A DNA stretch of 64,000 nt, taken from contig OX442317.1 of assembly GCA_949358305.1 (NCBI GenBank), positions 11,906,186 through 11,970,185 of the forward strand, in the 5' to 3' direction. Below are positions 1 to 64,000 of the stretch, piece by piece (position 1 is the stretch's first letter; each line of letters starts with the position of its first letter). Below the pieces are notes generated by a model. The model searched no databases, was not told the origin of the DNA, and saw nothing but the letters and a program-made list of their open reading frames with translations. A program made the translations under genes and the position numbers. The stretch is from Strigamia acuminata. Taxonomy: Eukaryota > Arthropoda > Chilopoda > Geophilomorpha > Linotaeniidae.

Positions 1-190
1 TATTCCTTGTATTTTAATTATTGGAGTCTATTTTCGACTTCCAGCATTGTGTATTTTTATTTCCAATAGGAAAAAGAAATTTGACCAAGTCTTAAATTTT
101 CAGGGATTAAATTAAAATTTTTGAGTGCAAAAAAATAGTTTTATAAATGTTTACAGTATAATCTTTTGATAACATCCATTTCCCCTTTTA
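1..190. other. AT-rich DNA, nothing recognised
   Basis: No reading frame, repeat or motif that I can support. It leads up to a TA dinucleotide at 189-190 where the Tc1-like repeat begins. Confidence 0.5.
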
Positions 191-404
191 CAGTGACTCA
201 AAAAATTGTTCACATGTTTGTAGTAGTATCTTTAATTGGCAAAAAAAAGATTTATAATGATTTCTCAGAAAGAAAATATTTTAAATTTTAACACAAATAG
301 CTCTTGATCTTTCAGAAAAAGTAAATAATTTTTAAAAATTTCAAAAAACAAAAAAGATATGACCGAAAAAGTATCGTTCTTTCATGTGAACAATTTTTGG
401 GCTG
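191..404. repeat. Inverted repeat pair, probable Tc1-like terminal region
   Basis: The segment starting CAGTGACTCAAAAAATTG at 191, next to a TA, recurs in inverted form near 382-404 (both share AAAAATTGTTCACATG in one orientation). A CAGTG start after TA is usual for Tc1/mariner ends. The inner copy is inverted rather than direct, so this is not the common IR/DR arrangement. No matching right end is seen after the transposase. Confidence 0.45.
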
Positions 405-539
405 CTCCAATGTGATTGATTTTTGGTGTTGGAACCACTGTTATTGTGCACGTATATTTGAAATTGGGGTTATATAGCAAGATTATGTATCATAGCTGTA
501 TTTTAAACATTAGAAATCATCATGTGCCCTCTCTAATTG

Positions 540-1250
540 CAAAAAAGACAAAATGTTCTAGCATTAGTTGAAAAAGGGATTTCTGTTTGAAAAATTGCTG
601 CAGAAGTCCGAGTTAGCATTGGATGTGTGTTTAGAATTCACAAAACATATGCTTTAGATGCAAAAAAACAAAAATTAGGTCGCCCAAAAATTCTAACAGC
701 CACACAGGAGCGAAACATTGTTAGGGCAGTTACATCAGTTCGCCTAGATACAGCTGTAGACATGCAAATTGATCTTGCTAAACATCATAACAATGTTGTT
801 AGTGCTCAAACTGTACTAAATGTGCTAAAGAGAAATAGATTGAAGTCATCAGTCAATGTTAAAAAGCCCTTATTAACAGCTCGTCATAAACGCCTCAGAA
901 TGGAATTTGCCCAAAAGTACAAAGACAGGACAATGTACCATTGGAAAAGGGTTATTTTCTCAGATGAAACAAAGATTTACCGTTTAGGAAGTGATGGACG
1001 CAAAGAGTGCTGGAAAAAACAAAAATCAGCACTACAATTGCACCAGATGATCCCAACAGTAAAACATGAAGGTAGTTTCTTAATGTTTTGGAGATGCATA
1101 CCTGCTAATGGAACACGAAATCTTGATAGTATTGATGGAATAATGAATGCAGAATTGTATTGCACTATTTGATGGGAACATTAAAATACTACAAGCTTAA
1201 AACGAAAAATGTAGTGTTTCAACATGACAAAAAAGATTACCGGTAATTAA
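540..1250 (+). pseudogene. Tc1/mariner transposase, truncated and frameshifted
   Basis: Relic of a Tc1-like DDE transposase. The helix-turn-helix region begins near 558 (ALVEKGIS) but carries a TGA at 588. A GRP linker motif follows (LGRPKILT), then a second DNA-binding segment, then VIFSDETKI with the first catalytic Asp, and the usual W and G/S-rich strand. Near 1166 the frame shifts to one reading VVFQHDKKDY, which holds the second catalytic Asp. The third catalytic residue and the C-terminus are missing. At least one stop, one frameshift and a 3' truncation make it non-functional. No host gene is nearby. Confidence 0.85.
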
Positions 1251-1260
1251 TTTTTTTGAA

Positions 1261-1857
1261 AGTTTTTTTTTTGAAAGTTTACAACGGCAATATCGGAGAA
1301 AATTAATTTGAAATGAATTTACTTCTTTTGCAAAATTTTAATCAAAACAGAAGAAGTTGAAACTGTTTTTTGTTCGTTAACTCGTTTCAATTTTTATCCT
1401 TCACGTTTCCTCCTATAGTTTGTTTCCTTTACATGCACAAGTTTGTTTATGTTATTAGTGTTCAAATTCCCCGCCAGCAGCGCCACTTAATGGTACATGT
1501 TTCTCTCTCTCTCCTCTCCATTCTACTCCTCACCTCAGATGCAGCAAGTACTAAGCTTAGTAGTAAATCTCTACTAATTTAAAAAATATATACTTTTATT
1601 TTTTTTTTAGAAAGAGAAGATTAAAAAAGTTGAACTTTTCAGCAATTAAAAGACGTTTAAAGCCATATTTTTCCGGTCTTAGAGAAAAATGGCGAGAATT
1701 TTTCTTTTCTCCCTTCTTCCCCTCGCATATTTATTATTTCAGGAACAAAAAAAAAGAAAGAAAGAACGAAAAAAAAACATTTTGTCTAGAGAATATTTTT
1801 TTTAAATTTATTTTCTAATTTAAAAATAAATACATAAATTTTAGAAGTACATCAAAC
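1261..1857. other. AT-rich non-coding stretch
   Basis: Poly-A/T rich sequence. Short open frames exist in both strands but none shows a domain, a signal or biased composition. Nothing else is seen. Confidence 0.5.
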
Positions 1858-1979
1858 GCACATCAAACTTTTTTTAAAGCATTTCTTTTAAATTTTAAAT
1901 GTAAATAAATCAAATTCAGTCAATATTTATTTAGATCAAAACACTTCAATTATTACAACAACAAAATATCCAAATGCTC
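1858..1979 (+). repeat. Dispersed repeat 1, copy a
   Basis: About 120 bp, ending in an AT-rich block with TTATTACAACAACAAAATAT. It is repeated in direct orientation at 3935-4069, 2.1 kb downstream, with small differences. No coding content or terminal structure identifies the parent element. Confidence 0.75.
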
Positions 1980-3934
1980 GCAACTGTGTAGTTTAATCCT
2001 GCCTAGAAAAAAAATCAAGACCACCTATTAAATACTAAGCACATTAATCAAAGGATTCATCCATCGGATCCCAAGTTAAACATGGCGGCGAGCATGCCCA
2101 TTTAACAGCTAGGACACAGATCTATGAGCTAGGATATTGTGACGTCGATTTTTAGGTGAATTCTCATAATGCATCAACAAAATTGTGATAAATTTCAAAA
2201 TAAATGTAGATTGTGTTCAATTCTTATTTCTTACTCAAAAAGTGGCTTATTTTTCAACTATAGAACAAAGCATCAAAACTGTTGGTATAATAATCATCAA
2301 AATGGCCACCATTTAGAACTGTGAAGTGGAAAGGATCACGTTTAGGCCATTTCTTCAACATTATGTAGAAAAATCGTGCATGTTATTGTGTATTTACGTA
2401 ATGTTCCTATCAACATGTTCTAATCTAATGTGCGCTAGAAATAAACAAAACAATTGAAATACGTTAGTGTTGAGTTACTGCGGGTTGGGTGATGTGTTCT
2501 TTAAACATCGAAAAAAAATAACACCCGAACTAAAAATAAATTCCAAAACAAAATTAAAAAATTAAAAAAAAAACAATCATGCTTGGTTTCAAATAAAGTC
2601 TCTACCAGTTGAAACGATAGAAGCTGCCATTTATCATTTCGCACGGCAGCAGGATTGGAATGACCAAGTCGCTAAAAAAAAATAAAATAATAATAAAATG
2701 TCGTTCAGTTTACAAATGAAAAAATTAAATTAAAGAATTAATTGTAATTTCACATTAAAAAAATAAACTAAATAAAATTCTATCAAATTCATTTGTCGCC
2801 GAAAATCCTCTATCTTTCTGACCCCGACTGTGATCCGGCATCCGATTTGCAAAAATGGGTACCACGAGAAATGACTAATTCCAAGGTCAAATCAAAATCA
2901 TCAATTTAGAGAATCTTCTGCCAATTGGTTTAGGGCGAAACCTATTCAATAATAAATCAAAACACATCAAAACATCGTCAACCACACCAAATTGCGTCCC
3001 AGTCCCCACTTTCTCCCACTAAATCTAAGGCGAATACCCCAAAATAGCCGAGCCGACTTGGTCAAATGCTACACAGAGCCCACCCACAACTAAATCCAAT
3101 GAAAAACAATCGAAATGATATTCCAATCAGCGTCAAATCGCCAATTAATACTCAATTCCCAAGTTAAATCAGAGTTAAACCCGTTTTAAGACCGCGTGGT
3201 TCACACGCGGTAAAAAATCCCAAACCCCAACTAAATAAACGCCCAAAAAGTGCTAGTAGTTGTGGTAAAACTAGTTAAAACTAGTGAGGAAATGAATAAA
3301 AAGTATACAAACTGAAAGTAAATACCTCATCCACGTCTGCGCCATTGTCAAACGTCGTTGGGAAAACGCGGTCGGTTCGATGCAAATCCGATCAAAAAAA
3401 CGCAATCAGCGTCCGAAAAATGTCAACGGACACTTAGAACGTGATTATCTGTCGACTAAAAGTGTTAACAGGGCGTTAATAAACGAGCGAATTCAATTTT
3501 TGAAAATCACAACAAAATGGTTACGTTTCATGTGGGCGCCATTTTCTCGTCGACCTTCGTCCTAAACAAAATGAGCGTAAACCGCGTCGTTTCGGGCACG
3601 TTTTTTCTAAAAAAAAACAGTAAAAAAGCAAATAATAAACACCTAATGTTGAGTTCGAGTACCGGATGTCCGCTAGGGTTATATAGATATGGTATGAATA
3701 GACGAGCCAGACTTGACCAAAAAACTCGTTCACAGCCAACTCGCCATGGCTTTCTTCCTTGGTTCGTTCGTTGGAAAAAGCAGGGTCAATTGCAAATTGT
3801 CATAGCGATGCCAGCGCCCTCGCACAAATATATTCGCGACGTATTTATTCAACTTGCTTTCGATATTTATCGTCCTTTACAACGTCCGATTGTATTAATA
3901 TTCAAACTATTCCGCATTAACTCGCACTCGCTTT
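1980..3934. other. Non-coding stretch between the two copies of repeat 1
   Basis: Moderately CpG-containing sequence with no supportable gene. An 8-bp inverted repeat ACCGCGTG/CACGCGGT with a 5-nt loop lies near 3190-3211. The open frame at 3517-3954 has no recognisable domain and runs through homopolymers, so I do not call it. Confidence 0.5.
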
Positions 3935-4069
3935 CATATCAAACTTTTTTTTAAGCATTTTTTTTTAAATTTTAAATTAAAAAAAATCACGTCATTTTCA
4001 AATTTCAGTCAATATTTATTTGGATCAAAACACTTCAATTATTACAACAACAAAATATCCAAATGCTTG
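3935..4069 (+). repeat. Dispersed repeat 1, copy b
   Basis: Direct copy of 1858-1979, slightly longer through poly-A/T expansion. The two could be ends of a deleted or non-autonomous element, or independent copies of one dispersed repeat. Confidence 0.75.
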
Positions 4070-4780
4070 CTATTTTTTTTAAATATTTTTTAAATAAAAT
4101 TAATTTGTAAAAAATAAAATAAAAAATTCAAATTATTTTTATATAATTCCAACAATTATTAATTTTAGTTTTTTAAATTGTTATTCACTTTTTTATTTTT
4201 ATTTAATATTAATGTTGTGTTTACAAATTAACCCACAAAAAACGCGTCGATTACTCGCAAAAATTAATACAACATTAAGCAAACCTCGAGCAAACAAACC
4301 CAGTACTAAGTGAAAATAAACTCGTATCCAACATCGAACAAACCTCGCTCGCAATTTCCAACAACAAGTGACAGTTTTGGCGATAGAAAAAAACACGAGC
4401 GGCCACATGTAGTACTTGCAACTAACCCTAACTACATAAACCCGAAAAAAGCCAACTTTTTGCCATTTAAACGCTTCCCAGTCATCCAACTCATACCCAA
4501 TACTTACCTAAAACTCTCTTACACGTTTTGGCGATATTTTTAGACCGTTGGGTGGTCGTTAGATCAAAATTTGAGCAAATTTGGATGGAGAAGAAGCGTT
4601 AAAGAACAGCGCACAAGCCGCCATTTTGAAGCAGAACGAAAATCCAAGGAATTTGCCGATTTTTTGCTCAATTTCGCTCGTTTTTGGACACGTTTTTTGC
4701 GGGGATTTTTGTTCTGGGTACTTACGTGATGTGTCTAGAATTCATTTATTTCTGAATTCCGAATTTACCGCTAAATTGCG
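4070..4780. other. Non-coding stretch
   Basis: AT-rich start followed by mixed sequence. A good splice-donor string (ACGTAAGTA) reads on the minus strand near 4725, but no exon could be tied to it. Confidence 0.4.
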
Positions 4781-4800
4781 ATAGCGCCATCTAGTGGCGA
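4781..4800 (-). promoter_or_regulatory. CTCF-like binding motif
   Basis: Read on the minus strand, the sequence CGCCACTAGATGGCGCTAT matches the conserved CTCF core CCASYAGRKGGCR shared by insects and vertebrates. It is also nearly palindromic. It stands alone in non-coding DNA. One motif match in 64 kb may be chance; binding is inferred only. Confidence 0.4.
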
Positions 4801-4935
4801 TATTTTGCATTGACGAATGCGGGTTTAGCAGACGAATTCTCGTAATTCGGCCGTGACATTTTAATATCATACGTTTGCTTTGTATTTTATCCGTGATAAA
4901 ATTATGATTTAAAATAATTATATTCAAATGTGTAC

Positions 4936-5140
4936 TGAAATATGTAGTTGTTTAAACATGAGTAAGTCGATTAAATGCATTATTTGTAATTTGTAATAGG
5001 ATAGATTTCAAAAATAGAGTTATGCAAATTACACAATTAACCAAAAAAAATATTATTTTTTTAAGTATTTCTTTTTGTTTTTAGTTTTTGTCGTAAATCA
5101 CAAACAAATTAAAATATTCTAAAACAAACCAAACCATAAT
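4936..5140 (+). repeat. Direct repeat 2, copy a
   Basis: About 200 bp repeated with scattered changes at 5330-5520. Shared blocks include GTTTAAACAYGAGTAAGT, TTTGTAATTTGTAATA and AAACAAATTAAAATATTCT. The spacing of the two copies is about 394 bp, which suggests an old local duplication. Confidence 0.8.
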
Positions 5141-5329
5141 GTAATCCAGATTTACTTGTATCATTAAAAAGAAAAAAACCATTACATGACATAAAACAGG
5201 GTTAAATTTCTACACTCTGTTTTTATTTAAAAGAAGAAAATTGAATAGAAATTCTCACGTCTTTAATTTGGCATTCCTTTCTAATTCCTTTTTATTTCCT
5301 AAATTCCTTTTTAATTGAAATATTTTATT

Positions 5330-5520
5330 GAAATATGAAGTTGTTTAAACACGAGTAAGTTGATTAAATGCATATATTTGTAATTTGTAATAAGGTAGAT
5401 TTCAAAAATGGAGTTCTGCAAATTGTACACAATTAACCGGAAAATAAATATTTTCTAAAAGATTTTTTTTTCGTAAATCAGAAACAAATTAAAATATTCT
5501 GAAAATAAACCAAATAACAA
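5330..5520 (+). repeat. Direct repeat 2, copy b
   Basis: Partner of 4936-5140. The 190 bp between the copies is AT-rich with no gene. Confidence 0.8.
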
Positions 5521-5666
5521 ACTTAGAACATAACATAAACTAAATCACAGAGCGGAAAGCTCTTAAAGGCAAACTTGAGTTGCTTGCGGCAGTGAAGCTT
5601 TATTCAATGCACCTAACTGGTTGTTTTACATAAAACCAAAGCGATGTGATTTCAGACTTAAACTAT
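5521..5666 (+). repeat. Dispersed repeat 3, copy a
   Basis: Begins AACATAACATAAACTAAATC, followed by a small stem AGAGC/GCTCT. It recurs at 9583-9652, where the middle about 80 bp is missing and the GATTTCAGACTTAAA end is kept. Confidence 0.7.
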
Positions 5667-7059
5667 AATTTTTCATGCTCTGAAAAAAAAAGAAATGTTT
5701 AGTTAGTCAATTCTGTGTTTGTGTGATTTTCTTTCTAAATAAATATATTCCAAATTTTTTTCTTACAATCAATCTTCCTTCTGTTTCTCCAATTTCTCCC
5801 AATTTACATCTATTCACAATAAACTTCCTGACTCATGTATTTTTTCATCCTTTTTGTTTCCCGTGGTTAGATTCTTAATACACGTGTTTGTTTACACAAA
5901 TATTGTTGAAATTTCACGCAGGTGTCGCTAGTTCACGGGCCATGATTTTCTTCCCCCTCATTCGATTTTCCTCATCTCATACAGAAAACGCAGGAGTGTG
6001 CCCCTCACAATTGTTTAATTTTTAAAAAACTAAAGTATTGTTATTATCTAAACAGCCAATACTTTCATTATTTAAATGCAACGCTCTTTCTCATTGTTAC
6101 AAACAGTCATAACCAACAGGATTCTTTACTGTGTGTAGAAGCATCATTCTTTCACTTTTTTGAGTAAAAAAGTCAAGTGTAGTACTTTACTTGGTGATGA
6201 TTAGAAAAAATTGTGGGGTTTGAAATGATGTATTTTTGTGAATGGTTTTGACAAACACATCTGCAGCCAACACAGCTACTTTTCCAAATCATTCACACTT
6301 ATTCCACGCCATTAATCTCAACAATCCTCGATGAATTTGGAAGGGGTTGTGCTACTGTATTAGTCCTTTCCTATGATGTCAACTAGATGGGCTGTGAAAT
6401 TGAATACAACCAGTGCATTGGATTTTTTAGCAATACAAGTCGATATTTTAGTAATAAAAACCATGTATTTTGAAGAAAATGATTGTTTAGCATTGTAAAT
6501 CATAATTTTATCGATCAAAATCAAGTAAGAAAATCATCGTTGCCTCATTTTAAAAGCGATTTGAATCAGTAAATTAAATTATCAAATTTTTCAAACAACC
6601 TCTGCTGATTGTAGGTGGAGCATTTGACAATAGTCATAATTGTCAGCCTGGACTGCACTCTGATGGATGACAAAATCAGAATTGGTTCTAAAACAAAGAT
6701 AAAAAAGCATTAATATTATTATTTACTAATTCTGTATTCAAATTTAAATAAGTATTCATACTGTCGTCTCCAACTAGTTTCAGGTGGCAGAGATAAATAA
6801 AACGGCGGTGATTCCATCTGTAAACACAATTGAACCAAATTCACTTATGGACACTAATCAGTAACACCTCGTTGCAAACCCATCTCTACCCTGTTTAATA
6901 TCCTCCAACGAGCTCGGACTAAAATCTAAATTAAAAAAAAGATTAATAATTTGAACTGAAAAGGTGAATTAGTTCATCTGTTTTAGGACTACCTGCAAAT
7001 CAATGCCGGTGTTGCTTATTTGATTCACATTTGGAAAAAACCACCACCATAGGGCCTAA
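5667..7059. other. Non-coding stretch
   Basis: AT-rich DNA without a supportable gene or RNA on either strand. Possible decayed transposon remains are too degraded to assign. Confidence 0.5.
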
Positions 7060-7347
7060 GACCTGGGTTTATATGTAAATAATCTTTTTGATACAACTTC
7101 TGACTGTAAACGAGAGAAAAAAACAAATGGTGACAGGGTGAAAAAGATGGAAATAAAGGTGAATAAATAAATAAATAAATAAATATAAACGCCACAGAAA
7201 AATGTATTTTCTTAAGTTGTTTAGATTTTTTTGTTCCCGTCCTTCTTTATCCAAAAGTGCTTCGTCCGATGCGATTGCTTTTACGTCGCGGCCCGATGAA
7301 TTGGCGGTGCTTAATAGACCCACGTTGCTATCGCGATTGGAAAACAT
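7060..7347 (-). CDS. Possible exon or gene fragment, unknown
   Basis: From an ATG at 7347 the minus strand reads about 50 residues of mixed, charged composition (starting MFSNRDSNVGLLSTANSSGR) before running into a (TAAA)n microsatellite at 7150-7186, which gives a spurious LFIYLFIHL tail. The CpG-rich 7240-7345 part differs from the flanking DNA. The opposite strand is also open here, so strand and coding status are unsure. A GTAAAAG string inside the frame could be a donor site. No family recognised. Confidence 0.2.
7150..7186 (+). repeat. (TAAA)n microsatellite
   Basis: About eight tandem AAAT/TAAA units. Confidence 0.9.
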
Positions 7348-8126
7348 TATTTATTGCTCGCTTTTCATCTACAAACAAAATACGAACCGAATCCCACAAA
7401 AATTCATAGAAAAGACGACACTTCGAGACAATCGTGGCATTGGAAACTGCTCGAACTCTCGACAATGGAAAGAGGAAATGTGACAATTTTGAGATATTTC
7501 TATTTTTTGGAGCAAGAGGGCGCAATTTATTACTCAACAACAGGCGGCTAATTCAAATGTTTCGTTAAGAATGTCTACACTTGCAAACTTAAACATAACA
7601 GACTAGATAAATTATTTTCTATCGTATTTGTTTATCCATAAAATAGTCTTAAGTATTATTGTAATTAACATTAGTGATGCAAATTGGAGATACGCTAGAC
7701 ATATGTTGCATTCTAATAAGATGATGTTTAACATTTACAATAAATTCGAGCCTCATTAATGATTAATGAATTGGGAAAAATGACAATCACCAAAGTCAAA
7801 TAGCGCCAATAAATTATTTTCTCAAAAAAATCAAGCTCTTAATAGAAATTGCAATGTCTGAAATTATTGCAATTTCTAATCAAATCAAATCAAATCAAAT
7901 TATCATCACTTACTGTATGACATTTGATCATTTTAAGACAAATATTATTCAGAAAATAATATTATTATTGTTCCAAATAAATTACATAGGTGGTTTACGA
8001 TTTAAAGTTTGATGGGTATTTGTTACTTGGTATTAATGCAATTAAACGGTGACGAAATTCAATAATAATTTTTCGCACTTTTACATATTGTCACTGGTGG
8101 GATTTCGCACCGACGAACCAGTAAAA
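7348..8126. other. Upstream region of the GLEBS-RING gene
   Basis: AT-rich. Holds a short (AAATC)n run near 7878-7900. No other gene seen. The promoter of the gene at 8127 should lie in its last part, but no clear TATA box is tied to a start. Confidence 0.4.
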
Positions 8127-9194
8127 ATGGCCGGATATAACAATCCTTTCGGCGACACCAACAGTTTTCAATCGACGCCATTCGGGTTCGGGTTCGAGAA
8201 CGCGCCATTTTGCTCGGCGACCGATACAAACGGGACCACGATCAAGTTTAATGCAGTGGATGGAATCGATACATTGATGAAGAACGGCATAAACACGACG
8301 ATTAACATAAGGCATCAATGCATAACGGTCATGAAAGAATACGAAACGAAGAGCTTAGAGGAACTAATGCTGGAAGATTATCAGAGTAATCGGAAGGGAC
8401 CTCAACCGGGGACTTTTGGGGGTTTCGGTGTGGCGCAACCGTTGTTTTTTTGTAGCAGTACAACCACTCCGACAACCGGCTTGTTTCAAAATCTGAATGA
8501 ACCTTTATGTTGGTCCACGAATCCTTTTGATGTGATGGCGAATACTACGTCCATCTTCGGGCAACCGATGCAGCAGCAAAATAACACACCTTTTGGTGCG
8601 GCGAAACCCCTGACGTTCGGTACACCCTTCCTGTCTACGGCCGAGTCGAGTTTTAATTTCAATTATCCCGCAGGTGGCGCGAATAATTTTGGAAGTACAC
8701 TTGCGAATCAGAATAAATCGATGTTTGGAACGACAACAAATCAACCGGCGCCGGACTGGTTTCTCTCGAGCATGCTCGGAACGATGCCATTCACGACTCA
8801 AAATCAACCGGGTATTTTAGGGAATAAAACTGGATTTAGAGCCACCACGACAGCCCCGAAGGTGTTTCGGTCCGCCAATCTGACCAACACGACTAATCCC
8901 TTCCGTTTGAAGCCAAACACCAGCTTTGGAGCGCCGTCTGGAACCACCAGCAGCACTTCCGGGGGGTTTAATCCAAGATCTTCGAATGTAGTGGATGCGA
9001 AGGAGGGGGTACAGGCTAAGTGTATAGTCTGTCTTGTTCAGGACAGAAACACACTGATGCTACCTTGTTTGCACGCTTATTTCTGCGCTACTTGCAGCGC
9101 CCGTGTGTTAGACGATGCCCGCCGTGCGCAAGCAACTCCACAGTGCCCCTCCTGCAGGCATGGTGTAACCTCTACTCTCCGCATTTTCATGTAA
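8127..9194 (+). CDS. Nup98-like GLEBS/FG-repeat protein with C-terminal RING finger
   Basis: Intronless, 355 aa. I start at the ATG in AAAAATGGCC (8127); the open frame upstream has no other ATG. Residues 36-93 match the Nup98 GLEBS motif, the hook that binds Rae1/Gle2: GTTIKFN at 36, HQCITVMKEYE at 63, KSLEELMLEDYQ at 75, NRKGPQ at 88. FG and GLFG-like repeats flank it (FGFGF, TFGGFG, IFGQP, PFGAAKPLTFG, FGAPSG); some repeats have lost the pattern and gained Cys. Residues 299-343 form a C3HC4 RING with ligands C299, C302, C314, H316, C320, C323, C340, C343. The tail LRIFM ends right after it, like IAP or MGRN-type RINGs. Nup98's autoproteolytic domain is absent. Lack of introns suggests a retrocopy or exon fusion. 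An AATAAA lies at about 9319. I infer a Rae1-tethered E3 ubiquitin ligase; function is untested. Confidence 0.8.
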   Translation: MAGYNNPFGDTNSFQSTPFGFGFENAPFCSATDTNGTTIKFNAVDGIDTLMKNGINTTINIRHQCITVMKEYETKSLEELMLEDYQSNRKGPQPGTFGGFGVAQPLFFCSSTTTPTTGLFQNLNEPLCWSTNPFDVMANTTSIFGQPMQQQNNTPFGAAKPLTFGTPFLSTAESSFNFNYPAGGANNFGSTLANQNKSMFGTTTNQPAPDWFLSSMLGTMPFTTQNQPGILGNKTGFRATTTAPKVFRSANLTNTTNPFRLKPNTSFGAPSGTTSSTSGGFNPRSSNVVDAKEGVQAKCIVCLVQDRNTLMLPCLHAYFCATCSARVLDDARRAQATPQCPSCRHGVTSTLRIFM

Positions 9195-9850
9195 AATAGT
9201 ACAGCTGCATTAAAAAATTAAACATTTTGTGTTTAAGTTTATTTTTAAAACAAAAAACAAAATCATTTCCTGTCTATAAAACTAAAATTTGTAAAAGTAC
9301 AAATTAAAATACAATTTTAATAAACTCCAGTTTACTTCTTCAATTTTAAGTGCAGTTTTGCTGTATGTTTTCTCCAAACTCTGCAAAAATCTTTATCTGT
9401 ACAACAGAGACTCTGAAAAGGATTAAATGCTTTAATAAAAATAGAAAATGAATATTAGTAATTTATTTATTTATAAAAAAAGATACAATTTCGAATTTTT
9501 ACGTGAACATTTTAAACATTTAACTGGATTTTGCTTCAATTTTAATAAAACATATAAGACAAATGTAATGCAATAACAATCTTAAAACATAACATAAACT
9601 AAATCACAGAGCGGAAAAGCTCTCAAAGTGGTGCGATTTCAGACTTAAAAACTCTGTTTAATATGTTTTATGTTAGCTTTCAGAGAGAGAAAACAAGTTT
9701 ACAATGACGTGCGAAGGTTTTCTTCACTTGTCTCACAAAAGGCCCTGAAGGTCACTTGACATTTTAAAACTAAAGAATTGTTATGTGTAGTTCTCCAGAG
9801 CCACACATAATAATGTAGAAAATAAAAAAAAAAATGAATTGAAGGTGAAT
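9195..9850. other. 3' flank of the GLEBS-RING gene
   Basis: AT-rich, no gene. Contains copy b of dispersed repeat 3 at 9583-9652. Confidence 0.5.
9583..9652 (+). repeat. Dispersed repeat 3, copy b
   Basis: Shortened copy of 5521-5666: same start and same GATTTCAGACTTAAA end, middle deleted. Confidence 0.65.
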
Positions 9851-9977
9851 TGTCAGAAATAAGACCAAGTTTAATCAGACCTTATTAGTCATGTAACTCA
9901 CATGTCTGTGAATTTTGCAATTTTGTTTAAAAATTCAATTAAATAATAAAGCAATAAATAGTTGTAGTAGTTTATTC
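9851..9977 (+). repeat. Dispersed repeat 4, copy a (left flank of a two-gene block)
   Basis: 127 bp starting TGTCAGAAATAAGACCAAG and ending GTAGTAGTTTATTC. A near-identical direct copy lies at 26685-26814. Small internal stems AATAAG/CTTATT and CATGT/ACATG. With element A removed, the copies lie about 2.3 kb apart and bracket the two genes at 10453 and 11478. Confidence 0.85.
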
Positions 9978-10321
9978 TTAGAAACACAATTCCACTTTCA
10001 TAAAACAATTGACAAATAAGGATAATAGAAATGGGAAAATATAAATTGTTAATTTAATATTTCCTTTTTTATTTAAATTGAAAAAGGGAAATTAGCATTT
10101 CTTAATATCACTGACAAATAGTTGGCATTTCTTAATACAATTGAATAATGCGTTTCATAATACTATTGTAAAATGCATTTGATAATAAAATAAATTAAAT
10201 GGATGGGTAAAAATCTAATTTGATGGAACACACATTTAATTGACCTCATTTTTATTTTAAATAAACAACTGCTCTCTAATTTAAAAAGTGAACAAATGAT
10301 GAAATGGGAGCTTCAATCCAT
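9978..10321. other. AT-rich spacer
   Basis: Short repeats of GCATTTCTTAATA type near 10097-10160. No gene. Confidence 0.4.
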
Positions 10322-10390
10322 GTGAATCATGGATTCATCCATGATTCATCCATGATTCATCCATGATTCATGGATGAATCCATGATTCAC
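10322..10390. repeat. 69-bp palindrome with iterated core
   Basis: Perfect 22-bp inverted arms (10322-10343 and 10369-10390) around direct iterations of ATTCATCCATG. It sits 60 bp upstream of the next gene's ATG and just before a TATATATAG string at about 10408. It could be a regulatory element or a small foldback. Confidence 0.85.
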
Positions 10391-10399
10391 AAAGCAACA

Positions 10400-10420
10400 A
10401 ACTGTAATATATATAGCTCA
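10400..10420 (+). promoter_or_regulatory. TATA-like box
   Basis: TAATATATATAGC at a suitable distance (about 40 bp) from the ATG at 10453. Inferred promoter only. Confidence 0.35.
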
Positions 10421-10452
10421 ACATTATTTCACCTCTTCAGAACGTTTACTAA

Positions 10453-10932
10453 ATGCAGAACATGACGACAGATAATTCTCAGCACACGTGCATCTTAGGC
10501 GATACCCAGCTTCACCAGGGCAATAACGATACACCCAATAACCCATGCGGAATCAAAGATTGTGATCTTCATCTTTTTTGTTTATGGCAAAAATATTTTG
10601 AATCCAATCCATACAGTAATATGTCAGACAGTAGCATTGACTCGATTATTGAAGCAGTTTTGAGGAAGTTCGAGAAAGAATTCTACTCCCCGTCAACACA
10701 GACCCCCACAATTACGAATCCTAATGCTGAACAACTGACAAGTTCAACAGGCAGTCAACAGGATGCAGCAACACCACTCAATCACAGTTGTGTGGCTACA
10801 CAACTGTGTTTGGAACCTTACTTCCCGATGGCCTTATTGGACGATATTAGCGCTGCTAGAGATAAATTGACGGCAGCCATATTTGCGCTAGAACGTTTTT
10901 ACAAGGCGAATCCATCTGTTTCCTCACATTAA
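10453..10932 (+). CDS. Unrecognised intronless protein, 159 aa
   Basis: ATG to TAA in one exon. I do not recognise it. The N-terminal 55 residues are polar with five Cys and one HxxxxxW-type stretch (CDLHLFCLWQKYF). Residues 58-78 look like an amphipathic helix (DSIIEAVLRKFEKEF). A Ser/Thr/Gln-rich linker follows (80-110). The last 40 residues are helical (DISAARDKLTAAIFALERFY). No signal peptide or membrane segment. Upstream it has a TATA-like box and the 69-bp palindrome; the next gene follows on the same strand after 545 bp. Both genes lie between the two copies of dispersed repeat 4. It could be host or mobile-element derived. Confidence 0.5.
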   Translation: MQNMTTDNSQHTCILGDTQLHQGNNDTPNNPCGIKDCDLHLFCLWQKYFESNPYSNMSDSSIDSIIEAVLRKFEKEFYSPSTQTPTITNPNAEQLTSSTGSQQDAATPLNHSCVATQLCLEPYFPMALLDDISAARDKLTAAIFALERFYKANPSVSSH

Positions 10933-11477
10933 CAACCTAAATGTCCTGTCCTGTATTTCCTCTTTCATGTATTTATATATATATATTTTATATATTTTAC
11001 TTAATGTATTATTAAAATTTCTGCTTGTAATTTCATGTTTTCTAAATAATTATAATGTAAGTAAATGTGATGTAAAATTTGTATTTACTTGAATTAAAAT
11101 TGGGATAGTTAGGCTTATAGGACATCTCATTTCTCTCTTCGTTTTTTTTTCAGAACAAAATCTTTTTAGCACCCCGTTTTTTTCACACACATAAACCCTT
11201 GACTCCAAAAATTTTTTTTCCGAATTGCAAAGATTAAGTCTAAACTGTTATCAGATTGGGCAGTATCCAAGGCCCCACGCGTCTAAGGGCCCGGAAAAAT
11301 ATTTTTTTAACTAATTCAAACTAATTTCAACACGTATTTACAGGAAAAGTCAGCAGGAAGAGGAAAACAATTAGATACGTTGAATAATTTTACACAAATC
11401 CTAGATAGTGTATTTAAAAGTCTGACGTTTTCTTTTGCATTGAATTAGAAGCGACGGCTAAACACTTAACATTCACG
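10933..11477. other. Spacer between the two small genes
   Basis: AT-rich with a TATATATA block just after the stop. TATTTAAAAG near 11408-11418 may be the TATA box for the gene at 11478. Confidence 0.4.
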
Positions 11478-11790
11478 ATGCTGGCCTTGATTATACTCGA
11501 GTTTGCTTCGTCCTTTTTAACTCTGTGCACCCTGTTTGTGGCAAGACTGCAGGAATATTACCAATCGACGGAAGAGGAAAAGAGAGCTCAAATAGGAACC
11601 CCGAGAGACATACCGTTGAATCAATTTAAAATTTCTGTGTCGGACGAAGGAGTAAGGTCTGTTCATTACGAAATGGTGCCCCGAGGAGTGCGGGTGGCGC
11701 CTGAGGAACGAGACTGGGCCATTGGACGGGGCCGAGCAGTTGGTAGATATGGCCCGACCCCAAGACCGGGTAGAATCATCGCTGAAGTGG
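11478..11790 (+). pseudogene. Host gene interrupted by element A, 5' part
   Basis: ATG at 11478. The first 22 residues are hydrophobic (LALIILEFASSFLTLCTLFV), a signal anchor or membrane segment. A polar region with basic and Gly/Arg-rich stretches follows (about residues 60-100). The frame runs without a stop into the LTR of element A. The last five bases, AGTGG (11786-11790), are the target duplication. Dropping the 14.5-kb insertion and one copy of AGTGG joins this exactly in frame to 26336-26466, for a predicted length of 147 aa. I do not recognise the family. The open frame on both sides and near-identical LTRs of A say the gene was intact until recently, and uninterrupted alleles may exist. 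Confidence 0.7.
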
Positions 11791-12374
11791 TGTTGGTCTA
11801 AAAGACCATTTTATATGTCGATGAGACATAGAATCTTATTATGTTACATTCTAATCATTTATTCCGATATTTATTTTATATCAAATCCCAATTGTCCTTA
11901 TATAATTTGATATAATGATTTAATATTTATTTACATCTCAGATAGCTTATTTCCAATGTTTACCATTGTATTTGATTTTTAAGCATGGAGTATCATGCTT
12001 TATTCAGCCACAATGTTTAATTCCCTTTAATTTTATGTCATGTGTTCACAATTTCCGACACAAGGTGTCGCAATGTACACTTTTCCACTTGTCAACATGG
12101 CGCCCACCTCGATAGCGAGCTGCTCCGCCATTTTTCATTAATTCTGGACTCAATTGTTAAGTATGTTATTATTAAACCTTATTTTATAGTTTTAACAAGT
12201 GTTAAGTCTTGTCTTTTCGGCATATAAGCGCTTTCTGCGCGGCCATCGTTCGTTTCCTTGCAAAACGTCGTCGACACGTTCGTGCGGGCAGCACGACGCC
12301 ATCTTCGTTATAATTTGCTTCCACGTTTCGGTTCACGCCGAATTTGCGCCGCTCGCCTCTGCTACTAACGTACA
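11791..12374 (+). repeat. Element A 5' LTR
   Basis: 584 bp. Starts with a hairpin (TTGGTC...GACCA at 11793-11808). Carries the palindromes GCATGGAGTATCATGC (11983-11998) and GACACAAGGTGTC (12057-12069). 23 bp after the latter comes CAACATGG (12093-12100), a variant of the CAAGATGG motif of the sister LTRs. Confidence 0.95.
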
Positions 12375-12376
12375 AT

Positions 12377-12392
12377 TGGTAGCAGAGGGTGG
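12377..12392 (+). other. Primer binding site of element A
   Basis: TGGTAGCAGAGGGTGG, complementary to the 3' end of initiator tRNA-Met (expected TGGTAGCAGAGGATGG) at 15 of 16 bases, 2 nt after the LTR. Confidence 0.9.
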
Positions 12393-13316
12393 TTGGCTAC
12401 TGTGTTTAATATTTTCCTTTTTATCGCCGAAAATTTTCGCGAATTTCGCGAATTTTCGCGGCGATTTGTGTTTTTTTTCAGTTTACGACGATCCCCGGGC
12501 CTATTTTCGCGTTTCCAGACATCGGCGACGTATCACCGACGTCCAGACACGCCGAGTATCGTTCACCACACGATTCTACGTTAATTTTCGTCCGAAATCT
12601 CGCGGTCTCGCGGATTTCGCGACGAATTTTCAATTTATTTTCAGTTTTCGACGGTTTTTCGTCCCGACGACGATTTTTCGACGATTTCTCAACGGAAACG
12701 AGACGTTTCTCGCTATATGCACCCCGGAGTGTATATAGTATCGACGAATTCACGACGATTTATTTATTTTCGACGATTTTTGCGTATTTTCGTGAAGAGC
12801 CTCATTTTATGAGAAGAATTTGGATTTTCGAATCCAAATTAGCGCTTTTAACGGGTTTTTCGAGAAAACCCGCTCGTGCCTTTATCACGAGCTCGCGTGA
12901 CGTTACGCGGGAGATTCATCACATTTTCGCCTTCCCTGTCGTGAAACTTTGTTATTATAAGATAGATATTAAGGTTTTTGGTTGGGTCATTATTAGAATC
13001 GCAATAGCCCTTCGGACAAGTCTGTCCACCGCTATTGTTGTATTCTAGAGTGAGGCTGAGCCCTGCGCCACCTAGTATTCCCGCGATCCCAGGCGATCTC
13101 AAAGGACACTAGGGGGACACTCACTCTAGGTTATCAGCTGATTGTAGCATCGGCTCCCAATTTGTGGTTTTCCGCCTCGAAAGTGCGTCGTATTGTGATC
13201 GTGATTGTGCCATTGGATCGTGCAGTGCTACGAGTGCCTTCTATTACGTCTATATCACTCTCTACGCCTTTGTATTTTCTCGCGGTGAGCGAAATCCGCG
13301 AATTTCTCACGTCAAG
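12393..13316 (+). other. Element A leader with GC-rich foldback
   Basis: Untranslated leader of 924 bp. A foldback of type TCGCCG...CGGCGA lies at 12423-12465, close to the primer site; similar foldbacks occur in the B and D1 leaders. The last third is related in sequence to the D1 leader. A candidate for packaging or dimerisation signals, by position only. Confidence 0.5.
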
Positions 13317-16300
13317 ATGTCCAAATACGTGGAGCCAACGGTTGGGAAGTGTCCGATGTTAGGAATCAACAACTATGAGTCATGGCGTCGTGCCATGTGC
13401 ATGCTCCTAAAGTCGGAAGGCCTCTGGAGACATGTCACCGAGGAAAAAGAGGCCGAATATTTATTGACATTGACCCCGAAAGAGACTGAGAAATATAAAT
13501 TAAAGAAGGACAAAGCGTTGGGACACATTTATTGCCACGTGAGCGAGGCGAAACGCTCCACACTGGACAACGCCAATACCCCGAAAGAAGCCTGGGACAT
13601 TTTGTCAAAAATTTTTGCTCCCAGCTCTCTGGCTCGCCAAGCAGCCATGAGATGGCAATTTTTGGGCCTACATCTTCAACCGAACGAAGATATGGTCGAT
13701 TTCGTCAGTCGTGTCGATCTCCACGTACGCCAACTCCGGGATATGAAGGAGGAAGTTTCGGACAAGCATCATGCTTACCAGTACTTACATCGTCTGCCTC
13801 CAGAATATGCTCAGGCCACGTTTGCCATCTATAACTGGCCTGAAGCTAACTTTACGCCGACTAAAGTGTCCGAACAATTGGTCTCTGAATATCTTCGCCT
13901 CAAATCAGTTGGTTTACACAATGTTTCATCATCAGCTCACGCGTCTGCCCAGAATCCACAACAATCTCGTCAAGGGTCACGTCCACGTCGTCCATTGTCG
14001 CAAGTCAGATGTTTCAACTGTCAAGAGATGGGTCACTACGCTAACAAGTGCCCATACCCGAAGCGTGACGACCGGAATCAACAACCAACGGCAACATTCC
14101 AACGTTCTCGCAGCAAAAGCAAGAAACGTGGCAAGAACTCGGCTCCTAAACCCGAGGACAATCGCCCCAGAGGAAGCTCTCATCCGGTTCGCAACGCGGT
14201 GTTTTTCGTAAATGCTCCGCAAATCGTTGAACATCCTGTTGCCCACCTGATGCAATCCAACGAATGGATAGTCGATTGTGGTGCCACAGACCATGTTTCT
14301 CACATACGATCGTGGTTTTCCGATTTTGTGAATATTGTCCCTTTTGACATCGAACTAGGCCAAGGAAAATCACAAGTGACTGGTCGAGGAAGTGTTCAAC
14401 TGCAAACACGTGTGGACAATTCTCACTGTAATGTGACACTGACGAACGTTCTCTATGCGCCCAATTTTGAGGCGAATTTAATCTCAGTATCCAAAATTGA
14501 TAAGACCCGTCACCATATTCATATTTTTAATGGAGAAGTCCATATATATGAGACGGACATCACGAGTGCCGTTCTGAAAGCAAAGGAAAAAGGAGGACTT
14601 TACTACGTGGACGGGCTGTGTACAAATCCAACTGTTGCCACTACGACTTCACCAATGATCCAGCAATCACCCGTTCAGACATTTGTAACAACGGAAATTG
14701 ACTTCGTGAATATTCCGAAGCAGAAAAGGCAGAAGTCATCGCAACAGAACATTTCGGATTTTAGGATTCAAATGCCGCCATTACCTGCGACAGAGGCCCC
14801 GACGTCAATTTCGGCCGCCATCGATCCTACACCCACAACACAATCTTTACCTATCCACCTAAACCCTCCAATCCATTCCTATGCTAATGCTCTCCAGCAT
14901 ATCCCCAGTAGTCCTCCACCCGTCACATCTCCTTCTCTCGTCCAATCCGCTGGTAATCCTTCTCAATCACAAAAGAAGGTTATTCCAAATCCTGTCCAGT
15001 TCCCGAAGAAAGCTCTTGCCAACCCTGCCTCTGTGAAAGATGCAACTGGTTTGTGGCATAGTCGCCTTGGGCATTTGCACACCAATGCGTTGAAGTTGTT
15101 AGCCAATAATGACGATGTATATGGACTCGAACCAGCGGAAGTGTCGCAAGAATTGGCGTGCAACGACTGCCGCCTTGCGAAATCCGTCAGGGCTTCTCAC
15201 AAGCCGGATCTACATCCTTCAACATCTCAGCCCCTTGATCTTTTGCATATGGACGTGTGGGGGCCGTATCCGGTACCCTCGTTTGGGGGCGCTCGCTTCG
15301 TTTTCACCGTCATCGATGACGCGACGAGGTACACTTGGATCACCCCTTTGGCACAAAAATCCCAAGTTTTCTCGTGCTTCAAGGAGATCGTCGCCAGGGT
15401 CGAGCGCGTTGCGAATACGCGCATCAAAGCTATTCGATCCGATAGGGGCGGCGAATTCATGTCCAATGAATTTCAACAATACTTGAAGGAAAAGGGGATC
15501 CAGGGACAGCGTACAAATCCGTCAAGCCCCCAGATGAATGGAACAGCCGAGAGAATTAACCGGACAATGGTTGACCACATCAGAGCTGTTATACAAGAGA
15601 CACAACTTCCGGAAGGTTTATGGGCTGAACTCGCGGTCAATTTCGCCTACATTAAAAATAGAAGTCCACATTCCCGTTTGAATAACCAAGTGCCATACAT
15701 ACTTTGGCGTCAGCGTGCTCTTTCTTTGCGCCACCTGAGGAAAATTGGATCCAAGTGCTGGGTGCACTTTACTGCACCGGGACGCAAAAAGCTTGATCCT
15801 CGTGCTTGGGAGGGTTTCCTCGTAGGCTACGCCACTGGGACACGTGGTTACCGCATATGGAATCCTATGGACAATAGCGTAACGGAATCAACTCACGTAC
15901 GCATTGATGAACATCAATCTTATAAAAGGACATTGAGAAGTCAAAATGGTCATCGCAATCAAACTTTCGAGGAACCCAAAGTTAGCCAACAACAACATGT
16001 GTCATTCGACGACAACGTCCACTATTTGGATTGGCCAAAAGCCGACACTGACGGGGATTCCTCGAATACATCCGACGACGATGACGACGATGATGATGAT
16101 GGAAACGGATCAGTCTCGCAATCCATATCCATCCCATTGGTGCATATTTCCCCACTTAATACACCTGAACGTCAGTTGTTAGATGCATGCGCACTGGCAT
16201 TACCGGATTCTGCGAGTTTGGGACGATCAGCATCATATCCAATCCTTTATCAAGAAGGACCGGATACGGATGAGGATGTTGAGCAGATTGTTGATGAGGC

Positions 16301-17543
16301 AATTCAACCGGACGCGGCAGAGTTGCAACAGATTCAGTCTCAACACGTCTCACCGGAAACGTCTCAAACTAGTTCTCCTGGTCTTTCACCGCCTGGCTCG
16401 CCAACCCGTTTCGTCACAACGCGCAGAAGAGATGGCCGAAATATTTTGCAACATATGATGCCAATTTTCGATCAAGGAGCTTTATCACCATTGCCTCCTG
16501 GCCCTACTCATGTTGCAGCACCGTCAGCTGGGAAAACGTCTTTCTATTGGCGTTATGTTGGCGGTGATACAGTCTTCAGACGATGGATTCGGGAGGAACA
16601 TCTCCGAAAAGATCAACGCCCTGGGTGTATAGACACCGATGTCTATTATTTCCCGGAACCTAACCTCCGATTACGTTCGAGACGGGACGTTGAAGAATTC
16701 TGCACGATGAATAATCTCCCCTATGATCCAGAACTTTTCTTTTTCGGCAATATGGAGCACACACTGCCCACGATTCCCGGTCCTCGACATGCCGCTCATC
16801 TTTGCCGTACGGAACCATCATCGTACGCGGAAATTCCGAAGTTTCAAGATGCTCCGAAATGGCGTGAAGCCATTGACGAAGAATTGGAAATATTCAAGGA
16901 AAGGCAGATCTACGTTGAAGTTCCGAGGCCACCCGAGACTACAGTATTAGGCTGTAAATGGATCTTCAAACTGAAGACGGACCTAAGTGGCGAAATAACT
17001 CGTTATCGTGCTCGACTCGTCGCGCAAGGCTTTCGCCAAACCATCGGGGTTGATTACGACGAGGTTTTTAGTCCGGTCGTGAACTTCGTTTTGATCCGAC
17101 TATTCTTCTGTCTTCTAGTCGTCCTCAGAGGATGGAAGGACGCTCACCTCGACGTCAAAAGTGCATACCTGTATGGGGACCTGAAGCACAAGGTATACAT
17201 GCGCATCCCCGCAGGTGCAACTTGTTCGAACCCCGCAAATGTCTGGCTGCTTGTTAAATCCCTCTACGGACTTCACCAGTCAGGGAGGGAATGGTACGAA
17301 AAGTTGGATGGAACGCTTCGAGCTCTCGGTTTTCGGAAGATGCCCGCGTGCAATTGTGTGTACATTTACGGCAATTGTGCCGTTATGTTGGTGTACGTCG
17401 ATGACATCGTACTGTTCTACGCTTCCGACAACGTGTTAACCCGAATCATCCAGCTTATCTCGTCCAAATTTGACATCGTTAATCTTGGTCCCATCACGAG
17501 ACTATTGGGCGTCGAGTTCATTCGAGACGCTGGTCGAACCTTC
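13317..17543 (+). pseudogene. Element A gag-pol, first 1409 codons (interrupted)
   Basis: Start chosen at the ATG of MSKYVEP (13317), matching the position of B's start; the frame further upstream has no ATG. Order: UBN2/gag-like region; CX2CX4HX4C zinc knuckle from C232 (CFNCQEMGHYANKC); aspartic protease DCGATDH at D320; integrase HHCC from H581; integrase catalytic D646, D709, E745; MBD-like module about 1085-1145 (W1090, D1108, R1120); reverse transcriptase with YVDD at 1360-1363. An Asp run (about 16075-16100) lies in the linker. B's LTR breaks the frame after TTC at 17541-17543; the rest is at 24736-25527. Confidence 0.9.
16567..16755 (+). other. MBD-like module in element A polyprotein
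   Basis: Between integrase and RT. Order as in the methyl-CpG-binding domain: W1090-x-R-E-E, L-R-K, 9 residues, D1108-V-Y-Y, 8 residues, R1120-S-R, then a helix and ELFFF. The Asp, Tyr and second Arg match the residues that read methyl-CpG in MBD proteins. Confidence 0.65.
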
Positions 17544-18071
17544 TGTAGACAGAGAATGCGCAAAATATCGGTTATCACCGATTGGAAGCGTGTTTGGAGC
17601 CGCGCTACACGCGCGGACGGCGGCGATACGATCCGTATCGCTTGCAAACAAAGTGCGCGACGTAAGGTCGCTTATACGCACTGTGGGCTGCTCTAAAGCA
17701 ATGAATAGACCCAACACAATGTCAAAAATATATAAAACACTTTATAAAACGAAATATACATTACAAAACAGGTGGAAAATATCCAAGGAGCTGGAATCAA
17801 AGGATCGCGCCATCTTGGATTTTTGGATACCGTGATAAGGGCACCCTGGTGCCGGAAATTAACATTAGGTGTGAACAAATCATTGAATTGGAGAACAAAT
17901 CATAGTCTAAAAGGTACAGGAGTATGGAATTACATACGGGACAGCGCAAAAAGAATAGTAACATCGAAATCAATCAAATAATGACAAGAATACGCTGTAT
18001 ACCTAAACATAATGGGAAATCTAGGAAATAACGAATATATTCATCGATACAAATTGGTCTTTTGACCAACA
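17544..18071 (-). repeat. Element B 3' LTR
   Basis: In element sense it starts TGTTGGTC at 18071 with the terminal hairpin TTGGTC/GACCAA and ends TGTCTACA. The palindrome GGCACCCTGGTGCC (17840-17853) precedes CAAGATGG (minus strand, 17810-17817) by about 22 bp. Confidence 0.95.
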
Positions 18072-18084
18072 AATCCCCTCTTCG
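18072..18084 (-). other. Element B polypurine tract
   Basis: In element sense GAAGAGGGGATT directly before the 3' LTR. Confidence 0.85.
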
Positions 18085-18166
18085 ATGGAAATATTTATCA
18101 GGGGACAAGATGAACGTAGACTGGAATTACAGTTGATAATTGACGAGAAAAGAAAATAATAAAGTC

Positions 18167-18239
18167 GAATCATCGGGCCGGGTACTGTCGTGGTTATCAC
18201 TTAACTAAGCTCGGTATTCCCACAGAAACCCGATGATCC
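18167..18239 (-). other. Element B 3'-UTR hairpin
   Basis: Nine-bp arms ATCATCGGG (18169-18177) and CCCGATGAT (18229-18237). A, D and E have the same structure with GAG/CTC instead of GGG/CCC, a two-sided change that keeps pairing. Confidence 0.7.
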
Positions 18240-18280
18240 TCGAAACTGTGATAAACAAAAATAGGAATGTCACGGTCTGT

Positions 18281-21200
18281 TCATACTCGGAAGATCCTCG
18301 AAATCAATGATCGTAAACGTTCCGAAGATAGCCACTTTGTGAATATGTCGGCGGTATTAACTTCGCCGGCTACCTTTCGAAGATCGAAGACTCCCGCAGT
18401 AAACCACTCCCTGAGCCAGTGAAACTTCACGCGAATATGTTTCGTCTTCGCGTTCTCGATGTCATTGGACGTAAATTGAATCGAGGCCAGGGCGTCGGAA
18501 TACACGATAGGTCGGGATAGACGATTGAGTATCGGGAATTCGGTGTACACGCTGTCGAGCCAGAAAATCTCCTTCACGCACTCAACCAGGGCGATGAATT
18601 CGGCTTCCATGGTTGAGCACGCTACGGTCGACTGTTTGCGACAGGACCAGCCAATGGGGACATTTCCAACGTATACGATGTATCCTCCGAAGCTCAACGA
18701 TGTCTCCGGATCGCTTGCCCACGACGCGTCGGTGAATGCAGATAGTTGACTAGAAGAGCAACCGGATAATTCGATGCAAAGTTCTGCAGTGTTTGCTACG
18801 TACTGCAAAACCTGCAACAAGGCGCGGATGTGGGTTCGATTATAGCACGTGTTGTACTGTGCCAAAGCAATGACGGAATAGAGTATGTCGGGACGAGTTC
18901 TCGATGCCAAAAACAGAAGTGAACCGATTAGAGATCGGTATGGAAAATCATCCAAGTTCTCGGTCGATCCTCTAACGAGTGTCGTTCCCGGGGTCACTGG
19001 TGTCTTGACGAGATTATTGGTCGTCGCCCCGAATTTCTTAACCAGTTTGGCGATATAAGCACGTTGCGTTATGAAAGTGCGTCCGGCGTCGCGGATAAAC
19101 TCGACGCCTAATAACTTCGTGATCGGTCCGAGGTTGACTATATCGAATTTCGAAGAGATGAGACGGATTAGCTGTTTGAAAACGCTGTCGGACGCGTAAA
19201 ACACGACGATGTCGTCCACGTAGACCAGCATAACAGCTGTATTCCCGAACACGTAAACACAATTACATGCTGGCAGTCTTCGAAATCCGAGGGCCCGAAG
19301 CGTCTCGTCGAGTTTCTCGAACCATTGTCTCCCGGATTGGTGGAGGCCGTAAAGTGATTTGAGAAGAAGCCACACATTGTTTGGATCGGTGCATGTGGCA
19401 CCTGCAGGGATTCTCATGTATACGTTATGCTTTAATTCCCCGTACAGGTACGCACCTTTCACGTCGAGGTGGGCGTCCTGCCAACCACGCAATACGACGA
19501 GAAGACAGAAAAACAGACGGATCAATATGAAGTTCACGACTGGGCTAAACACCTCATCAAAATCGACTCCGAGGGTTTGATAAAAACCTTGTGCTACTAA
19601 GCGTGCTCGGTATCGGGTGACGGTTCCGGCTGCATCAGTTTTGAGTTTAAAAATCCACTTGCAGCCAAGAATAGTGGTGTCGGGTGGTCGGGGAACTTCT
19701 TTATAGATTTCTCGCTCTTTAAACATATCGAGCTCCTCTCCAATCGCTTCACGCCATTTCGGAGCGTCGTTAAACTTGGGAATTTCGGCGAATGAAGCCG
19801 GCTCGGTTCGGCATAGATGAGCCGCATGACGAACACCCGGAAGAGTTGGTAACTTATGTTCGAGATTACCGAAGAAAAACAGTTCGGGGTCGTAATCAAT
19901 ATTGTTCAACATACAATACTCCTCGATGTCGTGATAAGATCTTAGACGGATCTTCGGAGTTGGAAAATAATAGACATCGATTAAAATCTTCCCGGGCTTT
20001 TGATCCTTTCTCAGGTGTTCCTCGCGTACCCATTCACGGCACTCGCCATCTCCACCGACGAATCGCCACTTATGAGTAGTGTGGCGCGCAGTCGCTGGTG
20101 AATTGGGATCGGGGTCGAAAATTTGCAGCCCTTGCGCAGCTTGATCATCAACACGTTGCTGACGACGTGTCGTGATAAATCTCGGCGTCGGTACCGGTGT
20201 TTCACGGGGAAGAGAAGGCGCTGCCGATCGCTGAGGTGATGGCGGAGCGGATGAACGAGGAGTCGTCGGAGGCGATGGTCGTGCCGATTGTTCCGCTGAC
20301 GTATCAACGTGTTCGGATGTTTCAGGATAAATCGACAATTCGTCCATCTCTCGGATGTCATGGTCGGTGTCGCGTTCTTCTTCGTACGAAATGTGATGGG
20401 ATTGACGAAGAGACGCAGAACCTGGAGGTAATGTCGCACATAAATCCAGCAATGCCCGTTCCGGAGTTGTCGGTGGTGGTATGTGGATGTGCGGAAAAGC
20501 CAGAGGCGTGTGCATCGAAGCGGATGCCGTCGACACACGTTCGGAATCGTTCGCAGAATGTTCTGACGCCTCGGAATCAGATCCCTTCGGCCACTGATGG
20601 TAATGTAGGGTATCATCAAATGTAACGGTTTGTTGTCCGGGACCAGTAAATGACTGTTGTGGCTGCTGCGTCGAAATTTTGATGGATTTCCGATACGACT
20701 GCCGCTCATCGATCTTAACGTGAATAGATTCGTAAACCTTGTTGTCGGTTGGGTTCCAAATCCTGTATCCACGGGTCCCTGTGGCGTAGCCGACTAAATA
20801 TCCCTCCCAGGCCCGCGGATCCAGCTTCTTGCGGCCTGGTGCGGTGTAGTGCACCCAGCACTTGGAACCGACTTTTCGTAAATGTCGTAACGAAAGGGCT
20901 CTCTGTCGCCAAAGGATGTATGGGACCTGATTATTAAGTCGAGAATGAGGGCTCCGATTCTTGATGTAGGCAAACGTGACCGAGAGCTCGGCCCAGAGCG
21001 CCTCCGGCAACTTGGTTTCGGATAAGACTGCACGAAAGTTGTCGGCCATTGTCCTATTTATGCGCTCGGCCGTGCCATTCATCTGTGGCGATGACGGATT
21101 CGTTCGCTGACCCTGGATGCCCTTGTCTTGTAGATACCGGAGAAACTCGTTTGACATAAACTCTCCGCCTCGATCAGTCCGAATTGCTTTTATTTGGGTG

Positions 21201-23302
21201 TCCTGGATTCTCTCAACTCGAGCGACGAAGTCCTTAAAGGTTGCGAAAACCTGCGATTTCTGGGCTAATGGTATTATCCAGCAATAGCGTGTCGCGTCGT
21301 CGATGACGGTAAGGACGAAACGCGCTCCTCCAAACGATGGCACAGGGGCGGGCCCCCAAATATCCATGTGGAGAAGGTCCAAAGGCTTCGTAGTCGAGGG
21401 ATTCGGATCAGGCTTATGAGAAGCTTTTGTCGATTTGGCTATTCTGCAGTCGTTGCAGGCCAATTCCCTGCTCACTTCCCCTGGTGACATTCCGTAAACT
21501 TGGTCGTTTGCGGCCAACAGCTTCATTCCATTCGTATGAAGGTGGCCAAGACGGCTATGCCATAAGCCGGTGGCATCCTTGACGGAGGCTGGATTGGCGA
21601 TGACCTTCTTTTTCGGTTGAGACGGGTTGCCGAGGGGAGGAAAGGAATTTGCATTTGGAATTGCAATAGGAATTAGGGCTGGAACGGTTGTCGGGATCGA
21701 CTGCAAAGCACTCGCATAGGAAGGAGGAACGGTCAGGTCATTGTGGATTTGCGTGGGGATAGGAGGAGGTATCGGATTGGTCGGAATAGGAGCTTGTTGG
21801 TTCAGAATTTGCTTCGAAGTCTCAACAATCGGCATTTCTATTCGAAAATCCGTGATCTCTCGCTGTTGGCCCTTTCCCCTTTTCGGTTTGGGGATTTTAA
21901 TGAAATCCTCCTCGGTCGTTACGTACATTTGCACAGGTGGCGATGGAGTCGTCGGTTGTACGGTGGGAGAAACCGTCGTCGCAAATGTCGGTGTAGTACA
22001 CAAACCGTCCACATAATATAACCCGCCCCTCTCCTTTGCACGGATGAGTGGGCTGCGAATGTCCGATTGATAAACATGTATCTCACTGTTGAAAATGTGG
22101 ATGTGATGTCGTGCCTTGTCTATCTTCGAAACCGAAATCAAGTTTGCCTCGAAATTCGGCGCGTAAAGGACATTGGTCAAATTCACGGTGCATCGGGTCT
22201 TATCGATCGCCAGAAGAAGTCGAACTGTTCCTTTGCCCGTGACTTGGGACTTTCCCTGTCCCAACTCGATGTCGAATGGAATGACATCGGTAAACTCAGT
22301 GAAACCTGCACGCACGTGAGAAACGTGATCTGTAGCGCCGCAATCCAGAATCCACTCATTGGATTGCATAAAATGAGCGACTGGACGTTGGATAAGCTGC
22401 GGCGCATTGACGAAAAATGTCCCCTCTCGGTGTGGATGCGAGCTTTCTCGGGGACGCGCGTTGTTGGCCTTCGCGGCAGCGTTCTTGTTGCGCCTGCGAC
22501 TCTTGCTGCGTGACGATCGTTGCTGCAGTGAAGCCGCTGGTTGACCCTGTTGTTGACGGGGCGGACGTGGACATCGGTTCGCGTAATGTCCGAGCTGATC
22601 ACAATTGAAACATTTCACCGTCGAAATATCGCGAGGTCCGGATTTATTTCGGGGTCGGAATTGTCCTTTCATAGACGCGTGAGCTGATGATTGGCTCGTT
22701 CCGAGTAACCCGATGGATTTGAGCCGCATGTGCTCGGAAATCAGCTGCTCGGCGACATCCTTCGGCGTGAATTGGGGATCCGGCCAGTGGTATATGGCAA
22801 ATGTTGCCTGAGCATATTCAGGCGGCAGACACTTCAGATACTGGTACGCGTGGTGAACCGGGCTAATAATCTCGTTGACATCGCTTAGTTGCCGCACGTA
22901 ATTATCGACGCGGGCAATGAAGTCCGGCATATCTTCGCCAGGTTGGAGTTGGAGGCTGAGAAACTCCCAGCGCATCGCCGCTTGACGGGCTCTAGAGCTG
23001 GGCGCGTAGGTTTTCGCCAACTTGTCCCACGCCTCCTTTGGCGTGTTACAGGTTTCCAAAACAGTACGCTTGGCGGGGCTCACATGGATGTAGATGTGCC
23101 CTAACGCTTTATCTTTCTTGATCATGAATCTGTCCAATTCCTTGGGCGTTAACGTGGCAATATGTTCCGCTTCCTTGTCCTCCGTCACGTGCCTCCAGAG
23201 CCCTTCCGATTTCAAAAGAAATTGCATCGACAATCGCCATTGTTCATAATTGTCGACACCGAGAACCGGAATTAAGCTGTTCGAGTTGGCCGCTTTCTGC
23301 AT
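18281..23302 (-). CDS. Element B gag-pol polyprotein, 1673 aa, intact
   Basis: Single frame from ATG at 23302 (MQKAANSNSLIPVLG) to 18281. Gag with UBN2-like region; zinc knuckle from C231 (CFNCDQLGHYANRC); protease with D320-C-G-A-T, Cys where most families have Ser or Thr; integrase HHCC (H...H, CNDC) and catalytic D647, D710, E746; MBD-like module with W1091, REEHLRK, D1109-V-Y-Y and R1121-S; reverse transcriptase with LVAQGF, SLYGLHQSGRQW and YVDD at 1361-1364; RNase H with TDASWAS, TMEAE and DIFTKW near the end. Gag and Pol share one frame with no stop or shift, so Gag:Pol ratio must be set by splicing or processing, as in Drosophila copia. No inactivating change seen. Confidence 0.95.
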   Translation of the reverse strand: MQKAANSNSLIPVLGVDNYEQWRLSMQFLLKSEGLWRHVTEDKEAEHIATLTPKELDRFMIKKDKALGHIYIHVSPAKRTVLETCNTPKEAWDKLAKTYAPSSRARQAAMRWEFLSLQLQPGEDMPDFIARVDNYVRQLSDVNEIISPVHHAYQYLKCLPPEYAQATFAIYHWPDPQFTPKDVAEQLISEHMRLKSIGLLGTSQSSAHASMKGQFRPRNKSGPRDISTVKCFNCDQLGHYANRCPRPPRQQQGQPAASLQQRSSRSKSRRRNKNAAAKANNARPRESSHPHREGTFFVNAPQLIQRPVAHFMQSNEWILDCGATDHVSHVRAGFTEFTDVIPFDIELGQGKSQVTGKGTVRLLLAIDKTRCTVNLTNVLYAPNFEANLISVSKIDKARHHIHIFNSEIHVYQSDIRSPLIRAKERGGLYYVDGLCTTPTFATTVSPTVQPTTPSPPVQMYVTTEEDFIKIPKPKRGKGQQREITDFRIEMPIVETSKQILNQQAPIPTNPIPPPIPTQIHNDLTVPPSYASALQSIPTTVPALIPIAIPNANSFPPLGNPSQPKKKVIANPASVKDATGLWHSRLGHLHTNGMKLLAANDQVYGMSPGEVSRELACNDCRIAKSTKASHKPDPNPSTTKPLDLLHMDIWGPAPVPSFGGARFVLTVIDDATRYCWIIPLAQKSQVFATFKDFVARVERIQDTQIKAIRTDRGGEFMSNEFLRYLQDKGIQGQRTNPSSPQMNGTAERINRTMADNFRAVLSETKLPEALWAELSVTFAYIKNRSPHSRLNNQVPYILWRQRALSLRHLRKVGSKCWVHYTAPGRKKLDPRAWEGYLVGYATGTRGYRIWNPTDNKVYESIHVKIDERQSYRKSIKISTQQPQQSFTGPGQQTVTFDDTLHYHQWPKGSDSEASEHSANDSERVSTASASMHTPLAFPHIHIPPPTTPERALLDLCATLPPGSASLRQSHHISYEEERDTDHDIREMDELSIYPETSEHVDTSAEQSARPSPPTTPRSSAPPSPQRSAAPSLPRETPVPTPRFITTRRQQRVDDQAAQGLQIFDPDPNSPATARHTTHKWRFVGGDGECREWVREEHLRKDQKPGKILIDVYYFPTPKIRLRSYHDIEEYCMLNNIDYDPELFFFGNLEHKLPTLPGVRHAAHLCRTEPASFAEIPKFNDAPKWREAIGEELDMFKEREIYKEVPRPPDTTILGCKWIFKLKTDAAGTVTRYRARLVAQGFYQTLGVDFDEVFSPVVNFILIRLFFCLLVVLRGWQDAHLDVKGAYLYGELKHNVYMRIPAGATCTDPNNVWLLLKSLYGLHQSGRQWFEKLDETLRALGFRRLPACNCVYVFGNTAVMLVYVDDIVVFYASDSVFKQLIRLISSKFDIVNLGPITKLLGVEFIRDAGRTFITQRAYIAKLVKKFGATTNNLVKTPVTPGTTLVRGSTENLDDFPYRSLIGSLLFLASRTRPDILYSVIALAQYNTCYNRTHIRALLQVLQYVANTAELCIELSGCSSSQLSAFTDASWASDPETSLSFGGYIVYVGNVPIGWSCRKQSTVACSTMEAEFIALVECVKEIFWLDSVYTEFPILNRLSRPIVYSDALASIQFTSNDIENAKTKHIRVKFHWLREWFTAGVFDLRKVAGEVNTADIFTKWLSSERLRSLISRIFRV
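19875..20060 (-). other. MBD-like module in element B polyprotein
   Basis: Minus-strand codons for W1091, REEHLRK, DVYYFP (D1109) and RLRS (R1121), then an ELFFFG block. Same spacing as the MBD consensus. Confidence 0.65.
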
Positions 23303-24185
23303 CGTAGATCGATTCGCGAAGAGCGTAACACAACGCGAAAATCACACAGGCTCAGAGAGAGGCACTGAAATGTCGCACGAGATTGGAGCACTTTTCACAA
23401 TTCGGAGCACTTCACTGCACGATTCCCTCGGTGTTCGATGCGAAAAACCACAAATTGGGCAATTCCTTCTGAAGGAATCAAATAACCTCCGGTTGCCAGT
23501 CTGAGAGGGTCCGATCGGCTTCCTGGAGCCGCGGGAAACCTCACTTGTACCGCGACAAGCACAACCGGAGAATACGTGTAAGCGTGATCGGACTCGATCG
23601 AAGAGCAAACACGATTCTAAAGGAACCCCCAAAAGCCTTAAATTTATCTTAAGATTAACAATGGTATTTCGACAGAAGGAGAAATAGGTGAATCGATCGC
23701 GGTTGCGATCCTCGTGCAAATGAAGGCACGGCGCAGTTTTCTCGAAAAACTGGAAAAAACGCAAATTCGGATTGAAAAATCCGAATTTCTTCTCGATAAA
23801 TCGAGGCTCTTCGTCCGGAAAATAATAGATCGACGATACTGTGCATACGCCGGGGTATACACAGCGGAATTCGATCCGTTTCTCGTTGAAAAGTGTCACT
23901 TCGACACTGGCGAAAGGAAAATCGACGAAAAATCTGAAAATATAAAATATTTCTCTCGAAATTCGCGAATCCCGCGTAATTTCGGAGAAAATTAGACAAA
24001 TGTTGATGTGATTGACGACCCTGGTCGTCTGTGAACGTCGGTAGGACGTCGGCGTCGTAGGCGAGACGAAAATCGAGACAAAATGGCCGCCGAAAATCTG
24101 AAAATAAAAATATCGGCGCAAATTCGCGAATTTTGCGAAAAAGCGTCGAAAGATCAGGTAAATAGAACGGTTGTTCACTGAACAA
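23303..24185 (-). other. Element B leader
   Basis: Untranslated 5' leader between primer site and gag ATG. Foldback around ATTCGCGAAT at 24113-24145 near the primer site. No real gene; open frames here overlap the LTR. Confidence 0.6.
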
Positions 24186-24201
24186 CCATCCTCTGCTACC
24201 A
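24186..24201 (-). other. Primer binding site of element B
   Basis: Minus strand TGGTAGCAGAGGATGG, an exact complement of the 3' end of initiator tRNA-Met, 1 nt from the LTR. Confidence 0.93.
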
Positions 24202-24202
24202 A

Positions 24203-24730
24203 TGTAGACAGAGAATGCGCAAAATATCGGTTATCACCGATTGGAAGCGTGTTTGGAGCCGCGCTACACGCGCGGACGGCGGCGATACGATCCGTATCGC
24301 TTGCAAACAAAGTGCGCGACGTAAGGTCGCTTATACGCACTGTGGGCTGCTCTAAAGCAATGAATAGACCCAACACAATGTCAAAAATATATAAAACACT
24401 TTATAAAACGAAATATACATTACAAAACAGGTGGAAAATATCCAAGGAGCTGGAATCAAAGGATCGCGCCATCTTGGATTTTTGGATACCGTGATAAGGG
24501 CACCCTGGTGCCGGAAATTAACATTAGGTGTGAACAAATCATTGAATTGGAGAACAAATCATAGTCTAAAAGGTACAGGAGTATGGAATTACATACGGGA
24601 CAGCGCAAAAAGAATAGTAACATCGAAATCAATCAAATAATGACAAGAATACGCTGTATACCTAAACATAATGGGAAATCTAGGAAATAACGAATATATT
24701 CATCGATACAAATTGGTCTTTTGACCAACA
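24203..24730 (-). repeat. Element B 5' LTR
   Basis: 528 bp, appears identical to 17544-18071. Confidence 0.95.
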
Positions 24731-24735
24731 CCTTC

Positions 24736-25527
24736 ATCACGCAACGCGCCTACATTGCAAAGCTCGTTAAGAAGTTCGAGGTCTCTATCAATCGCCTCGT
24801 GAAGGTCCCCGTCACACCCGGGACAACGCTCGTGAAGGGGTCAATCGAAAATCTACCGGACTTTCCTTACCGATCTCTCATCGGTTCACTTTTATTTCTC
24901 GCGTCGAGAACACGCCCCGACATCTTATTTTCGGTTATTTCGCTAAGCCAATTTAACACCTGTTACGACAAGACGCATATCCGAGCCCTCCTCCAAGTTC
25001 TTCAATATGTGGCCAACACTATCGACTATCGTATCGAGCTTTCGGGCTGTAATTCTAGCCAACTGTGGGCTTTTACGGATGCGTCATGGGCGAGCGAAGC
25101 AGCCACGTCTCTAAGTTTCGGCGGCTATATCAACTTTATCGGAAATGTGCCAATTGGCTGGTCGTGCCGAAAACAGTCAACGGTTGCATGTTCCACCATG
25201 GAAGCAGAATTTATCGCCCTGGTGGAATGTGTGAAGGAATCCTTCTGGCTCGACAACATTTACACCGAATTTCCGATTCTCGACAGGCAATCCCGACCGA
25301 TCATCTATTCCGACGCTCTCGCGGCTATCCAGTTTACTTCGAATGACGTGGAAAATTCAAAGACCAAGCATATCCGCGTCAAATATCATTGGCTACGAGA
25401 GTGGTATACGGCGGGATGTTTCGATCTTCACAAGGTATCCGGTGAACAGAACGTTGCGGACATATTTACCAAATGGCTGAGTTCCGAACGCTTGAAGTCG
25501 TTAATCTCCAAGATATTTCGACTATGA
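24736..25527 (+). pseudogene. Element A gag-pol, last 263 codons (interrupted)
   Basis: Continues A's frame after the second CCTTC (ITQRAYIAKL...). End of RT and full RNase H: TDASWAS, KQSTVACSTMEAEF, YSDALA, TKHIRVKYHWLREW, DIFTKW. Stop TGA at 25525-25527. No internal stop or shift, so B is the only break in A that I see. Confidence 0.92.
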
Positions 25528-25578
25528 TTTCACCGTGACTTTATCGTGACACTCTTTATTTATTATTCCTGATTATGA

Positions 25579-25652
25579 GGATCATCGAGTTCCAGTGGGA
25601 ATATTCGGGCTTCCATAGCGTTCTTCAATAACAGTACCCGGCTCGATGATTC
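25579..25652 (+). other. Element A 3'-UTR hairpin
   Basis: Arms ATCATCGAG (25581-25589) and CTCGATGAT (25642-25650), 52 nt between. CAGTACCCGGC before the second arm is kept in all relatives. Confidence 0.7.
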
Positions 25653-25734
25653 GACTTTATTGTTTTATTTTTCGATCTCATATACACTGTAATTCCAGTA
25701 TCCGTTTATTATTTCCCCTGATCCTATTTCCATC

Positions 25735-25746
25735 GAAAGGGGGAAT
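25735..25746 (+). other. Element A polypurine tract
   Basis: GAAAGGGGGAAT immediately before the 3' LTR. Confidence 0.88.
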
Positions 25747-26330
25747 TGTTGGTCTAAAAGACCATTTTATATGTCGATGAGACATAGAATCTTATTATGT
25801 TACATTCTAATCATTTATTCCGATATTTATTTTATATCAAATCCCAATTGTCCTTATATAATTTGATATAATGATTTAATATTTATTTACATCTCAAATA
25901 GCTTATTTCCAATGTTTACCATTGTATTTGATTTTTAAGCATGGAGTATCATGCTTTATTCAGCCACAATGTTTAATTCCCTTTAATTTTATGTCATGTG
26001 TTCACAATTTCCGACACAAGGTGTCGCAATGTACACTTTTCCACTTGTCAACATGGCGCCCACCTCGATAGCGAGCTGCTCCGCCATTTTTCATTAATTC
26101 TGGACTCAATTGTTAAGTATGTTATTATTAAACCTTATTTTATAGTTTTAACAAGTGTTAAGTCTTGTCTTTTCGGCATATAAGCGCTTTCTGCGCGGCC
26201 ATCGTTCGTTTCCTTGCAAAACGTCGTCGACACGTTCGTGCGGGCAGCACGACGCCATCTTCGTTATAATTTGCTTCCACGTTTCGGTTCACGCCGAATT
26301 TGCGCCGCTCGCCTCTGCTACTAACGTACA
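25747..26330 (+). repeat. Element A 3' LTR
   Basis: 584 bp, one mismatch seen against 11791-12374. Followed by the AGTGG duplication at 26331-26335. Confidence 0.95.
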
Positions 26331-26335
26331 AGTGG

Positions 26336-26466
26336 CTCCGTCAAACCCACGTGAAACGATAGCAGTAGAGCGGAGGAGGCAGGAGCACCGACAAGAGGAA
26401 GAGCGGATCCAGATCGAGCAAGACGATGCTCTGGCCGCCTATGAGCTAGCCTTGGAGGAGGAATAA
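26336..26466 (+). pseudogene. Host gene interrupted by element A, 3' part
   Basis: Continuation of 11478-11790: 43 codons and TAA, in frame once A and one AGTGG are removed (313 + 131 = 444 nt). It encodes a highly charged helix rich in Arg, Gln and Glu (ERRRQEHRQEEERIQIEQ) ending in ALEEE, probably a coiled coil. With the N-terminal membrane segment this suggests a small membrane-anchored protein of unknown role. Confidence 0.7.
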
Positions 26467-26684
26467 GAAGACTATCTGTGGGGGCAGGAACAATAGAAGA
26501 ATAGTATGTGTTTCCAAGTGTAAATCCAAAATACGAGTAGCTTCTGTGTTATGTTTCTCCAGTGTTATAAACGTAAACCTCTGTTTAAATCGTGGATAAC
26601 TAATTGAGATTACAATAAATAAATTATTAAATCGATTTTTTGCATTACTGATTCTTTTACTCCTTAACCTGATGTGCAAGCACG

Positions 26685-26814
26685 TGTCAGAAATAAGACC
26701 AAGTTTAGTCAGACCTTATTAGTCATGTAACTCACATGTCTGTGAATTTTGCAATTCCATTTAAAAGTTCAATTAAATAATAAAACAATAATAAATAGTT
26801 GTAGTAGTTTATTC
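26685..26814 (+). repeat. Dispersed repeat 4, copy b (right flank of the two-gene block)
   Basis: Direct copy of 9851-9977 with few changes. Confidence 0.85.
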
Positions 26815-26819
26815 ATTGC

Positions 26820-27290
26820 AATATTCATTGACATGAAAAAAAGTGTGTTTTTTTTAGACAGATAAGTGAATTACTGTACATAAAAACGTCAATTTTGCAT
26901 ATTTTAAAATGAAGGATGTATAATTTAACATAAAAAATGCATAAATTAACAAAAAAATGCAAAAATTGACACGAAAAATGTATAATTTCACGTGACAAAT
27001 GCATTTTGACTCGCAAAATGCAGTTTTTACACGCAAAATGCCTTTATGACACAAAAATACATTTTTTGACAAAAGGAAAAATCACATTTTCGGCATTGAT
27101 AAATCACTTTTAAGTGTATAATTGTATAACTTTACACTTTTTTCCTTGATATCAATTTTGGCAGGTTAAATATGCATTTGTGCATGTAAAAATGCATTTT
27201 TGCTGTTAATATAAGATTTTTTTTAAAGTAATGCAATTTTGCAGGTTAAAATGTGTTTTTGCAAGTAAAAATGCATTTCTACACCTAAAA
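26820..27290. repeat. Degenerate short tandem repeats
   Basis: Loose iteration of AAAATGCATTTTT-like units of about 20 bp, often as acaAAAATGCA. No gene. Confidence 0.6.
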
Positions 27291-28181
27291 TGAATTGGTG
27301 CTATCGAGCAGACTTTACTTCACTTCACTTCACGCTAGTTTGAAGGCCAGGTGTAATTTGCAGGATAACATGCATACGGTCAACCGGATTGACGTCTTAA
27401 GTCGTCTTTCGATAATTTCATACATTAGAAACGTGCCTTGTAAATAAAAGGATGAATTCAAAGTGGAATAAATTAACTGTAAGAATGAAATTCAAAACTT
27501 TTCTTTGCATTTTCAGATAACAACTAATTCAAATTGCAATCAGTTTTATGAAAGTAGAATTGGGTTTCTAAGTGAAAATCAGAAATCAGAAATAGACGAA
27601 AACAAGTAAATTTCGCCAATTGTCAGACTTCTAACGCCATCAGTTGAGAGCATTTGACACTAGGAGGAAGAAAGTTGTTTCTATCTAAAAATTCTGGACA
27701 AAATTGGATGGAGAAGAGTTTAGAAACGGAAAGACTAAAGTGAAAGACTAAGAATGGGAAGAGAGCTTTTACAAAAGACATTCTTTAGGCTTATGTGCAA
27801 ATTTGTATGTTGAATTATAAATTATATTTGGATTCATTCCAGCAAAATCAGGAGGGGCATTTGGATTTGTTTTTTTTTTGAATAATTAGTGAATCAGAAA
27901 AATAAAAAGTTCTTTAGCAGTGTTAGTCATAAAAGAAAATGTTTATTTTAATCTAAGGAAAGACTAATATATTTTAAATGTTCTTTAAATTATTTTTTAA
28001 GATAAAAAAGCTGACATATTTTAAATGTCGTCATTTCATTCTTTTTAATAATGGAAAGAGTATTACAGTGCAGAATATATTCTGTGGAAAAGTTTTTATG
28101 ATTTCCTTTCTAGTCCCAAGAGAGAACAAATTATGCACATTTCTGCATCCAGCTTAGAAATGCTAATTTCCCTTTTTCAAT
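27291..28181. other. Non-coding stretch
   Basis: AT-rich, no supportable gene, RNA or repeat beyond a short CACTT iteration near 27318. Confidence 0.5.
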
Positions 28182-29087
28182 TTAAGTAGAAAAAGGCTGT
28201 TCCAATTCAATAAGTCCCTTGTCTATTAGCATTTTTCTTCTATTATTTATTTTCTTCAACAACTCCATGTAGATCCAGTCTTGCGCACATTCTTGCAATA
28301 CCAATGTTGCTAGTGGAGAATTTGACAATAAAATATTCTGTTCCAGTTTACTCATTAGTAAGAACAAAAAACAGTAGGGAATTTTACAGCTACGCTTAAC
28401 AAACGGTAACATTCTTGAAAAATCTTTGGAAAGGATAAAAATTTTTTCTTCATTCGAAAATTTGGACCATACGAATTTTATTGCACTTTCGTTTCCGACT
28501 GTTGCAAACAACATCAACAACAGAAACTTGCTCCCCACGTCAACTGCTTCACGTTTGATGACAGCAATCCAAAATGTTATTACTTGTACTTTGATGTTAT
28601 CTGCTTGTATTTCGTTGATGATGGTGGTGAGTGCCTCGGGAACTCGTTGCCATGCAATTTTATCTTGATCTATGATGAAATACTTGAAAGCGATTTTGGA
28701 TCTCGTAATCACTTTTAATTTTTCGTCTGACACCATCAGGCGTGCTGTTTTTTGATAATTTATTTTACCATGTGATGTCCACTCAGCGTATTTGTAGTGG
28801 CACATCATTTCATCCAAATTATTAAATATGTCAGATATATTAATTAGCCATTTGCGTAGTTCTATTCCAGTTAAGTTCACAATTTTAACCAACGATTGTT
28901 TTAAAAATGGAGGCAAAGGTAATTTATCCACGTTTTTAAAAATTATTGTGTCAACATCTTGCCAATTCGCGTTGGTTGCTTTAGTGGCGTTGATAGTGTA
29001 AAAAATATCGTTAGTTTTCCATAAAATTGTGGCAATTTTGATTAATGCCGCACGTTCCAGCAGTGGGACCGAAAGTGTTATTTGCAT
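28182..29087 (-). CDS. Unrecognised alpha-helical protein, 301 aa
   Basis: Single exon, ATG at 29087 to TAA at 28184-28182. I cannot name a family. Composition is that of an intracellular, mostly helical protein: hydrophobic heptads alternate with charged loops, with WK, WQRVPEAL and FWIAVIKRE segments suggesting tandem helical repeats, but no fixed repeat consensus. No signal peptide; the strongest hydrophobic stretch (FLLLMLFATVG, about 194-204) is too short for a clear membrane span. It is head-to-head with the caspase-like gene, the starts 435 bp apart, so they may share a promoter region. Ile, Lys and Asn rich, like its AT-rich surroundings. Confidence 0.6.
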   Translation of the reverse strand: MQITLSVPLLERAALIKIATILWKTNDIFYTINATKATNANWQDVDTIIFKNVDKLPLPPFLKQSLVKIVNLTGIELRKWLINISDIFNNLDEMMCHYKYAEWTSHGKINYQKTARLMVSDEKLKVITRSKIAFKYFIIDQDKIAWQRVPEALTTIINEIQADNIKVQVITFWIAVIKREAVDVGSKFLLLMLFATVGNESAIKFVWSKFSNEEKIFILSKDFSRMLPFVKRSCKIPYCFLFLLMSKLEQNILLSNSPLATLVLQECAQDWIYMELLKKINNRRKMLIDKGLIELEQPFST

Positions 29088-29254
29088 TTTGCGATCGACT
29101 CTGTTTGTAGAAGCTAGAAGAATGTAAAATAGCTAGTTGTCTTTTAAACATCTTATTCAATTTAAAAAATAGGTGAAAAAACGTGTCTTTGAGCATAATT
29201 CAATTGCAATTCCTACTGTTTAATATTTATTGAAAGTTAATTCCTATTTGCTAA

Positions 29255-29415
29255 AATACAATTCAAAATTTTTGACTGTCAATTCAAATTTACAGAAAAT
29301 TAATTTAAATTTACAGAAAATCAATTCAAATTTACAGAAATTCAATTTAAATTTATTGGAATTCAATTTAAATTTATTGGAATTATATTCAAGTTTATTA
29401 AAATTCAATGCAATT
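29255..29415 (+). repeat. Short tandem repeat, about 20-bp unit
   Basis: Seven or so imperfect units of the type CAAATTTACAGAAAATCAATT, drifting to TTAAATTTATTGGAATTCAA. It lies between the two divergent genes. Confidence 0.8.
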
Positions 29416-29522
29416 TTGTTGTTAATAAAAGAACCCAATGTATATAGGATAATAAACATTTTAAAAAACCGTCGACAGCTGATTACTGGTTTTAAAAGCC
29501 TTTTGCCAGCTGGTAACCAAGC

Positions 29523-30915
29523 ATGAACACAGAATTGAAACTCGATTTCGATTACCGGATGAATTTTCAGAGAAGGGGAAGAGCTATCATATTTAATCAT
29601 TACATTTATGACATTCCAGGTCTGGCACCACGGGAGCAAGCAGATTTAGACGAATGTCTATTTACTGATATTTTGTTGCATTGGGGTTTCACTAGGTCTG
29701 ATATTATTATTGTTCGAAATGCGAGCTACGCCGAGATTATGGATGTATTATACGATTGTAATTAATAAGTTAGATTAGTTTGTGACGTCATTTATTCTAT
29801 CTTTTTTTTGTTTTTGTTATTTAGTGGCGAAACGGGAGAATCACAAAGATTACGACGTATTTACTTGTGCATTTTCCTCATATGGTGATCAAAACCTGCT
29901 TTATTCACGGGACAAACTATTCCCCATTTCAGAGCTGTGGAAAAATTTCACGGACGCCGAGTGCCCATCGCTTAAAGGCAAGCCGAAACTCTTCTTTATT
30001 CAGGCAGATCCCAAAGCTGAGTTGGATACGGGGATCAAAGTGCAAGATCCGAACATCATTCAAGGGAAGATTCCATGCTTAAACAAGGAAGCTGAAGACG
30101 GCACAAACTCGAAGACTGAGATTGCGATGTCCTCGAATTGTGTTGAAAAATTACCGGATAAAATTCTTGTGACGACTTCAAACGACAAAATCGTATTGAA
30201 AGACATTGTAGACCCCGAGGACAACAACGAATCGATCTCCAACACGCAAACGGATAGCAAACAAACGAACGAGAGTAGCCGAAGAAGTAGTGACGGGAGT
30301 ATTCGCAGCATGTCGTCGTCATCGCATGATGATTATGATGATTATTATGATGATGATAGTGGTGATGATGATAGCGACAACTCCATCCAGTGCCTGAAAA
30401 AAGCATCAAAATATCTATTCCGGCAATCACAGAACCGTGAAGCTTTCAGGACTGGCGAGAGTCAGTCTGCATTCATTGGCTTGCTGGGGACATGTAAAGG
30501 AAACGACGAAGCTATCAAAATCAATCAGATTTTGAAGAATTACCAAAACGAGGCGCTTGCGTTTGATTCCAAGTTGATCGAGCAGAGTAGAGCGTTTCAA
30601 GGACCCCAATATGCTGACATTCTTGTCGCCTTTTCTACGGCTGAGGGTAATTTAAATTTTGGATTTTTAGATTGTTGTTTTACTTTTTTTTGTTCTATCA
30701 CAGATTATTTTTATACACTTTATCATGTTGTGATCGGAGTAAGTGACGTGGATTTATTGAATATTTTGACCATCGTGAATTCACGGACGTTCAGAAAGGA
30801 AGATCGAATCTCTTGTTTCCGTTCCTCATATACAAAATGTATTTCTTGTTTACAATCCACACTCACAAAATTTGTTTATTTTTGCAATGATTGCCACTTG
30901 TATAATCATAAATAA
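29523..30915 (+). CDS. Caspase-like protein lacking both catalytic residues, three exons
   Basis: Exons 29523-29757, 29825-30646 and 30704-30915; introns of 67 bp (GTAATT...TTATTTAG) and 57 bp (GTAATT...ATCACAG), the second in frame and free of stops. Exon 1 has the caspase start (RGRAIIFNHYIYDIPGL, R-E-x-A-D-L-D). Exon 2 has YDVFTCAFSSYG, where caspases have LSHG, and CPSLKGKPKLFFIQADPK, where they have FFIQACRG: the catalytic His is Tyr and the catalytic Cys is Asp. An acidic linker with a DDYDDYYDDD run replaces the normal cleavage linker. ADILVAFSTAE matches the small-subunit start. Exon 3 keeps DLLNILTIVNSRT and STLTKFVYF but lacks the SWRN...GSWF substrate-pocket block. Either a pseudo-caspase regulator or a decaying gene; an otherwise open frame favours the former. 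Confidence 0.75.
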
Positions 30916-31273
30916 CTTTTTGCAGTTAGTCACAGTATACTAAACACACCTGAGAACTCATAAACAAATGCTGTTTCAATACGGTATTTACTATTAATTG
31001 ATTAAATACATTTTAAAATTTTTCTTAAATATTTAAAAGCAGTGCCGTTATTTTCCAAATTTAAACAAACATTTTTTAAAAGGACAATTAAATAAATTTC
31101 ACTTTTCAAATCTAACGTTTGTTGTAAAATTGTTGTTATTGTGATGCTTCCATTTAACTTTCTTTATCATTTGACCAGTATTGCACATATGTCAGGTTTT
31201 AAATATGTTATTCAAGATGTGTGCGTGTTAAAACAACTTATATAATCGATTTCCTCTTCAATTTTTTGTTTCC
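30916..31273. other. 3' flank of the caspase-like gene
   Basis: AT-rich; AATAAA near 31088. No gene. Confidence 0.5.
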
Positions 31274-31500
31274 ATGATGCGCAGTTCGCAGCTCATTCGG
31301 TCAGCGCATGCGCAGCTCTTAGCTCTTTGGCTTAGCGCATGATGCGCAGCTCACAACTCATTCAGTCAGCGCATGTGCAGCTCGCAACTCATTCGGTCAG
31401 CGCATGCCTCGGCGCATGCGCAGCTCGCAGCTCATTTGGTCAGCGCATGCGCAGCTCGCATCTCATTGGCACAGCGCATGCGCAGCTCATTGTGTGGCGC
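31274..31500. repeat. Tandem repeat, about 31-bp unit with GCGCATGCGC
   Basis: Seven imperfect units built of CAGCGCATGCGCAGCTCGCA plus CTCATTCGGT. Each carries GCGCATGCGC or a one-base variant, the palindromic core bound by NRF-1 type factors. Confidence 0.85.
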
Positions 31501-31639
31501 CTGACACAAAATATTGTACTGCGTCTCAAATAAGAGACCCCCCCCCCTATGTGTTTTCAGCACTGGTACAAAAACTCCTCGGTTTTGGAACATTTAGATC
31601 GAGGTAACATGATAAAATACCAGGTAACGTTTCGGTAGC

Positions 31640-32119
31640 GTTTGGCCTTAAGGCCTGGCCAAAAGCCGCCGGACCGGAAATATAGCAACGGGCCGTAACG
31701 GGTCGGGCTTCGTTCCCGGACTTCGGGTCGAATACGGGCCGTAACGGGCCGTAACGGGCCGCAACGGGCCGTAACGGGCCGCAACGGGCCGCAACGGGCC
31801 GCAACGGGCCGTAACGGGCCGTAACAGGCCGTAACGGGCCGTAACGGGTTGAAAACGGGTCGAAAACGAGCCGTAACGGGTCAAAAACGGGCCGTAACGG
31901 GTTCAAAAACGGGCCGTAACGGGTTCGAAAACGGGCCGTAACGGGCCGTAACGGGCCGTTTTCGACGTAAATCTGAAAACAGGATTTGGGATTAATGTCT
32001 ATGAATGTTGTACGTGTTTTCATGTACTTGTTGTCGGTTGTTGATTCGTTAGATTTACGTCGAAAACGGCCCGTAACGGCCCGTTACGGCCCGTTACGGC
32101 CCGTTTTCGAACCCGTTAC
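31640..32119. repeat. Decamer satellite GGGCCGTAAC and foldback, left part
   Basis: Tandem GGGCCGTAAC/GGGCCGCAAC units from about 31735 to 31955, then the array turns round: arms around 31940-31977 and 32053-32110 are inverted copies about a 75-bp loop. The block ends at the target duplication GTTAC of element C and resumes after it at 48395. The long reading frames across it are by-products of the repeat. Confidence 0.85.
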
Positions 32120-32437
32120 TGTTAGGCTTTTATGTGTTATAACTGTCTGTATTATTTCGTATCATCAAGCGATGTTGTTCTTTAGATTGTATACTTGTTA
32201 ATTTGTACACTATTTTAGCTGCACGATTGGCTGCAGTATTTGTCACAAATAACTTATGTATTCTGCCCAAAGGGGGCGTTGTTTACTTTCTCCCAGTCAC
32301 ATGACTGGACAATAAATCACACTTGATGTTTCTCTTCAACCAGGTGAAGATGGTGTTTGTGCTTGCTTTCACAATAGATGTTTTTCATACCACTGCTGAA
32401 TGAGTTAATCCACACTACTTTGGACCACAAATTAACA
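32120..32437 (+). repeat. Element C 5' LTR
   Basis: 318 bp, TGTTAGG...TTAACA. Palindrome CAGTCACATGACTG near 32294 followed by AATAAA. Confidence 0.95.
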
Positions 32438-32438
32438 A

Positions 32439-32450
32439 GGTTATGGGCCT
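32439..32450 (+). other. Primer binding site of element C
   Basis: GGTTATGGGCCT matches the Drosophila copia site (GGTTATGGGCCC), which pairs with an internal cut end of initiator tRNA-Met, not its 3' terminus. Confidence 0.88.
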
Positions 32451-33900
32451 GAATATCGTCGGAAAAACATTTGGAGCGGTTCTTACAAGTCAGCTGTCAT
32501 TTGGAGGTCAAGAGGAAAAATTCATCCTTCCCATCCAAGATGGCGGCGCCCATGGGAGAAGCAGCCAGCTTATGTTTGAGCCGAGATATCCGTGAATGCG
32601 AAGTGAAAAACAGCCATCAAGCGAAGGAGCAACACTAATTGGGTTCGAACAATACCAAACTATTTATTTACGAGTTTATTTTTCCAATTTTCGGACAATA
32701 ATACTGATATCGCGAGGCGCGATACGCATCGTCGACGTGTCATTTTTCGCCGTGAAAACGCCGTGTAAACGAATCGACGAGAGTGCGGAAATCCTCGCCA
32801 ACCACACGTGAAGTGTGAATCGAGGTTTAGGAGACGAATAAACGGCAAGGAACTGGAAAACGACGGACAATTGGTGGATATTTTGCGGATAAAAGACAAT
32901 ACAACACGAGAATCGACGAGGGAAGTCAATACAGAGCAGCAAACACACGTGAAGTGTTATACAACAAGCGATACAACTAGGAATATATCGAAGACACCAT
33001 TTTCGAACACATTATTGAACAATTATGTTTATTTTCGATATTATTCCATTTTTAGCTTAGTTTGTGCTAGGATTATTACTAACATAAGTTTAAGAGCGCA
33101 TTAACATCACAACACTGCACCTTGTTGTGATTATTCAGATGGTGGTATAGACATAATGACCGAAAAGAATTTGATCAATGAGGGGGAAGATCGAGATGGG
33201 TGTTACACTCATAATGAGAAATTTGATTTCTTATTGTCGAATTTGGAAAAACGGACTGGGCAGGTCACGATACATGGCTTAGACTTTGCATGGGATGAGA
33301 ACTACTTATATTACAAATAGTTAGTTGTTAGAAGAATAATACTTTTAACTTGAATGTACTTTGGTTTGACTTTTACAACGAGAAACCATTATCCCTGGCA
33401 TATGCCCTTACTCCTCCGTTGATTGTTTGACTTAAGTGAGCGTGGTTGTAACACACTGGCAAACACTCGAACAGAGGGGGAATGTTAGAAAGTTGTGATA
33501 CTTTCTCAATATGTTTGAGTGTTTGTGTGTGTTGGCATGAAGCATTAGATTAATTGCACATGCTTTCATACATTATGGTAGATTATTGTTTATGTTGCTT
33601 TATATCTTAATGGATATAATTATTCAGTTAATTTATTATTATTTAGTTAGTTTATTATTGTCATTTTGTATTGGCCTGATTTATTTATCTAAGTTGGTTA
33701 TTTTCAAAGAGGACAAATCATCATTGTTGTTATTGTTTAAATGATTCGTTCTTGTTTTACTATCATTTCATGTAATCTCAGACCCATGTGGTCTAGTTCC
33801 CACTTGGTTCCTAGTTTTGAGTCATTAAAGATGGCAGCCACCTGTGTGGCATGTTTTGCTAAGTTTTCACAAGTTGTCAGGGCTCACCTCATTGCAGTAA
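32451..33900 (+). other. Element C leader, unusually long, with LTR-like insert
   Basis: 1450 bp without gag. CAAGATGGCGGC (32536-32547) gives a small frame of 32 codons at 32540-32638; a 53-codon frame lies at 33157-33318. Neither resembles a known protein. From 33483 it looks like the end of another LTR element (next entry). Confidence 0.5.
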
Positions 33901-33910
33901 ATTCTCAACA
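33472..33910 (+). repeat. Possible LTR of another element inside the C leader
   Basis: A polypurine-like ACAGAGGGGGAA (about 33472-33482) is followed by TGTTAGAAAG with a terminal hairpin AGAAAG/CTTTCT, and later AAGATGGCAGCC. It ends near CTCAACA (33910) by my reading. No target duplication or partner LTR found, so identity and end are unsure. Confidence 0.35.
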
Positions 33911-34604
33911 ATTCGGACAAATTGGAGAGAAAAATCACTTTACTAAACCGCACGAATTACGACAGCTGGAAACAGCAGGTAAAGGTACTCTTAATGCATC
34001 ATGGATGCTGGGCGTTCACGGACGGGACGGAGGAGGCTTTGGCACCAGGAGCATCGTGGCGCGATCGGTCCGACTTCAAGCTGCGAAAAGGACGGGCCTT
34101 CAGCTTGATTTATTACTCAATAGAAGAGCAGTACCACGAACTGCTCAGCGGAGTCGACGATGCCAAGAAGGCGTGGGACACGCTCAAAGCCAACTTCGAA
34201 CCAGTATCTAGAGCCAGGATAATTCGTCTGTTGGACGAGTTTTTCAGCCTAAAGTACGATCCGACGACGGAAACGATTGGTGTCTTCGCCGCAAAAATCA
34301 GGAATGCTGCGAAGAAGTTAGCGGACGTCAAACACAAATTGGAGGACCTATACCAAGCGTTTCAACTAATCAGATATCTGCCTCAAGAATACCAATCGAT
34401 CGTTCAGGCAATTTATCGATGGGAAGACATTAACTTCACATTGGAGAAAGTGGAAGCCGAGTTAGTCGCCGAGGAAGGAAGATTGGCTCAACAAAGAAGG
34501 GATTCTGGCCAGGGACCAATCGTGGACGCATTCAGCACAGGGCAAGGCTCTCAGAATGCCAAAAGTGGTGACAATTCGAAATCACAACAGAACAATAATC
34601 AAAG
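33901..34604 (+). pseudogene. Element C gag, 5' part (interrupted)
   Basis: Copia-type gag (NRTNYDSWKQQVKVLL..., UBN2-like) without an in-frame ATG; the frame opens after a TAA at 33898-33900, next to a possible splice acceptor (ATTGCAG). Acidic/helical middle, Gln/Asn-rich end. It is cut by element F after AAAG at 34601-34604 and resumes at 44367 in the same frame. Confidence 0.85.
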
Positions 34605-36528
34605 TTTTTCGTATCGCCTGTCGATTCCGACGCCAGCGATCCGAAGATAGGATTCGGGCACGGAGCATTTATTTGCCTTGTGCAAATCGCCCGATCTGAG
34701 TCGCATCGACTCTCGTCGTTATGCCTGGTCTTCAGCATTTTTTGTTGTTTTGCAAGGAGATATGGAGAGAGAGAGGAGTTGACTATTCAACTTGATATTT
34801 TATTCGCAAGTGAGGAATTTTTATCCTTAACAATGAGACGAAACGTGACACGAGATGGACAACAATTAAATATCAAGTGTCACACAAAAAGGTTTATGTT
34901 TTTTAAACCTAACATTGAATAAATGCTTTAATTTATCTATCAGAAACTTCATTTATAGAAGACATGAAGTTTCCTAATTAAATATAACAGGGGTGAAGTT
35001 TTCAGGCGCTTTTCTGGCCTAAAATCATCACTTTTAACACAAGTATACAATTTAACATTGAAAATGATCGAATACAACTAATCAAACTTAATTAACTTTC
35101 TCAGATCACGTAAAGAGTAGCAATCCGAGAGAAAACCATGTTTTAAACTAACAAATAACAATTTGAGTTGTATAAACTTTAATAAAATACAACTCCTCCG
35201 AGTATGACGTCATTTGCGAGTATGAATGCTCCATCGCGTCTTGTCATCCCTCGCAAATCGTCTACTCTCACATCGAAATTAAATCAGGAGTGAAAGTGAT
35301 CAAATTACCTAAACTAATTCCTCTAATTGTACAATCAAACCTAATTTCTATTTACATTAGCCGATAATCGAAGAAACGTTCAACCGCACGCTTCATCCGG
35401 GTCCCAACAACTGAAAATGGCCGACCTAATGCAACGCCGTCGCTCACGATCGCCTTTTGCTGCGGATTACTTCTCTCCCGCGATCCCATGAATTACCGCT
35501 CAGGTAAGTAAGCACATATGTATTCCATTACAACATATTGCTTGTGTCTTTGAGCTTATACGAGCGTTTCCTTTGGCCATTTCAGCGTCCATCACCCGAA
35601 CCAAGCCGTACGATTGCCGTCTCCTCGACTTCACAACCGCGTGAGATGTTCTTCACCGATATAACTATAAGGTAAACAAATATATGAATGAATAACAAGT
35701 GTAAATAAAACTTAATATCTATTTACAGCCTCGTGCAACTCCCGAACCGAAGTGCATCCATATTCAGCCAAACTTAAGGTAAGCAAATTAGCAATTATAA
35801 ATTAAAACTTAACTTAACATTTCGTGTAAATATATTTAACCAAACCAAACATCCGTTTTAATTTAAACCTTCTCTCATTTACAGTTATTCCCACATATGA
35901 AGCAGGCCGGTGACTCCTGCCTCATTCATCCGGATTTCGTAAGATTAAGGTGAGCAAATAATTGGTTATAAATTAAAACATAACTTAACATTTCGTGTAA
36001 ATATATTTAACCAAACCAAACATCCGTTTTAATTTAAACCTTCTCTCATTTACAGTTATTCCCACATATGAGGCAGATTTGTGACTTCTACCCCACTCCA
36101 GCGAACCGTCTTAATTTATCCGTAAGAAAATAAATCAACGCAAATGAAACACTGTAACCCTCGATTATAATTAACCCGTATTTTCCTTTCAGACATACTC
36201 GACTCCCGAGCTTGTATCATGACCCGGGGAGTTCTTCACATTCAGATAAGTTATAGCAATTAATTTCCGATATGAACAATTATTTAAAAGCTCGAACTCC
36301 TTTTCAGAATCTTCTAGAACTTCAATTTGATCGACAACCCGAGATTATGCCTATTCGACTTCAACTAAGTGACAACTGATTGTCTTCTGAAAGGTAAATA
36401 AATTTAGCTAATTTATTTCTTTCTTTCTTTCTTTTTTAGTGAAAAGTTCGGACTTATTTCAACTTTCACCATCTTTTCTTTCCTTTATATTTTGAGAAGC
36501 ATTTCCTGTTTCGAACTGATTCGCAACA
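34605..36528 (-). repeat. Element F 3' LTR
   Basis: 1924 bp; in element sense TGTTGCGAATC...GATACGAAAAA. On the plus strand it carries a series of intron-like segments (see 35417-36440). Confidence 0.9.
35417..36440 (+). other. Chain of mini-exons with splice signals, antisense to element F
   Basis: Plus strand. ATG at 35417 (24 codons, MADLMQRRRSRSPF...). Donor/acceptor pairs predict introns 35504-35585, 35672-35728, 35779-35884, 35950-36055, 36122-36192 and 36394-36439, with exons of 50-86 bp. One further step (exon from 36193, donor ATAAGT instead of GTAAGT, next acceptor at 36307) has a broken donor. Introns 35779-35884 and 35950-36055 are a tandem duplication with their exons (unit 171 bp). 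Several exons share CCCGAACC/CCCGAG. No long frame survives splicing. Copy in the other LTR at 43251-44274. Confidence 0.5.
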
Positions 36529-39500
36529 GCGCTCCCGCCGAAACAAAAGGAACAGCAAATCATCATGTCTAAAACTATACTGTACAATAGTTTTTTTTTC
36601 ATTTACACCTAAAGAACTGTATTTTATTTTTGTGGGAAATAAAATTTCTTCCTTTTTCTGAATCTCAAAAATGTCTTGGATTTCTTGCCTTTCTCAAATG
36701 CAATTTCTCTCCTTCACATTTTTCTTTTGACTCGACTAACTATTTGACTCTGATATCCAGGGACGAACATCGACCGTATTCCTCGATTTTCGACAACCCA
36801 CGTGGAGATCCTCTTCGTCATGGCATGGATCAAGAGAACTTCAAAGCTAAGTAAAATTCAATTTAACCTTTCATTAAATTGACAAAACAATTTCTGTATC
36901 CACTGGTGGAATTTTAGCTTTTCCCTTAAGTCCAGAATTTTTCCAATTATGGAAACTCTAACTTTAAATGACACATTGTCATTTCTCAAATGAATCAGAT
37001 CTCGATCTTATTTATTTCCTTTAACTTAAAAACCTCTCAGGTAATTTAATACGGAAATCTAGCTGTTAAAAATGTCTCGTCACATTTTCTTCTATCTGAT
37101 TCGATTTTAAATAATAAGGGGAGTTTTAATCAACGTGTGTTACCCTTAATTATTTTCCAGTTTGGAATTTTTGGGTGAATAACGACCTGAACCGTGTATT
37201 TCAAATTCCCACTCTTTACTTATGCTAGGTGTCAAAAAACCATATTTTTGAACTTGGACCTTTTATCCTTTGAAACAAATACTGATAACTTTTTTACCAG
37301 ATCTGAACTCAACTACTTCTAAAAGCTAGGTGTCGGAACTCATGTCCGAACTTGGACCTTTTCTACTCTAATGACTAGGCGTCGGCACTCTTGGCCGAAC
37401 TTGGACCTTTCTACTCTAATGACTAGGCGTCGGCTTTCTTGGCCGAACTTGGACCTTTGCTAAATCTTTCAGACAACCCCTGGTAGCTATGGACCAGATT
37501 AGGGCTCAATTACTTCTGAAAGCTAGGTGTCGGTATCTGTTGACCGAGCTTGGACCTTCTCTAATTCACGAGGAATGAAAAAATGCAGTGACTCGAATCC
37601 AAATATTCGACCTGCAGATGAATTTCAAGTATTCAAACTCACTATACGATCACGGCCTCATTTCCGTGTTTCCGGAGAGCTTCCGTGAAAGCAATTGGAA
37701 ACAATCTTGTTGCACCTGTTGACCAGGGTTCGAGTTCATGCCAATTTTTTGTCTTTTCCGGTGAATATCTACTAAGGGTGTTATTTCCTCTCAAATGACT
37801 ATGTGACTCTCTCTCTCTTATCTGACCATACAAAATGTCTATTGGAAAATTGGAAAGTTAGTCATAAGTACTATAGCAAGTCTCCTTATGTTAACCAAAT
37901 TTCCCTCTTTGTTTTATTGATTGATTCCTTGTGAATCTTTCAAACTACTGTATGATTGTATTTTTTAGGCTCTTCTCTCAATTCACTCTACCCAATGTCC
38001 TATAAAGGTTGACTTTCCCCTCCTCTCAGGAGGTCTTCCCGGCAAACAGAAAAGGAAGTGAAGAAACCTGAATCTCAAACAATCTGTATGTTATGACATC
38101 AGCTGAGTTAAAAAAAAAGGAAACTGATTTACCTAATTCTTAATTAACACCTATATCAGCCTTTGTGAAGTTACAAAGAAAATGGACAATTAACCACCTT
38201 TTTTATATCTCTTCGCCTTTGCTAAGTTAATAGGGTGTTACTGAACAGAAAACGCGCAGATTTCTGCACTCTAATCATTATTCAAGAAAGTGAAGGATTA
38301 AAAGTCACGGAAAAGATTCTCCTGTTCTTTGTATCCGGACAGCTATTCTTTTGAGACCTGTGCAATATTTTAGTATGAAAGATAGTCAAACAAAACCGTC
38401 TGTGTTTCAACCGTCTGCGAATTGAGCATGAAATCTCACAATTATCCTTGTGATAACTGAGAAGATTTCCTAAGTGTCAAACCTACAATTGATGATTGCA
38501 TCAGTGAAGTTGACTAGCAACAGAGCAATTGTTTTTCTGACAAAGAGCCTGCCATTGTCCGTGGTAAGAGGTGAAATAGATGCAATTCTAACTTAACTCA
38601 AGACTATTGAAGTTAACTGCATGTTATTTTCTTATTCAAGTTATTGAGTGTTATGGGTAGACATTATTTGACTGTAAGAGTTAAGTGTTTAGTTTATTGA
38701 AAAGATGTCGACAAATGGGATTACTTTGAACGAGATCCCCATTATCTTGGAAAGCAAAATTCATTCGACCAAGATCGACCTCATCTATATGTGGAAAATC
38801 CTAGCTTTTACCTTCCTAAGAAAAAAGACCTGGACAAGAGTATTCCTCCTCGACAATCTATCTTAAAATTGATTGTTTTTAGCCAAAGTTGACATATTCC
38901 TCCCTCAATTCAAACTAAAATGTATGAGCTGTAATATTTTGAGCAATGGTGTTATGAAACGTTGTACTCCGAATCCTAGTGTATATATTGCAAGGAAACT
39001 CACTTAAAATTCATCTAACTTTCATCTATCATCTGAGATGGTTCTATTAATTGCTAGAATTCTAATTTTCTACTTTTTGCTAAAAGACCGATTCAGAACA
39101 AATTTTTATCTATGAAAACTAGGTGGACCTGTCAAACTCCATTCCCCTATTTCGCCTTTGCTAGTAGCGCTCCTAAGAGAAACTGGCTCATTCAACAGAG
39201 AATAATCTTGATTAGCAAGAACAACGGCTCTCCCAAGTCCAAACCTCTAGATCCCAAGTTTCCCTAGCCCCAAACTATCATAATCTGAGAGAGGCGAACG
39301 CATTCGGATCTCCCGTCCTGTCTGTGATCCTTTGATCCACAGCGCTTGACTGCCAAGATATATAAAAGTTAATTGACTATAGAAGTGGAATTAATTAGAA
39401 ACGATCTTATATCCGAGCCGAGAAGGCTCCTTTGGATATTTTAGACTGCTTAACTAAAAAAAAACCGTATCTTATCTGAGATTTACCAAAAAAGGAGATT

Positions 39501-41978
39501 ACCTATCGCCCCAACTCTCGTCCCTCAAATATTCATTCAAAAAATTTCTGCAGTATTCTGACCTAAGTTTAAAGCGTCTTGTTGGAAATTATTTCTGTTT
39601 CTGATAGCACAATCCATTACTTTCTGAAAAGTAGTTGTGAAATCTCCGGATTTTCTTCTGTCCTCTATGGCTGCCAATGCTTTTGCCCTTAGAGTAAAAT
39701 CCGTTCAAACATCTATTTAGTGTTGGCTTGTAAAAGCAACTAGTAGTTAGAAGATTAAGAACTAGCAATCATCCTTGTAAGTGTAGCTTATGAAAGAGAG
39801 TATTTAGTATTTTAAGTATGAAGACTTGTATGTGTTTGCTGATATAGCTCTTTGTACCTGACCTATAGATACTAGCTATCTGTCAACCTTTGCAACCCAA
39901 ATGCAATTTGTACATGATTCGAGCACTCAATTGTCATCTACCATTCTGCTTGTCTCAAAAACATGAGCGTTGTCTAAACATCACAAGATAAGTTGAATGA
40001 GATGATGGGATTACTAAACTAACGATAAAGTAAAACCAATTGGAGGAACATCACGAAAAAGCTAAGATGGGAGATAATTTCTTCTATATGTGTGTGTGAC
40101 TGATCACCTGTTATGTATCTTTTCCTATTGAGCGAGTAACTAATGATATCTGAAGAACACTTCCTTTCAGGAACGTGAACTTCCTGAGCTGGACTATCTT
40201 TTCAACTCTAAAAGTTGATCAAAAAAAATTCTTTATGTGTAGCAATTTTCTGTAGAGAGAGTCACGATAGTGCATGCTTCTTTGTTTCAAAAACTACTCA
40301 TCTTGTTGTTTTTTCTCAAACATGTGCTTTTTTAACTTAATCACTGAAATTAACCTCTTGTTAAATTTCCTTTTGAAAAAGCTCTTGCATCTGAATGGAT
40401 TCCTTCAAGAAAGTGAATCCTCTTCTTCTATTTTCTACAGCTAAATGGAATTCGATATTCCCTAAAAAGACTAAGTTCTTTTTCTCTATTCTGTAGAAGG
40501 TGGGTGTATATGCAGCTGGTTAAACAGGATAACCGTGCACTTCTCTTACTTCCCTCAAATGGAAGCTGTAGCATTTAATTATTTTCTGAAAAACAATTAA
40601 CTGACTGGGATGTGAACTGTCCTCTATAACTGGGTGATTGGCCGACTGACAGATCAAAGTCGGGAAAAATCTAATATAATCTCGGAATCGTTCACGAAAG
40701 CGCTCAGATTATAAAGAAAATTCTGTTAATTCTTTAATTAACACCAGCCTATCTTGACGGAACGAATTGAATAACTCTTTAATAAATCTAAATCGAAGGT
40801 AAGAAAACTTTTCGAGACGAATGACGTATCAAATTCTAAACAAACTCGACTAAACGAACGGGTAGCTAATCCTCCGGATAATCTTGAAGCAAAGAATTAT
40901 GTCCTTAATCATCTTAAAGTCAACTAAATTAAAGTGTCGTCTGCATTCCTCGAATAATTGCGTCCAAAAATCAAGAAACCTCGCATAACAAGAAACCGAA
41001 ATATCGTCGAACCGTAAAATCGAATTGAACTAACCACGAGAATCGATGACTTGTTACGAGTTAACACTCCTTCTCAAAAGAATATCTCGAGTATACAAAA
41101 CCTCCATGCTTTTTCTAGCAAGAAACGATCTATTTATTCTCTAAACTCGATCCTCACTTTCTAACTATTCATTGATTTCCTTAAGCTGAAATCCTCTTGG
41201 TGTATCACTATTCAAGCAATAGTCTTAGATACAGCCAGTTAAAATTCAAAAAGAATTTCCTTCTCTTTCGATCACGGGGAGCTGATCGATTAAAACTCGT
41301 ATACTTCATTAAAACTCTCTTAAGTTTTCTTGATGTGCCCCGTAAATTAATTCGTTATTTTCTAAAAAAAATAAGAATAATTTTCCTCGATGTTAAAAGA
41401 ATATGGAATTCCGAAACTCGAAACCAAAACACGAAATCCTAAACTCAACTCGATCTATTCAAGGCCACTGTTGACCTTTGCTTTAAGAAAAGAATTCCTC
41501 GAATAATACTGGCGACCCAATCCATTAATAGCAGCGGTCTTCCCTCAAAGATTCATTTAATTTAAGAAACTAATCCCCACGATAACTTCTCCTTACGACT
41601 TCGCACTGAATCTTATTTTGCAAAATCAAAAAAAACCCTTTTTTACAAAGCGACTTGCGATCCATTCTCTCTCTGCAACTACCGGGGGGTAGAGAAAGCC
41701 ACACTTAGCCTAACTTAAAGCTATCTTAAAGCAAAAACCAAATCATGACAAACTCTGTTAAATTTCTCAAACTTAAACGAAAACTCTTTATGCTAAAAAA
41801 CATGCTAAAAGTTGTTCACCAACCTTGTATTCATTCAGTGAATCCATCTCTCGTAACCGGTGGTTGAATCCAAAAACTTACAGACTAACAGAAAAATCAA
41901 AAACTTAAAACTATTGCATAACTGAACACAAAATTCAAAATAACACAAAAACAAGTAAACAAGTCTTGATCTTCTCAA
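36529..41978 (-). other. Element F interior, non-coding
   Basis: 5.4 kb with no frame above about 80 codons and no retroviral domain in either strand. Mixed AT-rich sequence with CT-rich blocks. One more plus-strand exon-like segment (acceptor before 36761, donor near 36851). Tandem repeat at 37224-37560 is listed separately. Confidence 0.6.
37224..37560 (+). repeat. Imperfect repeat GCTAGGTGTCGG...GAACTTGGACCTT
   Basis: Five units (near 37224, 37325, 37374, 37423 and 37522), each a CTAGGYGTCGG block then CCGAACTTGGACCTT; spacing about 49 or 98 bp. Confidence 0.85.
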
Positions 41979-42365
41979 TTAAGTCTCTTTGTAATGGATT
42001 CTCATCTCGATGCTCGCTTCGTCATCGGCTCCGTCTTGAACTGAGCTCTTTTCGCGTTGTCCCGACGTTCCAACACCATATCCGTATCTCCATTGCGTTG
42101 TGTCTTCGTATGTGGCCCCCTTTGCTGTAAACTTCTTAACGGTACATTCGAATGTTAGTTTAATCTTCAGGCCTAACGTCTTCCGATTAAGAGCGGCTAT
42201 TTTCCACTTCACGAGGCGTGCAGCATGCTCAATCTTCAGCGCCTTTTCTCGATTAATTCTCTCATATTTTCTACGTCTTACCGCCAGCTTCTCAGCATTG
42301 CTCTCTTGGCGAACAGTCGTCCTTGTTTCCACTTGAAACAATTCCTTTTGCTGTACGTCCGCCAT
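41979..42365 (-). CDS. Small frame in the gag position of element F, 128 aa
   Basis: ATG at 42365 (GAAATGGCGG), first frame after the primer site, stop at 41979. Starts MADVQQKELFQVE; residues 20-55 are a strongly basic helix rich in Arg, Lys and Glu (VRRRKYERINREKALKIEH); the rest is mixed with an acidic C-terminus. Not recognised. It could be a shortened gag or a small nucleic-acid-binding protein. The frame is open further upstream through the primer site into the LTR, but the first internal ATG after the primer site fits better. Confidence 0.45.
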   Translation of the reverse strand: MADVQQKELFQVETRTTVRQESNAEKLAVRRRKYERINREKALKIEHAARLVKWKIAALNRKTLGLKIKLTFECTVKKFTAKGATYEDTTQWRYGYGVGTSGQREKSSVQDGADDEASIEMRIHYKET

Positions 42366-42423
42366 TTCTATTTTCGAATCGTCTCCATTCGAATTAGGCC
42401 CACACTTCCCTGGCTCGCATCTT

Positions 42424-42437
42424 GGTCCACGGCACCA
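42424..42437 (-). other. Candidate primer binding site of element F
   Basis: Minus strand TGGTGCCGTGGACC, starting with TGG (complement of tRNA CCA) 1 nt from the LTR. I could not name the tRNA. Confidence 0.6.
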
Positions 42438-42438
42438 C

Positions 42439-44362
42439 TTTTTCGTATCGCCTGTCGATTCCGACGCCAGCGATCCGAAGATAGGATTCGGGCACGGAGC
42501 ATTTATTTGCCTTGTGCAAATCGCCCGATCTGAGTCGCATCGACTCTCGTCGTTATGCCTGGTCTTCAGCATTTTTTGTTGTTTTGCAAGGAGATATGGA
42601 GAGAGAGAGGAGTTGACTATTCAACTTGATATTTTATTCGCAAGTGAGGAATTTTTATCCTTAACAATGAGACGAAACGTGACACGAGATGGACAACAAT
42701 TAAATATCAAGTGTCACACAAAAAGGTTTATGTTTTTTAAACCTAACATTGAATAAATGCTTTAATTTATCTATCAGAAACTTCATTTATAGAAGACATG
42801 AAGTTTCCTAATTAAATATAACAGGGGTGAAGTTTTCAGGCGCTTTTCTGGCCTAAAATCATCACTTTTAACACAAGTATACAATTTAACATTGAAAATG
42901 ATCGAATACAACTAATCAAACTTAATTAACTTTCTCAGATCACGTAAAGAGTAGCAATCCGAGAGAAAACCATGTTTTAAACTAACAAATAACAATTTGA
43001 GTTGTATAAACTTTAATAAAATACAACTCCTCCGAGTATGACGTCATTTGCGAGTATGAATGCTCCATCGCGTCTTGTCATCCCTCGCAAATCGTCTACT
43101 CTCACATCGAAATTAAATCAGGAGTGAAAGTGATCAAATTACCTAAACTAATTCCTCTAATTGTACAATCAAACCTAATTTCTATTTACATTAGCCGATA
43201 ATCGAAGAAACGTTCAACCGCACGCTTCATCCGGGTCCCAACAACTGAAAATGGCCGACCTAATGCAACGCCGTCGCTCACGATCGCCTTTTGCTGCGGA
43301 TTACTTCTCTCCCGCGATCCCATGAATTACCGCTCAGGTAAGTAAGCACATATGTATTCCATTACAACATATTGCTTGTGTCTTTGAGCTTATACGAGCG
43401 TTTCCTTTGGCCATTTCAGCGTCCATCACCCGAACCAAGCCGTACGATTGCCGTCTCCTCGACTTCACAACCGCGTGAGATGTTCTTCACCGATATAACT
43501 ATAAGGTAAACAAATATATGAATGAATAACAAGTGTAAATAAAACTTAATATCTATTTACAGCCTCGTGCAACTCCCGAACCGAAGTGCATCCATATTCA
43601 GCCAAACTTAAGGTAAGCAAATTAGCAATTATAAATTAAAACTTAACTTAACATTTCGTGTAAATATATTTAACCAAACCAAACATCCGTTTTAATTTAA
43701 ACCTTCTCTCATTTACAGTTATTCCCACATATGAAGCAGGCCGGTGACTCCTGCCTCATTCATCCGGATTTCGTAAGATTAAGGTGAGCAAATAATTGGT
43801 TATAAATTAAAACATAACTTAACATTTCGTGTAAATATATTTAACCAAACCAAACATCCGTTTTAATTTAAACCTTCTCTCATTTACAGTTATTCCCACA
43901 TATGAGGCAGATTTGTGACTTCTACCCCACTCCAGCGAACCGTCTTAATTTATCCGTAAGAAAATAAATCAACGCAAATGAAACACTGTAACCCTCGATT
44001 ATAATTAACCCGTATTTTCCTTTCAGACATACTCGACTCCCGAGCTTGTATCATGACCCGGGGAGTTCTTCACATTCAGATAAGTTATAGCAATTAATTT
44101 CCGATATGAACAATTATTTAAAAGCTCGAACTCCTTTTCAGAATCTTCTAGAACTTCAATTTGATCGACAACCCGAGATTATGCCTATTCGACTTCAACT
44201 AAGTGACAACTGATTGTCTTCTGAAAGGTAAATAAATTTAGCTAATTTATTTCTTTCTTTCTTTCTTTTTTAGTGAAAAGTTCGGACTTATTTCAACTTT
44301 CACCATCTTTTCTTTCCTTTATATTTTGAGAAGCATTTCCTGTTTCGAACTGATTCGCAACA
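42439..44362 (-). repeat. Element F 5' LTR
   Basis: 1924 bp, same as 34605-36528 at an offset of 7834, including the mini-exon chain. Confidence 0.9.
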
Positions 44363-44366
44363 AAAG

Positions 44367-44661
44367 CAACAAAGCGAATTACACTGGACAAAGAGGCGGT
44401 CGATCGAACTATCGAGGTGGCAGAAACACGAGGGGAAGTTTCAGAGGAAATGGCACCGGATCAACGGGACGGGGGCCGTGTTTTCGGTGTAATCAACATG
44501 GTCATTGGGCTAAAGACTGTACAGCTCAATTGCAATTGGCACCAAACGCGAATATGAAGTCAAATACAGTCGAGGAACTTGATTCCAACATGTTAGACGT
44601 CGGATTCCTTACGGAATTGAGCGACCAGGAAATGTTGCAGTGCAGCCAAGCCAGCGGATAA
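44367..44661 (+). pseudogene. Element C gag, 3' part with zinc knuckle
   Basis: Continues 33901-34604 once F and one AAAG are removed. RG-rich stretch (RGGRSNYRGGRNTRGSF) and CFRCNQHGHWAKDC zinc knuckle, then LDVGFLTELSDQEM. Ends in a TAA at 44659-44661 because of a frame change; pol opens in another frame at about 44642. Confidence 0.85.
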
Positions 44662-47600
44662 GAAAACCCTCATTAAAATACAAGGAGTCGGGGATGTCTG
44701 CATTATGTGTCTAGTTGGGAACGACACAGTCCCAATTACACTCAAGAAGGTCTACTACGCGCCAGATCTACGAAGGAATCTAATGTCGGGGCCGTGTATT
44801 GACGAAGCAAGATGCAGAGTGGCCATAGGCGCGGGCCTGGTGAAAATATACGATCCGCAATGGAAGAGACAACTGATGGAGGCAGTTAAAAAGGACAGAC
44901 TATATTATATCAAACTCAGTGATCAAAAACCGGATCTCGAGAAGCTAAAACAAAAGGAAAGCAACAAGGCCAATACGAGCGAGCAGAAGAAACAAGAGTC
45001 ATCCGACGTAGGCAGAAAGAAATCAAATCCAGAAGAGGCAAGATTGTGGCACGAACGGTTAGGGCACATTCATTTCCCAAGCGTCCAGGGGATGAGCAAA
45101 AGTGACGCCGTGGTGGGCTTACCATTCTTGGATGTTCCAATTACACAGTGTGATGTCTGCGACTTGGCGAAGAAGAAAGCCATTCCTCACAAGTCCTTGC
45201 CAGGGATTAGATCAAAGGGACCACTAGAACTCCTACACATGGACGTATGTGGAGCGTTTTCGACGGAAACTCTCTCGGGAAATAAATATTTCCTCACAAT
45301 AACAGATGACTACTCTCGCTACTCAACCGTCTACTTAATGAAAAGGAAAGATGAAGTATTTGATCTATTTCGGAAACACACAAAGAGAATCGAACGGCTA
45401 CTGGGAAAATCAATCCTAGCCATCCGCACGGACAATGGCATGGAGTTTTGCTCCAACAAATTTGGGGAATACTTGGAAGAACAGGGCATTATCCACGAGC
45501 GAACCAATGCCTACACACCAGTCCAAAACGGCGTTTCCGAAAGACTCAACCAAACTTTAGCAAATGGAATGCGAGCTCTCATTTACGACGCACAGATGGA
45601 ACACAGATTCTGGGGGGAAGCCATCTTGACATTCAACTATTTGAGGAACAGAATAGCAAAATTGAACTCGGATAAAACGCCCATGGAACTGTATTATGGT
45701 CGCAAGCCGTCACTCCGACATTTGAGAAAATTCGGAAGCCTCTGCTTTGTGCAGAAGAGAGTGCGAGACGGCAAGATCGATAACAAAGCATTGCATGGAA
45801 TCATGCTTGGCTATTCACGAGTTACGAAGGGCTACAGAATCTGGTTGCCGGATTTCTCCAAAGTTATTGAAACAAGTGATGTGAAGTTCGTCGAAAGCAA
45901 GCGCGGAGTTGAAGGCGTGCTGGGCCTACCTGAGAAAAACACAACATTTATTGACAATTTGAACGATAATTTGGATGACAACAATGACCGTCAGTACTAC
46001 TCGGATGAGGATATAAGGCCACCCCTACCTCCGCCGCAACCACTTAAAAAGGAAGAAGGAAAGGAGTTACCTCAGCTCAATTTGAAGTTGAGATTGCCGG
46101 AAGAGAAGCTTCGACCAAAACCCAACATACCGGGAGCCGAAGCAGGAGTGAAATTGCCTGGAATTTTACCACAACCTGGAATCGACGTTGTGAACCCAGT
46201 TCCGACAATTCCTCCACTTGTCTGGAAAAGGACCGAGAAAACGAGACCCACTGGACACAAGGATTATGAGTACACAATCGAAGGATACGACAAACCGAAA
46301 TTGCGCTCAATACCAGAGGTGAAGCGCTATTGTACTGAACATAATTTACATGTTCCAGAACACCTTTTCGATGACAAGAGGAAGAAGAAACCCGCTGAAT
46401 CGAACGTGACGGCGGACGACTTTGATTTAGATGATTTAGACGATTTGACTCTCGATTTTGAAGCCAACCATCTCGAGGTCTATGTACCGACACGCTTCGA
46501 GCAGATAGCCAATTTACCAGAGAAAGAAGAATGGGATCAAGCGATGTGCGATGAGATCGACGTGATGCACGAACGTGAAGTTTGGGAATTGGTCCCACCA
46601 CCATCCGACGTTAAATTAGTGGGATCCAAGTGGGTTTTCACTGTTAAACAGAACGAAAAAGGAGAAGTTGCACGTTATAAGGCAAGACTTGTGGCGCAGG
46701 GTTTTTCCCAAGTCTATGGCAAGTCTTACGAAGAAACCTTTTCGCCTGTGGTGGACTTTTCCATCATTCGTTTTCTATTTACGCTACTCGTCTGTATGTT
46801 AAAGTGGTCATACATCCAGGCTTACGTCAAGAGCGCTTATCTATACGCAAAGCTACAGAAAACGGTTTACATGCGTCAACCCAAAGGATTCGTTTGCCAG
46901 GGCAAAGAAAATTACGTTTGCAAATTACTTCGGGCAATATACGGCTTACATCAATCCGGAAGAGAATGGGGCTTGGAACTCGAAGAAACTTTGCTGAAAC
47001 TTGGTTTACAACACGTAGATTGGTGCAACTGCGTTTACAAGTTCAAAAATGTCGCATATTTAATCGTGTACGTCGATGACATCGTCGTTTTCGGCAAACA
47101 TCATGAAGACGCGATGAATGTTCTCAACTTAATTAAGACGCATTTCGATCTAGTAATATTGGGACGGACAAAGAAACTATTAGGAGTTGAATTCCACTCA
47201 CACAAACAACTAATGGTTTTGCATCAAAGAAGTTACATCAGCAAGGTATTGTTGAGATTCGATAATCACCTAAAGTCAGTGAAGATTAGGTCGCAACCGA
47301 TGATCAAATCGACCATTCTCACAAAACAGCAATGCCCCACTACCATTGAAGATTTCAAAGTCATGGAGAAGATACCGTACAGAAGCTTGCTTGGTTCTTT
47401 AGCATTTATTGGATCAAGAACAAGGCCAGATATGACGTACGCAATCAACATTCTGAGCCAATTCCAATCCAACCCCGGATGGGACCATTGGATCGTACTC
47501 TTGGAATTGCTTAGCTATTTAAGGACAACTAGAAACCTCGGACTGATGTTGTTCCCTAACGACCAAATTGAAGTCATTGGCTACAGCGACTCGGATTACG

Positions 47601-48058
47601 CCAACAATCGAGATGATCGGATTTCTGTTGGCGGAACCCTTATAACGTTGGGCAATGCTTCCATCTATTGGAGAACATTCAAACAACGCAATGTGACACT
47701 GTCCACAATGGAAGCCGAGTATGTGGCGCTCACGGAGACCGTCAAGGATTTTATCTGGATTGTCAGAGTATTATACGAGATCGTCCCTGAGTTGGCAAAC
47801 AACTTTTATCACCGAGTGCTGTGCGATAATATCTCTTCCGTGGACTTTACTAAATCGAATATTGAGAATCGAAAGACGAAACATATCGATGTAAGGTACC
47901 ACTTTATACGGGAACTCGTCAAGAGGGAGAACCTGCAGGTGGTACATGTGGGAACCAAATCAAACTTTGCCGACATATTTACGAAGTCGGTTGATAAAAC
48001 CGATCTAGTGCATTTTTGTAATCGATTTTTGATCGATCTCACTACTCTGAGTGCTTGA
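44642..48058 (+). pseudogene. Element C pol (protease motif lost)
   Basis: Open from 44642 (first ATG 44705) to 48058. It begins with the end of the protease region (KKVYYAPDLRRNLMS), but no D-S/T-G-A motif exists in any frame here, so a deletion removed the active site and shifted the frame relative to gag. Integrase HHCC (WHERLGHIHF, CDVCDLAK), DDE (LLHMDVCG, RTDNGMEF, NGVSERLNQT); a weak MBD-like module at 46222-46375; RT (VAQGFSQ, YGLHQSGREW, YVDDIVVFG); RNase H (YSDSDYAN, STMEAEYVAL, TKHIDVRYHF, DIFTKS). All but the protease look functional. Confidence 0.88.
46222..46375 (+). other. Divergent MBD-like module in element C
   Basis: W-K-R at 46222, TRPTGHKDYEY, then KLRSIPEVKRYC. Same order as in A/B/D/E (W..R, D-x-x-Y, R-S, helix), two residues longer between D and R-S, and without the FFF end. 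Confidence 0.4.
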
Positions 48059-48061
48059 TAA

Positions 48062-48076
48062 TACGAGGGGGCCGAA
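48062..48076 (+). other. Element C polypurine tract
   Basis: CGAGGGGGCCGAA directly before TGTTAGG. Confidence 0.8.
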
Positions 48077-48394
48077 TGTTAGGCTTTTATGTGTTATAAC
48101 TGTCTGTATTATTTCGTATCATCAAGCGATGTTGTTCTTTAGATTGTATACTTGTTAATTTGTACACTATTTTAGCTGCACGATTGGCTGCAGTATTTGT
48201 CACAAATAACTTATGTATTCTGCCCAAAGGGGGCGTTGTTTACTTTCTCCCAGTCACATGAATGGACAATAAATCACACTTGATGTTTCTCTTCAACCAG
48301 GTGAAGATGGTGTTTGTGCTTGCTTTCACAATAGATGTTTTTCATACCACTGCTGAATGAGTTAATCCACACTACTTTGGACCACAAATTAACA
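48077..48394 (+). repeat. Element C 3' LTR
   Basis: 318 bp, one mismatch seen against the 5' LTR. Followed by the GTTAC duplication. Confidence 0.95.
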
Positions 48395-49219
48395 GTTACG
48401 GCCCGTAACGGCCCGTTACGGCCCGTGACGGCCCGTTTTCGAACCCGTTACGGCTCGTAACGGCCCGTTACGGCCCGAATACGGGCCGTAACGGGTTCGA
48501 AAACGGGCCGTTACGGCCCGTTACGGCCCGTTACGGCCCGTTACGGCCCGTTACAGCCCGTAACGGTCCGAAGTCGTACGACCTGAAAACGAGAAAATTG
48601 AAAGAGTCGAATGCGAGACCACGTGACTCGAGGTGTGGTTTTTGGGACCGGAGGGGAAGGGTAAGGGCCGTCCTCCGACCGCGCCGCGGGCCGGACAAGA
48701 GGCGCCCTCGCATGTGGGCGCGTGTGGGCGCTCGATTTACCGGCGCGTTGGACGAGTTAAACCAAAATTTCCCAATATCTTGCATAAATTTAAAGAACAT
48801 TTGACAGATTTCCAGATTTTAAGCGATGTTTTACATAAGTCCGTCCCATTGCTGAAATTCCGTGAAAATTTATCAAAAATAGCCAAAAATCTTTGCAAGT
48901 TTTGTCAGATTTTGGAAAACATTTTTTAAAACTCGTCCAACGCGCCAGTAAATCGCGCGCCCACCTTGCGTGCACACTGTCAGATCGGGCGGTTTCGGGC
49001 ACAGTTTGATCCGGGCAAATATCTAGCAAAACTTGCACCGATTTTTTTGTCAATTTTAGACAAATTTCAGCGATATATTACGAGACATTTCTGCTCGATT
49101 GGACACATTTCCAGGGGTTTTTTGTAAAACATTGATAAAATTCCGTGGAAATTTATCAAATATTGGCAAAATTCGGTGCTAATTTTGTCAGAAATTAGGA
49201 AAAAAAAAAATTTTTCAAA

Positions 49220-49322
49220 ACTCGTCCAACGCGCCGGTAAATCGAGCGCCCACGTGCCTAGATAGTGCACGTCCAAACCGCCAAGGCTCGCCCCTCCGCC
49301 CGTCGGCGGAAGCCCCGGCCGT

Positions 49323-49356
<34 letters not shown>

Positions 49357-49540
49357 CCGCCCGGAGCTCGCCCCTCCGCCCGTCACCGACTTTTGACAAT
49401 TTTTGATGAAATTCAACGGAATTTAAGCAATGTTTTACATAAATCCTGTGGAAATGTGTCAATCCGGGCAGAAATGTGTCGTAAAATATTGCCGAAATTT
49501 TGTAAAAATTTGCCACAAATTGCCAAAAGTCGGTGCAAGT
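49220..49540 (+). repeat. Internal direct duplication, copy a
   Basis: About 320 bp repeated at 50493-50814, including a (CT)n run (49324-49353) and the block GCCCGTCGGCGGAAGCCCCG. Confidence 0.85.
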
Positions 49541-49944
49541 ATTGCTAGATTTGGGCGCATCAAACTGTGCCGAGATCTGACAGTGTCCACGCGGTTTTGA
49601 AGCGCCCACTGTCGACGCACGTGGGCGCTCAATTTACCGGCGCGTTGGACGAGTTTTGAAAAAAGTTTTTTTCTAATTTCTGACAAAAGTTGCACCGAAT
49701 TTTGTCAATATGTGATAAATTTCCATGGATTTTAAGCAATGTTTTACAGAAGTCCGTCCCATCAGGCAGAAATGTGTCGTAAAATGTCGCTGAAATTCTG
49801 TGGAAATTTGTTAAAAATTCCCACAAGTCGGTGCAACTTTTGCACGCATCAAACTGTGCCCCGAGAGTCCACGCGTGTGCCCGATCTGACAGTGTCCACG
49901 CGGGTTAGACGTGCGCATGTGGGCGCGCGATTTACTGGCCTCCA

Positions 49945-50340
49945 ACTCATCAATTGAAGCTCTCATGCAGCGCAACGAATCATCTGAAGAGCGCTAGTGA
50001 ATTCAAAAAATGGCGACAGAAAAATTAAAAACACGTCTAATTTATTCGACTCGAGAACACGAACTAAATTGTCCAGATACTAGTCTACAATAGAAAATGC
50101 GGGAGTGCAACAATTGAAATTGCACGCGCTCAAAACAATTAGCAAAATAAAATCATACAAAACATCGAGACTGACGTAACTAGAATCACACGATCGTCGA
50201 CGAGAGTCCACGCATGTGCGTGCGCGATGTACTCGTGTGGCCACGTGTTAAACGTGGGCACGACGCGCAAGAACCTTACACACCGAGTCAAGGAACCACT
50301 AAAAAGACAAAACGAATTAAACGCATATCTAATGCAAAAA
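49945..50340. other. Unassigned insert within the complex repeat
   Basis: AT-richer DNA with no match to the repeat units around it and no gene. Confidence 0.4.
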
Positions 50341-50492
50341 CAATTAACAATAAAACTGTGCCCGAAACCGCCCGATCTGACAATGTCCACGCGGGTTGGA
50401 CGTGTAAAACATCGCTTAAAATCTGTGGAAATCAGTCAAATGTTCTTAAAAATCGGTGCAAGTTATGCAAAATATTGGGAAATTTTTGTTTA

Positions 50493-50814
50493 ACTCGTCC
50501 AACGCGCCGGTAAATCGAGCGCCCACATGCCTAGACAGTGCACGTCCAAACCGCCAAGGCTCGCCCCTCTGCCCGTCGGCGGAAGCCCCGGCCGTCCCCT
50601 CTCTCTCTCTCTCTCTCTCTCTCTCGGCCGCCCGGAGCTCGCCCCTCCGCCCGTCACCGACTTTTGACACAATTTTTGATGAAATTCAACGGAATTTTAG
50701 CAACGTTTTACAAAAAACCTGTGGAAATGTGTCCAACCGGGCAGAAATGTGTCGTAAAATGTTGCCGAAATTCTGTGAAAATTTGTCACAAATTGCCAAA
50801 AGTCGGTGCAAGTT
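50493..50814 (+). repeat. Internal direct duplication, copy b
   Basis: Partner of 49220-49540; (CT)n at 50598-50623. Confidence 0.85.
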
Positions 50815-51014
50815 TTGCGAACATCAAACTGTGCACGAGAATCCACGCGGTGTGCCCGATCTGACAGTGTCCACGCGGGGTGGATGTGCGCACCGTCCAC
50901 GCACGTGAGAGCGCGTGATTTACTGGAGCGTTGGACGAGTGTCGGTGCAAGTTTTGCACGCAACAAACTGTGCCCGAAAACGCCCGATCTAACAGTGTCC
51001 ACGCCACGGGGACC

Positions 51015-51199
51015 GGGTCGTTTCTCGTCCGACCCGGGGCGCGTCACGGCGCGGTCGGAGGGCAACCCCCGTCCCCAAAAACCACGCCTCGAGGAACCCC
51101 GAGGTTCGGTTTCCGACCGGGTCGTCTCTTGATCCGACCCGGGGCGCGTCACGGCGCGGTCGGAAGACGACCCCCGTCCCCAAAAACCACGCCTCGAGT
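51015..51199 (+). repeat. GC-rich tandem duplication, about 100-bp unit
   Basis: Two copies of a unit with CCGACCCGGGGCGCGTCACG, GCGCGGTCGGA and CCCCAAAAACCACGCCTCGA. Confidence 0.85.
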
Positions 51200-51402
51200 C
51201 ACGTGGTCTCGCATTCGACTCTTTCAATTTTCCCGTTTTCAGGTCGTACGACCTCGGACCGTTACGGGCCGTAATGGGCCGCAACGGGCCGCAACGGGCC
51301 GCAACGGGCCGTAACGGGCCGTAACGGGCCGTAACGGGCCGGGCCTTCGTTCCCGGACTTCGGGTCGAATACGGGCCGTAACGGGCCGTAACGGGCCGTA
51401 AC

Positions 51403-51972
51403 TGAAGGTCGGTAGCAGAGGAAAACGACCAAAACTGCTCGAATTGTCGAGCGAAACGTGGCGAAAGTGTTCGCAAATGCGTCGCACTACTCGTGCGAAC
51501 GTGTGGGCGACGTCGAGGTCAGAAAATAAACGATACGGCTGCGATATTCGCTTATATGCCTTGAGAAATAATAAATGAATGCTTAAAAGCATAAAATAAG
51601 TTTAATGTAACGAAAATACTCACTAATGTAGAGTTTACAAAGCTGAAAAAGATGGGCGAGAGTCAAAACGATGGTCGCCGCCATCTTGGAAGATGATAAG
51701 TACATTAACGACACCTGGTGTCGTGAATTGGCGTTACGGAATTGAGAGATTCCGTAAAGCCTAACAAAAGCACTAAGAATAGCATGATACTTCATGCAAA
51801 AAGCACAACAAGTGTATATAAATACGGAAAATGATAAACAATATCGAAAATGACAACTTAATAATGAAAATCAACATTGAAACATAATATAAACCGAGAT
51901 ATCGATAAATGACACTTGAAAAGAATGAAACTATTTCATATCGACACAAGTTTAGGTTTCTGTGAACCAACA
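51403..51972 (-). repeat. Element D1 3' LTR
   Basis: In element sense TGTTGGTTCACAG...CGACCTTCA. Contains GCATGATACTTCATGC (51782-51797), CGACACCTGGTGTCG (51709-51723) and CAAGATGGCGGC (minus strand, about 51677-51688). Confidence 0.93.
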
Positions 51973-51985
51973 ATTCCCCCTTTCG
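51973..51985 (-). other. Element D1 polypurine tract
   Basis: Minus strand GAAAGGGGGAAT. Confidence 0.85.
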
Positions 51986-52066
51986 ATGGAAATAGTATCA
52001 GGGGAAATAATTAACAAACTGGAATTACAGTGAATAATGATAATTGGAAAAAAAAATAGTTAAGTC

Positions 52067-52140
52067 GAATCACCGAGCCGGGTACTGTTATTGTAAAACT
52101 CTATGAAAGCCCGAAAATTCCCACAGAAACTCGATGATCC
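52067..52140 (-). other. Element D1 3'-UTR hairpin
   Basis: Arms 52069-52077 (ATCACCGAG) and 52130-52138 (CTCGATGAT); the C gives a G-U pair in the RNA. Confidence 0.65.
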
Positions 52141-52179
52141 TCAAATCCGGGTAAATAACAAAAGAATGTCACAATAAGT

Positions 52180-54347
52180 TCATAGTCGGAAAATCCTTGA
52201 TATCAACGACCGTAGACGCTCCGAACCTAACCACTTCGTGAAGATATCTGCGACGTTAACGTCGCCGGGCACTTTTCGGAGCTCAAAACGTCCCGCCGTA
52301 TACCATTCCCTGAGCCAGTGATACTTGACGCGGATGTGTTTGGTTTTGGAATTTTCCACGTCGTTTGACGTGAACTGTATGCTGGCCAAGGCATCCGAAT
52401 ATATGACGGGTCGGTGTAATCGGTTGAGAATCGGGAATTCGATGAAGACGTGATCCAGCCAGTAAACTTCCTTCACACACTCAACAAGGGCTATAAATTC
52501 AGCTTCCATTGTTGAGCATGCGACCGTTGACTGTTTTCGACAGGACCATCCTATCGGGACGCTACCGATGTACGTCACGAAACCTCCGAAACTCAAAGAC
52601 GTTGCCAAATCGCTAGCCCACGACGCGTCCACATACGCCCATAGCTGACTAGATGTGCAGCCGGAAAGTTCGATGCAATAGTCTACAGTATTTGTCACGT
52701 ACTGCAGAACTTGTAGAAAGGCTCGAATATGTGACTTGTCGTAGCACGTGTTGAACTGTGATAACGAGATGACGGAGAAAAGAATATCGGGGCGCGTTCT
52801 CGAAGCTAGGAATAGTAGTGACCCGATGAGTGATCGATAAGGGAAGTCACTCAGATTCTCGGTTGATCCCTTTACTAGAGTGGTTCCAGGAGTTACGGGC
52901 ACTTTTACGAGGTTGTTCGTCGATGATCCAAACTTTTTGACAAGTTTCGCGATGTACGCACGTTGAGTGATGAAGGTGCGTCCAGCATCACGAATAAACT
53001 CGACGCCCAATAGCTTCGTGATCGGTCCGAGGTTGACAAGTTGAAATTTCGAGCTGATAAGTTTGATAATTCGGTCTAAAACACTGTCTGCCACGTAGAA
53101 AAGCACGATATCGTCCACGTAGACTAACATCACTGCACAATTGCCATAGATGTAGACGCAGTTGCAAGCAGGCATTTTTCGGAAACCGAGGGCTCGAAGG
53201 GCTTCATCCAACTTTTCATACCACTGCCTCCCGGATTGGTGGAGGCCGTAAAGAGACTTGATAAGTAACCAAACGTTGTCGGGATTCATGCAAGTTGCAC
53301 CTGCCGGGATGCGCATGTAGACCTTGTGCTCCAGGTCCCCGTACAGGTATGCACACTTGATATCCAGATGAGCGTCTTTCCAGCCACGTAACACAACCAG
53401 AAGGCAAAAGAAAAGTCGAATTAACACAAAATTCACCACCGGACTAAAGACTTCATCGTAGTCGACTCCGAGAGTTTGTCGAAAACCTTGGGCTACGAGT
53501 CTCGCACGATATCGAGTTATCGTTCCGGCTGCATCTGATTTGAGGTTAAAAATCCATTTGCAGCCCAATATCGTCGTATTCGGTGGCTTCGGAACTTCTA
53601 TGTAGACCTCTCTTTCCTTAAATGTCCCCAATTCCTCATCAATGGCTTCACGCCATTTCGGGGCATCTTCGAATTTCGGAATTTCGGCGTACGATGCGGG
53701 TTCAGTTCGGCAGAGATGAGCGGCATGACGGGGAGCCGGAATCGTGGGCAATTTGTGCTCCATATTGCCGAAAAAGAATAATTCGGAGTCATATTCGATG
53801 TCGTTGAGGTGACAATACTCCTTAATATCATTACGCGATCGTAAACGTACGCCGGGTTTAGGGAAATAATAAACGTCGATTGCAATTTGGCCGGGCTGCT
53901 GGTCCTTGCGCAGATGCTCCTCTCGAATCCAGTCTCGACAGGCCGTGTTCCCTCCAACACGCCTCCAAATGAAAGTGGTATGGCGCGCTGTCGGAGCTGC
54001 TTCCGCGGTCCCCTCGAGTGGAGCAGGTGACATAGGGGCAGTGTCGAAGACCGGCATTATGTGAGTCTGTGTCGTAGCACCGGCTCTTCTACGCATGGTG
54101 ACATAACGATCTGGAGAAAGGGGTGGTGACGGTTCACGAGATCTGTCCGGTGTGACATCCCTGAATGGATGTTCCAGTCGTTCCGCCTCATCTGGAGGGG
54201 TCGCGTATTCCTCAATTTGGTCTACGTCATCATCCGTATCTTGTCCTGTCTCGAATTCCTCCTGTCGTTCCTGATATAATTGGAATCCCTCCTGGGGCTC
54301 TTGATATAAGACGGGGAATGATACTGAGCGACGCATGCTCGCAGAAC
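52180..54347 (-). pseudogene. Element D1 pol, C-terminal part
   Basis: From the integrase-RT linker (MRRSVSFPVLYQE) through the MBD-like module (about 53780-53955; WIREEHLRK, DVYYFP, RLRSR), RT (YVDDIVLFY) and RNase H to the stop at 52180. Gag, protease and integrase are absent. The frame stays open past the scar to 54546 in leader sequence, by chance. Could still supply RT/RNase H only if translated. Confidence 0.85.
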
Positions 54348-54375
54348 TGAACATTAGTAGCAGAGGCGAGCGGCG
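54348..54375 (-). other. 28-bp LTR scar in D1
   Basis: Identical to the first 28 bp of the element E LTR in plus-strand reading (TGAACATTAGTAGCAGAGGC...). It sits at the same pol site where E is found in D2 (58256), then joins codon 15 of a D gag start. Confidence 0.8.
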
Positions 54376-54419
54376 AGAATTGGCACAATACCCGACGTGG
54401 ATTCGCTGGTCTTCTGCAT
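54376..54419 (-). pseudogene. Element D1 gag start, 15 codons
   Basis: ATG at 54419 (MQKTSESTSGIVPIL), the counterpart of B's MQKAANSNSLIPVL. Cut by the deletion; it then reads a stop in the scar. Confidence 0.75.
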
Positions 54420-55293
54420 TGTTGCACGTAAAGCCAGACACACGGCGAACAAGACACAAAAGCTCAGAGAATGGTACCGTGGCGAATCGATGCACTTCAC
54501 AAAAGATGTCGTCGGAACGGAGCACTTCACTTAAACGATGGCACAAAACGAAGCACTGTCAAAGCGGATATCCAACAAAGGGGAACTGATGCTACAATCA
54601 GTTGATAACCTAAAACGAGTGTCCCCCTAGCGTCCTTTGTGACCACCTGGGGCTGCGGGAATGCTAGGTGGCGCAGGGCTCAGCCTCGTTTTAGAATACA
54701 AACACCAGTGTCGATACTAAAGGTCCCTTTCCAAAATACCCACTTAAGAACTAACAATTTAAATCCGACAGGAAGGAGAAATAGATGAATCCCCCGTGGA
54801 AGGTCACACGGGCTCGCGACAAAGCACGAGACGGGTTTTCTCGAAAAACCCGCTAGAAAAGCGCAATCCGGCTTCGAAAAACCGAATTCTTCTCGATCAA
54901 ATCGAGGCTCTTCACTTAAAGCTGCGTAATTATTAGAAATCGGCGATACTACATGGACTCCGGGGTGCATGTAGCGAGAATCGTCTCGTTTCTCGATGCA
55001 AAACGTCTCGTCGACGTTGTCGAAAGAGAAAACTATCGAAATCCTGAAAAATACAAAAATTCGTCTCGAAATTTGCGAGACCGCACAATTTCGGACGAAA
55101 TTAGCTGGAGAATTGCGTAGGGTGCAGTACAAACTGCCTGGGAACGTCGTTGACTCGTTGTCGACGTTTAAAACGCGAAAATCCAGCTCGAAAATGACGA
55201 AGTGTCTGTAAATATAAATTCGCCGCAAAATTCGGGAAATTCGCGGAATTTTCGGCGATAATTAGTGGTAAAGGAAGCGTGCAGAGGATGCAA
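54420..55293 (-). other. Element D1 leader
   Basis: Untranslated, related to A's leader. Foldback with TCGCCG/CGGCGA arms at 55219-55259, close to the primer site. Confidence 0.55.
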
Positions 55294-55309
55294 CCATCCT
55301 CTGCTACCA
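55294..55309 (-). other. Primer binding site of element D1
   Basis: Minus strand TGGTAGCAGAGGATGG, exact for the initiator tRNA-Met 3' end; 2 nt from the LTR. Confidence 0.92.
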
Positions 55310-55311
55310 AT

Positions 55312-55881
55312 TGAAGGTCGGTAGCAGAGGAAAACGGCCAAAACTGCTCGAATTGTCGAGCGAAACGTGGCGAAAATGTTCGCAAATGCGTCGCACTACT
55401 CGTGCGAACGTGTGGGCGACGTCGAGGCCAGAAAATAAACGATACGGCCGCGATATTCGCTTATATGCCGTGAGAAATAATAAATGAATGCTTAAAAGCA
55501 TAAAATAAGTTTAATGTAACGAAAATACTCACTAATGTAGAGTTTACAAAGCTGAAAAGGATGGGCGAGAGTCAAAACGATGGTCGCCGCCATCTTGGAA
55601 GATGATAAGTACATTAACGACACCTGGTGTCGTGAATTGGCGTTACAGAATTGAGAAATTCCGTAAAGCCTAACAAAAGCACTAAGAATAGCATGATACT
55701 TCATGCAAAAAGCACAACAAGTGTATATAAATACGGAAAATGATAAACAATATCGAAAATGACAACTTAATAATGAAAATCAACATTGAAACATAATATA
55801 AACCGAGATATCGATAAATGACACTTGAAAAGAATGAAACTATTTCATATCGACACAAGTTTAGGTTTCTGTAAACCAACA
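55312..55881 (-). repeat. LTR shared by D1 (5') and D2 (3')
   Basis: 570 bp. Same internal palindromes as 51403-51972: CGACACCTGGTGTCG at 55618-55632, CAAGATGG at 55590-55597. Confidence 0.93.
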
Positions 55882-58255
55882 ATTCCCCCTTTCGATGGAA
55901 ATAGTATCAGGGGAAATAATTAACAAACTGGAATTACAGTGAATAATGATAATTGGAAAATAAATAGTTAAGTCGAATCACCGAGCCGGGTACTGTTATT
56001 GTAAAACTTTATGAAAGCCCGAAAATTCCCACAGAAACTCGATGATCCTCAAATCCGGGTAAATAACAAAAGAATGTCACAATAAGTTCATAGTCGGAAA
56101 ATCCTTGATATCAACGACCGTAGACGCTCCGAACCTAACCATTTCGTGAAGATATCTGCGACGTTAACGTCGCCGGGCACTTTTCGGAGCTCAAAACGTC
56201 CCGCCGTATACCATTCCCTGAGCCAGTGATACTTGACGCGGATGTGTTTGGTTTTGGAATTTTCCACGTCGTTTGACGTGAACTGTATGCTGGCCAAGGC
56301 ATCCGAATATATGACGGGTCGGTGTAATCGGTTGAGAATCGGGAATTAGATGAAGACGTGATCCAGCCAGTAAACTTCCTTCACACACTCAACAAGGGCT
56401 ATAAATTCAGCTTCCATTGTTGAGCATGTGACCGTTGACTGTTTTCGACAGGACCATCCTATCGGGACGCTACCGATGTACGTCACGAAACCTCCGAAAC
56501 TCAAAGACGTTGCCAAATCGCTAGCCCACGACGCGTCCACATACGCCCATAGCTGACTAGATGTGCAGCCGGAAAGTTCGATGCAATAGTCTACAGTATT
56601 TGTCACGTACTGCAGAACTTGTAGAAAGGCTCGAATATGTGACTTGTCGTAGCACGTGTTGAACTGTGATAACGAGATGACGGAGAAAAGAATATCGGGG
56701 CGCGTTCTCGAAGCTAGGAATAGTAGTGACCCGATGAGTGATCGATAAGGGAAGTCACTCAGATTCTCGGTTGATCCCTTTACTAGAGTGGTTCCAGGAG
56801 TTACGGGCACTTTTACGAGGTTGTTCGTCAATGATCCAAACTTTTTGACAAGTTTCGCGATGTACGCACGTTGAGTGATGAAGGTGCGTCCAGCATCACG
56901 AATAAACTCGACGCCCAATAGCTTCGTGATCGGTCCGAGGTTGACAAGTTGAAATTTCGAGCTGATAAGTTTGATAATTCGGTCTAAAACACTGTCTGCC
57001 GCGTAGAAAAGCACGATATCGTCCACGTAGACTAACATCACTGCACAATTGCCATAGATGTAGACGCAGTTGCAAGCAGGCATTTTTCGGAAACCGAGGG
57101 CTCGAAGGGCTTCATCCAACTTTTCATACCACTGCCTCCCGGATTGGTGGAGGCCGTAAAGAGACTTGATAAGTAACCAAACGTTGTCGGGATTCGTGCA
57201 AGTTGCACCTGCCGGGATGCGCATGTAGACCTTGTGCTCCAGGTCCCCGTACAGGTATGCACACTTGATATCCAGATGAGCGTCTTTCCAGCCACGTAAC
57301 ACAACCAGAAGGCAAAAGAAAAGTCGAATTAACACAAAATTCACCACCGGACTAAAGACTTCATCGTAGTCGACTCCGAGAGTTTGTCGAAAACCTTGGG
57401 CTACGAGTCTCGCACGATATCGAGTTATCGTTCCGGCTGCATCTGATTTGAGGTTAAAAATCCATTTGCAGCCCAATATCGTCGTATTCGGTGGCTTCGG
57501 AACTTCTATGTAGACCTCTCTTTCCTTAAATGTCCCCAATTCCTCATCAATGGCTTCACGCCATTTCGGGGCATCTTCGAATTTCGGAATTTCGGCGTAC
57601 GATGCGGGTTCAGTTCGGCAGAGATGAGCGGCATGACGGGGAGCCGGAATCGTGGGCAATTTGTGCTCCATATTGCCGAAAAAGAATAATTCGGAGTCAT
57701 ATTCGATGTCGTTGAGGTGACAATACTCCTTAATATCATTACGCGATCGTAAACGTACGCCGGGTTTAGGGAAATAATAAACGTCGATTGCAATTTGGCC
57801 GGGCTGCTGGTCCTTGCGCAGATGCTCCTCTCGAATCCAGTCTCGACAGGCCGTGTTCCCTCCAACACGCCTCCAAATGAAAGTGGTATGGCGCGCTGTC
57901 GGAGCTGCTTCCGCGGTCCCCTCGAGTGGAGCAGGTGACATAGGGGCAGTGTCGAAGACCGGCATTATGTGAGTCTGTGTCGTAGCACCGGCTCTTCTAC
58001 GCATGGTGACATAACGATCTGGAGAAAGGGGTGGTGACGGTTCACGAGATCTGTCCGGTGTGACATCCCTGAATGGATGTTCCAGTCGTTCCGCCTCATC
58101 TGGAGGGGTCGCGTATTCCTCAATTTGGTCTACGTCATCATCCGTATCTTGTCCTGTCTCGAATTCCTCCTGTCGTTCCTGATATAATTGGAATCCCTCC
58201 TGGGGCTCTTGATATAAGACGGGGAATGATACTGAGCGACGCATGCTCGCAGAAC
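55882..58255 (-). pseudogene. Element D2 3' half: pol C-terminal part with a nonsense codon
   Basis: Near-identical to 51973-54347 (offset about 3908). Polypurine tract 55882-55894; 3'-UTR hairpin arms 55977-55985 and 56038-56046. The RNase H region carries GAA to TAA at 56348-56346, so the product would lack its last 86 or so residues. MBD-like module about 57688-57863. It is cut at 58255 by the LTR of E, with AGAAC (58251-58255) as the likely target duplication. Confidence 0.88.
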
Positions 58256-58817
58256 TGAACATTAGTAGCAGAGGCGAGCGGCGCAAATTCGGTATAAACC
58301 GAGTGTGTGGAAGCGAAAATGGCGGCGTCGTGTCTCTGACACGAACGTAAATGCGACGTAGCCGACTGTAAACAAGGCGCGCGGCGAAATGCCGCTTATA
58401 TGCGCGTAAATAGCACAGAAGGTGCTCTAAATTAGAGTCAAACACTTTAGAAACATAAGCATTTAATAGAAATAATAAAAGTCTTACAAATGGTGTCCTT
58501 TTCTAAAGGTGAAAAAGGTGAGAAGCACATTTTGCTGTGCGCGTCCATCTTGGATGGTGAAAAACATACATGGGTGACACCTAGTGTCATAATTAAGCGT
58601 TATATAATAATAAAACCTGTGGTAACTTAACCAAAGACTAGACAATGCATGATACTTCATGCTTAAATACGCAAATAGTAATAAAAAATGGGAATAACAT
58701 TAAATAAGATCGAAATATAAATAATAATGATAAATACATCGGAATTAAGAATAAATTAATGATCAAATGTGATCCTATATCACATCGACACACTATTTGG
58801 GTTTCTCAAAACCAACA
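58256..58817 (-). repeat. Element E 3' LTR
   Basis: 562 bp; element sense TGTTGGTTTTGAGAAACCC...AATGTTCA. Palindromes GCATGATACTTCATGC (58647-58662) and GACACCTAGTGTC (58576-58588), and CAAGATGG (minus, 58545-58552). Confidence 0.92.
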
Positions 58818-58830
58818 ATTCCCCCTTTCG
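58818..58830 (-). other. Element E polypurine tract
   Basis: Minus strand GAAAGGGGGAAT. Confidence 0.85.
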
Positions 58831-58911
58831 ATGGAAATAGGATCGGGGAAACCATGAACAGATACTGGAATTACAGTGTATATGAGATAAAAAACAGAAA
58901 ATAATAAAGTC

Positions 58912-58985
58912 GAATCATCGAGCCGGGTACTATTATTGAAGAACGCTACGTAAGCCCGAATATTCCCACTGGAACTCGATGATCC
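58912..58985 (-). other. Element E 3'-UTR hairpin
   Basis: Arms ATCATCGAG (58914-58922) and CTCGATGAT (58975-58983). Confidence 0.68.
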
Positions 58986-59037
58986 TCACAATCGGGAACA
59001 ATAAATTAGGAAAAGTCACGATAAAGTCACGATGAAA

Positions 59038-62000
59038 TCAGTGCCGGAAGATCTTGGAAATCAATGACTTCAAACGTTCGGAACTAAGCCATTTGGTAAA
59101 AATGTCCGCAATGTTCTGTTCACCGGATACTTTATGAAGGTCGAAATATCCCGCCTTATACCACTCTCGCAGCCAATGATATTTGACGCGGATATGTTTG
59201 GTCTTGGAATTTTCCACGTCATTTTCAGTAAACTGGATGGCCGAGAGAGCGTCGGAATAGATCATTGGTCGGGATTGTCGATTGAGAACTGGAAATTCGG
59301 AGTAAATGTGGTCGAGCCAGAAGGATTCTTTTACACATTCCACTAGAGAGAGAATTTCCGCCTCCATAGTAGAACATGCGACCGTTGACTGTTTTCGGCA
59401 CGACCAGCCAATAGGCACATTTCCGATAAAGTTGACATAACCACCGAAACTTAGAGACGTTGTTGGTTCACTTGCCCACGACGCATCCGTGAAAGCCCAC
59501 AACTGGCTAGAATTGCAGTTTGAAAGTTCGATTCGGTAATCCACGGTGTTAGCCACGTACTGGAGAACTTGCGAGAGGGCTCGGATGTGTGTTTTGTCGT
59601 AACACGTGTTGAATTGGCTCAGTGAAATAACCGAAAATAAGATATCGGGGCGTGTTCTCGACGCGAGAAATAAAAGAGAACCGATTAGGGATCGGTAGGG
59701 AAAGTCCGGTAGATTCTCAGTTGACCCCTTTACGAGTGTCGTCCCAGGTGTGACGGGAACTTTTACAAGACGGTTGATGGAGATTTCAAACTTTTTAACG
59801 AGCTTGGTGATGTAGCCTCGTTGTGTGATGAAAGTCCGTCCGGCGTCGCGAATAAATTCGACTCCCAATAATTTCGTGATGGGACCAAGATTAACAATGT
59901 CGAATTTGGACGAGATAAGTCGGATAATTCGAGTCAATACGGTATCGGAAGCGTAGAATAGAACGATGTCATCCACGTAGATAAGCATGATGGCGCAATT
60001 GCCGTAAATGTACACACAATTGCACGCGGGCATCTTCCGGAAACCGAGGGCTCGAAGCGTCCCATCCAACTTTTCGTACCACTCCCTCCCTGATTGGTGG
60101 AGACCGTAGAGGGATCTAACAAGCAGCCAAACGTTGCCGGGAGTCGTACAGGTTGCACCTGCGGGGATGCGCATGTATACCTTGTGCTTCAGGTCCCCAT
60201 ACAGGTATGCACTTTTGACGTCGAGGTGAGCATCCTTCCATCCTCTGAGGACGACCAGAAGACAGAAGAAAAGTCGGATTAACACGAAATTCACGACTGG
60301 GCTGAAAACCTCGTCGTAATCTACCCCGATGGTTTGGAGGAAGCCTTGTGCGACAAGTCGAGCACGATAACACGATATTTTGCCGCTCAAATCCGTTTTT
60401 AACTTAAAAATCCATTTACAGCCTAAGACTGTAGCGTTGGGCGGCTTTGGAACTTCTTGATAGACTTGTCTCTCTTTAAAGATGTTCAATTCATAATCAA
60501 CGGCCTCCCGCCACATCGGAGCATCTGGAAAAGTAGATATTTCGGAATATGATGACGGCTCCGTACGGCAAAGATGAGCTGCATGTCGGGCCGGAGGGAT
60601 CAACGGTAATGAATGTTCCATAACACCGAAGAAGAACAATTCAGGATTGTAAGGGAGTTCGTTCACTTGACAGAATGCTTCAATTTCGTTGCGGGATCGA
60701 AGTCTCATGCCAGGCTGCGGAAAATAATAGACGTCCGCGTCAATCGATCCTGTTCGTTGATCTTTTCTCAAGTGTTCTTCGCGAACCCATCTACTAAAGA
60801 CAGTATCTCCACCCACATAACGCCACATAAAAGATGTTCTGTTCCCATGAGCTGGAACCAGCGTCGAACCAGTTGGCAATGGTGACATTGCTCCTTGATC
60901 GAATATGGGTAGGGTGTGCTGAAGAATATTTCCACCTTGTCTTCTACGTAATGTAACGAAGCGGCTCGGTGTGCCAGGTGGAGAAAGATCAGGAGAGGTG
61001 ACAGGAGCTGATGAAATATTGGGTGAATCAAACTGTTGTGAATCTGCGTACGACCGAATGGCATCATCATTGAGTTGATCGATATCATCATCGGTGTCCT
61101 GTTCCTCTTGAAAAAAGGTAGAATGTGATACTGAACGTCGCATATCTGCTGAACCCGGTAATGCCAGTGCGCACGCTTCAAGTAATTGACGTTCAGGCGT
61201 CGCAAGTGGCGATAGATGTACCAAAGGAATGGATATTGACCTTGAAACTTCTCTATTTCCATCGTCATCGTCATCATCGGGGTCATCATTGCTATCATCC
61301 GATGCATTAGATGAGTCTTCATCAGAATCTTGTTTGGGCCAGTCCAGATATTGAACGCTGTCATCAAAAGATACGTGATGTTGTTGACCAACGTCGGGTT
61401 CCTCGAAAGTTGGGTAGCGGTTACCATTCTGGGCCTTTAGTGTCTTCTTATAAGATTGGTGTTCATCAATGCGCACATGGATTGATTCTGTCACACTATT
61501 GTCCACAGGGTTCCAGACACGGTAACCACGTGTGCCTGTGGCGTAACCCACGAGAAATCCCTCCCAGGCTCGCGGGTCGAGCTTTCTGCGTCCTGGTGCA
61601 GTGAAGTGCACCCAGCACTTGGATCCGATTTTCCTCAGATGACGCAAGGAGAGAGCACGCTGTCGCCAAAGAATATATGGTACTTGATTGTTCAAACGAG
61701 AATGTGGACTTCGATTTTTGATGTATGCGAAGTTCACAGCGATCTCTGCCCATAAAGCGGCTGGAAGCTTCGTTTCCTCTTGCACAGCCCGGATGTGGTC
61801 AGCCATTGTCCGGTTGATCCTCTCAGCTGTGCCGTTCATTTGGGGGCTCGAAGGATTTGTTCGCTGACTCTGGATCCCTTTGTCCTTCAAGTATTGTTGG
61901 AATTCATTTGACATGAACTCGCCGCCCCTGTCAGTGCGTATGGCTTTGACGCGTGTGTTGGCGACACGCTCAACTCTGGCGACGATTTCTTTGAAGCACG

Positions 62001-64000
62001 AAAAGACTTGGGATTTTTGTGCTAAGGGGGTGATCCAGGTGTATCTCGTTGCATCGTCAATAACGGTGAGAACGAAGCGAGCACCACCAAATGAAGGAAC
62101 TGGATATGGCCCCCAAACATCCATATGTAAGAGGTCAAGAGGTTTGGAGGTACAAGGATGAGGATCCGGCTTATGAGAAGCCCTAATAGATTTTGCAATC
62201 CGACAATCATTGCACGCCAATTCTTGCAACACTTCCGCAGGTTCAAGCCCATAAACGTTGTCATTATTTGCTAACAACCGCATCGCGTTGGTGTGTAGAT
62301 GGCCAAGGCGACTATGCCACAACCCGGTTGCATCCTTGACAGAAGCGGGATGGGCAAGGGTTTTCTTTGGCAATTGGACAGGATTGGCAAGAGTCTTCTT
62401 TTGTGATTGAGAAGAATTGCCAGTGGATTGGACGGGAAGAGGAGATGGAATGGGCAAAGGACTGCTTGGGATGTGTTGGATAACATCAGCATAGGATGGG
62501 GTTGGCGGGTTGATGAAGACGGGCAAGGATTGTGGAACAGGATTGGTGGCAACCGAGATTGACGTCGGGACCTCCGTCGCAGGTAATGGTGGCATTTGAA
62601 TCCTAAAATCCGAGATGTGCTGTTGCTGTGACTTCTGTTTCTTCGGCTTCGGAATCTTCACGATGTCCTCTTCCGTCGTGACAAATGTCTGTACGGATGA
62701 TTGTCGGACAATCGGTGAAGTCGTAACAGCAACGGTCGGATTAGTACACAATCCGTCGACATAATAAAGTCCTCCCTTTTCCTTCGCTCGCAAAATAGCA
62801 CTTGTAATGTCCGTTTGATAGACGTTTATTTCTCCATTGAAAATGTGGATGTGGTGACGAGTTTTGTCAATTTTTGACACTGAGATTAAATTCGCCTCGA
62901 AATTTGGCGCATAAAGCACATTTGTCAACGTCACATTACAATGAGAATTGTCCACACGTGTTTGTAACGCAAGGGTTCCTCTGCCGGTCACCTGTGATTT
63001 TCCCTGTCCCAATTCGATGTCAAATGGGACAATGTTCATGAACTCAGAAAACCACGACCTCACGTGGGAGACGTGGTCTGTGGCACCGCAATCAACTATC
63101 CATTCGTTGGATTGCATCAGGTGAGCGACAGGATGTTCAACAATCTGTGGGGCATTGACGAAAAATACTGCGTTGCGAACCGGATGGGAACTTCCTCTCG
63201 GGCGATTGTCCTCGGGTTTGGATGCCGAGTTCTTGCCACGCTTCTTGCTTTTGCTGCGAGAACGTTGGAAAGTTGCCGTTGGTTGTTGATTCCGGTCGTC
63301 ACGCTTCGGATATGGGCACTTGTTAGCGTAGTGGCCCATTTCTTGACAGTTGAAACATTTAACCTGCGATAATGGACGGCGCGGACGTGAACTTTGACGA
63401 GATTGCTGCTGATTTTGGGCAGATGCGTGAGCCGGTGATGAAACATTGTGTAACCCTACTGATTTAAGGCGAAGGTATTCGGAAATTAACTGTTCAGACA
63501 CTTTTGTCGGTGTGAAGTTCGCTTCAGGCCAGTTATAGATGGCAAATGTGGCCTGAGCGTATTCCGAGGGCAGGCGATGCAGGTATTGGTAAGCGTGATG
63601 CTTATCCGATACTTCCTCCTTCATATCTGTGAGCTGGCGTACATGCAGATCGACGCGACTGACGAAATCGACCATGTCCTCGTTTGGCTCGAGGTGCAAA
63701 CTCAAAAATTGCCATCTCATGGCTGCTTGACGAGCCAAGGAACTAGGAGCAAAAATTTTAGTGAGAATATCCCACGCCTGTTTGGGAGTGTTGGCATTGT
63801 CCAAAGTCGAGCGTTTTGCTTCACTCACATGGCAGTATATATGTCCTAACGCCTTATCCTTTTTCATCATGTATTTTTCCGTTTCCTTGGGTGTCAAAGT
63901 CAGTAAATACTCCGCTTCTTTCTCCTCGGTGACATGCCTCCAAAGCCCTTCGGACTTTAGAAGCATGCACATCGCTCGACGCCACGATTCGTAATTGTTT
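59038..64000 (-). CDS. Element E gag-pol polyprotein, 5' end outside the window
   Basis: Open from the window edge to the stop at 59038, over 1650 codons; the edge reads NNYESWRRAMCML, so only the gag N-terminus is missing. Zinc knuckle CFNCQEMGHYANKC (about 63314-63356); protease DCGATDH (about 63080-63105); integrase HHCC and DDE (LLHMDVWGP, RTDRGGEF, NGTAERINRT); Asp-rich linker; MBD-like module (about 60655-60835; WVREEHLRK, DVYYFP, RLRSR); RT with LIYVDDIVLFY; RNase H with TDASWAS, TMEAE and DIFTKW. No stop or shift, so E may be active if its 5' end is whole. Confidence 0.93.
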   Translation of the reverse strand, partial: NNYESWRRAMCMLLKSEGLWRHVTEEKEAEYLLTLTPKETEKYMMKKDKALGHIYCHVSEAKRSTLDNANTPKQAWDILTKIFAPSSLARQAAMRWQFLSLHLEPNEDMVDFVSRVDLHVRQLTDMKEEVSDKHHAYQYLHRLPSEYAQATFAIYNWPEANFTPTKVSEQLISEYLRLKSVGLHNVSSPAHASAQNQQQSRQSSRPRRPLSQVKCFNCQEMGHYANKCPYPKRDDRNQQPTATFQRSRSKSKKRGKNSASKPEDNRPRGSSHPVRNAVFFVNAPQIVEHPVAHLMQSNEWIVDCGATDHVSHVRSWFSEFMNIVPFDIELGQGKSQVTGRGTLALQTRVDNSHCNVTLTNVLYAPNFEANLISVSKIDKTRHHIHIFNGEINVYQTDITSAILRAKEKGGLYYVDGLCTNPTVAVTTSPIVRQSSVQTFVTTEEDIVKIPKPKKQKSQQQHISDFRIQMPPLPATEVPTSISVATNPVPQSLPVFINPPTPSYADVIQHIPSSPLPIPSPLPVQSTGNSSQSQKKTLANPVQLPKKTLAHPASVKDATGLWHSRLGHLHTNAMRLLANNDNVYGLEPAEVLQELACNDCRIAKSIRASHKPDPHPCTSKPLDLLHMDVWGPYPVPSFGGARFVLTVIDDATRYTWITPLAQKSQVFSCFKEIVARVERVANTRVKAIRTDRGGEFMSNEFQQYLKDKGIQSQRTNPSSPQMNGTAERINRTMADHIRAVQEETKLPAALWAEIAVNFAYIKNRSPHSRLNNQVPYILWRQRALSLRHLRKIGSKCWVHFTAPGRRKLDPRAWEGFLVGYATGTRGYRVWNPVDNSVTESIHVRIDEHQSYKKTLKAQNGNRYPTFEEPDVGQQHHVSFDDSVQYLDWPKQDSDEDSSNASDDSNDDPDDDDDDGNREVSRSISIPLVHLSPLATPERQLLEACALALPGSADMRRSVSHSTFFQEEQDTDDDIDQLNDDAIRSYADSQQFDSPNISSAPVTSPDLSPPGTPSRFVTLRRRQGGNILQHTLPIFDQGAMSPLPTGSTLVPAHGNRTSFMWRYVGGDTVFSRWVREEHLRKDQRTGSIDADVYYFPQPGMRLRSRNEIEAFCQVNELPYNPELFFFGVMEHSLPLIPPARHAAHLCRTEPSSYSEISTFPDAPMWREAVDYELNIFKERQVYQEVPKPPNATVLGCKWIFKLKTDLSGKISCYRARLVAQGFLQTIGVDYDEVFSPVVNFVLIRLFFCLLVVLRGWKDAHLDVKSAYLYGDLKHKVYMRIPAGATCTTPGNVWLLVRSLYGLHQSGREWYEKLDGTLRALGFRKMPACNCVYIYGNCAIMLIYVDDIVLFYASDTVLTRIIRLISSKFDIVNLGPITKLLGVEFIRDAGRTFITQRGYITKLVKKFEISINRLVKVPVTPGTTLVKGSTENLPDFPYRSLIGSLLFLASRTRPDILFSVISLSQFNTCYDKTHIRALSQVLQYVANTVDYRIELSNCNSSQLWAFTDASWASEPTTSLSFGGYVNFIGNVPIGWSCRKQSTVACSTMEAEILSLVECVKESFWLDHIYSEFPVLNRQSRPMIYSDALSAIQFTENDVENSKTKHIRVKYHWLREWYKAGYFDLHKVSGEQNIADIFTKWLSSERLKSLISKIFRH

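Follow-up and report, generated by a model that had tools for sequence, protein, structure and literature searches.

A methyl-CpG-binding-domain module between integrase and reverse transcriptase in a recently active Ty1/copia lineage

Six copia pol copies (A, B, C, D1, D2 and E) in the window, the whole 64-kb stretch of DNA that was analysed, carry a module resembling the methyl-CpG-binding domain (MBD) just upstream of the reverse transcriptase (RT), and it is near certain that this module belongs to the MBD domain family. We consider it rather probable that these elements represent a copia lineage whose captured MBD tethers the integration complex to CpG-containing chromatin rich in transposable elements (TEs).

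A six-frame motif scan located the W...ELFFF pattern on the forward strand in A (W at 16584) and C (46223) and on the reverse strand in B, D1, D2 and E. The original prediction had listed this pattern in A, B, D1, D2 and E; the scan bears it out, its module coordinates being off by no more than a few dozen bases. The one interval given with it, 16567-20060, does begin at the module of A, but it reaches into B, which lies on the opposite strand and is inserted in A. The sixth copy, C, was absent from that list. In Table 1 the MBD core is the 55-residue stretch W..ELFFFG, and the core of D2 was placed from that of D1 by the 3,908-base offset.

Table 1. Positions of the copia elements, open frames and MBD cores in the window.
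Feature	Position	Strand	Remarks
Copia element A, LTR to LTR, split by element B	11791..26330	+	LTR and TSD comparison
A 5' LTR	11791-12374	+	584 nt; 1 difference from 3' LTR
A 3' LTR	25747-26330	+	584 nt
A open frame: gag, protease-region, integrase, SH3-like, MBD, RT	13113..17696	+	ends inside the LTR of B
A MBD core	16584..16748	+	16.9 bits, E 0.0049 (90-residue scan), below Pfam cut-off
Copia element B, nested in the RT of A	17544..24730	-	LTRs and TSD
B LTRs	17544-18071 and 24203-24730	-	528 nt, identical
B open frame, 1,686 residues, gag to RNase H region, including MBD	18281..23341	-	
B MBD core	19868..20032	-	16.0 bits, E 0.0096 (90-residue scan), below Pfam cut-off
C pol open frame, protease-region to RNase H	44621..48058	+	more distant copia
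C divergent MBD-like module	46223..46375	+	14.6 bits, E 0.026, below Pfam cut-off
D1 partial pol open frame: MBD, RT, RNase H region	52180..54558	-	integrase outside frame
D1 MBD core	53767..53931	-	23.9 bits, E 3.3e-5, above Pfam cut-off
D2 partial pol open frame	56346..58502	-	near-duplicate of D1, ~3,908 bases off
D2 MBD core	57675..57839	-	23.9 bits, E 3.3e-5
E pol open frame	59038..63999	-	cut by window end
E MBD core	60625..60789	-	21.0 bits, at Pfam cut-off, E 2.5e-4

The Pfam families Retrotran_gag_2, rve, SH3_retrovirus and RVT_2 follow one another in this order in A, B and E, and four copies (A, B, C and E) have the module flanked by the integrase SH3-like domain on one side and RVT_2 on the other. 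The predicted place of the module between integrase and RT holds for A, B and E; in D1 and D2 only the RT side is visible, because both open frames begin downstream of the integrase. The domain order, the LTRs and the 5-bp target site duplications (TSDs; AGTGG at both edges of A, CCTTC on the + strand for B) are those of Ty1/copia elements (Pseudoviridae), and the sequence after the LTR, TTGGTAGCAGAGGATGG, matches the 3' end of the initiator-tRNA-Met, as expected of a tRNA primer site. The lineage has been recently active: in 8/8 B-family copies compared (B and seven more) the LTR pairs are identical and flanked by matching 5-bp TSDs, and the two LTRs of A differ at a single position in 584. 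No Chromo family was found among the Pfam matches of the six copies at E <= 1.

We then compared the module with known domains. The only Pfam family matched by 90-residue window segments was MBD (PF01429, curated cut-off 21 bits), with D1 and D2 above the cut-off, E at it and the other three copies under it. When whole open frames were scanned, the MBD scored 19.8 and 19.9 bits in D1 and D2 and 16.4 bits in E, all below the cut-off, and no MBD was reported in A, B and C at E <= 1. A profile built from 11 copia MBDs retrieved MBD2 from the PDB at 2.4e-12, and MBD2, MBD4, MeCP2, MBD1 and MBD3 all at 1e-9 or better, which makes MBD2 the nearest solved relative; in alignment A3 of the copia MBDs, each of the 11 segments matched MBD (best 1.1e-13). 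The predicted structure is a weaker support: the first 31 VIA rows were all MBD/TAM domains, with Foldseek E-values above 0.2 and a second model of low confidence. The identification as an MBD thus stands on the Pfam and PDB profile searches and, less firmly, on the model, and the outcome named beforehand as speaking against it, an unrelated fold with no profile match, did not occur.

The module is widespread in the genome and, among the loci sampled, is confined to one branch of its copias. All of the 150 best-scoring genome MBD matches exceeded the PF01429 cut-off, and at the five representative loci L047-L051 SH3, MBD and RVT_2 were found in one frame (5/5), the MBD reaching 39 to 42 bits (E 7e-11 to 6e-10). 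In contrast, 15 further copia loci (L032-L046, sampled from 150 RVT_2 loci; L046 is a 228-residue fragment only) all showed RVT_2 but no MBD at E <= 1. In an RT tree of distinct rows, 16 with and 13 without MBD, a single bipartition separated the two groups (99/99), meaning that the MBD copias are one lineage; this tree leaves out loci whose RT stretch is broken by stops or gaps, including L001, L002, L003 and L006. The MBD aligns without gaps across A, B, D1 and E, the four copies of the window that were compared, and in their six pairs the synonymous sites are saturated (pS 0.82 to 1.04) with dN of 0.19 to 0.29, while identity in the linker flanking the MBD ranges from 39 to 68% over three pairs. 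The MBD is conserved under purifying selection; no dN/dS ratio is given for it because dS is saturated in most comparisons. A protein search for homologues elsewhere, in which no eukaryote collection was covered, gave eight candidates, none at E <= 0.01. As the original prediction had supposed, no MBD-bearing copia was found in the open-licence PMC literature, and in the accessible part of a study of plant copia elements domain gain was not seen (PMC9289625).

MeCP2 recognises methyl-CpG through R111, D121, Y123 and R133, according to the portion of the source available (PMC8811898), and we assigned the corresponding copia residues via the alignment with MBD2. Copies A, B, D1, D2 and E retain the equivalents of both Arg, the Asp and the Tyr, in line with the Asp, Tyr and Arg first read from the letters. 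The two Arg are invariant in 11/11 aligned copia MBD segments and the Asp is nearly so. The Tyr is also kept in L001, L003, L006 and L051, and its position is occupied by Val, Ile or Trp in L005, L008, L014 and L047-L050, the most numerous top-scoring subfamilies (L005, L008, L014, L049 and L050) having Val or Ile. The divergent module of C keeps W, R, R and RS; its Asp and Tyr are not clearly kept. Judged by residue identity, the recognition set would thus be complete in the main clade of the window and only partial in other subfamilies. The host, an invertebrate, itself has DNMT1 and MBD2/3: five PF00145 loci were found, one with DNMT1-RFD and CXXC, together with an MBD2/3 gene. Translated with the invertebrate mitochondrial code, its COX1 has an uninterrupted frame. 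The CpG observed/expected ratio of the copias ranges from 1.05 to 1.38; they are not CpG-depleted, and thus these young copies give no indication of heavy methylation in the germline.

Looking at genomic location, the MBD copias are concentrated at the TE-rich chromosome ends. The median relative distance from contig ends was 0.20 for 134 MBD loci and 0.24 for an independent set of 136 loci of the window's clade with no locus in common, compared with 0.57 for the 147 best RVT_2 matches that served as the MBD-less copia comparison (KS 9.5e-16 and 8.4e-11, respectively). The gypsy elements gave 0.30, a distribution differing from that of the MBD-less copias (KS 6.0e-7); against the MBD copias the KS value was 0.020, and without contig C13 the two did not differ (KS 0.41). 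All these tests concern the best-scoring 150 matches per search, less those lacking a contig extent (16 for MBD, 14 for the window clade, 3 for RVT_2 and 8 for gypsy), and several copies of one family cannot count as independent families. A chromodomain was absent from the three gypsy integrase pieces sampled (3/3). Since gypsy elements without chromodomain show the same end bias, accumulation at chromosome ends needs no MBD, and the value of this bias as direct support for targeting is weakened. The flanks of 11 insertions had a GC content of 0.466, against 0.371 in 16 interior controls (P 0.002) and 0.388 in 12 end controls (P 0.005); the CpG of the same flanks was not significantly richer than in either control (P about 0.1). 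The controls were not strictly random, and L059 and L060 were left out, their upstream side being element-internal.

How might the domain act? It sits in the long linker from the integrase SH3-like domain to the RT and would be translated together with the rest of pol; once the polyprotein is processed, it would remain on the C-terminus of the integrase or the N-terminus of the RT. There it would most likely serve as a tether to DNA or chromatin, binding CpG-containing and preferably methylated DNA and thereby keeping the pre-integration complex in genome regions that are rich in TEs and resemble heterochromatin. What we infer for the copia MBD is DNA binding, methyl preference and targeting; the position in pol, the spread of the module and the host methylation genes are consistent with guidance of integration, the end bias being common to MBD-less gypsy elements. 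A more specific version, which we put forward tentatively and hold to be somewhat doubtful, is that DNA methylation itself guides integration: the captured 5mC reader would send copies into methylated, TE-rich chromatin, including the lineage's own copies (B in A), and the subfamilies that have lost the Tyr would have turned to binding chromatin or plain CpG.

A rather unlikely alternative is that a true MBD fold was kept for general binding of DNA or cDNA or for intasome assembly, without any reading of methylation, the end bias then arising from selection against insertions near genes. The Val or Ile found at the Tyr position in subfamilies and the equal bias of MBD-less gypsy elements fit this reading, as does the statement, in the part of the source available, that binding to unmethylated DNA, or no binding of 5mC, is common among MBDs (PMC8885841). 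AT-hook-like GRP motifs occur in the same linker of other copia lineages of this genome, which makes a generic DNA-binding slot plausible. Against it stand the complete Arg, Asp, Tyr, Arg set of A, B, D1, D2 and E and the lack of such an end bias among the MBD-less copias. Improbable in our view is a role in counter-silencing, in which the MBD would compete with host MBD2/3, or recruit or block host co-repressors on methylated element DNA, and the element would escape silencing. The host does possess MBD2/3 and DNMT1, and a similarity limited to 25 columns links the W-REE--RK of the copia MBDs to the exon of the host MBD2/3; but the domain has no separate frame in the copies read and, lying in pol beside integrase and RT, would be made with the virus-like particle and not as a free nuclear protein. 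That the module is MBD-like only by convergence or through a few motif residues is very hard to sustain: the low scores of A, B and C, alone or in whole frames, and the poor structural statistics are outweighed by the profile match to MBD2, the Pfam segment scores, the five full pol pieces and the 150/150 genome loci, by which chance is also largely rejected.

Chromodomain elements show that mobile DNA can borrow readers of histone marks. Here the borrowed domain is of a DNA-methylation-reader family, within a copia lineage that is large and has been active recently. DNA methylation is usually regarded as a defence against transposons; the MBD-less sister lineages of the same genome offer a natural experiment on whether it can also be a transposon address, and the copia MBD could be used for fusions or swaps in laboratory integrase assays.

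MBD2/3, MBD1, MBD4 and MeCP2 have the same domain but are host chromatin proteins and not parts of a retrotransposon polyprotein. In Ty5 and Ty1 the targeting contacts are short peptides located in the C-terminal part of the integrase, whereas the copia MBD is a captured folded domain of a DNA-methylation-reader family. As far as the accessible parts of the sources go, copia integrases are anchored to heterochromatin in one case (Ty5-Sir4) and to Pol III in another (Ty1) (PMC3656877, PMC8632968), and the putative targeting described here would likewise be linked to a copia integrase. In chromoviruses (Ty3/gypsy elements with a chromodomain, e.g. MAGGY) and in Ty3, a reader module at the integrase C-terminus selects integration sites, according to the same partial sources (PMC3656877, PMC8632968); the MBD copias differ in superfamily and in domain, and their function is a candidate one only. 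Closer is the Ty1/Copia group CoDi-I of the diatom Phaeodactylum, described in the available text as having a chromodomain after the integrase (PMC5348765): there, too, the integrase of a copia lineage is joined to a chromatin-reader module, but that chromodomain reads histone methyl-lysine, whereas the relatives of the MBD read methylated CpG in DNA. Lastly, retrotransposons of dinoflagellates and charophytes carry a DNMT, a captured component of the 5mC system (PMC5890265, available in part); according to that text these elements carry the writer, and the copias there are without it, whereas here it is copias that carry a domain of the reader family.

Several copia pol frames are present in the window, and a six-frame scan recovered the motif W-x-R...R...D-[VY]-Y...RS, placed between integrase and RT, in all five copies (A, B, D1, D2 and E) for which an MBD-like module had been proposed from sequence alone, as well as in an additional copy, C, absent from that list. 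When 90-residue segments were searched, PF01429, the Pfam MBD family, was the sole Pfam match for each of the six; D1, D2 and E were at or above the cut-off of 21 bits, and A, B and C fell under it. In the whole-frame scan the MBD was sub-cut-off in D1, D2 and E and was not listed for A, B and C.

A single-sequence search of solved structures had MBD2 on top with an E-value of only 0.048, and a five-segment profile (A2) matched it at 0.027. The identity of the module as an MBD was settled by the whole-genome search with PF01429, in which 150 of 150 scored loci, out of 1,092 first-look candidates, were above the Pfam cut-off (best, 3.8e-11). We read 25 of them (L001-L020 and L047-L051): by eye, the MBD was followed by recognisable copia RT sequence in 24 and by the stretch preceding RT in L006. 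Stops or frame breaks occurred in some of them (L002, L003, L007 and L015), and SH3_retrovirus, MBD and RVT_2 shared one frame in all five loci scanned with Pfam. At one MBD copia locus (C1:66463876-66464145) the open frame reaches 3,432 residues, roughly double what is typical. Profile A3, made of the earlier segments and six of the genome loci (11 members), matched MBD2 at 2.4e-12, MBD4 at 8.1e-12, MeCP2 at 1.4e-11, MBD1 at 3.5e-10 and MBD3 at 1.6e-9, bearing out the MBD assignment, and all 11 members match MBD. Its alignment keeps W, R, R, R and S in every member and the Asp in nearly all; R111, D121, Y123 and R133, described as recognising methyl-CpG in MeCP2 (PMC8811898), are counterparts of copia MBD residues.

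Features of the window
Feature	Position	Strand	Remarks
Frame with Nup98 GLEBS motif and RING finger	8046-9194	+	unusual pairing
Copia element A	11791-26330		584-nt LTRs, one difference; 5-bp target duplication AGTGG
Copia element B, within A's RT	17544-24730	opposite A	identical 528-nt LTRs; duplication CCTTC
Caspase-domain frame	29779-30915	+	
Divergent MBD-like module of C, sixth in window	46223-46375	+	motif scan
D1 and D2	52180-58502		near-identical partial copies, spacing 3,908 bases; open frame without integrase

In A, B and E the MBD (55 residues) lies 239 residues past the SH3-like motif of integrase and 65 ahead of the RT motif. A and B are both very young (LTR differences 1/584 and 0/528). 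The start of B's LTR has 41 exact matches in the genome; the 20 fetched gave eight LTR pairs, B included, all identical and each with matching 5-bp duplications, in a sample that exact matching biases to young copies. Across A, B, D1 and E, MBD identity is 65 to 75% with no gaps, compared with 83 to 91% for integrase, 82 to 93% for RT and 39 to 68%, with gaps, for the linker; in the MBD, synonymous sites are saturated (pS 0.82 to 1.04) and dN is 0.19 to 0.29. These sequence comparisons therefore indicate that the MBD is under purifying selection, looser than that on the enzymes.

Of 2,633 RVT_2 candidates genome-wide, 150 were scored, and these best matches come from other copia lineages; 15 sampled loci, all with RVT_2 and one of them (L046) a short fragment, had no MBD at E <= 1. 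In a short, unrooted RT tree (86 columns, 29 distinct rows), 16 MBD rows and 13 MBD-less rows were split by a single branch with support 99/99; on the MBD side, C branches basally and its branch is long. This topology is consistent with a single origin of MBD copias, short of proof. In MBD-less copias, AT-hook-like GRP motifs occur in five of 12 parsed integrase-RT linkers (L032, L033, L036, L039 and L042) and, by eye, in those of L034, L035 and L046. This stretch of pol may accept DNA-binding tethers of various kinds.

Looking at the host, PF00145 gave 11 matches at five loci. L028 contains DNMT1-RFD, CXXC and methylase above cut-off, with BAH slightly under; in L027, L029 and L030 the methylase is present and DNMT1-like by eye, giving one genome with four DNMT1-like loci, DNMT1-RFD and CXXC being verified in one. 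L031 resembles DNMT2 by its motifs, and DNMT3 was not recognised among the PF00145 matches, where an exon-wise search may overlook it. An MBD2/3 gene (L055) has an intron inside the MBD and Phe at the Tyr position (DVFYY), whereas the window's copia MBDs keep the methyl-reader Tyr. The window has a CpG o/e of 1.24, and values for the copia frames run from 1.05 to 1.38; COX1 is readable with the invertebrate mitochondrial code. The host is, as judged from its genes, an invertebrate animal carrying CpG methylation genes.

Placement was measured on 11 large contigs as relative distance to the nearer contig end. The median was 0.20 for 134 first-search MBD loci and 0.24 for 136 independent loci of the window's clade, compared with 0.57 for 147 best RVT_2 matches (KS, 9.5e-16 and 8.4e-11, respectively) and 0.30 for 142 gypsy matches; MBD copias were frequently bunched toward a single end. 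In 1-Mb bins they correlated with gypsy (Spearman 0.42 and 0.49) and not with the RVT_2 set (-0.14 and -0.17). On contig C13, unlike other large contigs, gypsy and window-clade MBD copias are dense along the entire contig. Flanks of 11 insertions were higher in GC than 16 interior (P 0.002) and 12 end controls (P 0.005), with no significant difference in CpG density from either. The end-biased placement fits targeting to TE-rich chromatin but does not prove it, because gypsy elements behave alike and a chromodomain was absent from all three sampled gypsy integrases.

We consider it most likely, with some reserve, that the MBD is a tether that would hold the integration complex at CpG-containing, TE-rich chromatin. 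A preference for methylated sites would be likelier in the Tyr-bearing window clade than in subfamilies with Val or Ile; in mammals, MBD3 is without the Tyr and is described as not recognising 5mC (PMC4914596). The first rival is that the MBD serves plain DNA or cDNA binding, and 5mC binding is reported absent in many MBDs (PMC8885841). A role in counter-silencing is a further, less probable reading, and MBD mimicry is the least probable.

The targeting contacts of Ty5 and Ty1 integrases sit in the integrase C-terminal part. These two copia elements target heterochromatin and Pol III promoters, respectively (PMC3656877). For copias, a screen of plant LTR elements is reported to have seen no gain of domains (PMC9289625). 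No MBD-bearing copia was found in the open-licence literature searched; within it, MBD copias are LTR retrotransposons with a chromatin-reader module of an undescribed type. Retrotransposons carrying DNMTs are a further precedent (PMC5890265), and the nearest seen are the CoDi-I copia elements, where the module is a chromodomain (PMC5348765), followed by chromoviruses and Ty3.
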